Positions 1 to 64,000 of a stretch of 64,000 bases of DNA are shown in pieces. The translations under genes and the position numbers were made by a program. Every line of letters starts with the position of its first letter. Position 1 is the first letter of the stretch. This DNA comes from Tomocerus qinae. Its lineage: Eukaryota > Arthropoda > Collembola > Entomobryomorpha > Tomoceridae. The DNA is taken from contig CM034546.1 in the NCBI GenBank assembly GCA_020055645.1, positions 131,709,875-131,773,874 on the forward strand, in the 5' to 3' direction. The notes below the pieces were generated by a model that did not search any database, was not told where the DNA came from, and worked only from the letters and a program-made list of their open reading frames with translations.

Positions 1-1051
1 ATGAATAATAATAATAATCAATATTATTATAACCATTATTAAGCAGGGCTTTATACATGTAATAGGTTGAATATTGACTTCCGCCTGGATGCTATGCTAT
101 TTAAGTTCGTTGTTTTATTGTTTTGCTGGGTTCGCTATTTCAATAATTGTAATTGTAATAACTATTATAGCAAATGGAAGCTCGACATTAACTACTTGGT
201 ACTTTCTCACTCATTAACTCCCTTCAATCCACATTCACATTAACTATTTAGTGAAGTTTTAGAACGGTAAGGTTTCTATGTATTATGCTGTAAGAGTGTT
301 TATCTAACACCGTTTCTAATGGTGCAACCATTCATAGCTTCGGGTATCTTAAAACAATAGACTTTGTATTTTAATTCTAGGAATTAATTTCCGTTTTACA
401 CTTCTAAGTATTACGGACATAAAAGACAAACTGTCTTTTATGTTCTCAGTTTTATGTATTCTCAGTAATCGATTAATCACAACGCCACTCAGGAATTTAA
501 ACACAGTGAAGTGATTCAAAGTTATATGCATGTATTGGCATAGTATTTAATTTTACTCGTTTCAAAATGAAACCAAGCTCAAATCTTTTAAAATTCGAGT
601 ATTGGGAGCCTAATAATTGTTAGAGAAGAATTGTTCGAATGAATTATGCATTCGTTCGACTATTTCGAGTTCTGAATTTTAGCGCGAGTTTAAATAGTTT
701 GGTAAAGGTTGCATTTTATAAGTCAAAGTATGGAAGTCAAACATCAAAAGAAGACTATTCATTTGTGTTATAATATTGCATAGAATAATGTACAGTGATT
801 TTATTTTTATACTTTGTCAATTTTGAAAATCAACAAAACAAATAGTTTTGAATTTTCAAATGTCAAAATAGTTTTCCAATCCATTCTGACTGATGACTGA
901 ATTAAGATATCAGAAAAGATTCATTGGTGATGGTGATTGGTTTTGGTTGTTGTTGGTCTAAATCTTAAATAAAATAGAAAAATGTAATGTTTAAGTTAAC
1001 GATTTATGTTTAAGTTTTGTAAATCGGAAACAGAAGAAAATCAACTTAAAA
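1..1051. other. Intergenic, no gene seen
   Basis: AT-rich sequence that opens with a short AAT-rich microsatellite (about 1-45). No coding region with splice signals or recognisable similarity was found. The last part is presumably promoter and 5' UTR of the gene starting at 1052; no clear TATA box was seen. Confidence 0.5.
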
Positions 1052-4000
1052 ATGGAGTCCTTTGAGGCTTGCAGCAGTAGCAAGAAGGCCAGACTAGAAA
1101 CAAGTTGTACACTTTGTGGAAAGTATTCCCATTTCTCAGAGAAAGCTGAAGAATACACAAAATTGTTAATTACTAATTTAGTTTCTCCATTTGAAAGAGA
1201 TGTATTCATTAAAGACGATAAACTAATTTGTTTTGAATTTTGTGTTGCCTGTGGACTTATGTTGGACCAATTGCTCGAATTAAAAAAAGCACTACAGTTT
1301 ATTTCAGATGGCATCAAGTCGAAGGTTGATGAAGTAAAGTTGCATATACTAAAAAATGAAAATGCCCAGAGTAGTCAAAACAAAGATGAAATCAATTCTA
1401 AATTTCGGAAAATTATGACTCGAGGTAATACATTTCTTGCATGACCATTTTAATTCTCATTTTTAACCATGTGTAAATCATTTTTAATTGTTTTTTATAT
1501 CGCAGATCTGCGTCCTGTAGTACGACTAGATTTGCAGAATGTTCTTGTTAAAAAGAAAGTGGAAGATTTTGAAAGTATTTCAATGAACTCGGACAATTTT
1601 TCCAACAATACAGATATAAGATCTCATATTATAGAAATTGACCCAAGAGGTTTTGAATATTTCGACGGGGAAGAAGAAATTGAACCTTGGGAGGAGACAA
1701 CGATCGAATGCTACGAAAATGGCTTTCCTGCAGTAAATTGTTCATCTCAAAATGGCAATAATTCGAACTCCAGTCTCAAAAACTCTGAAATGGAATGGCA
1801 AACAAAACCCAATTTCAGATATTGTCAATTAGCAATTATTGCACTAACAAGTACGAAAGACAATTGTGCCTTTTTTGATGAAATTTATTATTTCATTTTG
1901 TAAGTCTTTGCTAAATCTTTACAAAAATAATTATTTTAATTACAATGTAAGCAACTTTCAAGAATATTTTAAAATTATAAATTTTTGTTGCAGGGCTAAT
2001 TTTCCATTCTACAAAAGTTTTAGTTCGTTTAGACCATGTTTGCTTCGAGGTCTAAATTTAGGCATTTTTGAAAAAGAAAAGGAACCCCACACTTCCAAAC
2101 ACTTTTTTCGACTTACTACCAAATTAGGACCAAAGACAATAGAAGACATAATAACAGTATTAAATTCTCCTAAAGTCTTAAAAACCATGACTTTTCCAGG
2201 TAGAGCGTTTATTTGCATTTTTTAAATTCATAGCAAATAATTTTCAATTTTCATCCTTGTTTTAAAACTAAAATTTTTGAATTTACAGAACGACAGTTAG
2301 TTTTCATTGAAAATCTTCTTAATTTGCAAAGAAAAACGTCACTACAAAATGTAAATATTATCTAACACGTTATATTATAATTTCGTATGAAGTATTACGT
2401 AATATGTCTTTTGTATCTTTCTGCGTGTCCAGAAAATAGCAAAGGAAACCAGGTTCCAGCCAATGGAACAAGCTACTAGTCAATGGCAGAGACCACCGTT
2501 TCAATTATCTCAAATAATATTTATTGGATTAAGTAATTGCGTAGGAAAGCGAGCAAAGTCTAAACACCTAGTTGAATGCATCAGGTAGACATTTTATTCC
2601 TGATTTTATAGCTTTTAAATTATAATCAAATTTTTAATAATTTTTTTGCTTTACTGTACAACTTTTCAGAAATACATTTCCATTTTTCCTGGCCAAAAAT
2701 CCTGTCAAGACTTGGAAACAATGTCTGCATACCACTTTATTCATCAATAAATGTTTTACTAGGTCTGGAATGGCTAGATATGACCCCATTAATGATATAT
2801 GGAGTATTAATGAAAAGGAAGCAGAAAGCATGCGTGATAAAATCAAACAAGTTTTGGAAAGTGAAAAATTGAGCACATCAACTTTTATGGCTACCCCAGG
2901 TTTAATCCAAATTGTCTTTTGTAGGTTCAGAAAAACAATCTAATTTATGCAAAGCGTAATTGATTAAGAATTTTGTGATTCAAAATGCAGAAGTGGCCTT
3001 AAAAAATGCACTAAGTCAATCCTACGAGGATGAAATTCCAAATAGTTCAAACCAGAGCTTAAATGTGGCCCAAAAAGTAATTTCCGAATCCAATTATAAT
3101 ATTTATGTAGGTATGACTATAATAGAACTACGATAATAATATTCTAATATTTTTTTTATTATAGAATTGTAGTTCTTACATGATAGAAAATCTATTAGAT
3201 AAGCCAAGTAATCAAGTAAGTGTTTCTAACAAAAAATTTTTTAAATATTTTTTCGATTGAATATTTGATCAATTTATGTTCAACTTTTTGTATTGTTTAA
3301 TTTACAGGCAAATTCCAGCGCAAAAAGCGAAATACCTGCCATTGTTATAAATCCTGCAATACAGAAAAATGCATGGCAGGTCCCACCGCTTAATTTTGCT
3401 CAGTTAATTTTCTTGGCTTTATGCAACTTTCCTGAAAGACGAGCAAATGTTGCTGAAATAATGTCCAAAATTAGGTATAGGTAGTCTTTGATTTAAAAAA
3501 TACTCATCATCTCTACTTAATGAATTATTGAGTTATTATTATCTTGTATTAATATTTTTTAACCTAGGGACATCTTCCCGTTTGTAAATGGCCTTCATGC
3601 CAAATGGGAACGAGGAGCCACAACAGTACTCTTCCAAAATGAGAGTTTTGTTAAAACTAATAATGAAAATACAGAATTACGAAAACACATTTTCACCTTA
3701 AATGAAAAAGCCGCTGATGGAATGAGAAATGACATCAAAAACGCTTTGAGAAATAGCTCTGCAATTCAGGCTAATTTTATGAAAACACCAGGTAAAAAAT
3801 TAGTTAATTATTTTATTATTACATTTTAATAGCACTGTCCCCAAAAAAGTTTTTACAACCAACTATTCTATATTACAGTTGAGATTTTGAGAAACGCTTT
3901 AATTTATGAACTTTCTCCTACAAAAACTAACGATATAAATGGTCAAGTAAGACAGGTGATATCTTATTTATTTACATTTAATTACTGTACAATATTTGCC

Positions 4001-6048
4001 TGTAAAATAAATTTTGTTATTTTAGGATTCCGATGTAAACATCAGTGGATGGATAAAACCACCATTTACTTCCGCGCAGATTATTTTCGTGGCTCTAAGT
4101 AACTGTACGGAAAAACAAGGGAATCCTGTCGCAATAATTGAACGCATTAGGTAGGTTCTTATGAAATTATTACTCAAAATTCTGATGCATTGGTATATAT
4201 TTTCTAAATGTTGAATTTATTAGTTTTTGCTTGAATTTATTTCTGGTAAATTTATTATTGACCAAAATTTTGAGAATATTAAAATTCATATATTATTCAT
4301 GTCGTCAAATTATAAAACAAGGACCAAGATTGATAAAAATTTAGATGTGTAATTGCCATAAAAGTAAAGATTAAAATGAACTTTGATATTTTAGGTCTCT
4401 TTTTCCATGGTATCTTGATTTTGTGGCGGAGAACTTGTTAGATGTAACCACTATACTTCTTGGCAATGATAATTTTGTCAGAATAGATATACCATCCGAA
4501 GCCCATCTTCCTCACGCGAATCAAACTTGGACAATTAATGAAAAAGTGGCATATTGCATGAGAAATGAAATTAGCTCGATTGTTGAGCGTGAGGGACGGA
4601 ACTCATTATCTGAATACTTAGTAAATCCTGGTAAAAACGGAATTTCTTTTGGTCATCATTTATTCCGTATTTATTACATGGTTAAATAATTAATCTAATT
4701 TATAATCCAATACATTTTACAGAAGAAGCAATGCGAAAAACACTAATTGTGGAGAACTCTCGTCCAACGTCAGTGAACAGTAATGAAAATGGAAAGCTGC
4801 CAAAGAAAGTAAAAAAGGTATAAAAGAATTAGCTAATTATTATTTAATATGATAAAGTTTTGTAGAATTTGATTCATATTTACAATAATTTTGATACAAT
4901 TCATTTAGATAGTCTATATTTACTATTTATGCTTTATCCAATTAATTAAAAATGAATACTAATCTTAAAATAATTTTTTGATAGATTAATGGCACACCAA
5001 CTCGGAAATTATCTTGTGATTCTTCCAACTTTAGCAGTAGCAGTAAAATTGTGAGTTGTAGTTATAAGTTTGAATCTCTTTTTTTTCTAAATATATAATT
5101 GACATGTTTAACATGCAGTCCTGCATTATTTTATTTATCAGTCCATGGACCAAGAAGTTTATCCACAGTTGGAAAGCACTTCTGAGATTGATATTGGTGT
5201 AAGTATATAAATTAAGTACATGACTAAAGTGCACTTGTGTATATAAATTGAAATATACAGCTATGATAAATTTTTTTGTATAGGAGATAAAAATAGAGCA
5301 AGAATTTACTGCAGCACCTCAGAGCCCGATAAACACACCAATTCCATTTACAATTGTGGAACAAGACAACATAAATAAAAATTGGACTTTACCTCCGTTC
5401 ACTATATCTTTATTAGCTGCTTTCACCATAGCTAATAATAACTACCAACCTATGACTGGCTTCTCAATTTGTGAATCAATAGCGTACGTTTATATTTCTA
5501 TTAGCAATCACATTTACTAAAAATATTTTCACGTGTTCTTGTTTTTAGAAATTATTGATTTCCTATTACGTTTAATGCAATTCCAAAATTAATGAATTAA
5601 TATTTTTGTCTTTTACAGAAATTACTTTCCGTATTACCAAAAATGCCGAAAAACATTAAGTGAAAAAATTTATTTTTCTCTACGCAATAGATTGTATTTT
5701 GTAGAAGGCTGCAGCAACAAAGACAAAAATTTGCTTCGATTTTCTCTTAATATTGAAAACAAGGAAGCCATGGCCAAGTTAAAGTCAGAAATATACGATG
5801 TGTTCAAAAAATTTTATATACAAACTTACGAAGCGTTTTCTAAACCGAGTAAGTAATTTATCTTTGTTGGAATTATTAAAAGTCTTTGTTAGAGACTAAT
5901 GCGCCTGATTATTCTTTTTCATTAGATGATGACTAATTACATTTATTTTATTACAGGTAAACTTTATCCTATGTTGAGGAATTTAATTGGAAGTGACTTT
6001 GATTTAGGCTTTTTACAATCTGTCACTGTCTACCGTCATGTTGAGTGA
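1052..6048 (+). CDS. ZAD-like protein with five tandem divergent forkhead-like domains
   Basis: Nineteen exons: 1052-1424, 1506-1899, 1994-2199, 2289-2350, 2433-2584, 2670-2899, 2991-3076, 3165-3215, 3308-3474, 3568-3791, 3879-3946, 4026-4150, 4395-4630, 4723-4817, 4985-5050, 5142-5198, 5284-5483, 5619-5848, 5957-6048. They sum to 3114 nt, 1037 residues plus stop. All introns are GT-AG. The start ATG has A at -3. Residues 19-67 hold two C-x2-C pairs (19/22, 64/67) followed by a Leu-rich helix, like a ZAD dimerisation module. Five repeats start near residues 222, 363, 541, 680 and 898. Each reads like a forkhead domain: PPF/PPL..AQLI..AL.N, an EI...IR helix, FPF/FPW, often a Trp, ..L..N.CF, then a W/F-TLNE wing. 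The base-contacting Asn and His of the usual NSIRHNLS recognition helix are absent in all five, so specific DNA binding is doubtful. Each domain is cut by a phase-2 intron just before FPF and followed by a phase-1 intron. Probably nuclear; function unknown. A polyA signal lies near 6120. The ends of exons 7 and 11 have alternative donors. Confidence 0.85.
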
Positions 6049-7369
6049 TTTGTAGTAGAAATATTTCTCTTCTAAATGGAAACGATGCTTATATGCTTTT
6101 AAGCTGTCCAGATGCAAGAAATAAATACAGTAGAAAAGTAAATTCTGGCGATGAAAGAAATATGACACATTTATTCCTATAAAAAATTACAAATAAACCC
6201 CACTTTTGTAATTAGGCATTCATATTGCAAAATTATTGACAAATAGTGCATCAGTATCAGTATAGCTTGGAATTCAGTTCAAAATGTTGTTAGGCAAAGT
6301 AAAAATAACATAGCTATACTCAATATTGCATTGTCGCTCTTACAATGTAGTTTTTATATTTTTATTTTACTCATTCTACACCCACTGAAGATGTTTTTAT
6401 CATTTTGTGGTAAATTTTTACGCGCCAAAAAGGATTGTAACAATACTAATAGCTGCAGTTATACTATAATAGGAAAGTATGACAGGACTTTCGAAAAAAA
6501 GGAAAACTATAGATTATACTAGGTATTATTATATATTATAGGAAGAATATACTTTTGCTACCCACAATTTTTAGTCCTTTGCAATGGAAGACATAGATAC
6601 TACTACACTAGCGGAATATATTTTCGATTATTGACACAAGTATTAAATGGTAAAGAATTTCAAAATTTATTTGACCTATTTGTAAATTACTTGAATTATT
6701 CTTTTGAAAATTGCTTTATGGCCTAAGATATTATTTAAGAAAGGATATACCATCTAAGTTTAGCACTTAAGAAAATCTTAAACCACGATTAACACAAATT
6801 ATTGCATGCAGTATAGTTTTTATATACATGGTAGCTAAATATTTCAGGTAATTGTTTTCAGTTCTTAGTCGTTACCTACTTCATTGTTTTGTCCGCATAT
6901 ATAAGTACCTATAATTATAATAATCGTAACATTGTATATTGTATAACAGTCAAAGTTACATAACACGGAAAGTATTTGAACTTGGAATGAAACGTTTTTA
7001 ATTATATTTATTGTTGCATAATATTATATACTTTTCATTTCGGAAAAATAATTCTAATTTAGCATTGAAAATTATTCAATTTCTTACTTTTCCCATTTTT
7101 TAAATAATTTCATTTCATGAGTTTCAAATTGTATATAGTCATAGTTTATTAAAGTTAATACTAATAACTTTCAAATATTCCGAGATTTCGATATTATTAA
7201 GAATTAATTAGATTTGTATTTTCGTAGATTGAATTAGACCTGTCCATATTAATATTACAACCAGGATGAATTATTGCAAAATAGTTGAAGATCAAACCGA
7301 TAGGGTAAGTCAACATGTTTTTCAGATCTGGAAAACAGATTTTCTTACCAACTGGGAGAGAAATATAGT
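6049..7369. other. 3' UTR and intergenic, no gene seen
   Basis: The AATAAA near 6120 probably ends the upstream transcript. The rest is AT-rich. A 63-codon open frame at 6331-6522 has no splice context or recognisable motif and is taken as chance. Confidence 0.5.
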
Positions 7370-9055
7370 TTAAGAGCGATGTTGGCGGTACCATTCAATA
7401 CGATTGTAGTAGAAAACAGCATCAGCAAGTGGAAAGGACACCATTGAATTGTCTTTAGTCGATTTGATGAAAACAGAGTGAGCTTTGAAGTCCGAGGAGT
7501 AGCCGGCCCATAATTTGACGTGTGAAGTGGAAATTCCATCCTCAGTGTCTTTTTCGTCTTCTAAAACGGCATGGCCCAGCTGATAGACAGACTCAGCGAT
7601 GTCAACCGCCTGGTCCATTGGGAAAAGAATGTCTTGTTTGCCAGAGTGACCAGTTGACGTCATTTGCTTGATGTGTAAGTAGACATCCAGTGTGTAAGTG
7701 TTGACTGTTGTGTACATTCGGACATACTCCACCAATTTTGAATCCTTTTTCCTTTGAGCTCCATCTGATTTGTGCTTTTTCGGAAGATCGGAATATTCGG
7801 ATTCCGAGTCTGAACCAGGGTCAGTCGCTTTTCCAGACACGTCTCCGTCCCCTCCTCGAGATGTATCTGTCTCGGCAGCAGAATATTCAGAGTCTTCGTC
7901 ACTGTACTCAACAGAGTCGTCTTCAATGTCAGTTCTCTCTGCAAAAATTTCCCAATGTCAAAATCATACCAGCGGTAATCTCTTAATTTTGAAATAAATT
8001 ACAATTTATTACTTATTATTACTTAGTATTAATACGTGAACATCAATTAATGTTTTCAATAATTAATGTATCCCAAAGCATACCTTCATGTACTAAATTT
8101 AGCATATGAAGGTATGCGTTTGGGGTACATAATTGAAAAAATTTCCTTCTCAGAAAACGGAATTTTAGGAAAAATATCGTTTTCCCATTACCCTGGCCTA
8201 TATAGAGTAGAGATTAATCTACCAAAAATAACATTCTTTTACCACGCAATCAAAAATGTAACCCCTACGATTACATCCCGCGGAAAATGTAACTTCCCGC
8301 CCAAATGCGCCGATTTTCGAGATCTATAATCCTGTAATCTATACTAGATTTCTAAGATTTCGAATTGAAATTGCTTTTTTGTTACCTTTTTTAAATTTAT
8401 CACTGTAAACTCCAGCAAGTGTGGCGGCATCTGTTTTGTAGGGTAAATGTCTATTATATCCCAACTTGCGGAGTGCTCCAAGAACTCTAGTTTTGTCAGA
8501 CTCATCCGTGGAAGTGTATTTGGTGTAGACGCAAATCACTTGAGTATCATAGCCACCATCGATTCCCCCTTTTTGACCAAAAATATTGTATAAAATTTAT
8601 AATCAACAATGTTTTTCTAAAATGAAATTGATTTGTTGCAGGGAAAAAAAGAAAATTGAAAACATACTTCGTTTTCCTTTCTTCGTAGACACTTTGGAAG
8701 CAAATCCAAGAAGCCCGTCTTCCGTGGCGGTTTTAATTTTCTCCCAGGAAGAATCAATATGTTTTTCATCCTCAAAAATCAAATATTTGCCAATCTGTTG
8801 AGTGACATCAGCTGGAAGTCCGTTGTTGGATCCAGTCTTTGTGTTTCTACTGATGATCCAGGAATCCCAAATATTAGTGGAAGGTTTAACAGCCAGTCTT
8901 TCTTTGTAAGTGCTAAAATCCGTGTCTTCGTCGCTTTCTCGGTCACTCGTGTTGATATCGTCCAACTCTTCTTCTTCTTCCTCCTCCAACTCATCAACGT
9001 CGTCCTCTAAGATATCTTCCGGGTTAGTTCCAGTAATTTCCTCGGGTTTCTCCAT
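7370..9055 (-). CDS. BLES03 / C11orf68-like (DUF1917, UPF0696) protein with an extra C-terminal region
   Basis: Three exons on the minus strand: 9055-8668, 8568-8386, 7938-7370. They sum to 1140 nt, 379 residues. The N-terminus (about residues 1-50) is strongly acidic. The middle matches the BLES03 family: a WDSWIISRNTK segment, GKYLIFEDE, a W.KIK.ATEDGLLG helix, AKVST-like SKVST, then after the first intron VICVYT and PYKTDAATLAGVYS. Family knowledge: the domain has an eIF4E-like fold and its function is not settled. After an acidic Ser/Glu-rich linker (start of exon 3) comes a region of about 130 residues (around SKLVEYVRMYTT to the end) that I do not recognise; it is not part of the usual short family member. 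Probably cytoplasmic or nuclear, with no signal peptide or membrane segment. Intron 2 carries a small palindromic element at 8046-8143. Confidence 0.82.
8046..8143. mobile_element. Palindromic MITE-like element, family A, copy 1
   Basis: About 98 bp inverted repeat inside intron 2 of the BLES03-like gene. The left arm starts ATTAATGTTTTCAAT and the right arm ends with its imperfect complement; the centre contains a GCATACCTTCATG / GAAGGTATGCG pair. The same family occurs at 40164-40255 and, as a half copy, at 40339-40396. Non-coding, so presumably mobilised in trans. Confidence 0.75.
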
Positions 9056-12000
9056 TGTAAAATCTGTAAAACCAAATAAGAGAAATTATAAAATTCGGTG
9101 TCTCTATATAATTCAAGCCTAAGTATAAAATATTTGAATTTCTATTTTATTCCAGATGGAGGTATACCTTTGTGTAATTGTCACTGCTGCTGCGACGAAT
9201 AAACTGAAGTGAAATATGGAAGTCTTTGTGCTAAACTGTGCTGCGTAGATGATTCACTTTCAGCTTACCACACTCACTAAATTATATAAAAAACTTAGCA
9301 ATAACAAGATATACTATCTTTTGAAATGAACAACAAAGTGTGAGCAGAAGGCGAACAACACATTTTGCTGCAACTTCTCCCGCTGGAACACATCCACCCA
9401 CTCACCCATCCTACTCCAACTCTCACTGAATGATCTAGCTACACATTGTGCAGATAGGAAGTCTCAGTCCAAGGCCTGTGTCGAACAAAGAAGAATAACA
9501 AGACTTTGTTGATCATTTCTACTACATTATACTCTGTTCATATTACAGTGCAGTAGCAGTCTATGTCCAATTATTATATGACATATTTTATGCATATAAA
9601 TACCGCAGAAGGTTAGATATCCCTAACCAAAACAAAGCTGAAGACTAGGCGTAGTATTTATGACTATAACATAGACAAAGCATAATTTAACAATGTTAAT
9701 GAAAGGATGACTATTTTCTCAAATAAGCAGATCATATTTTCAGTATCATATATATGATGAATAACACTAAGAGTTAATGTTAAACGTTGATACAATACGT
9801 AAAGGGACTTCCGCCCCCTCACTTGACCTCATGACCTGATCTCCCTTTTTATTGTAGAATTAATAGCTCAGAGTAAGTACCCTAATTAATAGCTCAAATT
9901 AAGTACTCTCATTAATAGCTCAAATTAAGTACCCTCACTAATAGCTCAAATTAAGTACCCTCATTAATAAATCAAATTAAGTATACCCTCATTAATAGCA
10001 TTATTTCGGTTACTTACCATGAATTAGGTTAGACAAGTTTTAATATTTACGACAACCATCATTAATTATTGTAATTGAAAATATGATATATAAATAGTAC
10101 ATGATATTATAATATTATTGATGAGATCCAAAATTATCAGGAGAGGATCCAATGCCGTAGAAATGAAAATTAGGCATGATTCATTTAGCTGAATGCCGTT
10201 ATTTATAAATAGATAGTTAACATTGCTAAATCATTTGCAGACAAGATTGACATGAAGACCATCTTATCAGTCGTGAAATATAAAGTCTTATTTTATTATA
10301 ATATTTGCATGGCAAGGGGAGTCGTGCTCCGTGGTATGTTCAATCAAATCTATATAGGAAGAGAGGTGATTCTCCTCTTTTCATGCGAAGATAAAACCCA
10401 GCGAATAATGTGGCTAACAAACACAAACAGGATTATCCTAAGTCCTGAATATACACAATCACATTAATACAATATATTTGTAGTATTCTCGAACACTCTC
10501 GGGCCATATAGTCGTGTATTTTTATAATAGACATGATAAAGAGACAATATTATAGAAATAGAAGCCATCCATTTTTACATTTAATGAGATAGGGCTTTTC
10601 TGCCTATTTATTATAATGCTATAATATGTTTAATAACTCCTGTTTATATCACTTTCCCACATTTGATGATGCTACATTATTTATTATGCAATTGCATTAC
10701 TATGGTGTGATCATCCCATTAAATGATTAATTTGCATTTTGGCTCAGCCATTTGCTTGGCAAATCTCCTAACTGATACTACCAACGGTGTTTGAGTCTTT
10801 GATTTACTTAAACATATTGGCGTACAGGGTCGTCCAATATCATTTTCACCCTTCGCTTTATACTGATGGGCTGAACCGCCAGGGTACTAAGCCGAAATTC
10901 GGGACTTAGATTTCACTTTTTGGAAGCCCCATTGTCAAACGGCCTTCTTGATCTTAATTGGGAGCACAAATCCATTCTACTCTGATCTACACAAATGCAA
11001 TCTGTATATTTTAACATTATCCAGCATTTATCGACCCTGAATATGCTATACTGCAGTTTACTTTCATTACTTGTACGTTCGTATGATAACGACATTTTTA
11101 TGAAGCATGTCGATAAAACTTGATTGCCAGTCACTGACCTGCTCATACTGGTCTAGAGAAGACAGAAAAGTTAAATGACATAACATTGATGGTTAAGTTA
11201 TGGCTTAGCCGTAATGTGTGATATAAAAACAAGTATGAGAGAGAACACTTTACTATAATCAGTTTCTGTCATTCATATATTGGTGATAGCCACAAGAATT
11301 GAGAATACCAACTTAAAAATTAAGAAACAGAATAACCAGTAAAGGCATAGTATCAACAAATTTATTAATCGTTGTGAATATGATGATGTAGAATATTTGG
11401 ATACTAGCTGCATGAATACAGATAATCTAAATAACTCTATTTAATAATTTAGATGCCAATCAAATTCTAATTTTGATCCTTTTACCCTTTAATATTTTAA
11501 TGCTAAAGTAAGCACGTAAATGTATGTAGGCCTAAAGATATAAAGACAAATATTAAGCTGAACACTCAACATTATAGGATCATGTAACTCAGCGGCTATA
11601 AAAAATATATGTACAAAGCTTGGCATTCCTTTGAATCATATTTTCAGTTGATTGACCTTTAACTAATTGCATTACCCAAAGTTTCCATATCTATTTCACT
11701 GCCTAACGTTATCTAGTGATGAAAATTTAAATATCCATGCAACTTTCAGCTATTGTTCATAAGTTTTTAACCACTTTGACAAAATGTGGTGTTTTGGGTA
11801 AATCAATACGAACAGTGTTCGAAAAACAATTTAAAAATTGTCTTGAGGGTGGTAAATATCGGGGTAATGTGAGAATATTCACACTATTCACCTTCCGCCA
11901 CTTTTTGGAAAATTTGAAGACTTTTGGTGAATAAATTCGTGGTATACACTAACCCTAAGTAATACACACAAAGTGTAAATGCTCCATCCAGTTACCATTA

Positions 12001-12367
12001 ATGAATTATTAAAAACAAATGATATACTTTGTGAAGTCAAGTTAACATTAATCAAACTCTGATAACGGAATATTTTTCTGTCAAGTTTAAACTTAGTAGT
12101 CCTTCGGTTTAACTTCCATTTCCAAAGAAGAAAGAACCCAAACCCATCCAGCTAAGTTTATAATAATTATAACATTTTTTCTGAAAAGGTGGTGCATATT
12201 ATAATACTGTAAACTACGAGTAATAGTCCGCACGAATAGGAGAAGAGACATTTTTGTTCGCGCGGAATACAATTGATAGTCATATCAGTTTGTGTATGTT
12301 TGTATTGACCCACTTGAAGTCTTGAACCAAGATTTTATTTGATTGAATATATTCCGAAATTGCTAAA
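9056..12367. other. Intergenic, 3.3 kb, no gene seen
   Basis: Lies upstream of both the minus-strand BLES03-like gene and the plus-strand THAP gene, so it should hold both promoters. Apart from a 26-bp tandem repeat at 9859-9999 I see only AT-rich sequence and unsupported open frames (10252-10467, 10913-11146, 11737-11934) with no splice context or motifs. Confidence 0.45.
9859..9999. repeat. 26-bp tandem repeat, about 5.3 copies
   Basis: Unit close to TTAATAGCTCAAATTAAGTA followed by CCCTCA. Five units differ at a few positions; the fifth has a 2-bp insertion and a partial sixth follows. An ordinary minisatellite with no spacers. Confidence 0.9.
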
Positions 12368-14053
12368 ATGCGTCGAAAATGTGCCGTGAAAAACTGCAAA
12401 AACACTAGCGATAATACAATGCATTCGTTTTTCAGCTTTCCAAAAGATATAAAAAGACGAGAAAAATGGCGAAATATCCTAAGGATTAAAGAGTGGGAAA
12501 TTTACAACGGTACTGTTATATGTGGCCAGCATTTTCAAATTTCAGAATTTACAAGCCATAATAAAATACAGCTTAAGCAGATTGCTTTACCGAGTCCCCC
12601 ACCATTTGAAATGTAAGACATTATTATCTATTGATTTGTAATTGTCAATTTATATTTGGATACACAATAAGACTTCTTTTCCAAAATAGGGGTTTCCCAT
12701 TCGATTCCCTCTCTGTATTATCCTGGAGTTGTGGGAAACGTCTATAATAGATGTAAAGAGGATATTACGAGATTTAAAGAGAGTGACATTTACTACATTG
12801 CTTTTGATTTTTATTTGTAGCCAACAGCTTCAGGATTCAGACAAGCTGACCGCTGCTTCAAAAGTCATTTCTATATTACCCAGCCCAATCAGTGATTGAA
12901 AACCATGCGTGATTTGCCATAAGTTAACAAAACCCAAAAGTGGGTTTTTGTTAAAATGTCAAAAATTATTAGATATATGCAGCAAATATTTGCATTCGCT
13001 ACTCTCTCAAAAGGAAACTAGTTCTTTGCCCATCTTTTGTGATACTTGCATCGTTTCTGCAAAGGAACTGGAAGCTTTGACTAAACAGTTGGAACAGTTA
13101 CAAAACAGGGTCAACAACTTGGTGTTTCAATTTGCGTTGACAATTTCCGAAAGAAATAAATTAATTAGCCAATATTCTTTCTCATCGACGATGCCAGTAA
13201 CAATGAACTTGGCCCCCGTTCTTTCAAAATCTCCTCTGCCTGTTATTTTGCCAAAAGCAAGTTCAAACATAGAAAACATTATTGCATCAGAAACAACCCT
13301 TAGTTCCGAATCTCCGCATTTTCTTCAAACCCAACCGACTGAAACCATCATCTTCGACGAAGTAAAAGTTGAATACCTTCCAGAAGACGATTCAACTGTA
13401 GAAGACGAAAATAGTTCATCAATTAAAACTCCATTTCAATCGTGCTTTCAAGTGACTGATACTCATTCCTCCGGTAATCCAGAAACTGATCTTGTAAAAT
13501 CTGAATGTTTTCAAACAGAAGGAGAAACAACTGCTGAAATTGTTCCCATGGATGAAGTCAAAGTTGAATATTTTCCAGAAAATTTATTTTTAGAAAATGA
13601 AAATTTTGTAGACCCCGAAACCGATCCGCTATACGTTTCTTTACCACATCAAATTATTAAGTCAACGTCACAGACAAACAAAAGAGTACAAACTCCATGT
13701 CCCAACTCTTATCAAAACCATTATGGACCGTCTAAACGTAAAATTATTAATTTTTTATTATTTACTGCTAAATTGTTATTACATTTACACTCACTTTTCC
13801 CAATTCACTTAAATCCAAATCTCAATCCCATTTTATTTTAGTAACCCAAAACTGTTCTATATATTTTCCTAAAGTCTGCTCTTAAATCCATGTATGAGTT
13901 AATAAGGATGCCATATAAAAACAATATATTATTAGTTAATATTTGTAGTCTTATTATAGTTTCAAGTTTCAATATTAACTTTTTAAAAGTAATTTTTCCT
14001 GTTTAATAGGCGCAAGATTGGATTCTGAAGAGAATAAAAGACGAATAACATAA
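12368..14053 (+). pseudogene. THAP-domain plus ZAD-like protein, paralog 1, with one in-frame TGA
   Basis: Exons 12368-12612, 12821-13737 and 14010-14053 (1206 nt, 402 codons) have the same splice phases (2, then 1) as the intact paralog at 15497-17900. Exon 1 is a THAP zinc finger: C-x4-C near residue 5, HSFFSFPKD, KWRNIL, then CGQH and an ALPSPPP end. Exon 2 holds a ZAD-like module (CVIC ... CDTC), a coiled coil (LEALTKQLEQLQNRVNNL) and two acidic VKVEY motifs. An in-frame TGA at 12897-12899 lies just before KPCVIC, where the paralog has Leu (TTA). No ATG restarts the frame for some distance. Exon 3 (RARLDSEENKRRIT) ends early and lacks the Cys-rich modules of the paralog. It may be a pseudogene, a THAP-only short protein, or a sequence error. 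No SECIS-like element was seen, so selenocysteine is unlikely. Confidence 0.7.
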
Positions 14054-15496
14054 ACTTTGCGATGACTGGACACAATACTATGCCTTCTTGATATTCCTTT
14101 CAAATAAGCAGCTAGAGAAGAATAACGGAGTACAACACAAGAGAAGTTCACCATCACCTATAATATCTAATATCTATGTAGATTTTCTGATTGAACCATT
14201 AATTTTTGTGTGAATAATTTTATATTAATTAAGGTATTATTACCCATTTCCAATTAAATATTCTTATAAATAATATACTATTTTAGGTATGCTATGTAAT
14301 ATCAGTTTTGTTTGAAGGTGTGTCTTTTTTTGGGAAAAAAATTTATTTTTGAGTTGAAAATCTCAGCTCAGAAATAAAAATAAATCTCAACTGCAATAAT
14401 TACAATAGTCAAAAGTCGCTACCTACTGATATTAGTATATATCTATTTTGTTTATTTATTTTGTCTATTTTTGCAAAAAAAATATCTCAATGATGAAATA
14501 AAACTTCATATAAATCTTTAAAGAACCATATCATCATTTATAGCGATTAAAAATGACTTAACATTATTTTCTATTTCTTATACATGTTTCATGTTTCATA
14601 TGTATCTGCCTAAAATACGGTTTTCATGGATATATATAGTGAATTGACCTGAGAAGGGATAAGGTGAATTGCCACATTGTCAAAGGGCAACTTTTGTAAT
14701 AATAGTAGTCAGACAGTCTTATGTCTTTTGTAACTTTTGTAACAATCTTGGTCTTGAGCATGTGGTGTCACGCTCATTACTTCCCAATTGGTATTATATT
14801 ATTACTAGTGAACCCAGCTAAGGGGCAAATCTAGCACTCAAGAGAAATTCAACAGGCACATCACAGTAATAAAAACAATTTCGAAAACATCCCATTAGGC
14901 TATTATATATATGTTAACTTTGTAAATACAAAATATATTTAAATTAATAGTTTTATTTTCTACAGTGCTTGAAAAATTTAGCTGCAGCCCCAACTTCCTG
15001 ATAAAAAGGAATTTCCTAAACCAAAATAATAACTGTAGATCATAGCATCAAATACATGGAACGATAAAAGACTATTTTCGAAAAAACTTACCCTGCTAAA
15101 AATATGACCAGAATATGACTAAATGAACCACAGACTACAGGAATCAGCAGAATTTTGAATAAAGTCATCCTAAATTATTCTTGTAAATCCGGTAATATTA
15201 TTTATATATTATTATTGCCCAATCCAACAATGACGGAAGTATTATGCAGAAGAGGGTCACATTCCGAGTTACTTCTCCCGAAAACGATGGAATTGGAAAC
15301 ACTCCTGTTGACACTGAGACTCTGAGGCATGGATATTGAGAGAATATTGGTCTGACTGGCGGGTTATTTTAAACTATGGCTATGGGGTTAAAACTTGTCT
15401 GTAACCCAAAAACAGTTTTGGAAGTTTTAAATAATATAATTTTTATTTATTTGAGGGAGGGACCCTCCGTCCGAAAAAGAAAACAAGAAAATAAAA
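14054..15496. other. Intergenic between THAP paralogs, no gene seen
   Basis: AT-rich sequence. I looked for exons equivalent to the zinc-module exons of the downstream paralog and found none here. It presumably contains the promoter of the gene at 15497. Confidence 0.5.
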
Positions 15497-17900
15497 ATGG
15501 GAAAGGCTTGTGCAGTTCCTGGATGTACAAGCGCTTATGATGGCAGTATGCATTCATTTTTCAGATTCCCAAATGATAAAGACCGAAATGAAAAATGGCA
15601 CAACATACTAAGTCTTAATAAAAATCCAACTTACAGCCATTGTCAAACTGTCTGTGGTGCCCACTTTCGTCCTAATCAGTTCACCAGTCGAAATAAAATG
15701 CGGTTGACAAAAACAGCTCTACCATTTAAGCCACCTAAATCGGAGTAAGTTCTATTATATAAAAATAAATATTAAACTCCTAAATTTACTATGTATTACA
15801 TATATGATATTTATTATTTTGTTATGCTGCAAAATCAATCCTTTAATTATCAAAATTAGTAAAATTCTATATTTGTATAGCAATCATGATCCAAGTGGGT
15901 CAAATAATGCGTTGCTGCCCGGAACAAGTGCTATGAATGGAAAGCCAAAACTACAATCCGATTTACCAATTGCTCCTGCTTTTAGTTACCACTTAAAACC
16001 TTGCGTCATTTGCCAGAATTTGACAAATCCTGGAAATAAATTCTTGGAAACATGTCAAAATAAGCTTCTAGAAATCTGCAGTAAATATCTGCATTCACCA
16101 CTCTTTCGAAAGGAAACTTGTTCTCTGCCCATTTTGTGTGAACCTTGTATCAATTCAGCAAAAGAACTGAAAATGTTGACGGAACAGTTGGAACAGATAC
16201 AAACTTGGATTAGCAATGTGGTATTCCAGTTTACTTTGGCTGTTTCGGAACGAAAAAAATTAAATTTCGGATCCTCTTCACTATCTTCAGTTCCAGTATT
16301 ACCCAATTTAACGACTGTTATTTTGCCAATTCCAAGTTCGACAATAGAAAACATTATTGCGTCGGAAACAACTCTCAATTCCGAATCTTTGATTGTTCCT
16401 CCAACAATAGTCACTGAAACCGAAACTGTTTTGTTCGACGAAGTAAAAGTTGAGTACCTTCCAGAAGCCCATTCAACTGCCGAAATCAGCTCATCAATAA
16501 AAACTCCATTTCAATCGTGTTTTGAAGTGACGGATACTCATTCAGGTACGAAGACAATTTCCAGCTCCGATTTTAAAGACCCCGATGTTTGTGAAACAGA
16601 AAGTGATACTAAAACGGAAATTATCCTAGTGGACCAGATAAAAGTTGAGTATCTTCCAGAAGATTCACTTTTAGAAGATGAAAACTGTGATATTACTACT
16701 GAGGATGAAGATGCTACAACTGATCCTCTGCTCGTTTCTTTGCCGGATGAAATTAATAAACCTAGTTCACCGACAACTAAAGGAATCGTATTTGCCAACC
16801 CTGAACCGCTTGAAAACCATTATGGACGGTCTAAACGTAATTAAATTATTATTCATTTTTGCTACTAAATATTCGTATGAAATGTTTAATTATTTAATTA
16901 TTTACGTACACATTTTCCCATTTTAACAAAATTGATATGTACCACTATGTTTAATGTTACCCATATCACTCAAAATGTTAAGCATGAAAAACATTATTTA
17001 GGGATGTGAAAAAGTAAGAATAACTGAAAGGTGACCACTCAGTGTGTCAATGACACTGGATTTAAATATGAACTTGAGAAATGGTCAAGTTTGGTTTTCA
17101 AAGGCATTTACTCGTCTTAAGCATATCATTAAGGCTTTTTGGATACGTATTAAATCTAATGTTAAAATATGGTATTTTTAAATAAAACAGGCGCTAGATT
17201 GGCTTATGATGACGCAAAATCTGAGTCTGATGTACACCTTGGACGGGAACCATGGTTGAACATTCCTTTCAATGAGAGTAGCAAAAAAGGTGACCTTAAA
17301 CACTCCAATAATAATTACAACGTAGGCGGTCACATAGGATCGTCGAGGTATTATTTCATCAATCTATTTATATATTGTAAAAGATTAATGCATAATCAAA
17401 AATTTGCTACTATCGATTAATTATTTACTCCTGAATATGCAAAGAATGCAAAATAATGTTTTATTTTTAGCCTCCTGAAAGAAGCTATCCCGAATACGGA
17501 AGACGACATTACACGGAATCCAGAACGCCCCTATAATTTCAACAATCCCCAACGATGCCGATTTCATTTAGGGGGTGAACGGAAGGGAACTCGTACAGGT
17601 TGCAGTTTGTGCCAAGCGCCAATATGTTTGGAGCATCAGCACAAGAAGATCCTGTGCATAAATTGCAGACATACGGATATTAGTAAACTTTCACCAGAAG
17701 AATTGGAACAATTTGGACGCCTCCATATTTTTAGCAATCCTCAACGATGCCGATTTCATATAGGGGGTAAAAGGAAGACAACCCGCACAGGCTGTAATGT
17801 GTGCCTAGTTCCAGTATGTTCGGATCATCAACAGAAAACGATCCTGTGCCCCAGTTGCAAAGATACACAAACAGTTGTATCTGGACAAAGTAACGACTAA
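15497..17900 (+). CDS. THAP + ZAD-like + tandem piggyBac-type zinc-module protein
   Basis: Exons 15497-15744, 15881-16836, 17191-17347, 17471-17900; 1791 nt, 596 residues, all GT-AG. Residues 1-82 form a THAP finger (C-x4-C, HSFFRFPNDKD, W, CGAH, ALPFKPP end), a C2CH DNA-binding module. Residues 124-172 hold two C-x2-C pairs (CVIC, CEPC) with a Leu-rich coiled coil after them, resembling a ZAD dimerisation module. The acidic middle has two repeats of FDEVKVEYLPE / VDQIKVEYLPE. The last exon has two near-identical units, ligands C483 H486 C498 C501 C506 H509 C516 C519 and C547 H550 C562 C565 C570 H573 C580 C583. The RCRFH..GKRK.TRTGC..C..P.C core resembles the Cys-rich C-terminal zinc domain of piggyBac transposases. 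No transposase catalytic core is present. It is probably a nuclear DNA-binding protein built from host-captured transposon modules; its target is unknown. Confidence 0.82.
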
Positions 17901-19146
17901 AGTATCTTTACTCAGCATGTGAATAACTTCATGATCCCACGCTAGAAAATGTTGATGCCAAGCGAAGTAATGGTCTACAAAGTTGAAACTCGTGAAAACA
18001 ATTATTTTTTATATTCGAATTCTTTGTGTATTAGCATATGCAATTCTTGATATAAATGAATTCAATCTATATTTAGTATAAATATTATTACTTTTATCAT
18101 TGTATGTATGGTATTTATTTTCCTCAGGGTTCCTTTCCATACTTTCATCAATTTTGTAAATTCATAATAAGTTTCCGACTATACGGTTGAATTATCTGAA
18201 TCACTTCCTAAAAATACTCATATTTGTAGACTCCAGGTTATTTTTAGTATTATACTATACGTATGGGCCTAGATTCAACACACCGTCGGAAGTTGTGTAA
18301 ACTTATTGCGCGGTTGATTATACATGATTTTAGTTTTATTTTTACGGTATTTGATCATTGATCTTCACATAATATGCATTGTATTCCCTATTCCCTTGTG
18401 ATTTTTGACTGATTAGATTAATTAGCTTAATTAATTAGTAATTTACAATATACAATACTTATCGAACAAAAGTTGGAGCATGACAAAAGTTACATAATCA
18501 TACTGTATTGACCTTAACATGCATATTGACGTCGAAAAATTTTTTACGTGGCAGTTACATTTATAAACTCAATATTGTAACATAAAGAACAGCATGTCAT
18601 TTTAAGTGAGGAAAACTTAATTTTGTAGTACTAAATAAAAATGTATATCCGTATAACAAAAAACTAGTACAGCAGTTGCCATTTTGAGGACGTCGCGTGC
18701 AAAATAGTGCAAATTGCATGTATCAGGCAAGATCAGGAAACTTTTTTCATCTCCTTTAATCATTAACATGGAATATATTATAAAATGACACTATGACACC
18801 AAACTGCATGATGATGGAAATCTATTTCATAATAAGTGTCTGTTTCAATCTGTTTCTACAATGCCTTTACGTTTATTGAGATTTAACGATATTTTTACAT
18901 AATAATAGCATGGTAAGTAATTCGGACGACGTCATATGAAAACAAAGAAGTGCAATAAATAAATCAAGATGGGCAATCCATATCACATATTGTTACTGAT
19001 AATGCGATATTGAATATAATATAGTAGGGATAAACTATAGAACTAATTCTTCCCCATAAATACTCGTTTCATTTAATATCTGGAATACACATGTTTAAGA
19101 ACTGCTTTCGTCAGATATTGATCAGATTGACGTTTAAGTTGTAAAA
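17901..19146. other. Intergenic, no gene seen
   Basis: AT-rich spacer between the THAP gene and the EB-module gene. No exon-like open frame, repeat or RNA gene was recognised. Confidence 0.5.
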
Positions 19147-20745
19147 ATGGGAACACAAATGTTTGGCGTCTTTATAATAACGGTTTTACTAATTAAAAAT
19201 TCAGAATCTGTTCGAAGTTCGTTTGGAGAATCATGTAACAATACGCAGAGATGCGACAGCCAAGCATGGCTTAGATGTTTCAACGGAATTTGTGGTTGCG
19301 TCAAGCAAGAGGAAATGAAATTCGACAATGAAAGAGCCAAATGTGTTTCGAATGTCGGTGAAAGATGCCAATTCAATTTGGGCAAAGGTTTATTTGAGAC
19401 TGCAGACTGTGCACAAAATTCTGAATGCAATTCAGAAGGATTTTGTGCTTGTGGCAGTAAATACTATGAATCATTAAACGGAACTTGTGATTTGTCCCGA
19501 TCTAGTGGAGAAAAGTGTTCTGACAGTGAAAAGTGTTCAAAGTTTGAGAATTTGGAATGCATAGAAGGTATTTGTGGATGCAATGAACAGAAAGCTACGT
19601 TTTCTATGACAGATGGGACTTGTGTAGGACTTTCGCACGAAAATTGTGTCAATGGCAAATGTATTACAGGAGCAAAATGCACTGCTGAGGGAAAATGTGT
19701 TTGTCTTCCCAATTTCTTTCACAGCCCAGATAACAAAAATTGTTATCCCCAGAAAGACATTTATCAAAGCTGTGTGAACCATTTTGAATGTCTTAAGAAA
19801 TCGGATATGATTCTGAATTGCGTAGATGGGTTTTGTAATTGTGCGCCTAATTTGAAATATGATTACGTTCAGAAATATGAATACAAATGCTTATATGGAT
19901 TTTTCAGGAATTGTAAAAAATGGGACAGTGATTGGGTAAAGGAATTCAAAGGGGAATTCAGTACTAGATGTGCCCCACTTGTTGGGGAAAGTTGCCCTGA
20001 AGGGTTTTGCGCCTCCAATTCAAAATGCGATATCCCAGTAGAAAAAAGATTCGATGAAAATACAAGATATGAATTTGGAATATGCAATTGTGCAACTAAT
20101 GATTACACCGAGGACAGAAAATTAAAACTTTGCGCCAAAAAACATGGCATTGGGTGCGGTTATAATAAAGAATGTGCCGGGGATCTAGACTGCGTAGATA
20201 AAAAATGCACTTGTCCTATGCGAAATCATCAAACGTTCTCAGACGCTCAAAATGCTTGTGTCACTATTGTGGAAGGTCACTGTACTCAAGAAACGATCTG
20301 TGTCCCCAATGCAATTTGTGACATGAGCATAAAGCAGTGCGCATGTCAACAAGGATTCCTCGCAAATGATTATGGCCACTGTGAAATTGAATTCGGCCGA
20401 AAATGTTCTGACTCAAGCCCTTGCGACTCAGTTGCTTCTTTGACTTGTGTGAATAACCGTTGCTCCTGCCCAGATAAAATGTATACATACTCCCCCACGT
20501 TAAGAAAATGTCTTGGACTGGTCGGTGCAACTTGCAGGAGAGACAGCCCCACCCAACAATGTATTGAAAACGCCAATTGCCAGGCTAAAATTCATTCCAG
20601 TCTATCTGGAGTCTGCAAATGCACTTCGGGATTTATGCTCGCAGTTCAAGACCACACTTGTCAAAAGATACCTACAGCAATTACAAGTATTACGAACAAC
20701 AATCAAACAGCAAGACCTTATACGGTTACTCCGAATGAACTCTAA
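19147..20745 (+). CDS. Secreted EB-module (Cys-rich, EGF-like) repeat protein
   Basis: One uninterrupted exon of 532 residues. A signal peptide is visible at residues 1 to about 21 (hydrophobic GVFIITVLLI, then NSESV). The rest is about ten Cys-rich units of 40-55 residues with the EB pattern: G-x-x-C ... C ... C-x(n)-G-x-C-x-C ... C (for example GESCNNTQRCD, RCFNGICGC; GRKCSDSSPCD, TCVNNRCSC). No transmembrane helix or GPI signal follows the last unit, and the tail is short and Thr/Asn-rich, so the protein should be secreted. EB and EGF-like arrays of this kind are common extracellular proteins in arthropods and nematodes; the ligand is unknown. A polyA signal (AATAAA) lies near 20908. Lack of introns is unusual next to its intron-rich neighbours and may point to a retrocopy origin, though no tail or target-site repeat was seen. 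Confidence 0.85.
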   Translation: MGTQMFGVFIITVLLIKNSESVRSSFGESCNNTQRCDSQAWLRCFNGICGCVKQEEMKFDNERAKCVSNVGERCQFNLGKGLFETADCAQNSECNSEGFCACGSKYYESLNGTCDLSRSSGEKCSDSEKCSKFENLECIEGICGCNEQKATFSMTDGTCVGLSHENCVNGKCITGAKCTAEGKCVCLPNFFHSPDNKNCYPQKDIYQSCVNHFECLKKSDMILNCVDGFCNCAPNLKYDYVQKYEYKCLYGFFRNCKKWDSDWVKEFKGEFSTRCAPLVGESCPEGFCASNSKCDIPVEKRFDENTRYEFGICNCATNDYTEDRKLKLCAKKHGIGCGYNKECAGDLDCVDKKCTCPMRNHQTFSDAQNACVTIVEGHCTQETICVPNAICDMSIKQCACQQGFLANDYGHCEIEFGRKCSDSSPCDSVASLTCVNNRCSCPDKMYTYSPTLRKCLGLVGATCRRDSPTQQCIENANCQAKIHSSLSGVCKCTSGFMLAVQDHTCQKIPTAITSITNNNQTARPYTVTPNEL

Positions 20746-21761
20746 AATTGATAACCAAAAAATGGAAATAAAATTCACATATTCTTCCAAACCTAGTAAA
20801 AATGCATTGAATGGGATACTTCATGTTATTTTGTTATGGATGGATGAAGTCATTAAACTTAAGCTCCATTTTATTTGGTGTGATTTAAATGATATTAAAA
20901 TAATCCAATAAAGCATACAATTGAAATTGTTAAAAGTCTGCTAAAATGTTTTATTAAGTGGTATAGAAAGCTCAGTTATAATACAACTACAAGCGGAAAA
21001 TAATATTTAGGCTTGCCGGTGGAAGCTGTACAATTATTGAAAAACCGCTAGTTTCAATTTTAAAATTATGTATTTTTCTTATTAAGCTTACTTTCTTGAC
21101 AAGCTCGGGAAGTTATCATTTGTCACTTAATAGTGTGTTTGCGTGTCAAGGTTGACAAAACAATCCAAATCATACCACAGTCGTTACCAATATCTGATCT
21201 GTATTTTGGTTTCATTTAACTCATAATATATAATTTGACATTTAAAACGATTATTTATTTCACTGCTAGCACCCCATACCCCACTATAGTATTAAACAAA
21301 ATGTGGAATACGCGCACGGAGTTGGAGTTCGCAGCAAGCAATGTTGAAACAACGAAGGGAAACGTGAAACTCCAATATGAATCATTTACGTTGCGCCACA
21401 GCTCTATTACCGGGATACTTTGCATGAGAGACGAATTTTTCTACAGATAATTCAGATAAATCTCTTATTGTCAACAAACAGCTAACAGCTAAACTAAAAA
21501 CAACAAGTTATAAAAATGTTTCATAATATAAAAGTCGAGGTGAACGCACTATTTATCATATAACTCTCAATTCATAGTTCATGATTCATGAATTTCCATT
21601 GTAAGTGTTTTATAATAAATATGCATATAATAAAATATATTTTGGTTTCATCATTCCTACACGATGTTTCATTTCATTTTGAATTTGGCTTTCTTTATTT
21701 GTTTTTGTTAGAGCCGAGACGAGAGACCCATTTCAAACTTCACTGACTGACAATTAGGACG
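20746..21761. other. 3' UTR and intergenic, no gene seen
   Basis: The 3' UTR of the EB-module gene ends near 20910-20930. The rest is AT-rich. A 71-codon open frame at 21235-21450 has no motif or splice partner. Confidence 0.5.
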
Positions 21762-24700
21762 ATGGGCACGATGGCAAATCATAAAGAAAACAATAAGCTA
21801 TTACAAGATATCGCTGAACTGCAGACAACAATTCAAAAATTAAAGAACAAAATTGATGCAGTAACTCGTTGGCTTAACTCCAAATTTGGTAAAATTATTT
21901 GCAAGAATATTCATTCTTCGATAATGCCTTAATAATATTGTGTATTGACAAAGTCTAATTGATTGGATCAGACGTCTGCTTATGACTAATAATTACAATT
22001 TTGAAAATACCTTCAATATTTTTCAGATATTTTACCCGATGATATAAAAGAAATTTTGTCAACTGATGACTTATCCTTTGATGAAGTAAATTATGAAAAT
22101 GGACTTGAAAAAGTATCTATTAACGAAAGAAATAATCTCCCCGTGCCTACTGAAGGTACTATTTAAATTTAATTGTAAATTCAAAATTAAAATATCAATA
22201 AAGCTTAAGAATTTTATCACTTGTTTAAGGGGTAACAGTAATTTCATCAACTGACTTGGATAATTTAACAAGTGAGGACGAGGGTACTGCCAATATCTGG
22301 TATAATGACGAAAAAGGGTAAGCTATAAAATATCGTATACCTATAATAAATTACTGTTCCTGCTACTTGTAAATCACTGCTAGTTTTAAAAACAGGAATT
22401 TAAAATATATTAAATCGTTTATCTAAGCCGAAAAATAGATATTATATTAAATGAATGTTTTTTTTAAATTTTAATATAATACAAAAACGTTTCCTCCCCC
22501 ATTAGTTTAGGTATTTTCCATCAAGAGCTATAATATTATTATATATTATAGGCTTACTACCATTAAAATATAATTTTATATTATTTATTTTTCAGTAATT
22601 CGATTAAAATTGAAGTTGCTGTGAAAGATGAAATTTTTTCGGATGATGAGGTTGAAAATGACCCCCTGGGTGATTCAGTTACTGAGAATGATATCAACAG
22701 TGTCAGTTCCGTCGAATGTGAGGATGATAGGAATTCAAAAACAACTCCAATTCCAAAATCCATGTTTGCAAAGTCCCTTGTTATTCAGCTAAATGATATT
22801 AAAAAATCTGGTGGTATCATCAATGAACAACGAAGAACGGGCAGAAACACTCAGATACCAAAAAGGAAGAGTTATCAAGTAAAAATTAATGAATTATTGA
22901 GAAAGGCCGAGTCAGATAATGTTTTGCCTGTGCAATCACCAATTTCAACTCCTTCCTTTGCAAGTTTTTCAAAATCCACGCGAGTCCGAAAGGCAACTCA
23001 AGAATATAGAAAAGATTTTCAGGAGGAAAATGATCTGATGGATGATGAAACTTGGGATCAGGGTACAAAGAAAACATTCCACTGCAATGTTACTGATTGT
23101 GGAAGAACATTTTTATATCGTCGCTCTTTTGAAAACCACGTGAAACACGGTCATCCCGACGAGGATGTCGAAGAAAGGTCAAATTCCGAGAATGATTCTT
23201 CCGATTCAGACTATTCCACTTCGCCTAAGCGACCTTTGAGAAGACAAGGTAAACGAAGAGGAAAGGGTAATAATTACGAATGTGACACGTGTGAAAAGTC
23301 ATTTCCAACAAAACTAGGACTTCACGTCCACGAAGTGAAAAGCCATGGGAAAGGTAAAGTATATCATTGTCACTACAACAGTTGTGAGAGAACTTTCCGG
23401 AGCAAATGTACTTTATTGAAGCATATGAGAACTTTTCACCCCGACTACGAAGGACTCCCGAAACAAAAACCAAGGGGGAAAAACAAACGGATTATTAAAT
23501 GCCTTTTCGACGGTTGTGACACAATATTCGATACTAGACGCAAATTAAATGCACACCAGAAGAAGGAAAATCATTTTGTGATAACGACTGAGTCTAAAAA
23601 TGAATCTATTGACGAAAACAGCAGTACGCAATTGAATTGCCAACAATGCAAAAAAGAATTCAATGATAAACTCTCCCTTTTAAGCCATTTGGAAACACAT
23701 GGAGATACTTTTAGATGTACATTTGCTAATTGTAACCAAATATTTATTAGTACATCGTATAAAAGTATCCACAAAACCAAGAAAGCCCATTGGACAGAGA
23801 TGGAACTCCAAAATGGCCAAAAAGATGAAAATGAGTTAGGAGAGTCAGAAGAAATTGTAAATAAAAATGAAAAACTAGATTCAAATATTTTGGCATGTCC
23901 AAAATGTGGAATAAAAGACTTTGCAACTAGAGAATTGCTGAACGAGCATATTTTAAATTCTTGTTACAAATGTAAATTATGCAAAAAATCTTTCGCCCTA
24001 AATAGTGATCGGGTCCTGCACAGTACAACATTATGCAATACGATTAAGACAACGAAAGCGAAGAAAATCATGACCGTTTTTGAAGATCAAGATTTAAACT
24101 GTCTATTTTGTCAAATAGAATTCTCTAGTCATTTAGATTTAGTAGATCATATGACTCTTCAACATTCTGTGAAATTATTTAGTTGTAGCCATCCTGGCTG
24201 CAAAAGAAGATTGAAATCTGAAGAGGAAGCTGTTGAACACGAAAATCAACTTCATTGCAAGATTTGCTACAGAGCATTTGTTCATGTGGCGTATTTCAAA
24301 GTTCACAATGATAAAGAGCACGATGGAAAAGAAGAAATCTCATTACTAACAGTTAAAAATGGGACAAGGAGCTTTACTCCAGGATTTCAATGTCCGCAGT
24401 GTGGGATAATTTTGGAATCTCTAAAATTGCTGAAATTGCATGCAGAGCGAGGATGTGTTAAATGTAATATCTGTGGCAAAATTTATACGACTAAAGCTGG
24501 ATTGGAAGAACATTTAAGGGTTCACAATCAAAATAAACCATTTTTGTGCAATACTTGTGGCCAGAGATTCAATAGAAAACACACCCTCCAAAAACATATC
24601 AACGCAAAGCACTCAAGTGACAAGAAAACATACAAATGTATGTCGTGCGACAAAGTCTTCTACAGTATGGTAGGCTACATCAAGCATGTCAAAGTCCACG

Positions 24701-24963
24701 ACGATGGAGAAATACCAAGAATACAATGCACCCTTTGTGGCTTTGATTTTGTCAGTGAAGGATCCCTCAGAAAACATACCTCAGCCATTCATGAAAATCT
24801 AAGACCGTATCCCTGCCATTTGTGCGACAAAAAATTCAAGACCCATTCAGCACGCAAATATCATGTACAGACTCATGACAATCCAAATGGTAGGAAAAGA
24901 AGCCTTAATAAAGACGTCGATGAATTTCATGCTGCTTCCAAGCGTCGTAAAATTAACAAATAA
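21762..24963 (+). CDS. C2H2 zinc-finger protein with about 17 fingers, paralog A
   Basis: Exons 21762-21888, 22027-22155, 22230-22317, 22596-24963; 2712 nt, 903 residues. Exon 1 encodes a short coiled coil (LLQDIAELQTTIQKLKNKID...WLNSKFG) that may mediate dimerisation. Exons 2-3 are acidic. Exon 4 holds about 17 fingers from residue 270 on, some classic (YKCMSCDKVFYSMVGYIKHV.VH), some with a longer Cys loop (FHCNVTDCGRTF), and three in which the last zinc ligand is Cys rather than His (NEHILNSC, LHSTTLC, LHAERGC). The last fingers form an evenly linked array ending YPCHLCDKKF...HVQTH, followed by a basic tail (KRRKINK) fit for nuclear import. It is a presumed sequence-specific transcription regulator; no KRAB, SCAN or true ZAD domain was seen. 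Intron phases (1,1,2) and exon 1 match the inverted paralog at 25868-28494. The second ATG (residue 4) is an equally possible start. Confidence 0.88.
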
Positions 24964-25867
24964 AATATTGTCAACTTCAAAATCGTTAGAATTACACCAC
25001 CTTTTTATGATTCACGCTTACATGGAAAGGAAATTAAAACCTCCAATTAAATATTTATATTATGTGCAATCCTAACTAAAATGATAAACAAAACTAACGT
25101 TTTGCTATTTTTGATATCAACATAATCTGTAAATGTACATAGCTATGTTATATTTTTCTGATTTACTTAATGTTATACTTGTAGGATTTATTTTGCTATA
25201 TTTTAAATTTTTTGGATCCTCTACAGAAGAGCATTGAATCTGCTAAAGTATTTATTATCATCTCTACTTCTTTTTTAAGGTTAGTTCATAGTTCAAGTGC
25301 CACTTAATCAGTTACAAACAAATTAATGAGTGCCGCCGTTTTCCACAAGTTAGCACCGAATGCAAAAGTTATCTATTTAACAATTGTCTTACTTCCAGAA
25401 CAAGCCGAGTTAACATTAATGTCGTGTCCGTTGTCTATTAATAGGTTTGGTAAACATATTATGTAAAAATTTCAATTGAAATGGATGACATTCTGATCTA
25501 TTTAATAAAACGAAAAGCTTCGTTGCAATCTTTAATTATGTTTGCATTGAAATTAGTAAAAATTGGTGTAATATTCTCATATTTAATAATATTATGCTGG
25601 TTTTATGATCTTAGGTATTGATAATTGTATTTAAAAAGAATAGGATAAAAAATAGTACGACTTTCATCTTCGGTTATGTTGATTAGAATATTAATAAAGG
25701 TGTGTTAATGAATAGTTTTTCAGAATTAAAAGATTAGAATGAAAAATTAAATATAAATTATATTAAATTGACTTCACGTTTAATAGATTTTTTGAAAAAG
25801 GAGTCACTTCAAATCAAGGAATAAAGGCATTTTTATATTAATTTCATAAAAATTGCATGTCACACAT
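24964..25867. other. Intergenic between convergent zinc-finger genes
   Basis: Shared 3' flank of two convergent paralogs. AT-rich, no gene seen. It should hold both polyadenylation sites. Confidence 0.55.
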
Positions 25868-28494
25868 TTACAAAGCATTTCTTTCACTTTCCGGTGGTTT
25901 TCTCCGTCGCTTTGCACCAACAACTGTAATAATATCGAGATCCTTATTAAGCCCCCTTTTCCTTCCGTTGGGATTTTCGTGGGTTTTGACATGATATTTC
26001 CTAGCAGTGGTAGATTTGAACCTCTTATCACAGAGATGACAAGGATAGGGCCTTCGATTTTCATGAACAGCCTGGATATGGCTGCTAAGGGCTCTAGTAC
26101 TGGAAAAGTCGAATCCACAGAGATTGCAAAGTATTCTTGGAACTCCATCAGCGTCGTGAGTTTTCATGTGTCTAGAGTAGCCGACGGGAGTAACAAAAGT
26201 TTTTTCGCATAATGTACATTTGTACTTTTCTCTATTTGGTTCATGCTGAGTTCTTACGTGTCGCTCCAAATCGCTCTTTCTAGTAAATTGTTTTCCACAA
26301 CTATTACATAAAAATGCTTTTTCTTTGGTATGAGTTCTTAGATGGAGTTCTAAATTAATACCACTTGGAAATGTTTTCCCACAAGTCTTGCACTCTAAAC
26401 ATCCTATTTCCAAATGATTTTTAAACTGTGCAAAAGTTGTAACAAGTTTCCCACACTTAGAGCACTGGAAATCATTTTCAAAATCTCTAGGCTTGTTAGT
26501 TTTGTCAATTATTGATGTTGAAGCTTGTCCGGCGTGGGTTTTATTGTTGTGGATGGTAAAATTAGCCAAATGAGGAAATGATCTTGAACATGTTTGGCAA
26601 TGAAGCTTGCTTTCATGTTGATCAACTTCTGTTTCTAAAGCAAATCTTTTTTTACAGCCAATATGAACACAATTAAAAGTTTTTACTCTGTGGGCAGTTA
26701 CTAAATGATATTCGAAATCTTTTTCTTCTGCGTAATTCGTCTGACATAACTCACAGCTTAAACTCTTAGAAACTTCTTGAACCTTTTCATCTTTTTTATT
26801 CTTGCAATGAGCCAAATGCTCATCTCTGGTATTCTTTAGCGAAAAAGGCCGTTGACAAAATTTACATTTGTAACAGTAGTTAAAAATATGTTCATTTAAA
26901 AATTCTCTTGTCGGACAATTGGTTTCACACTTCGGACAAACGAAACTATTTCCATCATTATTCTCAACACCTTGACTTTCAGTTACAGTAACATTTTTAA
27001 CCATTGCTGCTCTTGCTTTCGGTTGTGGTTTTTGATTTAGTAATTTGCCTTTAGTTTTATATTTGCGACGACAAACGTGATTATTACATTCTTCTAGTGT
27101 ACAAAAGCTTCTACGACATTTCTCACACACATGACCATCTAAACTGATCTTATCCTTTTTATAAAAAGGCTCTTCCCTCACAGTTGCATAATATTCAGGG
27201 TGATGATTTCTCATATGACTATAAAAAGCACCTCTCGCCAAAAACGCTCGATGACATTTTTTATAATGGCAATGAAACGGCTTATTTTTATCATGGCTTT
27301 TAGTTTCATGTTTTTTTCGTGCAATTTCAGTCTTAAATACTTTTTGACACGAGCTGCATTTGGACTTACGGTCAGATTTTCTTTTCTCCACATTTCTTTC
27401 TATTGTTGTAGTTGATGATCGAATAGTAGCTTTAACATTATTGCACTTATTAATGTCTTCCAAGATGATGACTAAATTCTTTGTCAGATTGAACTTCTCG
27501 ATCATGTTTTGATAGCACGAAATTTTCAAATCTGTATCGAAAATGTCCTTGTCCAGTTGTAACTCGTCTTCTGATCTGCTGAAAATCTTTTCATCAAAGG
27601 ATAAATAAGGACATAATCCTTCCAGGAGATCATTATCGTGGTCATTATCAGTACCAGACAGATATTCATCTTTGATACCAAAATCTTCTTCTTTAAAAGG
27701 CATACTTCTGAAATTTTAAAAGAATTAAAATGAAAAAATTGGTGAAAATACCTGTTTTAAGTATCTTTCCTGAATTAATTTGTCTACTTTTTAAGAATTA
27801 ATAACTGAAAAGCATACGTCGTTTCATTTTCGGGATTGCTTTCAATAACATTATATTCCAAACCAGTAATGCACGTTTTAATTGGTGAGCCGATCACCTT
27901 TTCAGACGCTTCAGGAAAAAAGAAAAAAAACATTTTCAACATTTGATTCAGTATTCAGTGCTATTACCAAGGGTTAAAGATTTATTGCTAAAATATTATC
28001 TACTTTATTTCGCGACAAAAAATTAACTTACTATAATATTTTATCAATTTATTGGTGTATACTTGAGAAGACTTACTAGTACTATTTTCTTGGGCAACGG
28101 TTAAAATATTCTGGCTATCTGAAAAACTTTCACAGCACAATTCTTCACATGATGAAAGGATGCCCTTTATATTCGAAGGAAGGACATCTATAATTAATTA
28201 AAAAAGCATTAGATTTTTCTGTTATTGCAGTTAAATAGAACATAACAGTTTCATGCCCATCATAAATCAATTAACAGGTCATTTGAATTATTTTAAAATA
28301 TTCAAAACCTTGGAATTGGCGGAAAACTAGTATAATTTCATAAAAGGTCAAAACTTACGATGTAATGTACTACACTTACCAAACTGAGAATGAAGCCAGC
28401 TACTAATTTCGCCAATATTGTGTTTTAACTTGTCAATTATAGTCAACAGTTTGTCAATATCTTTTCGAACGTTTTTTGAGTTATTTTTAGCCAT
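25868..28494 (-). CDS. C2H2 zinc-finger protein with about 14 fingers, paralog B
   Basis: Minus-strand exons 28494-28380, 28187-28077, 27908-27818, 27707-25868; 2157 nt, 718 residues. Exon 1 gives the same short coiled coil as paralog A (IDKLLTIIDKLKHNIGEIS.WLHSQFG), and all three intron phases (1,1,2) agree. The last exon holds about 14 C2H2 fingers. As in paralog A, some end in Cys (NEHIFNYC, HLEIGC), the penultimate finger reads ILCNLCGFDF and the last YPCHLCDKRFKSTTARKYHV.TH, followed by NPNGRKRGLNKD and a basic tail (KRRRKP). It is a presumed nuclear DNA-binding regulator. It lacks about three of paralog A's fingers. The two genes lie tail to tail, so they arose by an inverted duplication or were later inverted. 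Confidence 0.88.
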
Positions 28495-29661
28495 TTTCCC
28501 AACCTGTATAAAAATAAATAAATAAAAGTCAAAAGTGGGAAATAAATGAATGACTGACGAAGGAATAATAAGAAAAAAAGCCTTTATTAATTTGACTCGG
28601 CTGCGGCTGGAACTGTTACCTAGCTGGCTGGACGGCTGGGGGGACGGTGCAATCAGGCAAAGCAGTAATTGTTTTTTTCAGTTCTGTTTTGAACCAATTC
28701 TTTCAATTTTGGCGCCGAAACGGAAATCCAGCTTTCCTCCATGTATTTATAACTTATGCACCAGACTAGACTCCAGATTAACTCCAGATCAATATTTTCT
28801 GTCTAAAATCACACCCACACCTCAAATGTAAAACGTGTGAAACCCGAATACTGAAAATTTTTATGGTCAAATAAATTATATTTATTCAGAAAAGTTTATC
28901 TTCTCTGTATGCGAATACTATTTATGTCTGTCTAGGTCTATCCGTCTGTTTGTCCGGAAATCCCTGTGCACGATAACTTTCGAACAGTTTGAGCTAGGGA
29001 GTACAGGTAAATAGGTACAGGTGAATAGGAAGACGGATTTCGTAAATGGGCAAAATCGGTCTCATCCCCAGACAGAGGGAAGGGTTTTAAATTTAAAAAT
29101 TGCTAAAAATCAATGCAACTTTGGTTCTATTTATGTACAATATCGTGCATGCAACAGTTAGTTCCAACAGCTGACATGTTTTGTGACACTACTAAATACG
29201 TTTTAATCTTCCCCTGACAAAGGGAGTGGGTGAAGAACTTAAAAATAATCGAAACTAGATGTAATTTCCGTTCAATTGAAACGACGTATCAAGTTGACTT
29301 GGTATTGACGTACCAAGTTGTGCAATAGCTCGATAGAAAGCTGACAGGTACACGGACAGTACTAAATGGATTACAACCTTTCCCTGATTCCATTCCTCCA
29401 TTCGGTCCATTCATTAGAAAGAAAATGGATGATATGGCACTTTGCATATTGGACCACCCATTTGTTTTTTTTCCCAGTTTAAAATTCTCGTCGGAGTAAG
29501 CCTATTATATTGTACCCACGGAAGTATATTGTACCATATGAACCAATGTCTTCGTAATGAATGGAGGAATGGAAGTTTAGGAACAATAATACCTCATGTA
29601 AATGCATGGTAGAATCATCTCATGAGTATACAGTGTAAGTGTAGTAGTGTATAGTATAGTT
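28495..29661. other. Upstream region with degenerate interspersed repeat
   Basis: The first 250 bp upstream of the zinc-finger start are relatively GC-rich (around 28590-28660) and probably contain its promoter. From about 28919 there is a TCTGTCTAGG / CCGTCTGTTTGTCC stretch and then two to three degenerate units of about 170 bp, each with a CCCTGACAAAGGGAG-like motif, AAAATTG/CAACTTT and CGAT-containing segments. A related block occurs at 43095-43440. It looks like the remains of a repeat; family not recognised. No gene was seen. Confidence 0.45.
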
Positions 29662-30930
29662 TATTACTGTTACAGCATATCCTTGTAAACAATGGATACA
29701 ATGGAAACAATGAAACGCCATCGCTAATTGGATATTTTGTATTGTGTAGCTAATTGGTTTTAATTGCCTTTCCTCGACGCTCGGCGAAGCGAATGCAGTA
29801 TAGTGAATGTGTTGTAGAGAGCTGCTGCATGCCGGGGACAACCTAACTGGTGAAGTTCTATCTTCAATATACCGAACGCAACTTATAATACACAATCTCA
29901 CACACAAGTACCAATTCCTATAAATAAAATGGGCGCATTAGTTGTGTTTTAACATTTCAGAGCCTGAATTTGGCTCAGTGGCGTTGGAATGTTACAAGCA
30001 AATCCAGGATCTTAACACACAAACAAAAATAAATATTATATTCTCGGCTTGACCAACTTATTTTATTTAGTTTTGATTTCAATCAAAAATTAAATATACC
30101 TATACAATCAAATGATATGTAAAAATGTAAAAGTATATAATACCTATAACTATAAAATAAATTTGTTTCCACAAATGATGTAGATTACAACTTACTAATT
30201 TGCAAAATTTCATGTGCACAACTCATTGCAGCATGTAAAAAATTTTAGTCTAGTAAATTTTAGTCCTATTATAATAATTGGCCGCGAGCTAGTCCGGGCA
30301 GATGCTGCCCGTACGAGCCTAAACAAGGCCGCAATTTAAACTTTAATTTAATTAATGATTTACGTGAGGCCTTAATTTAATTAATGTTTTTTTAAAAATT
30401 AAATTCCAAAAAAGTGGATCAGTTTTCGTTTTTATTAAATGTTCATTTTTGCACCATTTAAAGCAACGATATCAAAAATCCAGCAACCCTTGTGTGTTCA
30501 TCGATAGTCCAGGATTCCAAATATTTAAGTCCCATAAAAATCAGACTTATCTTTCGGGAGGAATAAAGCCAGATGTAAACATTATTTAACATGCATTTAG
30601 AAAGGTCCATGTGGTTGTGGTTGCTATGCAGGCGTGAGTGGTGAGCCTTCTTAATATGTTAATATGTTATTAATATATTGGTACTTGTGTGTGAGCTTGT
30701 GTATTATAAGTTGCGTTCGGTATATTGAAGATAGAACTTCGCCAGTTTGGTTGTACCCGGCATGCAGCAGCTCTCTACAACACATTCACTATACTGCATT
30801 CGCTTCGCCGAGCGTCGAGGAAAGGCAATTAAAACCAATTAGCTACACAATACAAAACATCCAATTAGCGATGGCGTTTCATTGTTTCCATTGTATCCAT
30901 TGTTTACAAGGATATGCTGTAACAGTAATA
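29662..30930. mobile_element. Foldback DNA element with 254-bp terminal inverted repeats
   Basis: Arms 29662-29915 and 30677-30930 are long inverted repeats of high similarity. Both outer ends read TATTACTGTTACAGCATATC, read inward. The 760-bp middle is unrelated AT-rich sequence with no transposase. A TA at each end could be part of the repeat or a target duplication. This is a non-autonomous long-TIR element. Apparent open frames in the arms (29620-29907, 30664-30960) are the same sequence read from both arms and are not genes. Confidence 0.85.
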
Positions 30931-31923
30931 CTTGTTGCACATGTTGCAATTGCAATCTAACCTTGATATCCATAATCATTTATCAAAAATGACAACTTCT
31001 GCCATTTGGAAATTGTGTTTAAATGAAAGATAATCATTATCTTATTGGCGTCTACCTCAGAATTGCATGAAAACTTTTCACGAAGATCAGGTTTAAACGC
31101 TAAAGAAGATCTACTAGCCCAACAAAGACAAGTTATCCAAGCTAATCTAGAGTTATCAGCGAGTATCCTTGTGATGGCCCTTTAATTGTGGGTTCGTGCT
31201 TAATCTTTATCTTAATTCCACATTAACAACTCAAAAACACTCGCCTTTAAACAGCCCTCGGCCATTTCACCCAGCCAAAGGATCGAACTGGCAAGCCAAG
31301 GTGGCTGGGTTTGAGTTAGGATGGAAAATTCTAATGAAAATTTTTAATTAATATTTTATACAAGAATAAATAATTTAGACATTCTTTTGGAGACTAGACA
31401 CGTAACCTTTGGCCTAGAAGTATCTGTGCCCACCAAGAGAACCGATACGTTGCCAATTAATTTTCATAAAAGTACAAACTCGGCACTTTTATGCTAAAAC
31501 CATTATTTTTTATTACAAATGTGTTTTATACATACTATTTGTATTCAGTTAATAATTAAACGTTTTACTCAAAACAATTGTGGTCAGAAAATATTAATTC
31601 GTAGGGTTCTAAATTTTTCAAAACGATTGTAACAATTTGTGGCAGCTAGGAAAAAAGGAAACTGCAAGTAAGTCCTCGCGGCTTGAGCGGTAGTATATCT
31701 ATACTCATCAATAGTATATGTTGTACTCTCCCACTAACATACACAACTTCAGTCCTTGTTTGACCGGAAGCCATGACAGTAGTTGGTAGTGACAAATAAA
31801 ATGCGCAATAAAATCACACGAAACGGTTTTCTAGGATTAACATAACTAAATTTATATCGATTTACGGTTTTTTAACCATCTCCAATGGTTAATAAATATG
31901 TTTTAAAATTTTCAAACTATATA

Positions 31924-32026
31924 CCGTATGGGGCATTTGGGACCAGCAACAGAAAAATATACCCTATACCTAATACATACCCATTCATGTTAAATCCCAA
32001 TGAGTGTTCCCAAATGCCCCATACGG
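31924..32026. mobile_element. MITE with CCGTATGGGG termini and TA target duplication
   Basis: 103 bp with inverted ends CCGTATGGGGCATTTGGGA at left and its complement at right, flanked on both sides by TA. TA duplication and TIR structure suit a Tc1/mariner-type MITE. The related block near 57940-58010 lacks it, which looks like an empty site. Confidence 0.8.
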
Positions 32027-33115
32027 TACATGCAGAAGGAGAAGCAGATTGACGCACATGTATCCGGAACTAGAAAAATGGCATTAGTTTTGAATAACCG
32101 AGATACCATTATTACCATTGAGTATCTCTATATATAATCGTAGACTTGAAAAAATTTACCTGTATATTTGTGTAATAGGGAGAGCCGAATTGCAATTAGT
32201 TTCATAATAAGCACCAATGATTCATGATTATGCTGGAAGCCTACCTTTTGAAATTAACTCACACATTCTAGGACCTTTATTTATATCAAATGGCTAAATA
32301 TTATTTGGGATATTAGACGAGATTTAATCGACCGTCCGTCTTTTATTAGAATTACTTCATACATGCATATAAGCGATAAGAATAGCTAGAGTAAAACTTG
32401 TAAAAACAAATATGGAACAAGAACGAAAAGCAGGGTTTTATGTTGCCCGGACGAAACTAGCTATTACTGTCCAGGATGATATTATTGTGTCCACTTTTTA
32501 TCTAGGACAAAAATGGACAAATCTAAATTCTTCCAGGACAAAACTAGTTTCGTCCTGGATAAAATTAGCTTTAATTGTCAACTTACTTTTGTCCACACCT
32601 TCCTTTCCGAACACCAAAATCCTGGTCACCACTAAGAAAGATTTTCGCTATCCACTGTAATCATCCTTTGCTATTGCTACCAAGAAATTAAAGTTTATCA
32701 AGAGGCTAAACTATAAGTTTGATTTTAATACATTATCTCGAATGCAAACATTACAAATTATAACGATTTTTATATACCGAGTATTTAAGATGTTTCAGTA
32801 ATTATAAACAAGTACAATAATGTATATATCATGCAGAATCATTATTTTTAATCTTATTCACTCTGGGCCTCTGGGCTACTTTTATTAATATAATTCTTCA
32901 TCATCATGAGAACCATCACTTTTATTACCATTTGAATTCATATATGTATTTTGTCGAGTCTGATTACTCAGTGGCGAACCGAGAGTATTCATTATGATAA
33001 TTAGATATTGGATTACTGAGTAATGCAAATATCAACCATTCATTATGCATTATAGATACAGTTTTATTTTTCCGTAACTTTCTTAGACTTGGTTGCAATT
33101 GTATTTGCTGTACTA

Positions 33116-33123
33116 TATAAATA
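33116..33123 (+). promoter_or_regulatory. TATA box of TEP copy 1
   Basis: TATAAATA about 98 bp before the ATG, inside a segment (CTATATAAATAG) that is conserved in front of the second TEP copy. Confidence 0.7.
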
Positions 33124-33220
33124 GATTTTCTATCGTCACTTATACTTAGATACTATTCCTATCGGAACTCTTATATATATTGAATAAATAAATATAATAT
33201 ATTTTTTCCCAAATTTAAAA

Positions 33221-36200
33221 ATGGAAAACCTTTTCAAAAGGGCTTTCATTACAATTTTATTTTTCAACTGCGTTTATACGAATGAGTTTTTCATTCTTAG
33301 GCATCTTGACAAATATCCAAAACACCTTTTAAAGCCCTTTTGCCATGAAGCCTGTACTCAATTATTTGAGAATTCTCCTGCAGTTTATTTGAGCATATTT
33401 AGTCCTAAGATAATTCAAAATGAAATTCACTAAGTTCTTGTGTTTTCCCAATACAATGGAAACTATAGTACGGCAGATATTCCTGATTTTACATTCTACA
33501 TCAAATGTGGCAATCGGGAATATTCAAGTGAACCACTTAAACTCAGATTTGGAACTGTACAGAATGTAACAATTCCCGTTGGGTTGCTTTCAGATCTACA
33601 GACATCCAGATTTTATAGTCCATGTGAATTGAATTTTAGGTCAAGTTTTCATCTCAAATTGACAAGACACGGTCCCAAAATATCACAAATGGCACTCTCA
33701 CAAGAAACTTTGGTACAAGAAACAACAAGAATCGTCATACAAACCGACAGACCTGTGTATAAACCGAAAGATACAGTAAAATTTCGAGTTCTTGTGCTGA
33801 ACAGTAAATTAAAGGTAATTCCACAAAGTAACATCACAGTGGAAATTTCAGATTCCGAAAAGAATAGAATCAAACGATGGAAGAATATTCCAGTTACAAA
33901 TGGGATGTTCTCTAACAATTTATCTTTATCAGAAGAACCAAATCTTGGAGACAGGAAGTTGAGTGCAACTGCTGAAGGGAAGACCGAAACTGTCCATTTT
34001 AAAATTGACAAGTACACACTTCCAAAGTTTCAGGTGAAGTTAAAACACGTTAATTACGTGACAAACGAAGAATCAAATGTAACTGTTAAAATCAGAGCCT
34101 TTTACACGTATGGTAAAGGGGTCAATGGAAACGCCACAATTTCTTTAAGAAGATCACGAACATTGGAGATGCACAACTGGAGACGCTTTACGATAAGTGA
34201 AAAAGTCGAGGAAATAGTTAAATCGGTAGAAATTGTCAATGGAGTTGGTACAGTTGACTTTGACTTGAAAGAAATGAACATAATTGCTGGGAATTATGCA
34301 AAGGAATTTGTATTTTCGGTTAATGTAACAGAAAAGGTGACAAAAACCACGCATTCCGAAGAATCTTTTATTAAATTATATCGGGATAAATACAAGCTGA
34401 CCCTTCTGAGTCCAAGTAAGCAATGTCGTTTGATGCCCGTCGCTCTCAAGTTTAAAATAACGACTCAAGATGATAAACCTGTTTACGATCCCCAACCGGA
34501 TGCAGTTATCATAATTGCAGAAAATGACAAGATTCCAGAATTGAAACGTCCCCTCTCAGTTGATGGGATTGTAAATGTCGAATATAATTTAACTAGAAAT
34601 ATTGAAAGTCTCTCATTGAGAATATACTACAGAAACTTTAATTCTAGCATTATAAATATACAGACCACAAAAGGATATTCAAAATCTGGAATTGAAATGA
34701 AACTATTTCCACTATCGACTCAAGTGAATCCAGGTGAGTTGATCGCAGTTCAAGTACGTACAAATAGTGCCATGAAGAACATAATGCTGAACTATTTTTT
34801 AAAAAGTGGTCAGCAATTTGTTCACCAAGGGATTATCAATCTTGAAAATAACGACTTTACTTTCAATAAGGTCATACACTTTCAAATCCCAGAATACAAA
34901 TTTGAAAACGATCAAATTCTGCTGTGCGTATTTTTCTTTGAAGATACTCCAGAGGGAAAGGATTTAGTATTTGAATATACCAAACTGTTTGGATCAGGTG
35001 TACAATCTCTGCAGATACAAAAGCCACAGGAAACTTATAAACCTGGAGAAGAAATTGTGCTTCATTTCTCGACAAATTCTTCAGCAACATCCTCCATTTT
35101 GGCATTAAGAGCTGTTGACGAATCAATATTTTTATTGCCTAATAAAGATAACGATATTACTATTGAAAGTTTGAAAACCAACACTTCCTCATCTTCTGGT
35201 AATTCACTACAATCTTCGGATGAAACGTTCGTGAGTAGTGTAACACAGCACATTTCGAAATGTGATCTGATATTTTTAACTTATAGTTTCAAAATCAACA
35301 AAGAGTCTACATTTCTTTCAATTACTCAAACTGATGATGTGTGTGCGAGATGCGAAGAAAGACTCATGTTCCTGGAACCAAGTATAGAAAGCATACTGTT
35401 TGAGCAAGACCTCATTGCTAAAGAAGAAGCACGTCAAATGGAGAAAATGGAATGGAAATGGAAACCTGAACTTTTAATATTGCAGTACGAAGCATATCGA
35501 CTTCAACGTCAAAAAGAGCGCGAACGTGCAGAGTTACCATACATAAATCGAATAACTGCGCACGGTTTGGAAATACAACAGCGTCCTGAAACGATGAACA
35601 TGCATACAAATCCCAATTTTCAACCACCATCAATACCTAGAAATGATATGATGGAGAACGAATGCACCAGGTGTCAAACTATTGATCTGGAAAAATCTGA
35701 CGAGGGAGCAATAATGCCTATACAATTAGAAACCAGAGTGCGAAAACATTTTCCTGAAACTTGGATTTGGACTGAAATTTCGACTGTTAACACTTCCCAT
35801 ACGACATTTACGACGACGTTGCCAGACACAATGACCACGTGGGTTATTACAGCCTTTGCCCTGAGTTCTGATTCGAGTTTATCTGTCATGGAATCTCCTC
35901 AAAAGATTACAACCTTTCAACCCTTTTTTACTAGCTTGAATCTGCCTTACTCGGTAATTAAAGAAAAAGCATTTTCCCTTCAAGTGCTGGTCCACAATTA
36001 CTTAAATGTGGATATCGTAGCAAATGTCACATTGGATAATATCAAAAAAGAGTATCAATTTATTGGTCTCGACGAAGATCTGTTAAAATCCAGTAAATTA
36101 CTCAAAGTATCTCCAAATCAAGTCTCTGCAATAAATTTTGTTATCGTTCCAAAAATATTTGGAAATATCACCCTGAATGTTAAAACTATTTCAGATGTTG

Positions 36201-38127
36201 ACACATTTTCTGACGCGTTATCCAGACAATTACTTGTTATGCCGGACGGCGTCAAGAAAACGGAAACAAAAAACATTCTGATCGACCTGCGCAATGTGGA
36301 AAAGATGAGTGAAGATATTGCCATTTTGTTTCCAACGAGAAGAGTTCGTGGAGCTGATCGAATAAAAATCAATGTAGTTGGCGACCTGATGGGAATTTCT
36401 GCTGAAAATTTGGACAATTTGATCCACCTGCCCACAGGATGTGGAGAACAGAATATGCTAAAGTTTGTCCCAGATGTCGTCATTCTCCGCTATTTGAAAG
36501 CCAGAGAAATGCTGACAGCCTCCGTAGAAAAGAAACTGCTACAATATTTGGAAATCGGGTACATGCAGCAATTAAAGTTCAGACATCCCGACGGATCTTT
36601 TTCTGCATTTGGATTCCGTAGCGATACAAATGGCTCCACTTGGCTGACGGCTTTTGTCGTCAAGTCCTTTGCATGGGCTCGTGAATTCATTAATATTGAC
36701 GATGAACTCTTCGAAAAGGGACTAGAATTTTTAATCTCCACACAGGATTCGGAAACGGGAGAGTTTATTGAAAATGGGAGGATTTTCCATACATCAATGC
36801 AGGGTGGATCCGGTTCTAAAGGAGTTCCAATTACAGCTTACGTTTCTGTGGCTTTACTGCAGGTTTTGAAATTCTACGATTCTAAGAATTCAGCCTTATC
36901 ATCGGCTATTCAAAAAAGTCTAAATTTTATTACCAGGTCAAATAATACAGAAGATCCATTTTCTGTCATATTAAGTGCCTACGCCTTTCAAAATGCAAAT
37001 CATGAGTCTAGTGATAGATTTTACGATTCGATGAATAAACTTTCCGTTCAAAGTCCTGGACTTCTACATTGGGAAAAATCAAATGAGTTAACAACCAATT
37101 CTGTCACTCCGTTGTCAATTGAAATGACATCTTATGCATTATTGACATATTTAAGTAGAAATCAATTTACTGAGGGAATTCCTGTTTTTAAGTGGCTCAT
37201 GTTACAAAGAAATAGCAACGGAGGATTCCAATCAACACAAGACACTGTTGTTGGTCTAATGGCGTTGGCTAAATATGCTGAAAAAGCATTTTCTCCATTT
37301 GGGAACAATCTGACTGTGTCGGTTGAAACGGACGGATTTCTAAAATCCTTTTCCATTGACGAGGACAATCAAGGCTTACATGAAGTTATTTTGGCAGATG
37401 TAAACAGCACGCAATTCAAAGTCATGGCTTCTGGCAATGGAACTGCGCTGGTTCAAGTCTCATCCAGTTATTACGTAGGAGGAGATGACTACGATCATTC
37501 TACGGATGGAAATAATAATACTCAACCATTCGTCATTAAGGCCAAGGTATTTTTATTATCCATTTCATGCAAAGATGTTTTTCAAAAAAGGTTAATATTT
37601 TAAATTTCAAAACGTTTTTTAATTTTCACTCGATGATAGTAAAATGTATTTAAAAATCTTCATGGTACTTATAGCTAACCAGTTATTAATTCATTTATTT
37701 TTTACAGGTTACAAAGTTGGATGACAATGGAGAATCTGTCCAGTTAACTGTATCTACCAAGGCAACTTATACCGCCAAGACCTCCATGGCTGTTGTTGAA
37801 GTTAAACTGCCCCCAACTTACACTATATTTGATAAAAATGTGGAGGATGTCAAGAAGGCCGACAATGTAAAAATGGTCGAATTGGAAACTAGGAAGGGAT
37901 ATGTTAAACTAATTGTCTATTATGATTCTCTGGGATCTGAATCATCTTCTTTCACAGTTCTTCTCTCCCGGTCTCATTCGATGGCTGATGTCCGCACTTT
38001 GTCCATTACTGCTTACGAGTATAACGGGGACAAAAAGTCTGTTGTTTTTGAGAAACTCCCTTACAAAACGATTTGTGATCTGTGCATTGAGAACAACTCA
38101 TGCAATATTCGAAACTGTACTATATAG
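33221..38127 (+). CDS. Thioester-containing protein (TEP/CD109-like), copy 1, with one in-frame TAA
   Basis: Exons 33221-37546 and 37708-38127, phase 0 junction, 1582 codons. A signal peptide spans residues 1 to about 20. MG-type domains follow (IQTDRPVYKPKDTVKF is the MG2 start). A long, highly charged bait-like region lies around residues 700-800 (rich in Lys, Arg, Glu), then VRKHFPETWIW. The thioester motif GCGEQN is at residues 1073-1078, a His in FHTSMQGG at 1190 sits where the catalytic His of the C3/CD109 type lies, and exon 2 carries the C-terminal receptor-binding domain with Cys pairs at the end. Family role: a secreted opsonin or protease trap that bonds covalently to targets. TAA at 33431-33433 (codon 71) interrupts the frame where copy 2 has GAA (Glu); the remaining 1511 codons are open in the same frame. 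So this is a very recent null allele, a sequence error, or read-through; a start further in would lose the signal peptide. Confidence 0.85.
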
Positions 38128-39192
38128 AAATACGTTGCTGTGTAAATTCAAAATTGTTAAATTTATGTCTTAACGGCAATAAGCTTATTTAATGCCTAGG
38201 CATTAGGTGAATTTTTGTAACATTTTAGTTTTTCATACTTAAAAGTTGAAAGAACATTCATATACCATTTTTTCGTACTAGCATTTGAATAAGGACATTT
38301 TTACAATTCCGAAAAGGTGAAGATGTTTGCTGTGTCATGAATAAGGAGCGAGTTATAGACATTAAAACGTTTGTATAAAAACCACTACAATTTCTTAAAT
38401 CTTAGTCGCACGCTATTCATATGCGGCGTTTTGAACTCGTTACAATGTCCTTATTTAGGAAAAAGAATATAATTGGACTTTATAAATGGTCTTATAAATG
38501 TCAAATGCCAAAAACTAGAATTCTTCAAAAATTTTACTTATTATTAAGCTTAATGCCTGAATTTACTTATTACGGTTAACATTGTATTCTTTCTTTTGAT
38601 TTAGAATATATATTAGAAACTGTACTCCTTAGAACTTGGTTCCTACGAAATATCCTGTTATTTCTTCCAAAAAAGTAATAAAAGCAATTTCAAAAAAGAA
38701 CTCAATTGTAAAAAAAGTGGTCGTGCAAACCAAGTCTTGAATGATCAATAGCTGATAGTTTGTCAATCAATTGATGGCATTTTGACATAATTCAATGGTA
38801 GCTTGTAGAAAAAAGAAATTATCATGACTATAATATACTATACCATAATAATCGATATAATTCCGCATACCTATACATGTGTGTTTATTAATGTAGATAA
38901 AATGTATGTCAATTTTGATAAAAGGTATGTAAATGTAGGTAAAGTACATCTAATAAACTTCCAATTCAGCATCATCTTCAAAAATTCATCTAAATTTTTT
39001 GGTACACCATTATGCATTAGCCGTAACAGTCCAGGACAAAGAAAATAAATTTTATTATTGGCAACAATTGCCGTCTCCTCAAGCTACGAGTCAGAATTAC
39101 TGAACTGCTAATAGTCGTCATACCAAAACAAACGTTATAAAGTTAAGTTATTTTAAAAACCTACAGCAAGCCTTAGCAGAAGCTCGCCTTAG

Positions 39193-39430
39193 TGAATGAA
39201 ACTGAGTTATATTATATGCACTTGGAAAAGGTACCAATAAAGTTGGCCCTAGACCTCTCAACCGACACCACCTTATATTGTAGATGGTCCAAACAACTTT
39301 AATGCATGTCATATTTGTCATAAAAAATAGTTTGAACCATCAAGACCATAAGCCGGGGTCGGTTGAGGGGTCTATGACTAATTTTAATTTCGTAACGTTT
39401 CCAAGTGCATATATAACTCAGTTTCATTGA
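39193..39430. mobile_element. Palindromic MITE-like element
   Basis: About 238 bp. Outer arms TGAATGAAACTGAGTTATAT and its complement near 39413-39430; inner pair around TAGACCTCTCAACCGAC / GTCGGTTGAGGGGTCTA. Non-coding. Confidence 0.75.
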
Positions 39431-39482
39431 ATATGTTGGCTAAATGAATGTCATAATATTTATTTTTTTAAATTGTTTACAA

Positions 39483-39638
39483 TTTTGTCCAGAGTTCTAA
39501 CCCGATTTTCTTAGTACAGCTTTGGAATAGCAAATGCATTGGCCTGAAGTTGTGCACCTGACCCAACTTCAAGCCAGTGAATTTTTCTTTGCAAAAGTGT
39601 AACTACACAACAAAATCGGGTTAGAAGTCTGGACAAAA
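39483..39638. mobile_element. Palindromic MITE-like element, family B
   Basis: 156 bp with arms TTTTGTCCAGAGTTCTAACC and AAAATCGGGTTAGAAG...GGACAAAA, plus an inner GCCTGAAGTTG / CAACTTCAAGCC pair. A related left half lies at about 57355-57445. Confidence 0.75.
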
Positions 39639-39714
39639 TAGCAAAGATGGCAAAAACACCTAACATTTAATTTGATAGCCGTTTGAATTTTCTAAATCAT
39701 TGCCGGTTGCTCAT

Positions 39715-39989
39715 GGACGTCCAAAGAGGTTCTAATAATATACAGGGAATAGAGCAACAGTGGAGAATATTTTCTTTATAACATTGATGAATAGCTCCGC
39801 CGTGAAAAGGCACGAAAATTTACCGACATCTACTAATACATCCGAGTACTTCCGCCTTGAAACGGCGCTAAATTTTTACGATACCTACTATTACTAATGC
39901 ATAATCGAAGACAATAGGGATTGATTTTTGTACCATTGAAAGTAATTACGGGTTTGGCTCTACATTTTACAACCTCTTTGTGGACGTCC
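39715..39989. mobile_element. Palindromic element
   Basis: About 275 bp bounded by GGACGTCCAAAGAGGTT and its near-complement AACCTCTTTGTGGACGTCC. The middle has two similar units containing CCGCCGTGAAAAGGCACGAA and CCGCCTTGAAACGGCGC. Non-coding. Confidence 0.65.
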
Positions 39990-40163
39990 TACTTAAGCAT
40001 TTTAGCGGGAGATCTATGGAAACAGCCTCTAGATTTAGATGAGATGATATCGTAAATGACTTTCACACAGGACCGGACAGTTAGACGTGACAGGCTTATA
40101 CATATGTTATTTCCACTTTAACACAGGCTTTACTGGTGATCGCTCTGACCTCGACGAAAGTCA

Positions 40164-40255
40164 ATTAATGTTTTCGATAATGTACCCCAACGCATACATG
40201 TATATACTAAAATCACTGAAGGTATGTGTTGGGGTACATTATCGAAAACATTAAT
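40164..40255. mobile_element. Palindromic MITE-like element, family A, copy 2
   Basis: 92 bp, arms ATTAATGTTTTCGATAATGT and its complement, most symmetric of the three copies. Same family as 8046-8143. Confidence 0.8.
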
Positions 40256-40280
40256 AATTTACCAGTAACAGGGCGATAAT

Positions 40281-40989
40281 GGGTGGTGTACCCTACGACC
40301 CTACCAGCTACCTTCCTATTTCCTACCTTCCTATGTCTATTAATGTTTTCAATAATGTACCCCAACGCATACCTTCATGTGCTAAATTTAGTACATAGAT
40401 ATATATGTTATAGATACTTTCCTCAAAATCGGTACCACGATATCCTCATCTCAAGACAATCTTATAGCAATATCTTTTGTCCATCTTATCGGTACCATGA
40501 TCATCGTCTTATGACTTAAGATCGTAAAATAACAATCTTAAGTTCGTCTTTCCAAGACCCCGATTTTGTCGTCTTGAGACGATCTTTCGCCCTTTTTGGT
40601 AGGCATTTTCCTCAATAAAACGAATGTCTCTTGTGTTGGCTATATCTCACATCAACTATTTACGAGAACTGTTGCCATAGTTTTCCGGATGAGAATACGG
40701 GAGTAGAGAGTGTCAATAGGAGGGTAATTGGATTGTTGATGAAAATTCAAGTATCCGTAGTAACCCCACCGATTTTGTCTAAAATTTTGCTTTGACGAGA
40801 TCGTAAGATGGACTTGAGATGAACTTTCCTTGATTTTATGAAAGACGGGACTCAAGGCAGTCTTGTGTAAGACGATGTTGTCACAATGATCGTGGTACCG
40901 ATTTTCAATAAGATCTTCGCTGGTCTTAAGATGATCTTACATAAGATAATCTTAAGATGGTCTTATGACGGAGGTTGGTAGTACCACCC
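40281..40989. mobile_element. Larger inverted-repeat element containing a family A half copy
   Basis: Ends GGGTGGTGTACC and GTACCACCC; inner pairs GGTACCACGAT / ATCGTGGTACC and many AAGATNNTCTTA motifs. A family A left half is nested at 40339-40396. No coding capacity seen. The boundaries are approximate. Confidence 0.5.
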
Positions 40990-41238
40990 TTAGAGTAACG
41001 AAGCGACAACCCGCCAAAAATTAAATCTTCTTAGGGTAACAATACACGGTCGTTCAAAAATGATTTTCAAAATATTTGACTCCGACTCTTGATTCTCTTG
41101 CTATAAAAGATACATATACAGCTATAATAGAATACACGAATGCAGGAAGTCTTAATTACAGAAGTCATGATTAAGTGTCGTATACGTATAGTAGTGGTTC
41201 CAGCATAAGAATCACAATTTAACATAAACTGGGTGACG

Positions 41239-44200
41239 ATGGAAAATTTTGGCAAAGATCAACTACTTGAAGCCATAAAAGACGAAGATATTGTAGTAAG
41301 GGGACGGCGGACTGGGCGTTCTCGCCTCAAGACAAAAAATGAAAGCGTTCGGGAAACTAGTCAAAAAGAAAGTGGAATTCCCCATATAGTAACAACCACG
41401 ATTCGACACGGCATTCGTGTGATAGGAACTATTAAACAGAATCCCAGTAAGGGCAATAACAATGTGAAATCTTTTGCGACAATTGACAGAATTTATGAAA
41501 CAAGTGTGTACAAAAAATACAAGGAAGATCTACAAAAATATTCCCACGAAAAACAAATATCAAAAACTGACACAAAAGCTAAAAATAATTATTACTTGAC
41601 CGTGGCAAAAATGTAATTGGGAGCAACCGAAAAAAAGCAACTGTTTTCCAGGATCACTCGAAATTCTGTACAAATAACGGACAAAGTTCGAAACATCCAA
41701 CCCCTACAAAAGACAAAACGAGGAAGTCAAGTAAAGGCATGGATAGCCTTTCGGGAAAAAGTTCAGAAAGGTGGACTGAAGATGATCAATCTAAAAGTAA
41801 GATAAATATTAGAGAAACGAAGAAGCTAGGGTCACAATATAAAGGAAAAATCAATGTAAATACCAAATCACAGAGCACAAAAACGAAAGTAAATGCAGAT
41901 CCTAAAAAGTGTTCTTTTTCCAGTAAAAAGGTTTCTTTTCCAGCGCTAAGAAACATGTACTCTACAAAAATACAAAAGCGTAAGGTGTTTATGCATCCAC
42001 CAAATGTGTACAAGTCCCTTTCTCAAACTGTACAAGTTTCCGATAATCGAAATAATAATTTTTCCATGAACAACACTATCAACAACAATATTTCAGCCAA
42101 ATCTTCCAAGTGCAAAAGCTTTATTGGAATAGCCAATGGATGGACAGAGCAAATCTACGATGTACAATTTGCAGAACTGCCACAAAAAATTGGTACATTT
42201 TATTTATTAACTGAGATTTATTATATCAATTATTTTCAGAGAATAGATAACATTGATATTGATAACTACAAATTATTATTATTTCCCAAGGGAAAGGTGG
42301 TGAAAACAAACATAGTACAGGATCTGATGATGAGAAATCCACTTTGAACTCACAGCTCGAAAAGTCTAATAAAATTGAAGATTCAGAAAGTGAATCCACG
42401 GTCGATATAATATTTATGAAAAGAAAAATTCAATCAAAAATTAGGAAAAAGCGTGGTTTGGCACTACACTACAATTTCCACAGACAATTTTAGACAATAT
42501 TTTTTCGATTATTTCGATAATATTTTAATTTTGATTTGTATGTAAAGGAAATAGACCAGGAAGAAATCAAACACCCCAACCTGCTAATAATGTAATTTCG
42601 TATTCGGAGACAAAACAGTCGGCTGTGATGGAAGATTTTGAAGCTTCTAGAGTTGCAAATGAAGGTCCAGAGGAACAACAGACAGGTGCAGGTGAGTTAT
42701 TATTTTAAAAAAACCATATACCTGTATCTGTAATTCACGATTGTTCTTAGTTCAGCCCTATTCATTACCGATTTAGCCACTTGCTACAAATTAGATACAT
42801 AACAACGGACCTGTTAATCATGTTCCCTTCCATAACGCGTTTTATGGGGTTTCCTCGCAAGCATCGCTGATCGCATCGCTGGGTAGCAATTGGTATAAAA
42901 TGTAGTGCAGTAAACTGTAGTATTACATTTCCGTTGCTGTAGAAGTAATAGTAAGGCTGGGAGAATAATCTTTTAGGAGGCAAAGGGACAGAAAATGTTG
43001 CTTCAGCAGCGAAATTTGCCAATGGAATTAAAACCTGGTTACCTGAGGTCCGTGGGGGCAAACTAATTGACGCCTCGTACTACATTATTAAGTAGCGGAG
43101 CTGCTTTATAGGAATGCCTGATCTGTCTGTCTGTCTGTCCGTCTGTCTGTTAGCACGATAACTCAAGAACGGTTTGAGATAACCAGTTCAAACTTTCTGA
43201 ACATAATCTAGGGATAAAAACTGAGGTCGAGTTTGAATATGGTTAGCATCGGACACACCCCCTGCCAGTGGGCGTGGTTCAAAAACTAAAAATTGGTATA
43301 ACTTTGGCTGTTGACATTGTAGAACGTCATGAAATAACTCGTTCGAAAGGTTAAAAACTAAAAATTGGTGCAACTTTTGCTGTCGACATTGTAAAACGTC
43401 ATGAAATAGCTCGTTCGAAAGGTCATTTGTTAGGTCAGATCAATGTCAAGTCATCTAGGTCAAAAGGTCAAAGGTCATTGGAAAAATGTCAATTAACGTG
43501 GCAAACCCTCTCCGCTACTTTTTTACATCCATTGTACATGGTTTATTATACTTGTCTAGAATCTATTGTATGTGTGCTAGTTGCTCGCACGACAGTCTAG
43601 TGTCGTTAGCTTTAAAAATTGTATCCAATTTTGCCACGGATTCCGTGGCAAACAGAGGTGATGGCCGACAATGAGGGGAGGCAGCCAGGATATCCATGGT
43701 TACATCAGTTTTGGCCGCCTCACCCCATTGTCGGCCACCACCTCTGTCTGCCACGGTACTATGATCGCCAAATAACTTTGGACAATAAGATTGAAGAACA
43801 ATAAAACCGATAAGAATACATAATAGGCGAGTTCGCGTTTCAGTGAGCACGAACAAAGGTGCTCATTGAAGCACGAACTCCTGTATTGTTCATCTTATTG
43901 TCCAAACTTATTTGGTGATCATAGTATAAAGTTAACGATACTAGACCGTAGCTACGGTCAATCGTAGTGCGGTTCCCAGCCAGCACAAGGAATAGACTCT
44001 AGACAAATAATATCCAGGAAATGCATCCAGAAGAAAACTTAGGCTTCCAGAAATTAAAAGATAGCCTACTTTTGACTTCCGCTTATGGAATATTGGGTAG
44101 TATATTGTGCAGGTCCACAGCTGCACATGATTGTCCCCAGTTCCCAGATCGCTGACAGTGACAGTTCACGAAGACCCTCGGAGCAGATTCATGTGACAGG

Positions 44201-45452
44201 GGATATTAAGGCGGGCGGATATACCATAAGTGTTATACTAACCCTTTTTATTACTATTACTATTAGTAAATAGTTATATCCATCGGAGGATTTCTCTTTA
44301 GACCTTTTAGAAACCACATAGCATATTATGCCTTATTGCCACCCACAGCAATGCTTGTGACGAAACTCCAAAACTCATTATACTCATTAGAGAACGTGAT
44401 TGACTGGTTCATTGTTATAAATCTAATTATTGGCTAAGTTGGGAATCAATAGGGCTGAAGGAAGAACAATAATTGTGTAATACATTGAAAATGACATTGT
44501 AGTTTATGTAGTAGAAAAAGGCAACAAAAATGGAAGGAAGATTAAACTTAGTGAAAGTTCATACCCATCTACATCGAGAGAAACGTCTACCGAAGTGGTA
44601 GGTGCTATTGCTGAATCTAAAATTGAAAGTGTTAACATATAACGTAAGAGGATAAAGCCAATTAGAAAACACGAGCGTCTATCTTCAAATGGCGAACGTG
44701 CAAAGGGTATGTAATATAATAATATGTAAAGCGGCTTTCAAGTCACCTTAGTACCCCAATCACAATGCTAGAGTTGACACATGTCAAAGTACCTAGATTA
44801 TGACGTCATAGGACCTTTACATGTGTCTACTCGGGTATTGTGGTATACTAAGATGACCTTATATATTATAGTAATTTCGTAAAAATATTAAGTAACAAAT
44901 GATTTTATGCATTTAAAAAATCATGATTGATTTGTAATTAAAACCACAAAAAAGCTGGAAGAAGGCGAATAATTGAACATGAAGAAACGTTGATTAAACA
45001 ATCTCTTTTTGATGTTTCTGAAACACCATTACAATCAAGTGTGCATGGTAGTTCAATAACACATTTTGATGATACTATGGCTCCGAGTCAACTACAAGGA
45101 CTACAACCATCACTAAATGGTAACTATCACATTTATGTTATGAATGTAGGGCTTTATTACATCAATCATCATTATATAACTTTAACACCAATATTCACAA
45201 GCCTAACCCAAATAAATGAGAGTTTTCTAGGTTTAATTCCTTTGATTCTTAACAACAAACAAAACTAAAGCAAGGAAGGTGACCTATCAAGACAGTTCAA
45301 GCAGTTCTTCAGATGTCGATTTATATAACGAAAATCTTAATGTAGCAAATCAAAGGGAAGACGAGTGGTTGGCATACACGGGAAGCGAGTCCATTTCGAA
45401 AGACAGTGAAACACTATGTGCAACTGGCAATAAGTCACAAGAAAATATGTAA
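41239..45452 (+). CDS. Unknown basic, Ser/Asn-rich protein; all introns phase 1; one in-frame TAA
   Basis: I do not recognise the family. Best model: exons 41239-41446, 41638-42192, 42291-42455, 42548-42691, 44521-44706, 44955-45119, 45271-45452 (1605 nt, 535 codons). All six introns are phase 1, so every internal exon is symmetric. Several exons open with a similar Gly-Asn/Lys motif (GKGGENKHS, GNRPGRN, GNKNGRK). The protein is low-complexity, rich in Lys, Ser, Asn and Glu, with basic clusters (RGRRTGRSR, KRKIQSKIRKKRG) fit for a nuclear protein; no signal peptide or membrane helix. An in-frame TAA at 44640-44642 splits exon 5, yet the following sequence still reads as coding (RKRIKPIRKHER) and two further in-phase exons follow. 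The first intron is least certain, because the frame of exon 1 stays open to 41613. Intron 4 (1.8 kb) is full of repeats. Confidence 0.5.
43095..43440. repeat. TCTG-rich and 72-bp direct repeat block in an intron
   Basis: A TCTGTCTGTCTGTCCGTCTG stretch near 43110-43150 is followed by CGATAACTCAAGAACGG. Two 72-bp direct units (about 43281-43352 and 43353-43424) contain AAAATTGGT, CAACTTT, GACATTGTA and CGTCATGAAATA. It is the same kind of block as 28919-29400. Family not recognised. Confidence 0.6.
43643..43756. repeat. Palindrome, 114 bp
   Basis: Arms CCGTGGCAAACAGAGGTGAT...GAGGGGAGGC and GCCGCCTCACCCC...GTCTGCCACGG around a short centre. It abuts the next palindrome at 43757 and may be part of one composite element. 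Confidence 0.75.
43757..43926. mobile_element. Palindromic MITE-like element, 170 bp
   Basis: Outer arms TACTATGATCGCCAAATAAC and its near-complement ending GATCATAGTA; an inner palindrome pairs GAGTTCG...GTGAGCAC with GTGCTCATTGAAGCACGAACTC-like sequence. Non-coding. Confidence 0.75.
44735..44861. mobile_element. Palindromic MITE-like element, family C, short copy
   Basis: About 127 bp in an intron. The left arm has CTTTCAAGTCACCTTAGTAC, the right arm GGTATACTAAGATGACCTTA; the middle has ATTATGACGTCATAG. The same left arm starts a 607-bp relative at 50141-50747. Confidence 0.7.
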
Positions 45453-45726
45453 ATACCTACCAGTATTTTTATCATCTTTAAAAATTCTAAAAGTACGGGT
45501 TCCTAATCCGACTATCATTCCCCATTAACCTTTTTTATGAAAATCCCTAAGGATCTGAGACCATCGATTCTACACAGATACATTAAATGTAAAAAAGATA
45601 CCCTAACATTTGGAAAATAGATGTCGTAAACGCCATGTACGTATATAGATGGCGTTTAGGCTATTCCGTACACAAAACGAAAAGTGGATTTAGGCTAAAT
45701 AGTTCCTTAAGAGACGATTTGTAGTT

Positions 45727-48700
45727 ATGTATATGTTATTTATTTACTTAATATTATTATGTTGTTCTTGTTCTTGTTCTAGACCGGAACAGGATTTAGA
45801 GGAAGAATGTTCTGAGTTAATGCAATCTGTCCAACCATTATTCGCATGCATGAAAGTTTCGGGACGAATGCCACTGACAACTTACATTGAGGATAAATGT
45901 GTGAAATTTTCACTAGACAGGAGATCATTACATTTTAAAGTATTTTGTGTCACAACTTTTATCATCGGACTCATGGCAATCCTTCTGTTAGTTGGGACGG
46001 TTGTGGTATTTGCTTATGAAAAACCGTACAGTTACTATGAGTGAGTAAAAATAAGACTATTTTTTGCTAAACTTTGTGAAAGAATATTATAAATGTAATT
46101 TATTTTGATTTATGCGAATGATTTGAATCTGTAGAGAAATTCAGAAACTGGAAATAGACAAGTATTGGATGATTACAGCGATCACTCTGCTTCATATGAT
46201 GTACATTATAGCTTGGAGTTTAGCAATAATTTTGGGAAATGGTGTGTATCTTGCTGAATTTCTTACTCGATGGAACTTGGCTCTGATAACCACTAAGTAT
46301 TCTACGGTTACGGAGAAAGTTAAAAGATACATGATTGTGGAACTTGGACTAAATCTCGTTTACTCGTTGCTAGTGATAATTTTATTCATCGGGGATTGGG
46401 TCCCTGCTGTTAGAGGTACAAGTGGTTTGATTGCAATGTCCATTTTCGACCCTTTCATTTTCCGTCCTCGTCTTCATAGAAATTTCTTGTATCTTCAAAT
46501 ATTTGGCATGCTACTTCATCTGTACGTGGTATTCTGTTCAAGGATCATCACAGTTCTTGTTCTAGTTTACTGTAGAATCCTTGAAAACTATACAACCAGG
46601 TGGAATCTGCGATTAGCATACAGACTGCAAATATGTAACATAATTTTTATTGTAAACCAACAATTTTCTAATTTTTACAGACAATTTCTGTAACTTAATT
46701 TTTTATATGCATAACAGTAGGAAAGAAGGTGGGTGACCAGTTTTTCCATTACTACAAAGCCATTCCGTGTATGAAGTTATTTGCAGAAAATTTAATAGTG
46801 GCCAGCTTTCTTCGATACACTGGAAAAGTATTTTGGAATGCTTTGTTGCCTTACTACATTTTGAAATCGATGGAGTTGGTCCTTTGCATGTTTTACTGTG
46901 CATCTTTCATCACGGAAGGATTTATCAAATTTAATAAAACTTATGTCGAAAATGTGGATTCAGAAGCTATTCCGATAACTGTAAGTTTTCATAAATATTT
47001 ATAGTTTTCAGAGTTTTCATAACTTTTTGTTACAGTGGACTTAGTGGACAAGAATTTAGTTGAGTGAATAGTAAATATTACTTTGTGCAGTATACCGACC
47101 CCAGTGGAATGATCGTGTGTTCTGCCGCTAGGTTCTGCTTACTTCTATTTGTTTGTGAGCGTTTTTAGCTGTATTGTGACAACTGAGTTGATTCGTAATT
47201 GTGGATGGGCGGTATGATGTTTAATATTTAATATATAAAATAAATATATCCATAATTGTATATGAACTTCCGGACACAAAAATAATACTTATAATGGCGG
47301 TTCTCCCAATCTGGTCCGTAAATCCGTAAGCAGCTAACTTATTAACTTCGTAAGTCTGTTACTCATTCGAATATGGAGCATCGTTTGACTTCTCTTTCCT
47401 CTTTCAAATCACCTGATGCCCAAAAAAAATGTTAATCCAACCGCAACGAATTTTAGCGATTTTTTGAGATTTATTACCTTACCAATAATACCCGCTTAAG
47501 TGAGTATCATTGCCTTTTACGGGCGACAGCTATGATCTCGAATTTCGACTTTTTCGGTTACCATTGACGGGATTACGTCAGTCCGTTGACAAAGTCAACA
47601 TTTTTAGCAGTTACATTATGTCAAGTTTAGCCAGAACGTTGTGGTAACAGGACAATACGAATTTACGGTATTTAGATCGGTAGAACCGCCAATGCCTTTA
47701 CGTGTAATTATAAATTCATATAGGTTGATGAAGGTGGTAGTTGAACAAATAACTATCTATGTCTCAATGTCATTGTTTGTATGCCGTGTATTTCATGGCG
47801 CGATTTTTAAAATGTGCAATCACTATCGTACTTCAACCAATTCGTAAACTTCAAAACTATTTTTTACCTCAGGTTGTTTGTGGCTATGGAGTAGTAAGGA
47901 AGTATGGACTATCTTCTTGTAAAACCTCAACAGAAAGAAGATTTGTATGATTCGATTCTATGAATATTTTTCTACTTTTCTTTAGCATTATTTATTATTA
48001 ATCAAGTAAAAAGGGAAAAAATTTCAAACGAAGAGTTCCACTTTGTTTCCTACCAGTTGTTTGTCAAACAAATATTATATTTACCAATCGGCAATGGTCC
48101 AAATCCAAACGTGACGTTTGGGACTTTGGGAATATGTAATCTAGTAAAATCAGTAGGGGGTACCCTCGTCACTTCTTGGATTTCCGTATGTGAAACTAGT
48201 TTGAATTTAGGGACAATTTTTTTCAATTTTCGTTAGCGCTAACTATCCACCAGTGGCAGTTGAATACTCACTCCACTATACGCAAACAAAAGTATTCAAA
48301 TCAGCAAACGAAATAGGACTCTTCGTGTGAAAATGTGTTTCCGTTTCTCAATTAAGATTTTAAGATATCATAATAAATAGCAACATGAGTTGCCACATAG
48401 CCGAATTGCTTCAGGCGCGTTAAAGTTAAACCCAAATAAAAACCTAGAACTGCCAAAGATGGGCATCTCAAAATGCGTCATGAGGGGGTTTTCCTGTACT
48501 AATTCCAAAACGATGTAAAATGATAAGTTGACTTCCACAATCATTTCCAAATAGGTGTAGCATAAGGGGGAGACTTCCAACACTAATCCCAAATAGGCGT
48601 AGCATGAGGGAGATCCTTCCAATACCAATCCCAAATAGGTGAAACATGAGGGGGAGACTTCCAACACCAATCCCAAATAAGTCTAGCATGGGTGGTACGC

Positions 48701-51351
48701 TTCAAACACAAATTTCAAATAGGTGTAGTGTAGCACGAGTTAGAGACTTCCAACCCCATTTCCATGCAGGTGTACAATGAGTGGGAGGCGTCCAACATTA
48801 ATTCCACATAGGTGTAGTATGGGGGCACTTCCAAGACAATTTCCAAGTAGATGTAGCATAAGTGAAAGATTTCTAACACCAATTCCAAATAGGTGTACAA
48901 TGAGTGGGAGACCTCCAAGTCCAGTCTTCCGAGTAATATAGTCTTAAGTTCAAAATATAAATTAGGACCAAAAACTTGCCATTCAACAGTTGTGAGAATT
49001 GCTTCTGATTTACCACAGATTGTGATGGCATTTATCCAAATTAACTTCAGACATCTTGATAGTTCCGATCCGATTTTATATTACATTACAATAGTCCGAG
49101 TTTATACAATCTACTTAAGTTCAAAAAAGTTAATTGGACCAATTGCTTTTTTCCCCTTCAACAGTTATGTGATGCCATCCATGGTAAACCATTTTGGAAT
49201 ATAATGTTGGAAGTCTCCCACTCATTTTCTGCTGCACATTTTCGGCAATAGGGTTGGAAATTTTCCACTCATGCTACACATTTTGAATGTGATAGTCGAG
49301 GAATCATACGTTTCCATACACCCGAACTGCTATAAAGTTTAATGTTGGGCCATAAAGGTATCTCACAATTGATTTCTGGTCACCAGTTGAACTGAAGCTC
49401 AGTAAATGGAGGTATAGAATTATAAACTAATAAAGCCTGAAAATACTGTTTCCATTTACTGAGCTTCAGTTCAACTGGTGACCAGAAATCAATTGTGAGA
49501 TACCTTTATTCATGGTCTGTCGGCTATCCTAACTTGCGACTTCTGGTGTCCACCGAACTTTGTAAAATTTGACGGCTATTTGGTATCTCGTCGTTTTTGT
49601 CTAGAAATCTTACTTATGTTTTGATTGTGCATTTTATTAATTGGAAATGTGTACATATTTTTTCCTAAGATCCTGAGTTTAGAGAATATGTTTGCTCCAA
49701 GAAACGAATTTTATATCGCTCCAGGAATAGATGGAGGCTTTGTGCTTAAGGTAAGAATTTAACACTTACTTGAAAAATGTCTAAGAAAAACAAAATTGTT
49801 TTGTTTTAAGCTATTGAGCTCTCCTTTTTTTATTACCGCGTTCTAGCCCAACAGACCAGTTGGCTATTCACGCAGCGCCCTAGTAGTGTCTCGCCAATAG
49901 GGCGCTGCGTAATTAGCCAAGTGGTCTCCTTTTTCTGAACTTGAAGAATAATTTACATTTTTTTGGTGGGAGCAGGGTCTCGGTTGTAGGTGATTGATTG
50001 ATATTCAAATTGATTGACTTCCCAGACAATATTCCCACCACAGAAGTGTTTATTCTTCAAGTTCAGAGCAGTAGGATTAGAATGCGGTAATAAAATATGG
50101 GGCCTATTCACAAAACTTATATAATATGATAGTAATGTAACTTTCAAGTCACCTTAGTGCCACAATGCCGAGGTTGACATGACACATGTAAAAAGCCGAG
50201 ATTATGACGTCATAGTTCAGGCTGACCTTTTACAGGCTTGACCCATTCTCACAATTTTAACCCTTAGTAAGTTTACCGATTTGATCTGTTTTTCACACTT
50301 CTATGGAAACAGTCTTAGCGATGATATCCAAAATGATTTTCTCATGTCACATGTGAACAGTGCATAAGTCAGTGAGCAGTGAGTTATTTTCAGTTTTGAG
50401 AATGTCTTACGGGCGACGGCTCTGATCCTCGAATTTTCCAGTAATGGGCAGCATTTTGGACGTATTCAGTCCGTTGACAAAGCCAACATACTGTTAAGGG
50501 CTACTATTACTCTTCCTATTACTATCATCATCACGATTTGGAATGTTATTATCAGTTGATTTTCAATGTAATAAAAAATGTTTCCAATGTGACATGACGT
50601 CACCAAGCATGATGATAATAGGAATAAGATGAGTCTAAACAGTCTAAAGTGGCCTTTAGCGGTAATAAAATGGCAAGAGCGATACGATCACCTTTCTTTG
50701 AGAGTGCAATACTCCGCCATTATGGTACTAAGGTGTGATACTTGACTGTGGGCCATTTCGATTCAGGAGCACGGAAAAACAGCAGGTGAAAGGTCCTTAT
50801 TTTCTAGACCCGAAAGTCAAAGTAACATTAGCCGAAGGTTGGGAGACAATAACATACAGTTTCCAGTTTAAGAAATAGGACTCCGGTAACATGCGGGCAA
50901 CCATATACGTCACCTGTTTATTTAGTATAACAGAAATGATAAAAATCGAGTTTTCAATTTTTTTAATTCGTTTCTTTATGTCTGTTGCCCGCTATGTATT
51001 AAACAGGTGGCGTATAATATGGTTCCCCTTATATGTTAACGGAGTCCTACACCTTGGAGACTGGAAACTGTATGTTATGTCCCCTAACCTTCGGTTACGT
51101 TTTACTTTGACTTTCGGGTCTAGAAAAAGGGACCTTTCACCTGCTGTTTTTCCGTGTTCAGGAGTATGGTACACAGGCCACCACATTAGAAAATATTCAA
51201 ACAAGTTTTACTTAATTATTTGCAGTTTTGGGCATTTGTGTTTACGTATTGGGTTTACCTGGTTCAGTTTTCTCCGGATCACTTGCAAAAGACCATAGTT
51301 AATGTGTGCAATCCTCAAGGAGTTTGTGTTGAATTAAGACTAGCCAGGTAA
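45727..51351 (+). CDS. Gustatory-receptor-like seven-transmembrane protein
   Basis: Exons 45727-46040, 46135-46634, 46718-46980, 49670-49750, 51226-51351; 1284 nt, 427 residues, the usual length for insect-type gustatory receptors. The N-terminal part reads QPLFACMKVSGRMPL then KFSLDRRSLHFK, followed by a first membrane helix (FIIGLMAILLLVGTVVVF). Further helices follow (MMYIIAWSLAIILG, GLNLVYSLLVIILF, LLHLYVVFC). The last two exons give FAPRNEFYIAPGIDGGFVLK and FWAFVFTYWVYLVQFSP, matching the TY-x(5)-QF signature of the family's last helix. Family role: a ligand-gated cation channel in chemosensory neurons, inverted topology with the N-terminus inside. About 26 residues extend past the QF motif, slightly long. 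The start is uncertain: the ATG at 45727 gives an extra hydrophobic Cys-rich leader, while the in-frame ATG at 45820 would start just before the conserved region. Introns 3 (2.7 kb) and 4 (1.5 kb) are packed with repeats. Confidence 0.8.
47294..47693. mobile_element. TIR element, 400 bp, in the receptor's third intron
   Basis: Ends ATGGCGGTTCTCCCAATCT and AGATCGGTAGAACCGCCAAT are inverted. The middle contains a block (GGGCGACAGCTATGATCTCG ... CCGTTGACAAAGTCAACAT) that recurs at 50405-50490. Non-coding. Confidence 0.65.
48480..48915. repeat. 42-bp minisatellite, about ten degenerate copies
   Basis: Unit of about 42 bp with CTTCCAACACCAATCCCAAA, TAGGTGTAGCATGAG and a G-run. Divergent copies, some with length change. 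A piece in opposite orientation occurs around 49205-49290. The apparent minus-strand open frames here are periodic translations of the repeat. Confidence 0.8.
49352..49509. repeat. Perfect 59-bp inverted repeat with 40-bp loop
   Basis: Arms 49352-49410 and 49451-49509 are exact reverse complements over 59 bp as read; the left arm begins ATAAAGGTATCTCACAATTG. It sits inside the third intron of the receptor gene. The perfect match suggests a recent origin or ongoing correction between arms. Confidence 0.9.
49827..50095. mobile_element. Nested hairpin element with TTATTACCGC ends
   Basis: Outer arms TTTTATTACCGCGTTCTAG and AGAATGCGGTAATAAAA. Inside are two more hairpins: GCAGCGCCCTA / TAGGGCGCTGC near 49873-49910 and CTGAACTTGAAGAATAA / TTATTCTTCAAGTTCAG near 49934-50067. 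A GCGGTAATAAAA end also appears at about 50658. Confidence 0.7.
50141..50747. mobile_element. TIR element, family C, long copy
   Basis: About 607 bp in the receptor's fourth intron. The left end CTTTCAAGTCACCTTAGTGC pairs with a right end around GGTACTAAGGTGTGATACTT. The left part matches the short relative at 44735-44861, including the GATTATGACGTCATAG segment. No transposase. Confidence 0.65.
50768..51157. mobile_element. Foldback element, about 390 bp, with arms of about 110 bp
   Basis: Inverted arms start ACGGAAAAACAGCAGGTGAA and end with its complement; inside them lies CTAGACCCGAAAGTCAAAGT / ACTTTGACTTTCGGGTCTAG. It lies 70 bp before the last exon of the receptor gene. Open frames on both strands here are the two arms. 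Confidence 0.75.
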
Positions 51352-52215
51352 ATGTTACAATGCACTAAACGCGTATAGATTATAATTATTAACTGCAGTT
51401 TAGCCGTAGTTAGTATTGGTAGTATTACTGTTGTAATTATCAATTCGCGACTTTATTCAAATAATAACCGCAGTGAAAATCACTTCTGATGTAGGCTCGA
51501 TATTAGATTAATTAAATAATAGGCAAACTGATCAATTGTCTGTGTTAAGCACGTATCAAATAGGGGCCTTCCCTAAATCTGAGAAAAGGAAGAATTTCTT
51601 TCTGAAAATTGAAAAAAAAGTTCCCCGCTTCCCTCTCATGTGTCTAATTTTTGCCATTATCTTTGGTTGCGCTTGCGCTCCCTTGACCAATTTTCTGGTT
51701 ACAAGCCCTGTAAGTCAACTGGCACAATATTTAGATTTCCTTTATATTCCGCTTTAGTCCAGTCCAGAGACATGACGCGACGCTAGCTATTACCAAAGCC
51801 TCTGCCTTCTGCTTCAGGCCTTGTCCAACTATACAAATACAGTTTAGCTGGGCGACTCTAGCGACTGAAGCGCCCTAGACATGAAATTGTTAGCCAGTTG
51901 CGCCAGAATATACAAACACGCAAATCAAGATGTGAGCGGAGTGCAAGTTGGTAGTGTTCTATTGTATAGATTTACTTCACTATTTTGTACAGAATTAGTT
52001 CTCACTTCCTACCAACTATATTCATATGCCCATGCCAGTGTCGCTGATAGGCAATGGCAATTATCCAAAGCAAGATAAACGATAAACCTCAAAACCTCTA
52101 TTATTCATTGAGTTGAATGTAAAAAATGGAATTTATTAATGATTATGGAGTTGGTATTGGATTGGAGTTTAATTTTTAATTTTTTTTTGTTTTCATTACA
52201 TCTGTGATTGAAAAG
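51352..52215. other. Intergenic, contains a candidate signal-peptide exon
   Basis: No complete gene. The stretch 51638-51709 is a possible first exon of the next gene and is listed separately. The rest shows no support for coding sequence. Confidence 0.4.
51638..51709 (+). other. Candidate signal-peptide exon
   Basis: ATG at 51638 opens MCLIFAIIFGCACAPLTNF and runs to a consensus donor (CCT|GTAAGT) at 51709/51710, phase 0. It looks like a secretion signal and sits where the 5' end of the secreted Cys-rich gene is missing. The next recognisable exon needs phase 2, so if the two belong together at least one small exon was missed. Confidence 0.35.
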
Positions 52216-55200
52216 TTGGTCCCCAACTACAATTCAAATTCTTAATGATCTTAAAATAACGCCCATTACAACAAAACCAACTACACCGACTACAACAACT
52301 GTGGTTGAACTTGCACCATGCTATGGAGACATTAGCAAAATGAATTCAACCAATTTGGACAGATATTCGGGAATAGAAATACCAGTTGAAGCATACAAGA
52401 AATGCCGAGGTCCGAGAGGATTATTAGATATTCGTATACCTCTGCTTTTTGACGACACGATGAATCCAATTCCTCCTTTCCAAAATTCTTTATTTGAAGA
52501 TGTTCAATGCTCAAGTGGTGATGGTCCTTACACTTATATATCACCAAAACAAGGAAATATCAGAAATTGTCATGGCGATCTGGTAAACATTGCGAAAATT
52601 CAAATGGAACGAGATGATTGTGGGAATTTACCAAGTGAGTAAACTATTTTCGGATTCACAATTTGAGGACCATAGATGCAGTTCTGTTGTTCTAATTCGG
52701 CCATGGGATTGGTTGATATTTTTCAAAATTTGACACTTTATTGGTTATTTCCATGGTGAGAATACGGTTCTAGGTTATTTTGGCAAAAGTCAATTTGGCA
52801 AAAAAAATGTTTTTAAAAGTCGGATAATTTGGCAAAACGCTGTGGATAATTAGGCAAAATGTGTTGTTTCTGTTCAAGTTACATTTATTATAGCTTTGCA
52901 TGTCAATAAAAACAAACATTATCATTATCAAGTCATAGGTAATCATGATGACGTAGTCAAATAGGCAGAAGTATTTAGTATCTTTGGAATATCATTAATA
53001 AGTCATATAAGTGCAAAGTTGATAAGCAAGCTTAGTTAAAATGATGGTAAAATAGTAAAATTATTTCAAGCTCATTACAACGATTATTATAAATTTTCAA
53101 AAGGGAAACCTCTTGATTCCATATATATTTTCGGGTGGTTTTTTAATTCTACTGTTTATTTTAGCATACAATAACATCCTTCGTATATTGGGAAGGCATT
53201 TCCATCATTCCATCCCTCCAACCTTTACGGCCACAATTAAACACTCCTTGTTTTTCAATTAACGATGCAGTACAAATCTCCCTTTGGGTACTGTACCAAT
53301 ATTTCTTCTGTCCACAAGTGTTTCGCAAACTATAAGAATATCCATTACGATCAGTGTACAAAATACCATTTACCACTTACCAGTGGTAAGTGGTTTTTAA
53401 TGGTATTTAACGTTAAATACCACTACCTAAAAAGTAGTGGTAAGTAGTATAAGTGGTAAAAATTGTAAAAAATAGTTTCATTTAAATTTTGAATAACATT
53501 CGGTGCCAAAGTATGAAAAAGCTTAGCAGATGATCATTGTTGTCACAAATTGATAAGTGTTTATCAATCAGTGTTGGATTCAACCAAGGGGAGCACTAAC
53601 AATCAGTGTTCCATTTTAGCCGGCTAACAAGCATTTTGGCCAGCCGGCTAGCCATTTTAGCCGGCCGGCTGGTTAAAATGGCCGGTCTCCGAACCCTATA
53701 GTTCGATTTTAGCCGGCTAACAAGCATTTTGGCCAGCCGGCTAGCCATTTTAGCCAGCCGGCTAGCCATTTTAGCCAGCCGGCTAGCCATTTTAGCCGGC
53801 CGGCTTGTTAAAATGGCCGGTCACGGAACACTGCTAACAACCCTTGCCGATTGAGAAATTAATTGCAATTAAATTGACACATATTGTTATGAATTTTAAA
53901 TGGGCGAAACCAAATGCAATCTTGGTTTTAGTAACATTTAAAAAAATAAATTTCGGGGTACAATCCAATAAATAAGATTAATTTAAATAATTAAGGGGGT
54001 CATTGGAAATATTTCATAAAATATAAAGTTTTAAAACTTATTTTGGGAAGTCTAGTGTATTTGTACTAATCCGTCTAATGAATCGCTAAAATTTACCATT
54101 TTTACCATTAAATGCATTTTTACCACTGTGATGGTAAAAAAGCCTAAAAAGTGGTAAATTTTGCACACTGATTATGAGCCCACTTATGCGTTACTTTGGT
54201 CAGCGTTTGGGAAACGTACTTTAATGTTGACTCGGCCATTCCTCAGAAGAAACTGAGATGTGAGTGATAAATGAGTGATACAAATTAGAATGTATTATGT
54301 ATTAACATGCACAGCCATCTCATTAAGTACTGAACCCAGCATAAAACATATCTTATATGTCCTGCAACGTCTTAAACATTACTTAAACCGTCTTTTGCCA
54401 AATTATCCAACTCGTTTTGTCAAATTATCCACAGTGGTCAATTTGAAAAAAAATATTTGTTTGCCAAAATGGCGTTTGCCAAATTGACCTACCACCGAGA
54501 ATACTATAGGTGACAGTTAGTTTTTGAAAAGGGATGCATTTCATAGCTTATTATCACAGCGAGCAAATTTTTTTTCCAAAGTAGCAAAAAATTTCGCCCT
54601 CCGCGCGATTATTTGCTGTTTTTAGGATATTTTTATACTCATTATCGTCGAAAAATGCCAAAAATTTTCATTAGCCCCATCCGAAACTCAGTTCTGTATA
54701 CGTACTTGACCGTAATGCCCCCACCCTCAATACGGGCTGGTGTATAAAATCATGAAATAGAAAATTAAAAATGTCCTTTATATGTACATCAAACCTATAG
54801 TAATAATTTTAATTGCACTTCTATTCCAGTAAAAACACTCCATCGTTGGGAAGGATTTGAAACACCAATTTTGCATTTCCAAATTTTGGAGACTGCTGAA
54901 AAAAAATACGTTGCCTGCTGCTACGAATATCATGGCCTTAAAGTTAATTCTAAAAGACGGGATACAAGTCGCATATTAAATCTCCAAACTCTATTTTGTA
55001 ATGTAATACCGAACGATTTTAAAAAGAGATGCGATTTACGTACCAACAGCACAGTAGATAAAAGGACAAATCTAAAGTACTCAACAACTTATTTATTCGA
55101 CAAAAGATATAAAATTGTTGGTCGACCAAAAAAGATACTGGATAATTGTATCTGTAGTGACGTTTCTGTAACAAGCGTTGAGTCTACAGCAGCTTATGCA

Positions 55201-56111
55201 GCTTGTGATGACCTAACCACATCATTTCATCCCAGAAATCAAAACACAGGATCAGGATCAGAAGGAGCAGCCGACCTATCTGAGTGTGTAAACATCAACG
55301 GCCAACGTTTTTACTACCCCATGTTGTATAATGACTTTGGGTTGTATGTTCAACCATTTAAAAACGATCCACCACACATTACTTGCCAACCAATGGGTGA
55401 TAATTCACCTTTGTTAACTGACACTTCAATGGGGTATTTAGAAGATGTTATTTCTTTCGGTGTCCCACCTCATGACAAAATTTACAATCACGGCGGAGAG
55501 AAAATATCAGTAAAGGGCCTTGGTACGAATAATTTTTATAATCAAACTGTAACGCATCAATACTTAATACATATAATAATTCTTTAAAATGAAAATTATG
55601 ACTCGCAGATACAATTGTTACGGACGATTGTGGCAACCTTCAGCTGCAATATAAATATACAAGTTTTGATGTTAGATCCCCAGTCAAATTAGTTATGTTA
55701 AAAGCAGATGTAACTGGATTCCAAGATAAATTAATGTGCTGCTTCGACTACAATTCCTTAGCTGATGGGGGAAGTGACTTCAGACCAGTTTCAATAGATG
55801 ATGAACTTGTCGACAAATATTGCAATGTACCAACTGTGTCCAAGTTTACGACCCAGTGTGGTACTAAATTAATGAGAGCTTACAGGCCAGTGGAGGAAGC
55901 TTTTGTCGCCAAATTTCCTAACTTTCCAATTTCCGGTGCAATATCTGATCAACAGAGAACCGAATGGACAAAATGCATATGTATCAAATCTAGGGAGTAT
56001 GCTTTAAAAGAACCCAGTGTAAAGAGTGAACTCATTAGTGATTGCACGAGGCTTATGAAAGAAGTAGGACCACCCTTTTCGACCATCGAATGGGAACCTC
56101 CTGTCGGTTAA
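52216..56111 (+). CDS. Secreted-type Cys-rich protein of unknown family, 5' end unresolved
   Basis: I do not recognise the family. Exons 52216-52634, 54830-55522 and 55609-56111 join in phase (1, 1) and end at TAA 56109-56111, giving about 538 residues. The sequence starts with a Thr/Pro-rich stretch (TTKPTTPTTTT), typical of an extracellular linker, then has about 25 Cys. There are two related DDCGNL segments (end of the first exon, start of the last), so it may consist of repeated modules. Paired Cys such as YVACCYEY and KLMCCFDY support this: both follow an aromatic-rich strand and are followed by similar tails. No membrane helix was seen. The acceptor at 52215 needs a phase-2 upstream exon, not found; the signal-peptide candidate at 51638-51709 is phase 0. 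The 3' end of the second exon has another donor at 55549, but only 55522 keeps the frame. Confidence 0.65.
52772..54497. mobile_element. 1.7-kb element with TTTGGCAAA subterminal repeats
   Basis: Lies in the first long intron of the Cys-rich gene. The left end repeats TTTGGCAAAA several times (52790-52862), and the right end has the complement TTTTGCCAAATTATCC / GCCAAATTGACC (54397-54495). The interior has no transposase but holds a TACCACTT / AAGTGGTA hairpin block (53365-53460) and a GC-rich 21-bp minisatellite. The boundaries are approximate. Confidence 0.55.
53618..53835. repeat. GC-rich 21-bp minisatellite within a palindrome
   Basis: Unit CCATTTTAGCCAGCCGGCTAG (written here as CCATTTTAGCCAGCCGGCTA plus G), three clean copies and several variants. 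The flanks GGCCGGTCTCCGAAC and GGCCGGTCACGGAAC are direct relatives, and CCGGCCGGC centres make the block strongly self-complementary. It stands out from the AT-rich surroundings. Confidence 0.8.
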
Positions 56112-58100
56112 CACTAAGATGCCGATAACAAGAAAGTGTTTAAGCGGGGGAGTCGATGTCTTCACTATATCAGCCACCCTTTATCATGAACCGACCCTGT
56201 ATGACTATAAAGGGTCATTAGTTGACGATCTCATTCCCACTAGTAGCTGAATATAATGAATTAAAAAATTAAGTTATGTGTCATGTAAAGTATAGCTTCC
56301 AAAAAATGTTACCGCCAAAAATATTTTATAAGTGTGAAATAGTGTAACTGCCATAAATGTTGCAGTCAAAAATAATTTCAGTCTTTTGTAACCGCCACGA
56401 TCCACTTCCTAAACTCCAGCCGATATATCGAAGGTAGGTAAAATTTTAGATTGAAAATATATTTACTATTTTACCTACCTAGGCTTTTACACTGATTATA
56501 TGATTTTAAAATATATTATTTCGTTTATTTAGAACTCTTTAAAACCCTGTATAATATTTTACTGCGTAAAATCTATACAATTAAAATCATTTTGGCCAAC
56601 TGGCGAAGGACTTGTTGTTTACCATTAGCTGTGCCTCCATTATTTCGAAATTTTGAAATATTTCTAAATTAGAAACTAGGTGAGTCAAATCACGAAGGCA
56701 ACCCTTTTAATTTCGAAATATTTCGAAATAAGAATAAAAATATGCTTTTAATTGTAGCGGAAACCCATATAGCTCTACTAACCGAACCACCACATTGGTT
56801 GACAGTGACAATGGTGTGCAATGCTCCAAACGACAAAAGTTTTACACCCAAGTTCCTAATTGAATAGGGCAGGTAGCTGTTTAACCCATGGAGTCTATAG
56901 CAACTTGCAGAATCTTCATTCAATTTGCCCATGCCTACATTTGGATGTAATGGTTAACATTTGCATGTGTTATTTTGAGTATTGCACTGCTGTGCGTGCT
57001 ATCCCATGAAACTATAGTCAAGTAAGGATAGAGTGGAAGTTTACATTTACTCTGTGTTATAACTTTTGTGGTAGAAATCCACGGGAAAGTATGTAGATAT
57101 AACTATAGATTGTAGAGTTTATATATGTAATAATGTTCGCGGGTATTTCTGCCAGTAAAAGTAATAAGCAATGCAATGGAAATTGGCAAGGCAAAATTAT
57201 GACTACACCATAGAGTTGGCATAGAAAGCTCAATTTACTGTAGCCCATGTCAGTCCATCGCTTCAATCTGTCAGATATTTTATGACTTGCACATCCGGTA
57301 AAATATAAGCTAGTTTACATTTAACACTTTTTCATGAAACTCTCCTCACAGTTATTTTGTCCCGAGTTCTTTTAACCTGATTTTCTTGTGTAGTACAGAT
57401 GTGGAATGGCAAATGCATTGGCTTGAAGTTGGGTTGGGTGCATTTTTGATTGTTTATTCTATTTATACTTGTTATGCCATTTATACTTTATATGACTTAA
57501 AAATTAAGTGAAAATTTTATTCTTTTGGAAATATTCGACTGATACAATTACATTAAGCTATGGTATTGTCTCCTTTAATTTAAAAAAAATTTCATCCAAA
57601 TCGGTCGAGTAGTTTCGGAGTAATTTCCCAGTAGCGTTTCGACCTTCGGGGGGTGTGTCCTGAGTAAAGGGGGCGGTACATCGAAAATCGGAAAGAGAAT
57701 TGTCTAAGTTATGAATATTCTACCAGACTGTAGATGCTAGGTTTCAACTACTGTGTAATATTTCTAATTATAGATGGATTAAAGTAGCGAACCTAGTATA
57801 GTTGAGATAACTTCAGTCCTTAACTTCCTCCCTACCTATTAGTAAATACCATCGACCTGATTCTGATTTAAGCGGAACTCAGTATATAACAGTAGTGAAA
57901 AATAAAATAGGCTAACCACCAAACGATGTTGATTTACGGCTTTGGATTTTTTAACCATCTCCGATGGCTAATAAAGATGTTAAAAAAGTATGAAACAGTG
58001 AAACAGAGTATATCCGGAAATAGAAAGTTTGCATTTATTTATTTATTTTATATAAGAAACAGCTTCCTTCCTAGGAAGGTAATTGGTGCTGTTTATGCAC
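56112..58100. other. Intergenic, repeats only
   Basis: 3' UTR of the Cys-rich gene, then AT-rich spacer. 57355-57445 is a half copy of palindromic family B (see 39483-39638). Around 57590-57690 lies AAATCGGTCGAGTAGTTTCG, a widespread type of repeat remnant, with a GGGGGTGTGTCC block. 57890-58060 resembles the TEP upstream flank at 31790-32090. No gene was seen. Confidence 0.5.
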
Positions 58101-58494
58101 TGTCACGAATACCGATTCGTTTCCTAGGTTTCCAGTTGTTTGGAAACAACTTGGAATGTTCCATTTGGCCTAGCCAATGGCAACAAAGTAATTTTGGGAG
58201 AGGAGGAGCATCTTTATATAAATAGAGTTGTCCGAGGGCCATTTTCCCTCAGAAGCATTTCTTCTCTCAGAAGATCTTCTCCTCCTGCTCCCGTTCCGGA
58301 GACAGGCTCTCTCTCTATTTGAGACTCTCGTAGTTCTCTGCCTAAATAGCATCAGCCTATTTATTTGGCATACTACCATCACTGCATACTTTGGTATTGC
58401 ATACTCTTGCACCGCATTCAGTGCACTGCTAAATTCATCAGTAGTTTTAGTTGCCGTGCCGAGGGAACCCGGGAAAAACACATTTTGTGTTACA
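58101..58494. repeat. Left LTR
   Basis: 394 bp, TG...CA ends, near-identical to 60739-61132. It contains a TATATAAATA-like promoter stretch near 58214. Confidence 0.9.
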
Positions 58495-60738
58495 ATTGGG
58501 GGCCGGTCCAACTTGGTTCACGAGCACTAATCTACATATACACTGTTAAAAATATTTTGCTTATACTTCGTACTCGGTAAGTATAGCCGTTCCGTTATAC
58601 TGAGTAGTACGCTTGGATAATTTTAACAGTATTATCGGTGACTGAAGTAAAATATATTATCGGTGAAAACCTAAATGCCTATACTTTGTCAAATACTTTA
58701 CGCCGTCTATTGCTGCTACTGAAGAATATCGATCTGAAAATATACGCATTTACTATTAAATCTGCTAAATCTACTGGAAAATTGAAACTATTGAAAATAA
58801 TGGAAGACCATTATATTTTGAACTGAAAGTTATTCAGTAATTTGAAATATCTACCTGATTTTGATTTGCCAACCGATTACCAGTTTTATAATTCACGGTA
58901 ACCGATTTAAAGTAAATGTTTTTGATGAAATTCACGCCATGGATGCTATGGAAAGGAGAAACTGCCGTCGGAGGGGGAAGAAAACCAACTGCTATGGAAA
59001 ATTGTCATCAAATTTTTACGACCGATTTGACCCAGGAGAAGAAGTTAAATAGTTGATTGGATTCTGAAAACCGGAAAATTTACCAGTAATGTTCCTGCTA
59101 TTCTGTCATTGGAAAAATGCTAACTTTACCGCAAAATTTGTCTCTTCATTGAAATTCTACTACCAGCTTTAAAACAAAATTCAGCACTCACATGTCACTA
59201 GTCAGGATACCATTGATAAGGAGTAAGAAAACCAGTAATAAAACTGCCACCTAGTGAGGGACTAAATAATGAATATACTCTAACCCGTAAAAAACTAGTT
59301 GTCCTACGTGCCAGATAACCGTTGAATCTGTCACTCGTAAATTATTCTATACTGAGAAAAGGGCGTGAAATTCAAAAAAAGTTTTTTAACTTTTACGCGA
59401 CATTAACTTCTCTTTGAGAGAAGCATTGCTGTTCGTTGAGGATGAGCCTTCACCCGTTTAGTTTAATAGCCGTGATCTCTGAAGAAAATCATTTCAACAC
59501 AGAAAGTGCCTTTTATCACGCCATAAGTCAACAACCAGTGGACACTTTATCAAGAGATCCCACTCTTACATTCGACGGGAAGGTCGTAATGAGGAAGGTG
59601 AATCTGCGGGAAATTGAAAGTTCCATTTAATTGGTAACTACCGGGGAAATATACCTTGTCTCTTTTCTTTCCCTGGATTGAAAACAAGAATCTGGACAGG
59701 TTTGCGATGATGTCTTGGAAGTATGTCTAGGATTCAGGGAGGATCGCCATCCGAGGATATATTGAATTCCGTTTTAACCGAAGACGAGTTATGCGGATAC
59801 CTGGGTTTGCCCGTACTAATTTGCTCAATGAACTGGCAATGAATATCTACTTAGACTGGAAAATTGAAATATCTGAGGGTCGATAAACTCCCCGATGACG
59901 AAGATTCAACTAACTATTTACCATGAAAGAATATTGTTAAGATTTTACAAAAAGTTAAGTGGATTCGTCAGACCATGGCTCACGAATCGCAGCAAGTATG
60001 ATTTTGTTTACCATTATCCTGGACACAATCACGGAAACGTTCATGTAACTTTGGCATCTCAAGACGTCTTTAATTTTAATTTATATGCCAACAAACAACG
60101 TTTTTCATGAAATTAAGCAAATATTCATACCAAATCTGGATTTTGGTACCCCTCTTATGTTGTAATTGATCACTACACTTGGAGTTAGAATGAAATCATT
60201 ACTCGCTATAGTATGAACAAAGATTTTAAAGAATTTTGGAAGGAAACCAGGGAAACTTTTAAGGATATTAACCAGGAGGTTGTCGAAGTAAAACAATTAA
60301 ATGCTACAACTTGAAAATTCGAGATGGATTATTGTCGTACGAGAAAGTGGAATAATGTCGAACGAGAAGGATATTTGTCGTACGAGAAAAGATTCTTAGG
60401 ACTACTACCACCTACTAGTGGATTCAATGGATTTAAAACACTGGCCCCAATTTCTGGAGGAGGGGGGAGAATATACCAAAGAGTATCGACACCGGACCAA
60501 GTCTTTTTACTGGAGGAGATTACATCCATTGGAAGTGAAAGTGTTTTTCTATATATTTATTTTCTTGTATTTTCATGTAAAATGTAAATTTGACTTTAAT
60601 GTTAAGTATCTATTTGTCTCGTAATTATTGTTATGTGAATGTTGTAAATCTTGAATTTTGTAAATTGATGTTGTTTGATGATAAAAAATTGAAAAGTTAA
60701 TAAAACCTCCAAGAGAACTCAGTTTGGAGGGGGAGCTG

Positions 60739-61132
60739 TGTCACGAATACCGATTCGTTTCCTAGGTTTCCAGTTGTTTGGAAACAACTTGGAATGTTCC
60801 ATTTGGCCTAGCCAATGGCAACAAAGTAATTTTGGGAGAGGAGGAGCATCTTTATATAAATACAGTTGTCCGAGGGCCATTTTCCCTCAGAAGCATTTCT
60901 TCTCTCAGAAGATCTTCTCCTCCTGCTCCCGTTCCGGAGACAGGCTCTCTCTCTATTTGAGACTCTCGTAGTTCTCTGCCTAAATAGCATCAGCCTATTT
61001 ATTTGGCATACTACCATCACTGCATACTTTGGTATTGCATACTCTTGCACCGCATTCAGTGCACTGCTAAATTAATCAGTAGTTTTAGTTGCCGTGCCGA
61101 GGGAACCCGGGAAAAACACATTTTGTGTTACA
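60739..61132. repeat. Right LTR
   Basis: 394 bp, same length and ends as the left LTR, followed by the GCAC target duplication. Confidence 0.9.
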
Positions 61133-62099
61133 GCACTTACAGACATTACTCAATATTAATGCATTATTGTTGTGAATCTACAATACATAATACATACACA
61201 GTTAATACAGTATGAACACAATCAATATAAAGGGAAATATTGCACTACTTCCTCAATCGTCTCATCATAGCTAGAAAAATCACTTATAGTATAGTTATTA
61301 TCATCGGACTCATAAATATCCAAATAGATATCATTTTATTTTTCTAACAAATGTATTTTTACGTATGTATACAATTAATAGTTGATATTCAGGCAAAGGG
61401 CAATTGTAGACAGAAAATGTTTGCTCGTTTTCCAATTTAAAAAAGATTTGAACAGTTTGTGATAGTTAAGAAAGAAGAAAATCAATAAAAGAAAATTTGG
61501 AAATTTTTAAAGATGGGTATTATCTCATTGGCGTCCACCTCTGAATTGCATGAAAACTTTCAGAGAAGATCAGATTTTGACGCTTAAGAAGGCGTAGAAG
61601 GATTTTGGATGGAACATTCAAATGAAAATTTGTAATTAATATTTTAGTACAAGAAAAAAGAATATATAGCATTTTTGGGGTCATAGAAGATTCAAAACGT
61701 AACCTTTGGTCCAGAAGTATCTCTACCAACAGAACCGGTGAGTTGCCAAATAATTTCCATAAATGTTGAAATTCGGAACTTTAATGCTAACCATCATTTT
61801 TAATATTATGTGGTTTGCCTACTTTTTGTACACATTTAACAGTTTATATTTTTTCAAGGGACAGTTGTAGCCAGAAAATATTAGCTAGTTCGTTTCCTAA
61901 TTTTTAAAATATATATAAATGAAATCGATAGTTTACCCAACAGTCACCTTTCAACATAGCCGACATTTTATTATGAACGCATAGACAAATGCTTCAAAAT
62001 AGGTTATAATGGTACCAAGTATAATTTGAGATAGTTTGTTACGTAATTAATCAGAATTTATTTAGAAGAATTACTACTAAGAATAGAGTTTCGTCTTGA

Positions 62100-62236
62100 A
62101 TAAAATATGCTGAAAAATCATTTTCTTCATCTGGGAACTAACAAGAAATCTGTCTAAAATCCTTTTCCATTGATCATCAAGGCTTACAGAAGATTATTCT
62201 GGCAGATGAAAACAGCACGCAAATCAGGGTCATGGC
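62100..62236 (+). pseudogene. Fragment of TEP coding sequence
   Basis: Matches 37268-37435 of TEP copy 1 (the end of the thioester-domain/CUB part): AAATATGCTGAAAAA, CTAAAATCCTTTTCCATTGA, ATCAAGGCTTACA and GCAGATG.AAACAGCACGCA are shared. It has an internal deletion of about 20 bp and no open frame. A relic of another TEP copy or of unequal exchange. Confidence 0.85.
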
Positions 62237-62787
62237 CACTTTTGTCCACACCAATCCGGACACCAGTACGCAGTATTTTCTGTGTCCATTGTAATCATCA
62301 TTAAATTTGCTTCAGAGAGATTATAATTTATCAAGAGAGGCTAAACTTTAAGTTTGACTTTTATACACTATGTCGAATGCAAACTTTGCAAGCTGTAACG
62401 TTTTTGAGGCAGATACTTCAGAGCTTACATGGAATTCATACGAGTATTTAAGATGTTTTAGTAATTACAAATTAAGTGCAAATGTCTATAGCATACGTAA
62501 CCATTATTTTTATCCTTGTTCATCCTGGGAATTTTTTTAATATAATTCTTCATCATAATCAGAATCATCACTTTGATTACCATTCATTCCTATGTATTTT
62601 ATCAAGTATGGTTACTCAATCCCGAGCAGCCGAGTATTCATTAGTTATTAGATACTGAATTACTGCATGAGTATTGCAATTGCAATTATTAGCCATTCAT
62701 TACGCATTTTATATAGGTACAGTTTTATCTTTTCGGAACTTTCCTGGGCTTCGTTTTAATGTTGTATTTCGTTCATTTGCTGTGCTA

Positions 62788-62795
62788 TATAAATA
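62788..62795 (+). promoter_or_regulatory. TATA box of TEP copy 2
   Basis: TATAAATA in CTATATAAATAGAAT, about 106 bp before the ATG, aligned with the TATA box of copy 1. Confidence 0.7.
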
Positions 62796-62900
62796 GAATA
62801 AGATGTATACGCTTCGTCACTTATACACTATTCCAATCGGAGCTCTTATCCTTATACATTTAATAAGTAAAAAAATTAAATTTTTTTCGCCAATTTAAAA

Positions 62901-64000
62901 ATGAAAATTCTTTTAAAATGGGGTTTCATTACAATTTCACTCCTCAATTGTGTTTTTAGTTGTACCCACAAACCAAGCCGTCGTCCTACCATTGATTCAT
63001 TACTTATTTATCGTCCGATTTGTGACTTCTGTTATAAAGGGAAAGGTCCGACAGTTTATTTGAGCATATTCAGTCCCAAGATTATAAACCAAAATAAAAC
63101 TCACGAAGTTCTTGTATTTTCCGAATGTAATGGAAACTATTGTACGACTAATAATATTCCTGCTTTTACTTTCTACATCAAATGTGGCTATCGGGAATAT
63201 GCAAGTGAACCACTTAAACTCAAAATTGGAACTGTCCAGAATGTAACAATTCCCGTTGGGTTAATTTCATCCAGACATTACACATATAATCTCTGCAGAT
63301 TCAAGTATAATTCAAGCTTTCATTCCAAATCGGGACAACACGGTCCCAAAATATTACAAATAGTACCGTCACAAACGACTTACAAGATAGACGAACCAAC
63401 AAGAATTCTAATACAAACCGACAAACCAGTTTATAAACCGAAAGATACAGTAAAATTTCGAGTTCTTGCGCTGAACAGTAAATTAAATGTAATTCCACAA
63501 ATTAACATCACAGTGAAAATTTCAGATTCCGAAAAGAATACAATCAAACGTTGGAAGAATATTCTAGTTACAAATGGGATGTTCTCTAACAATTTATCTT
63601 TATCGGAAGAACCAAATCTTGGAGAGTGGAAGTTGAGTGCAACTGCTGAAGGGAAGACCGAAACTGTCCATTTTAAAATTGACAAGTACACACTTCCAAA
63701 GTTTCAGGTGAAGTTAAAACACGTTAATTACGTGACAAACGAAGAATCAAATGTAACTGTGAAATCAGAGCATTTTACACGTATGGTAAAGGGGTCGATG
63801 GAAACGCCACAATTTCCTTAAGGAAATCACGGACATTGGAGATGCACAACTGGAGACGCTTTACGATAAGTGAGAGAGTTGAGGAAATAGTTAAGTCGGT
63901 AGAAATTGTCAATGGAATTGGTACAGTTGACTTTGACTTGAAAGAAATGAACATAATTGCTGGGAATTATGCAAAGGAATTTGTATTTTCGGTTAATGTA
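62901..64000 (+). CDS. Thioester-containing protein, copy 2, 5' part, frameshifted; runs off the window
   Basis: A paralog of the gene at 33221. It starts with a clear signal peptide (MKILLKWGFITISLLNCVFS), then the first macroglobulin-type domains, including IQTDKPVYKPKDTVKF. The frame is open through the codon at which copy 1 has TAA (Glu here). At about 63761-63765 one A is missing from a short A-run compared with copy 1. This shifts the frame and ends the open frame at 63821, but the remaining sequence to 64000 still matches copy 1 in the shifted frame. So the gene is recently inactivated, or the base was lost in sequencing. The rest, including the thioester, lies beyond the window. Similarity to copy 1 rises sharply from about 63560 onward, which looks like gene conversion. 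Confidence 0.85.

Follow-up and report, generated by a model that had tools for sequence, protein, structure and literature searches.

Five tandem forkhead-type domains in one predicted protein with a four-cysteine N-terminal module

Forkhead proteins are well-studied transcription factors that usually carry one forkhead domain per protein. A predicted gene at 1052-6048 (+ strand) of the window, by which we mean the whole 64-kb stretch of DNA analysed, would instead encode five, as an earlier note on this DNA had proposed. This locus raises the questions of whether the repeats are genuine forkhead relatives, how the array was built and what such a protein might do.

The gene model

Rebuilding the model returned exactly the exons, introns and product length described earlier: 19 exons and one open frame of 1037 residues. 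On the + strand, exons 1-7 lie at 1052-1424, 1506-1899, 1994-2199, 2289-2350, 2433-2584, 2670-2899 and 2991-3076, exons 8-13 at 3165-3215, 3308-3474, 3568-3791, 3879-3955, 4026-4150 and 4395-4630, and exons 14-19 at 4723-4808, 4985-5050, 5142-5198, 5284-5483, 5619-5848 and 5957-6048. All 18 introns are GT-AG, and GC content is 35.0% in the exons against 21.8% in the introns. The frame stays open with either of two donors for exon 7 (3076 or 3106) and for exon 11 (3946 or 3955), thus the 1037-residue product is one of four equivalent models, spanning 1034-1047 residues. Leave-one-out scoring ranked lowest three donors, those of introns 17, 6 and 15, and one acceptor, that of intron 5. A possible polyadenylation signal (AATAAA, 6120-6125, + strand) follows, with a second AATAAA at 6192. 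The predicted model probably represents a single animal gene, probably from an arthropod.

Forkhead homology of the five repeats

Pfam Forkhead (PF00250) matched the complete product in five stretches, at 117.7 bits and E 2.5e-34. The recomputed starts of the repeats, termed R1 to R5, differ by at most 3 residues from those first given. Two of the five exceed the curated cut-off of 27 bits when searched singly, a check that the earlier note had suggested: R2 (from residue 363; 2484-2898, + strand; 33.4 bits, E 5e-8) and R3 (from residue 541; 3374-3790, +; 45.0 bits, E 1.2e-11). R1 (from residue 222; 1796-2198, +; 26.9 bits, E 5.4e-6) falls just under it, and R4 (from residue 683; 4050-4629, +; 21.3 bits, E 2.9e-4) and R5 (from residue 898; 5383-5847, +; 18.3 bits, E 2.6e-3) lie below.

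A profile built from the five repeats was also compared with the PDB: 45 of the 46 sequences at E<=0.014 were forkhead proteins (best 5.5e-12), the nearest being FKH-14, FOXC2, FOXG1 and FOXK1, and the sole exception was labelled eIF3b. Searched alone, R1 and R4 also retrieved mostly forkheads (17 of 19 and 10 of 11 matches at E<=1, respectively), and R5 retrieved them in 4 of 7. Moreover, the score of each repeat against FOXC2 was reached by none of 500 shuffles. R2, R3 and R4 are mutually close (shuffle z 29.6-35.4; R4 scores 35.4 against R2 and 30.2 against R3). R1 and R5 are much more distant from the other repeats, and their direct comparison is at chance level (z 0.2).

All together, the Pfam and PDB sequence searches, the shuffles and the common intron positions detailed below support five tandem forkhead-type domains in one frame of the predicted protein, and the original observation is confirmed. 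The motifs first listed for the repeats (PPF..AQLI..AL, EI...IR, FPF, L..N.CF, WTLNE) are recognisable in R2-R4 and partial in R1 and R5. Chance likeness, or membership of another winged-helix family (H1/H5, ETS, ASH2L), could draw on the weakness of R5 taken singly, both in Pfam and in the PDB; the whole-protein match, the near-exclusive forkhead content of the PDB profile matches, the FOXC2 shuffles and the shared intron position make it exceedingly improbable.

Because introns split the repeats, R3 was modelled with its in-frame 93-base intron translated as well (31 codons). Exon halves of R1, R2 and R4 served as alignment rows, together with the N half of R5, whose C half misaligned and was left out. 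In the model a long helix crosses the intron insert; mean pLDDT is 63, and this read-through does not represent a domain.

A common exon module

In all five repeats, a phase-2 intron splits the domain at an equivalent codon (1900-1993 in R1, 2585-2669 in R2, 3475-3567 in R3, 4151-4394 in R4 and 5484-5618 in R5). Successive intron phases 2, 1 and 0 define a three-exon module common to the five; in R5 the last phase step is replaced by the stop codon, and in R1 the tail segment runs on into exon 4. The recurrence of this module with its equivalent phase-2 site points to internal duplication: a forkhead module made of an N-half exon, a C-half exon and a tail exon would have been copied to build the array. 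In a five-row tree of R1-R5, neither inner branch was supported and R1 and R5 sat on very long branches, thus we claim no order of duplication. Among the N-half exons of R2-R5, any excess of differences at third codon positions was mild at most, and it was not counted as evidence. When the repeat profile was run against the 2044 stop-to-stop ORFs of at least 20 residues in the window, no copies beyond R1-R5 were found: the ORFs above threshold were only the ten exon halves of these repeats, and the next best had an E of 0.7 and overlaps this gene's own exon 4.

Clade II FOX genes also have a forkhead domain split by an intron, according to passages of PMC8918179. The one clade II site compared, that of FoxO in one sea urchin, is at GWK|NSIR in phase 0, as read from the letters given for exon ends in PMC11353378 (Table 2); here the intron lies just before FP[FYW], in phase 2.

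The exon structure also bears on whether the model fuses two or more adjacent genes, most easily with R5 as a separate gene after exon 14. Retention of intron 14 would give an in-frame stop ending at 4823, and an ATTAAA lies within that intron at 4945. The two linker exons that follow, 15 and 16, are short and gave no homology, exon 16 includes a Met codon, and the donors of introns 15 and 17 rank only 73rd and 136th among 224 GTs. However, every join is in frame, the phase 0-0 linker exons lead into the same 2-1-0 module, and the AATAAA signals are located 3' of 6048. We regard a fusion as improbable, and even so R1-R4 would remain joined. This question is independent of the repeats' mode of action.

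Recognition helices, N-terminal module and possible function

The repeats resemble FOX transcription factors in their PPF/PPY start, a helix 2 ending in FP[FYW], the position of helix 3, the N..F after helix 3 (R2-R4) and the W/F-x-L strand, and they retain both the hydrophobic core and the FP[FYW] turn. In contrast to FOX proteins, the protein has five domains, a tail segment added to the repeats and the four-cysteine N-terminal module. It also departs from them at the NSIRHN positions of the recognition helix: Asn, Arg and His are absent from all five repeats, and of the remaining residues Ile alone is kept, in R5 alone. Arg is one of the core DNA-contacting residues of FOX helix 3. Passages of PMC7062188 include Asn and His among the core contacts of this helix, and report strict conservation of the core DNA-contact residues, even among members whose DNA motifs differ. 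With these three residues missing from every copy, the protein is best described as a forkhead-fold array rather than as five ordinary FOX domains. Neither the common exon module nor this absence figured in the earlier note.

We favour, at about even chances, a forkhead-homologous protein whose five domains arose by module duplication, whose recognition helices were rewritten in every copy, and which acts as a dimeric, many-contact regulator of chromatin or transcription. The protein would be nuclear and multivalent. Counted over their first 88 residues, the repeats have net charges of +4 (R1), +7 (R2), +2 (R3), -3 (R4) and +5 (R5), against +5 for FOXC2 and +6 for FOXG1 over stretches shorter than 88 residues. 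The basic repeats R1, R2, R5 and, weakly, R3 may still contact nucleic acid or chromatin, presumably not by the usual reading of the forkhead motif RYAAAYA, and protein binding would be more likely for the acidic R4. Counted against this proposal are the sub-threshold Pfam scores of R4, R5 and, by a narrow margin, R1 taken singly, the lack of direct likeness between R1 and R5 and the lack of a family match for the N-terminal module. A simple scan found a single NLS-like cluster (residues 822-831) besides a KKK at 140, which was counted on the same side.

The lost reading residues fit a pure protein-binding role equally well. A scaffold that keeps the forkhead fold and has wholly abandoned DNA binding is possible, if less probable than a regulator, and would account for the missing Asn, Arg and His, for the acidity of R4 both over the domain and in the helix-3 region, and for the low charge of R3; ASH2L, a winged helix, is also listed after Forkhead for R3 in Pfam, at a non-significant E of 0.096. 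Against the scaffold, the basic charge of R1, R2 and R5 is close to that of the compared FOX stretches, and four of the five repeats have a positive helix-3 region.

That positive charge, together with recognition helices that vary between repeats on a retained scaffold, could also suit a counterpart of polydactyl zinc-finger proteins, in which each of the five re-coded helices reads its own new DNA word and a dimer paired through the four-cysteine module reads a long composite site. Zinc-finger arrays have short, regular linkers, whereas those between the repeats are very uneven (23 to 92 residues), and we find such reading doubtful. If true, it would be a new route to a sequence-reading protein from a usually single-copy fold.

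The regulator that we favour would depend on the N-terminal module for pairing. ZAD cysteines are spaced as CxxC pairs. Within exon 1, a cysteine-pattern match identified C19, C22, C64 and C67 as a CxxC-x41-CxxC module, after which a long helix is predicted; module and helix lie at 1103-1345 (+ strand). The cysteines of three such four-cysteine modules, compared as trimmed pieces, align with spacings of 41, 40 and 41. An AlphaFold2 model (mean pLDDT 73.7) has two short helices, short strands and a long helix that begins with the second CxxC. The "ZAD-like" label of the earlier note thus agrees with the cysteine pattern and with the secondary structure predicted; on the other side, neither a zf-AD profile in Pfam nor a solved ZAD in the PDB was matched by sequence, in searches whose HMMER filters discard the majority of matches weaker than E 0.1 or so. 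The two matches of exon 1 in NCBIfam were weak and irrelevant. With Foldseek, the ZAD 7poh_A was one of only two matches (E = 10, probability 0.06, TMq 0.46); this being the sole link, ZAD identity is unproven. The module may nevertheless bind zinc and pair two molecules in ZAD style. Arthropod ZAD zinc-finger proteins likewise carry four N-terminal cysteines ahead of DNA-binding-type domains, according to passages of PMC5081699; unlike them, the protein described here has no C2H2 fingers listed by Pfam and no zf-AD profile match.

Phrase searches of open-access literature, covering titles and the starts of abstracts, found no multi-forkhead protein. Passages of PMC9539403 describe fox orphan-3 of Owenia fusiformis, likewise a divergent forkhead gene that gained other domains (RING and RAWUL), and do not report it as an array. 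R3 gave 54 pattern matches, none confirmed, in a collection of genome contigs without animal genomes; R2 gave five in viral contigs, again none confirmed. Residues 1-483 matched nothing in phages, nor R3 in NCBIfam. The putative lineage-specific family proposed earlier is consistent with these literature searches and with these scans of collections free of animal genomes.

A five-copy gene that has kept the core and lost the reading residues would offer a natural experiment on the other uses of the forkhead fold, and on the possible arrangements of winged helices in arrays. Since each of the five copies still shows the exon module, its duplication history could be traced in related genomes.

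A probable single gene with five forkhead repeats

The earlier note had described a 19-exon gene at 1052-6048 whose 1037-residue product carries five tandem forkhead-like domains. The gene model was present in the sequence: on the + strand the exons join into an open frame of 1037 residues, all 18 introns are GT-AG, and, past an upstream stop, the earliest ATG of the frame stands at 1052. The frame is also kept with alternative donors at 3106 (for 3076) and 3946 (for 3955), thus the protein may count from 1034 to 1047 residues. GC content is 35.0% in the exons versus 21.8% in the introns, which span 70-244 bases (70-108 in 15 of the 18), and AATAAA occurs at 6120 and 6192, downstream of the stop (6048). 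By leave-one-out scoring, the poorest splice signals were the donors of introns 17 (rank 136 of 224), 6 (rank 83) and 15 (rank 73) and the acceptor of intron 5 (rank 61 of 266).

Pfam Forkhead matched the whole protein at 2.5e-34 in five stretches, the runner-up family reaching 0.072. The repeats, numbered R1 to R5 from the N-terminus, start at residues 222, 363, 541, 683 and 898. Taken singly, R2 and R3 exceeded the curated cut-off of 27 bits, and R1 (26.9), R4 (21.3) and R5 (18.3 bits) remained below it. A profile built from all five repeats retrieved 50 PDB sequences at E<=1: forkhead proteins made up 45 of the 46 at E<=0.014, the remaining one carrying an eIF3b label, and the other four (E 0.48-0.8) were unrelated. 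With single repeats (R1, R4 and R5 were searched), forkheads were 17 of 19, 10 of 11 and 4 of 7 matches at E<=1, respectively. Some PDB matches counted as forkheads bear older names, and we take these to be forkhead proteins. Against FOXC2, each of the five repeats scored higher than all 500 shuffles (z = 10.6, 11.9, 14.0, 11.2 and 6.3 for R1 to R5). All together, these results, with the common intron arrangement described below, uphold the five tandem forkhead domains, and we consider it very probable that they belong to one gene.

The eIF3b-labelled chain, 5a5u_B, matches the profile at 1.8e-8 over residues 170-248, near the region matched in a FOXA1 chain (170-247), and is perhaps a mixed or mislabelled record.

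A shared three-exon module

R2, R3 and R4 resemble each other strongly (z = 29.6-35.4). R1 and R5 scored low against the other repeats (R1-R3 8.7, R4-R5 7.2; weakest pairs R3-R5 3.8, R1-R4 3.6 and R1-R5 0.2), which makes them old or fast-evolving members of the array. The best evidence that they group with R2-R4 is the common gene structure, which is largely independent of residue similarity. In each repeat the introns follow the phase order 2, 1, 0, a stop codon taking the place of the last intron in R5. The phase-2 intron lies directly upstream of FP[FYW] in all five, past complete codon 33 in R2-R5 and, with a one-residue insertion, past codon 34 in R1. Moreover, a similar tail segment, probably helical, opens the third exon of every module. 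A three-exon module was probably duplicated across the array.

An intron-split forkhead domain is also described for clade II FOX (forkhead box) genes in PMC8918179 and PMC9539403. The one site compared, that of sea-urchin FoxO, differs: as interpreted from the exon-end letters in Table 2 of PMC11353378, the split there is GWK|NSIR in phase 0, whereas in the array it falls just before FP[FYW] in phase 2. Since the comparison covered this one site, and since introns are reported in clade I forkhead genes too (PMC9539403), descent from clade II is possible but unproven.

Phrases for several or tandem forkhead domains retrieved no such array from the open-access literature by title or abstract start. 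Nothing relevant was among the matches listed for forkhead and ZAD together, and one paper pairing both terms mentions them separately in its matching passages; database-only or unpublished relatives may well exist. PMC9539403 describes a gene that joins a forkhead domain to RING and RAWUL domains, so odd forkhead combinations are already known, though no array was found among those retrieved.

The N-terminal four-cysteine module and neighbouring genes

Near its N-terminus the array protein has a CxxC-x41-CxxC segment (residues 19-67) followed by a heptad-like helix, which the earlier note had called ZAD-like. Pfam listed no zf-AD match to it at E<=10, under filters that discard most matches above about 0.1, and no ZAD was found by sequence in the PDB. 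An AlphaFold2 model, computed from an alignment of three CxxC modules, all from the window (mean pLDDT 73.7, pTM 0.48), shows two short helices and short strands, then a long helix from the second CxxC onward. Foldseek returned only two chains for this model at E<=10, the second being 7poh_A, the Serendipity-delta ZAD (E 10, probability 0.06, TMq 0.46). Because the matches were so few, this one is suggestive, though not proof. The cysteine pattern and the predicted secondary structure fit the ZAD-like label, which stays unproven. ZADs are described in PMC5081699 as N-terminal domains of arthropod zinc-finger factors in which four cysteines hold a single zinc; several are dimeric, and they aid nuclear localisation.

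Similar modules occur at 12903 and 15999 (16 and 17% identity to that of the array protein), the latter after a THAP domain (15497-15746). They belong to two neighbouring gene copies, 12401-13838 and 15497-16841, which open THAP-like and contain a CxxC-x40/x41-CxxC module with a helix. The THAP domain of the second copy is matched by Pfam (5.8e-14); the start of the first is THAP-like by eye only. Directly 5' of its module, the first copy has an in-frame TGA (12897-12899), so it may be decayed or spliced otherwise.

Elsewhere in the window, 17457-17897 encodes a tandem pair of ribbon-like repeats rich in Cys and His (RCRFH...GCxxC...CxxH...CxxC), for which Pfam gave nothing significant, and a long cysteine-rich ORF at 19138-20742 contains EB modules. 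Two C2H2 zinc-finger genes, 22567-24960 (+) and 25871-27715 (-), have similar finger sequences in opposite orientation. A thioester/alpha-2-macroglobulin-type gene lies at 33434-38124, and the start of a second one at 62880-63818. Thioester proteins and zinc-finger genes, together with short AT-rich introns, suggest that the window comes from an arthropod.

Recognition helices and possible function

In FOXC2 and FOXG1 the recognition helix (helix 3) reads WQNSIRHNLS. Aligned to its NSIRHN are RGLNLG in R1 (three extra residues stand just before it, and the alignment there is the least sure), QCLHTT in R2, RGATTV in R3, LDVTTI in R4 and EKIYFS in R5. FOX members are said in PMC7062188 to conserve the helix 3 core contact residues strictly, despite differing motifs, although in yeast FHL1 a serine replaces the Asn. 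In the array, the Asn, Arg and His are absent from all five repeats in this alignment, and the Ile survives in R5 alone. Flanking positions are retained, FP[FYW] in all five and N..F past helix 3 in R2-R4. We infer from these residues that ordinary DNA sequence reading was lost in the repeats, which would have retained the forkhead fold and changed its job.

The first 88 residues of R1 to R5 carry net charges of +4, +7, +2, -3 and +5, with +5 for FOXC2 and +6 for FOXG1 over shorter stretches. In the helix-3 region the net charge is +2, +3, +1, -2 and +4, with +2 for both FOXC2 and FOXG1. We give about even chances to multivalent binding of chromatin or DNA: the array protein would bind through its several repeats, with no canonical motif reading, and would be paired through the four-cysteine module. 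A role purely as a protein scaffold seems less likely to us.
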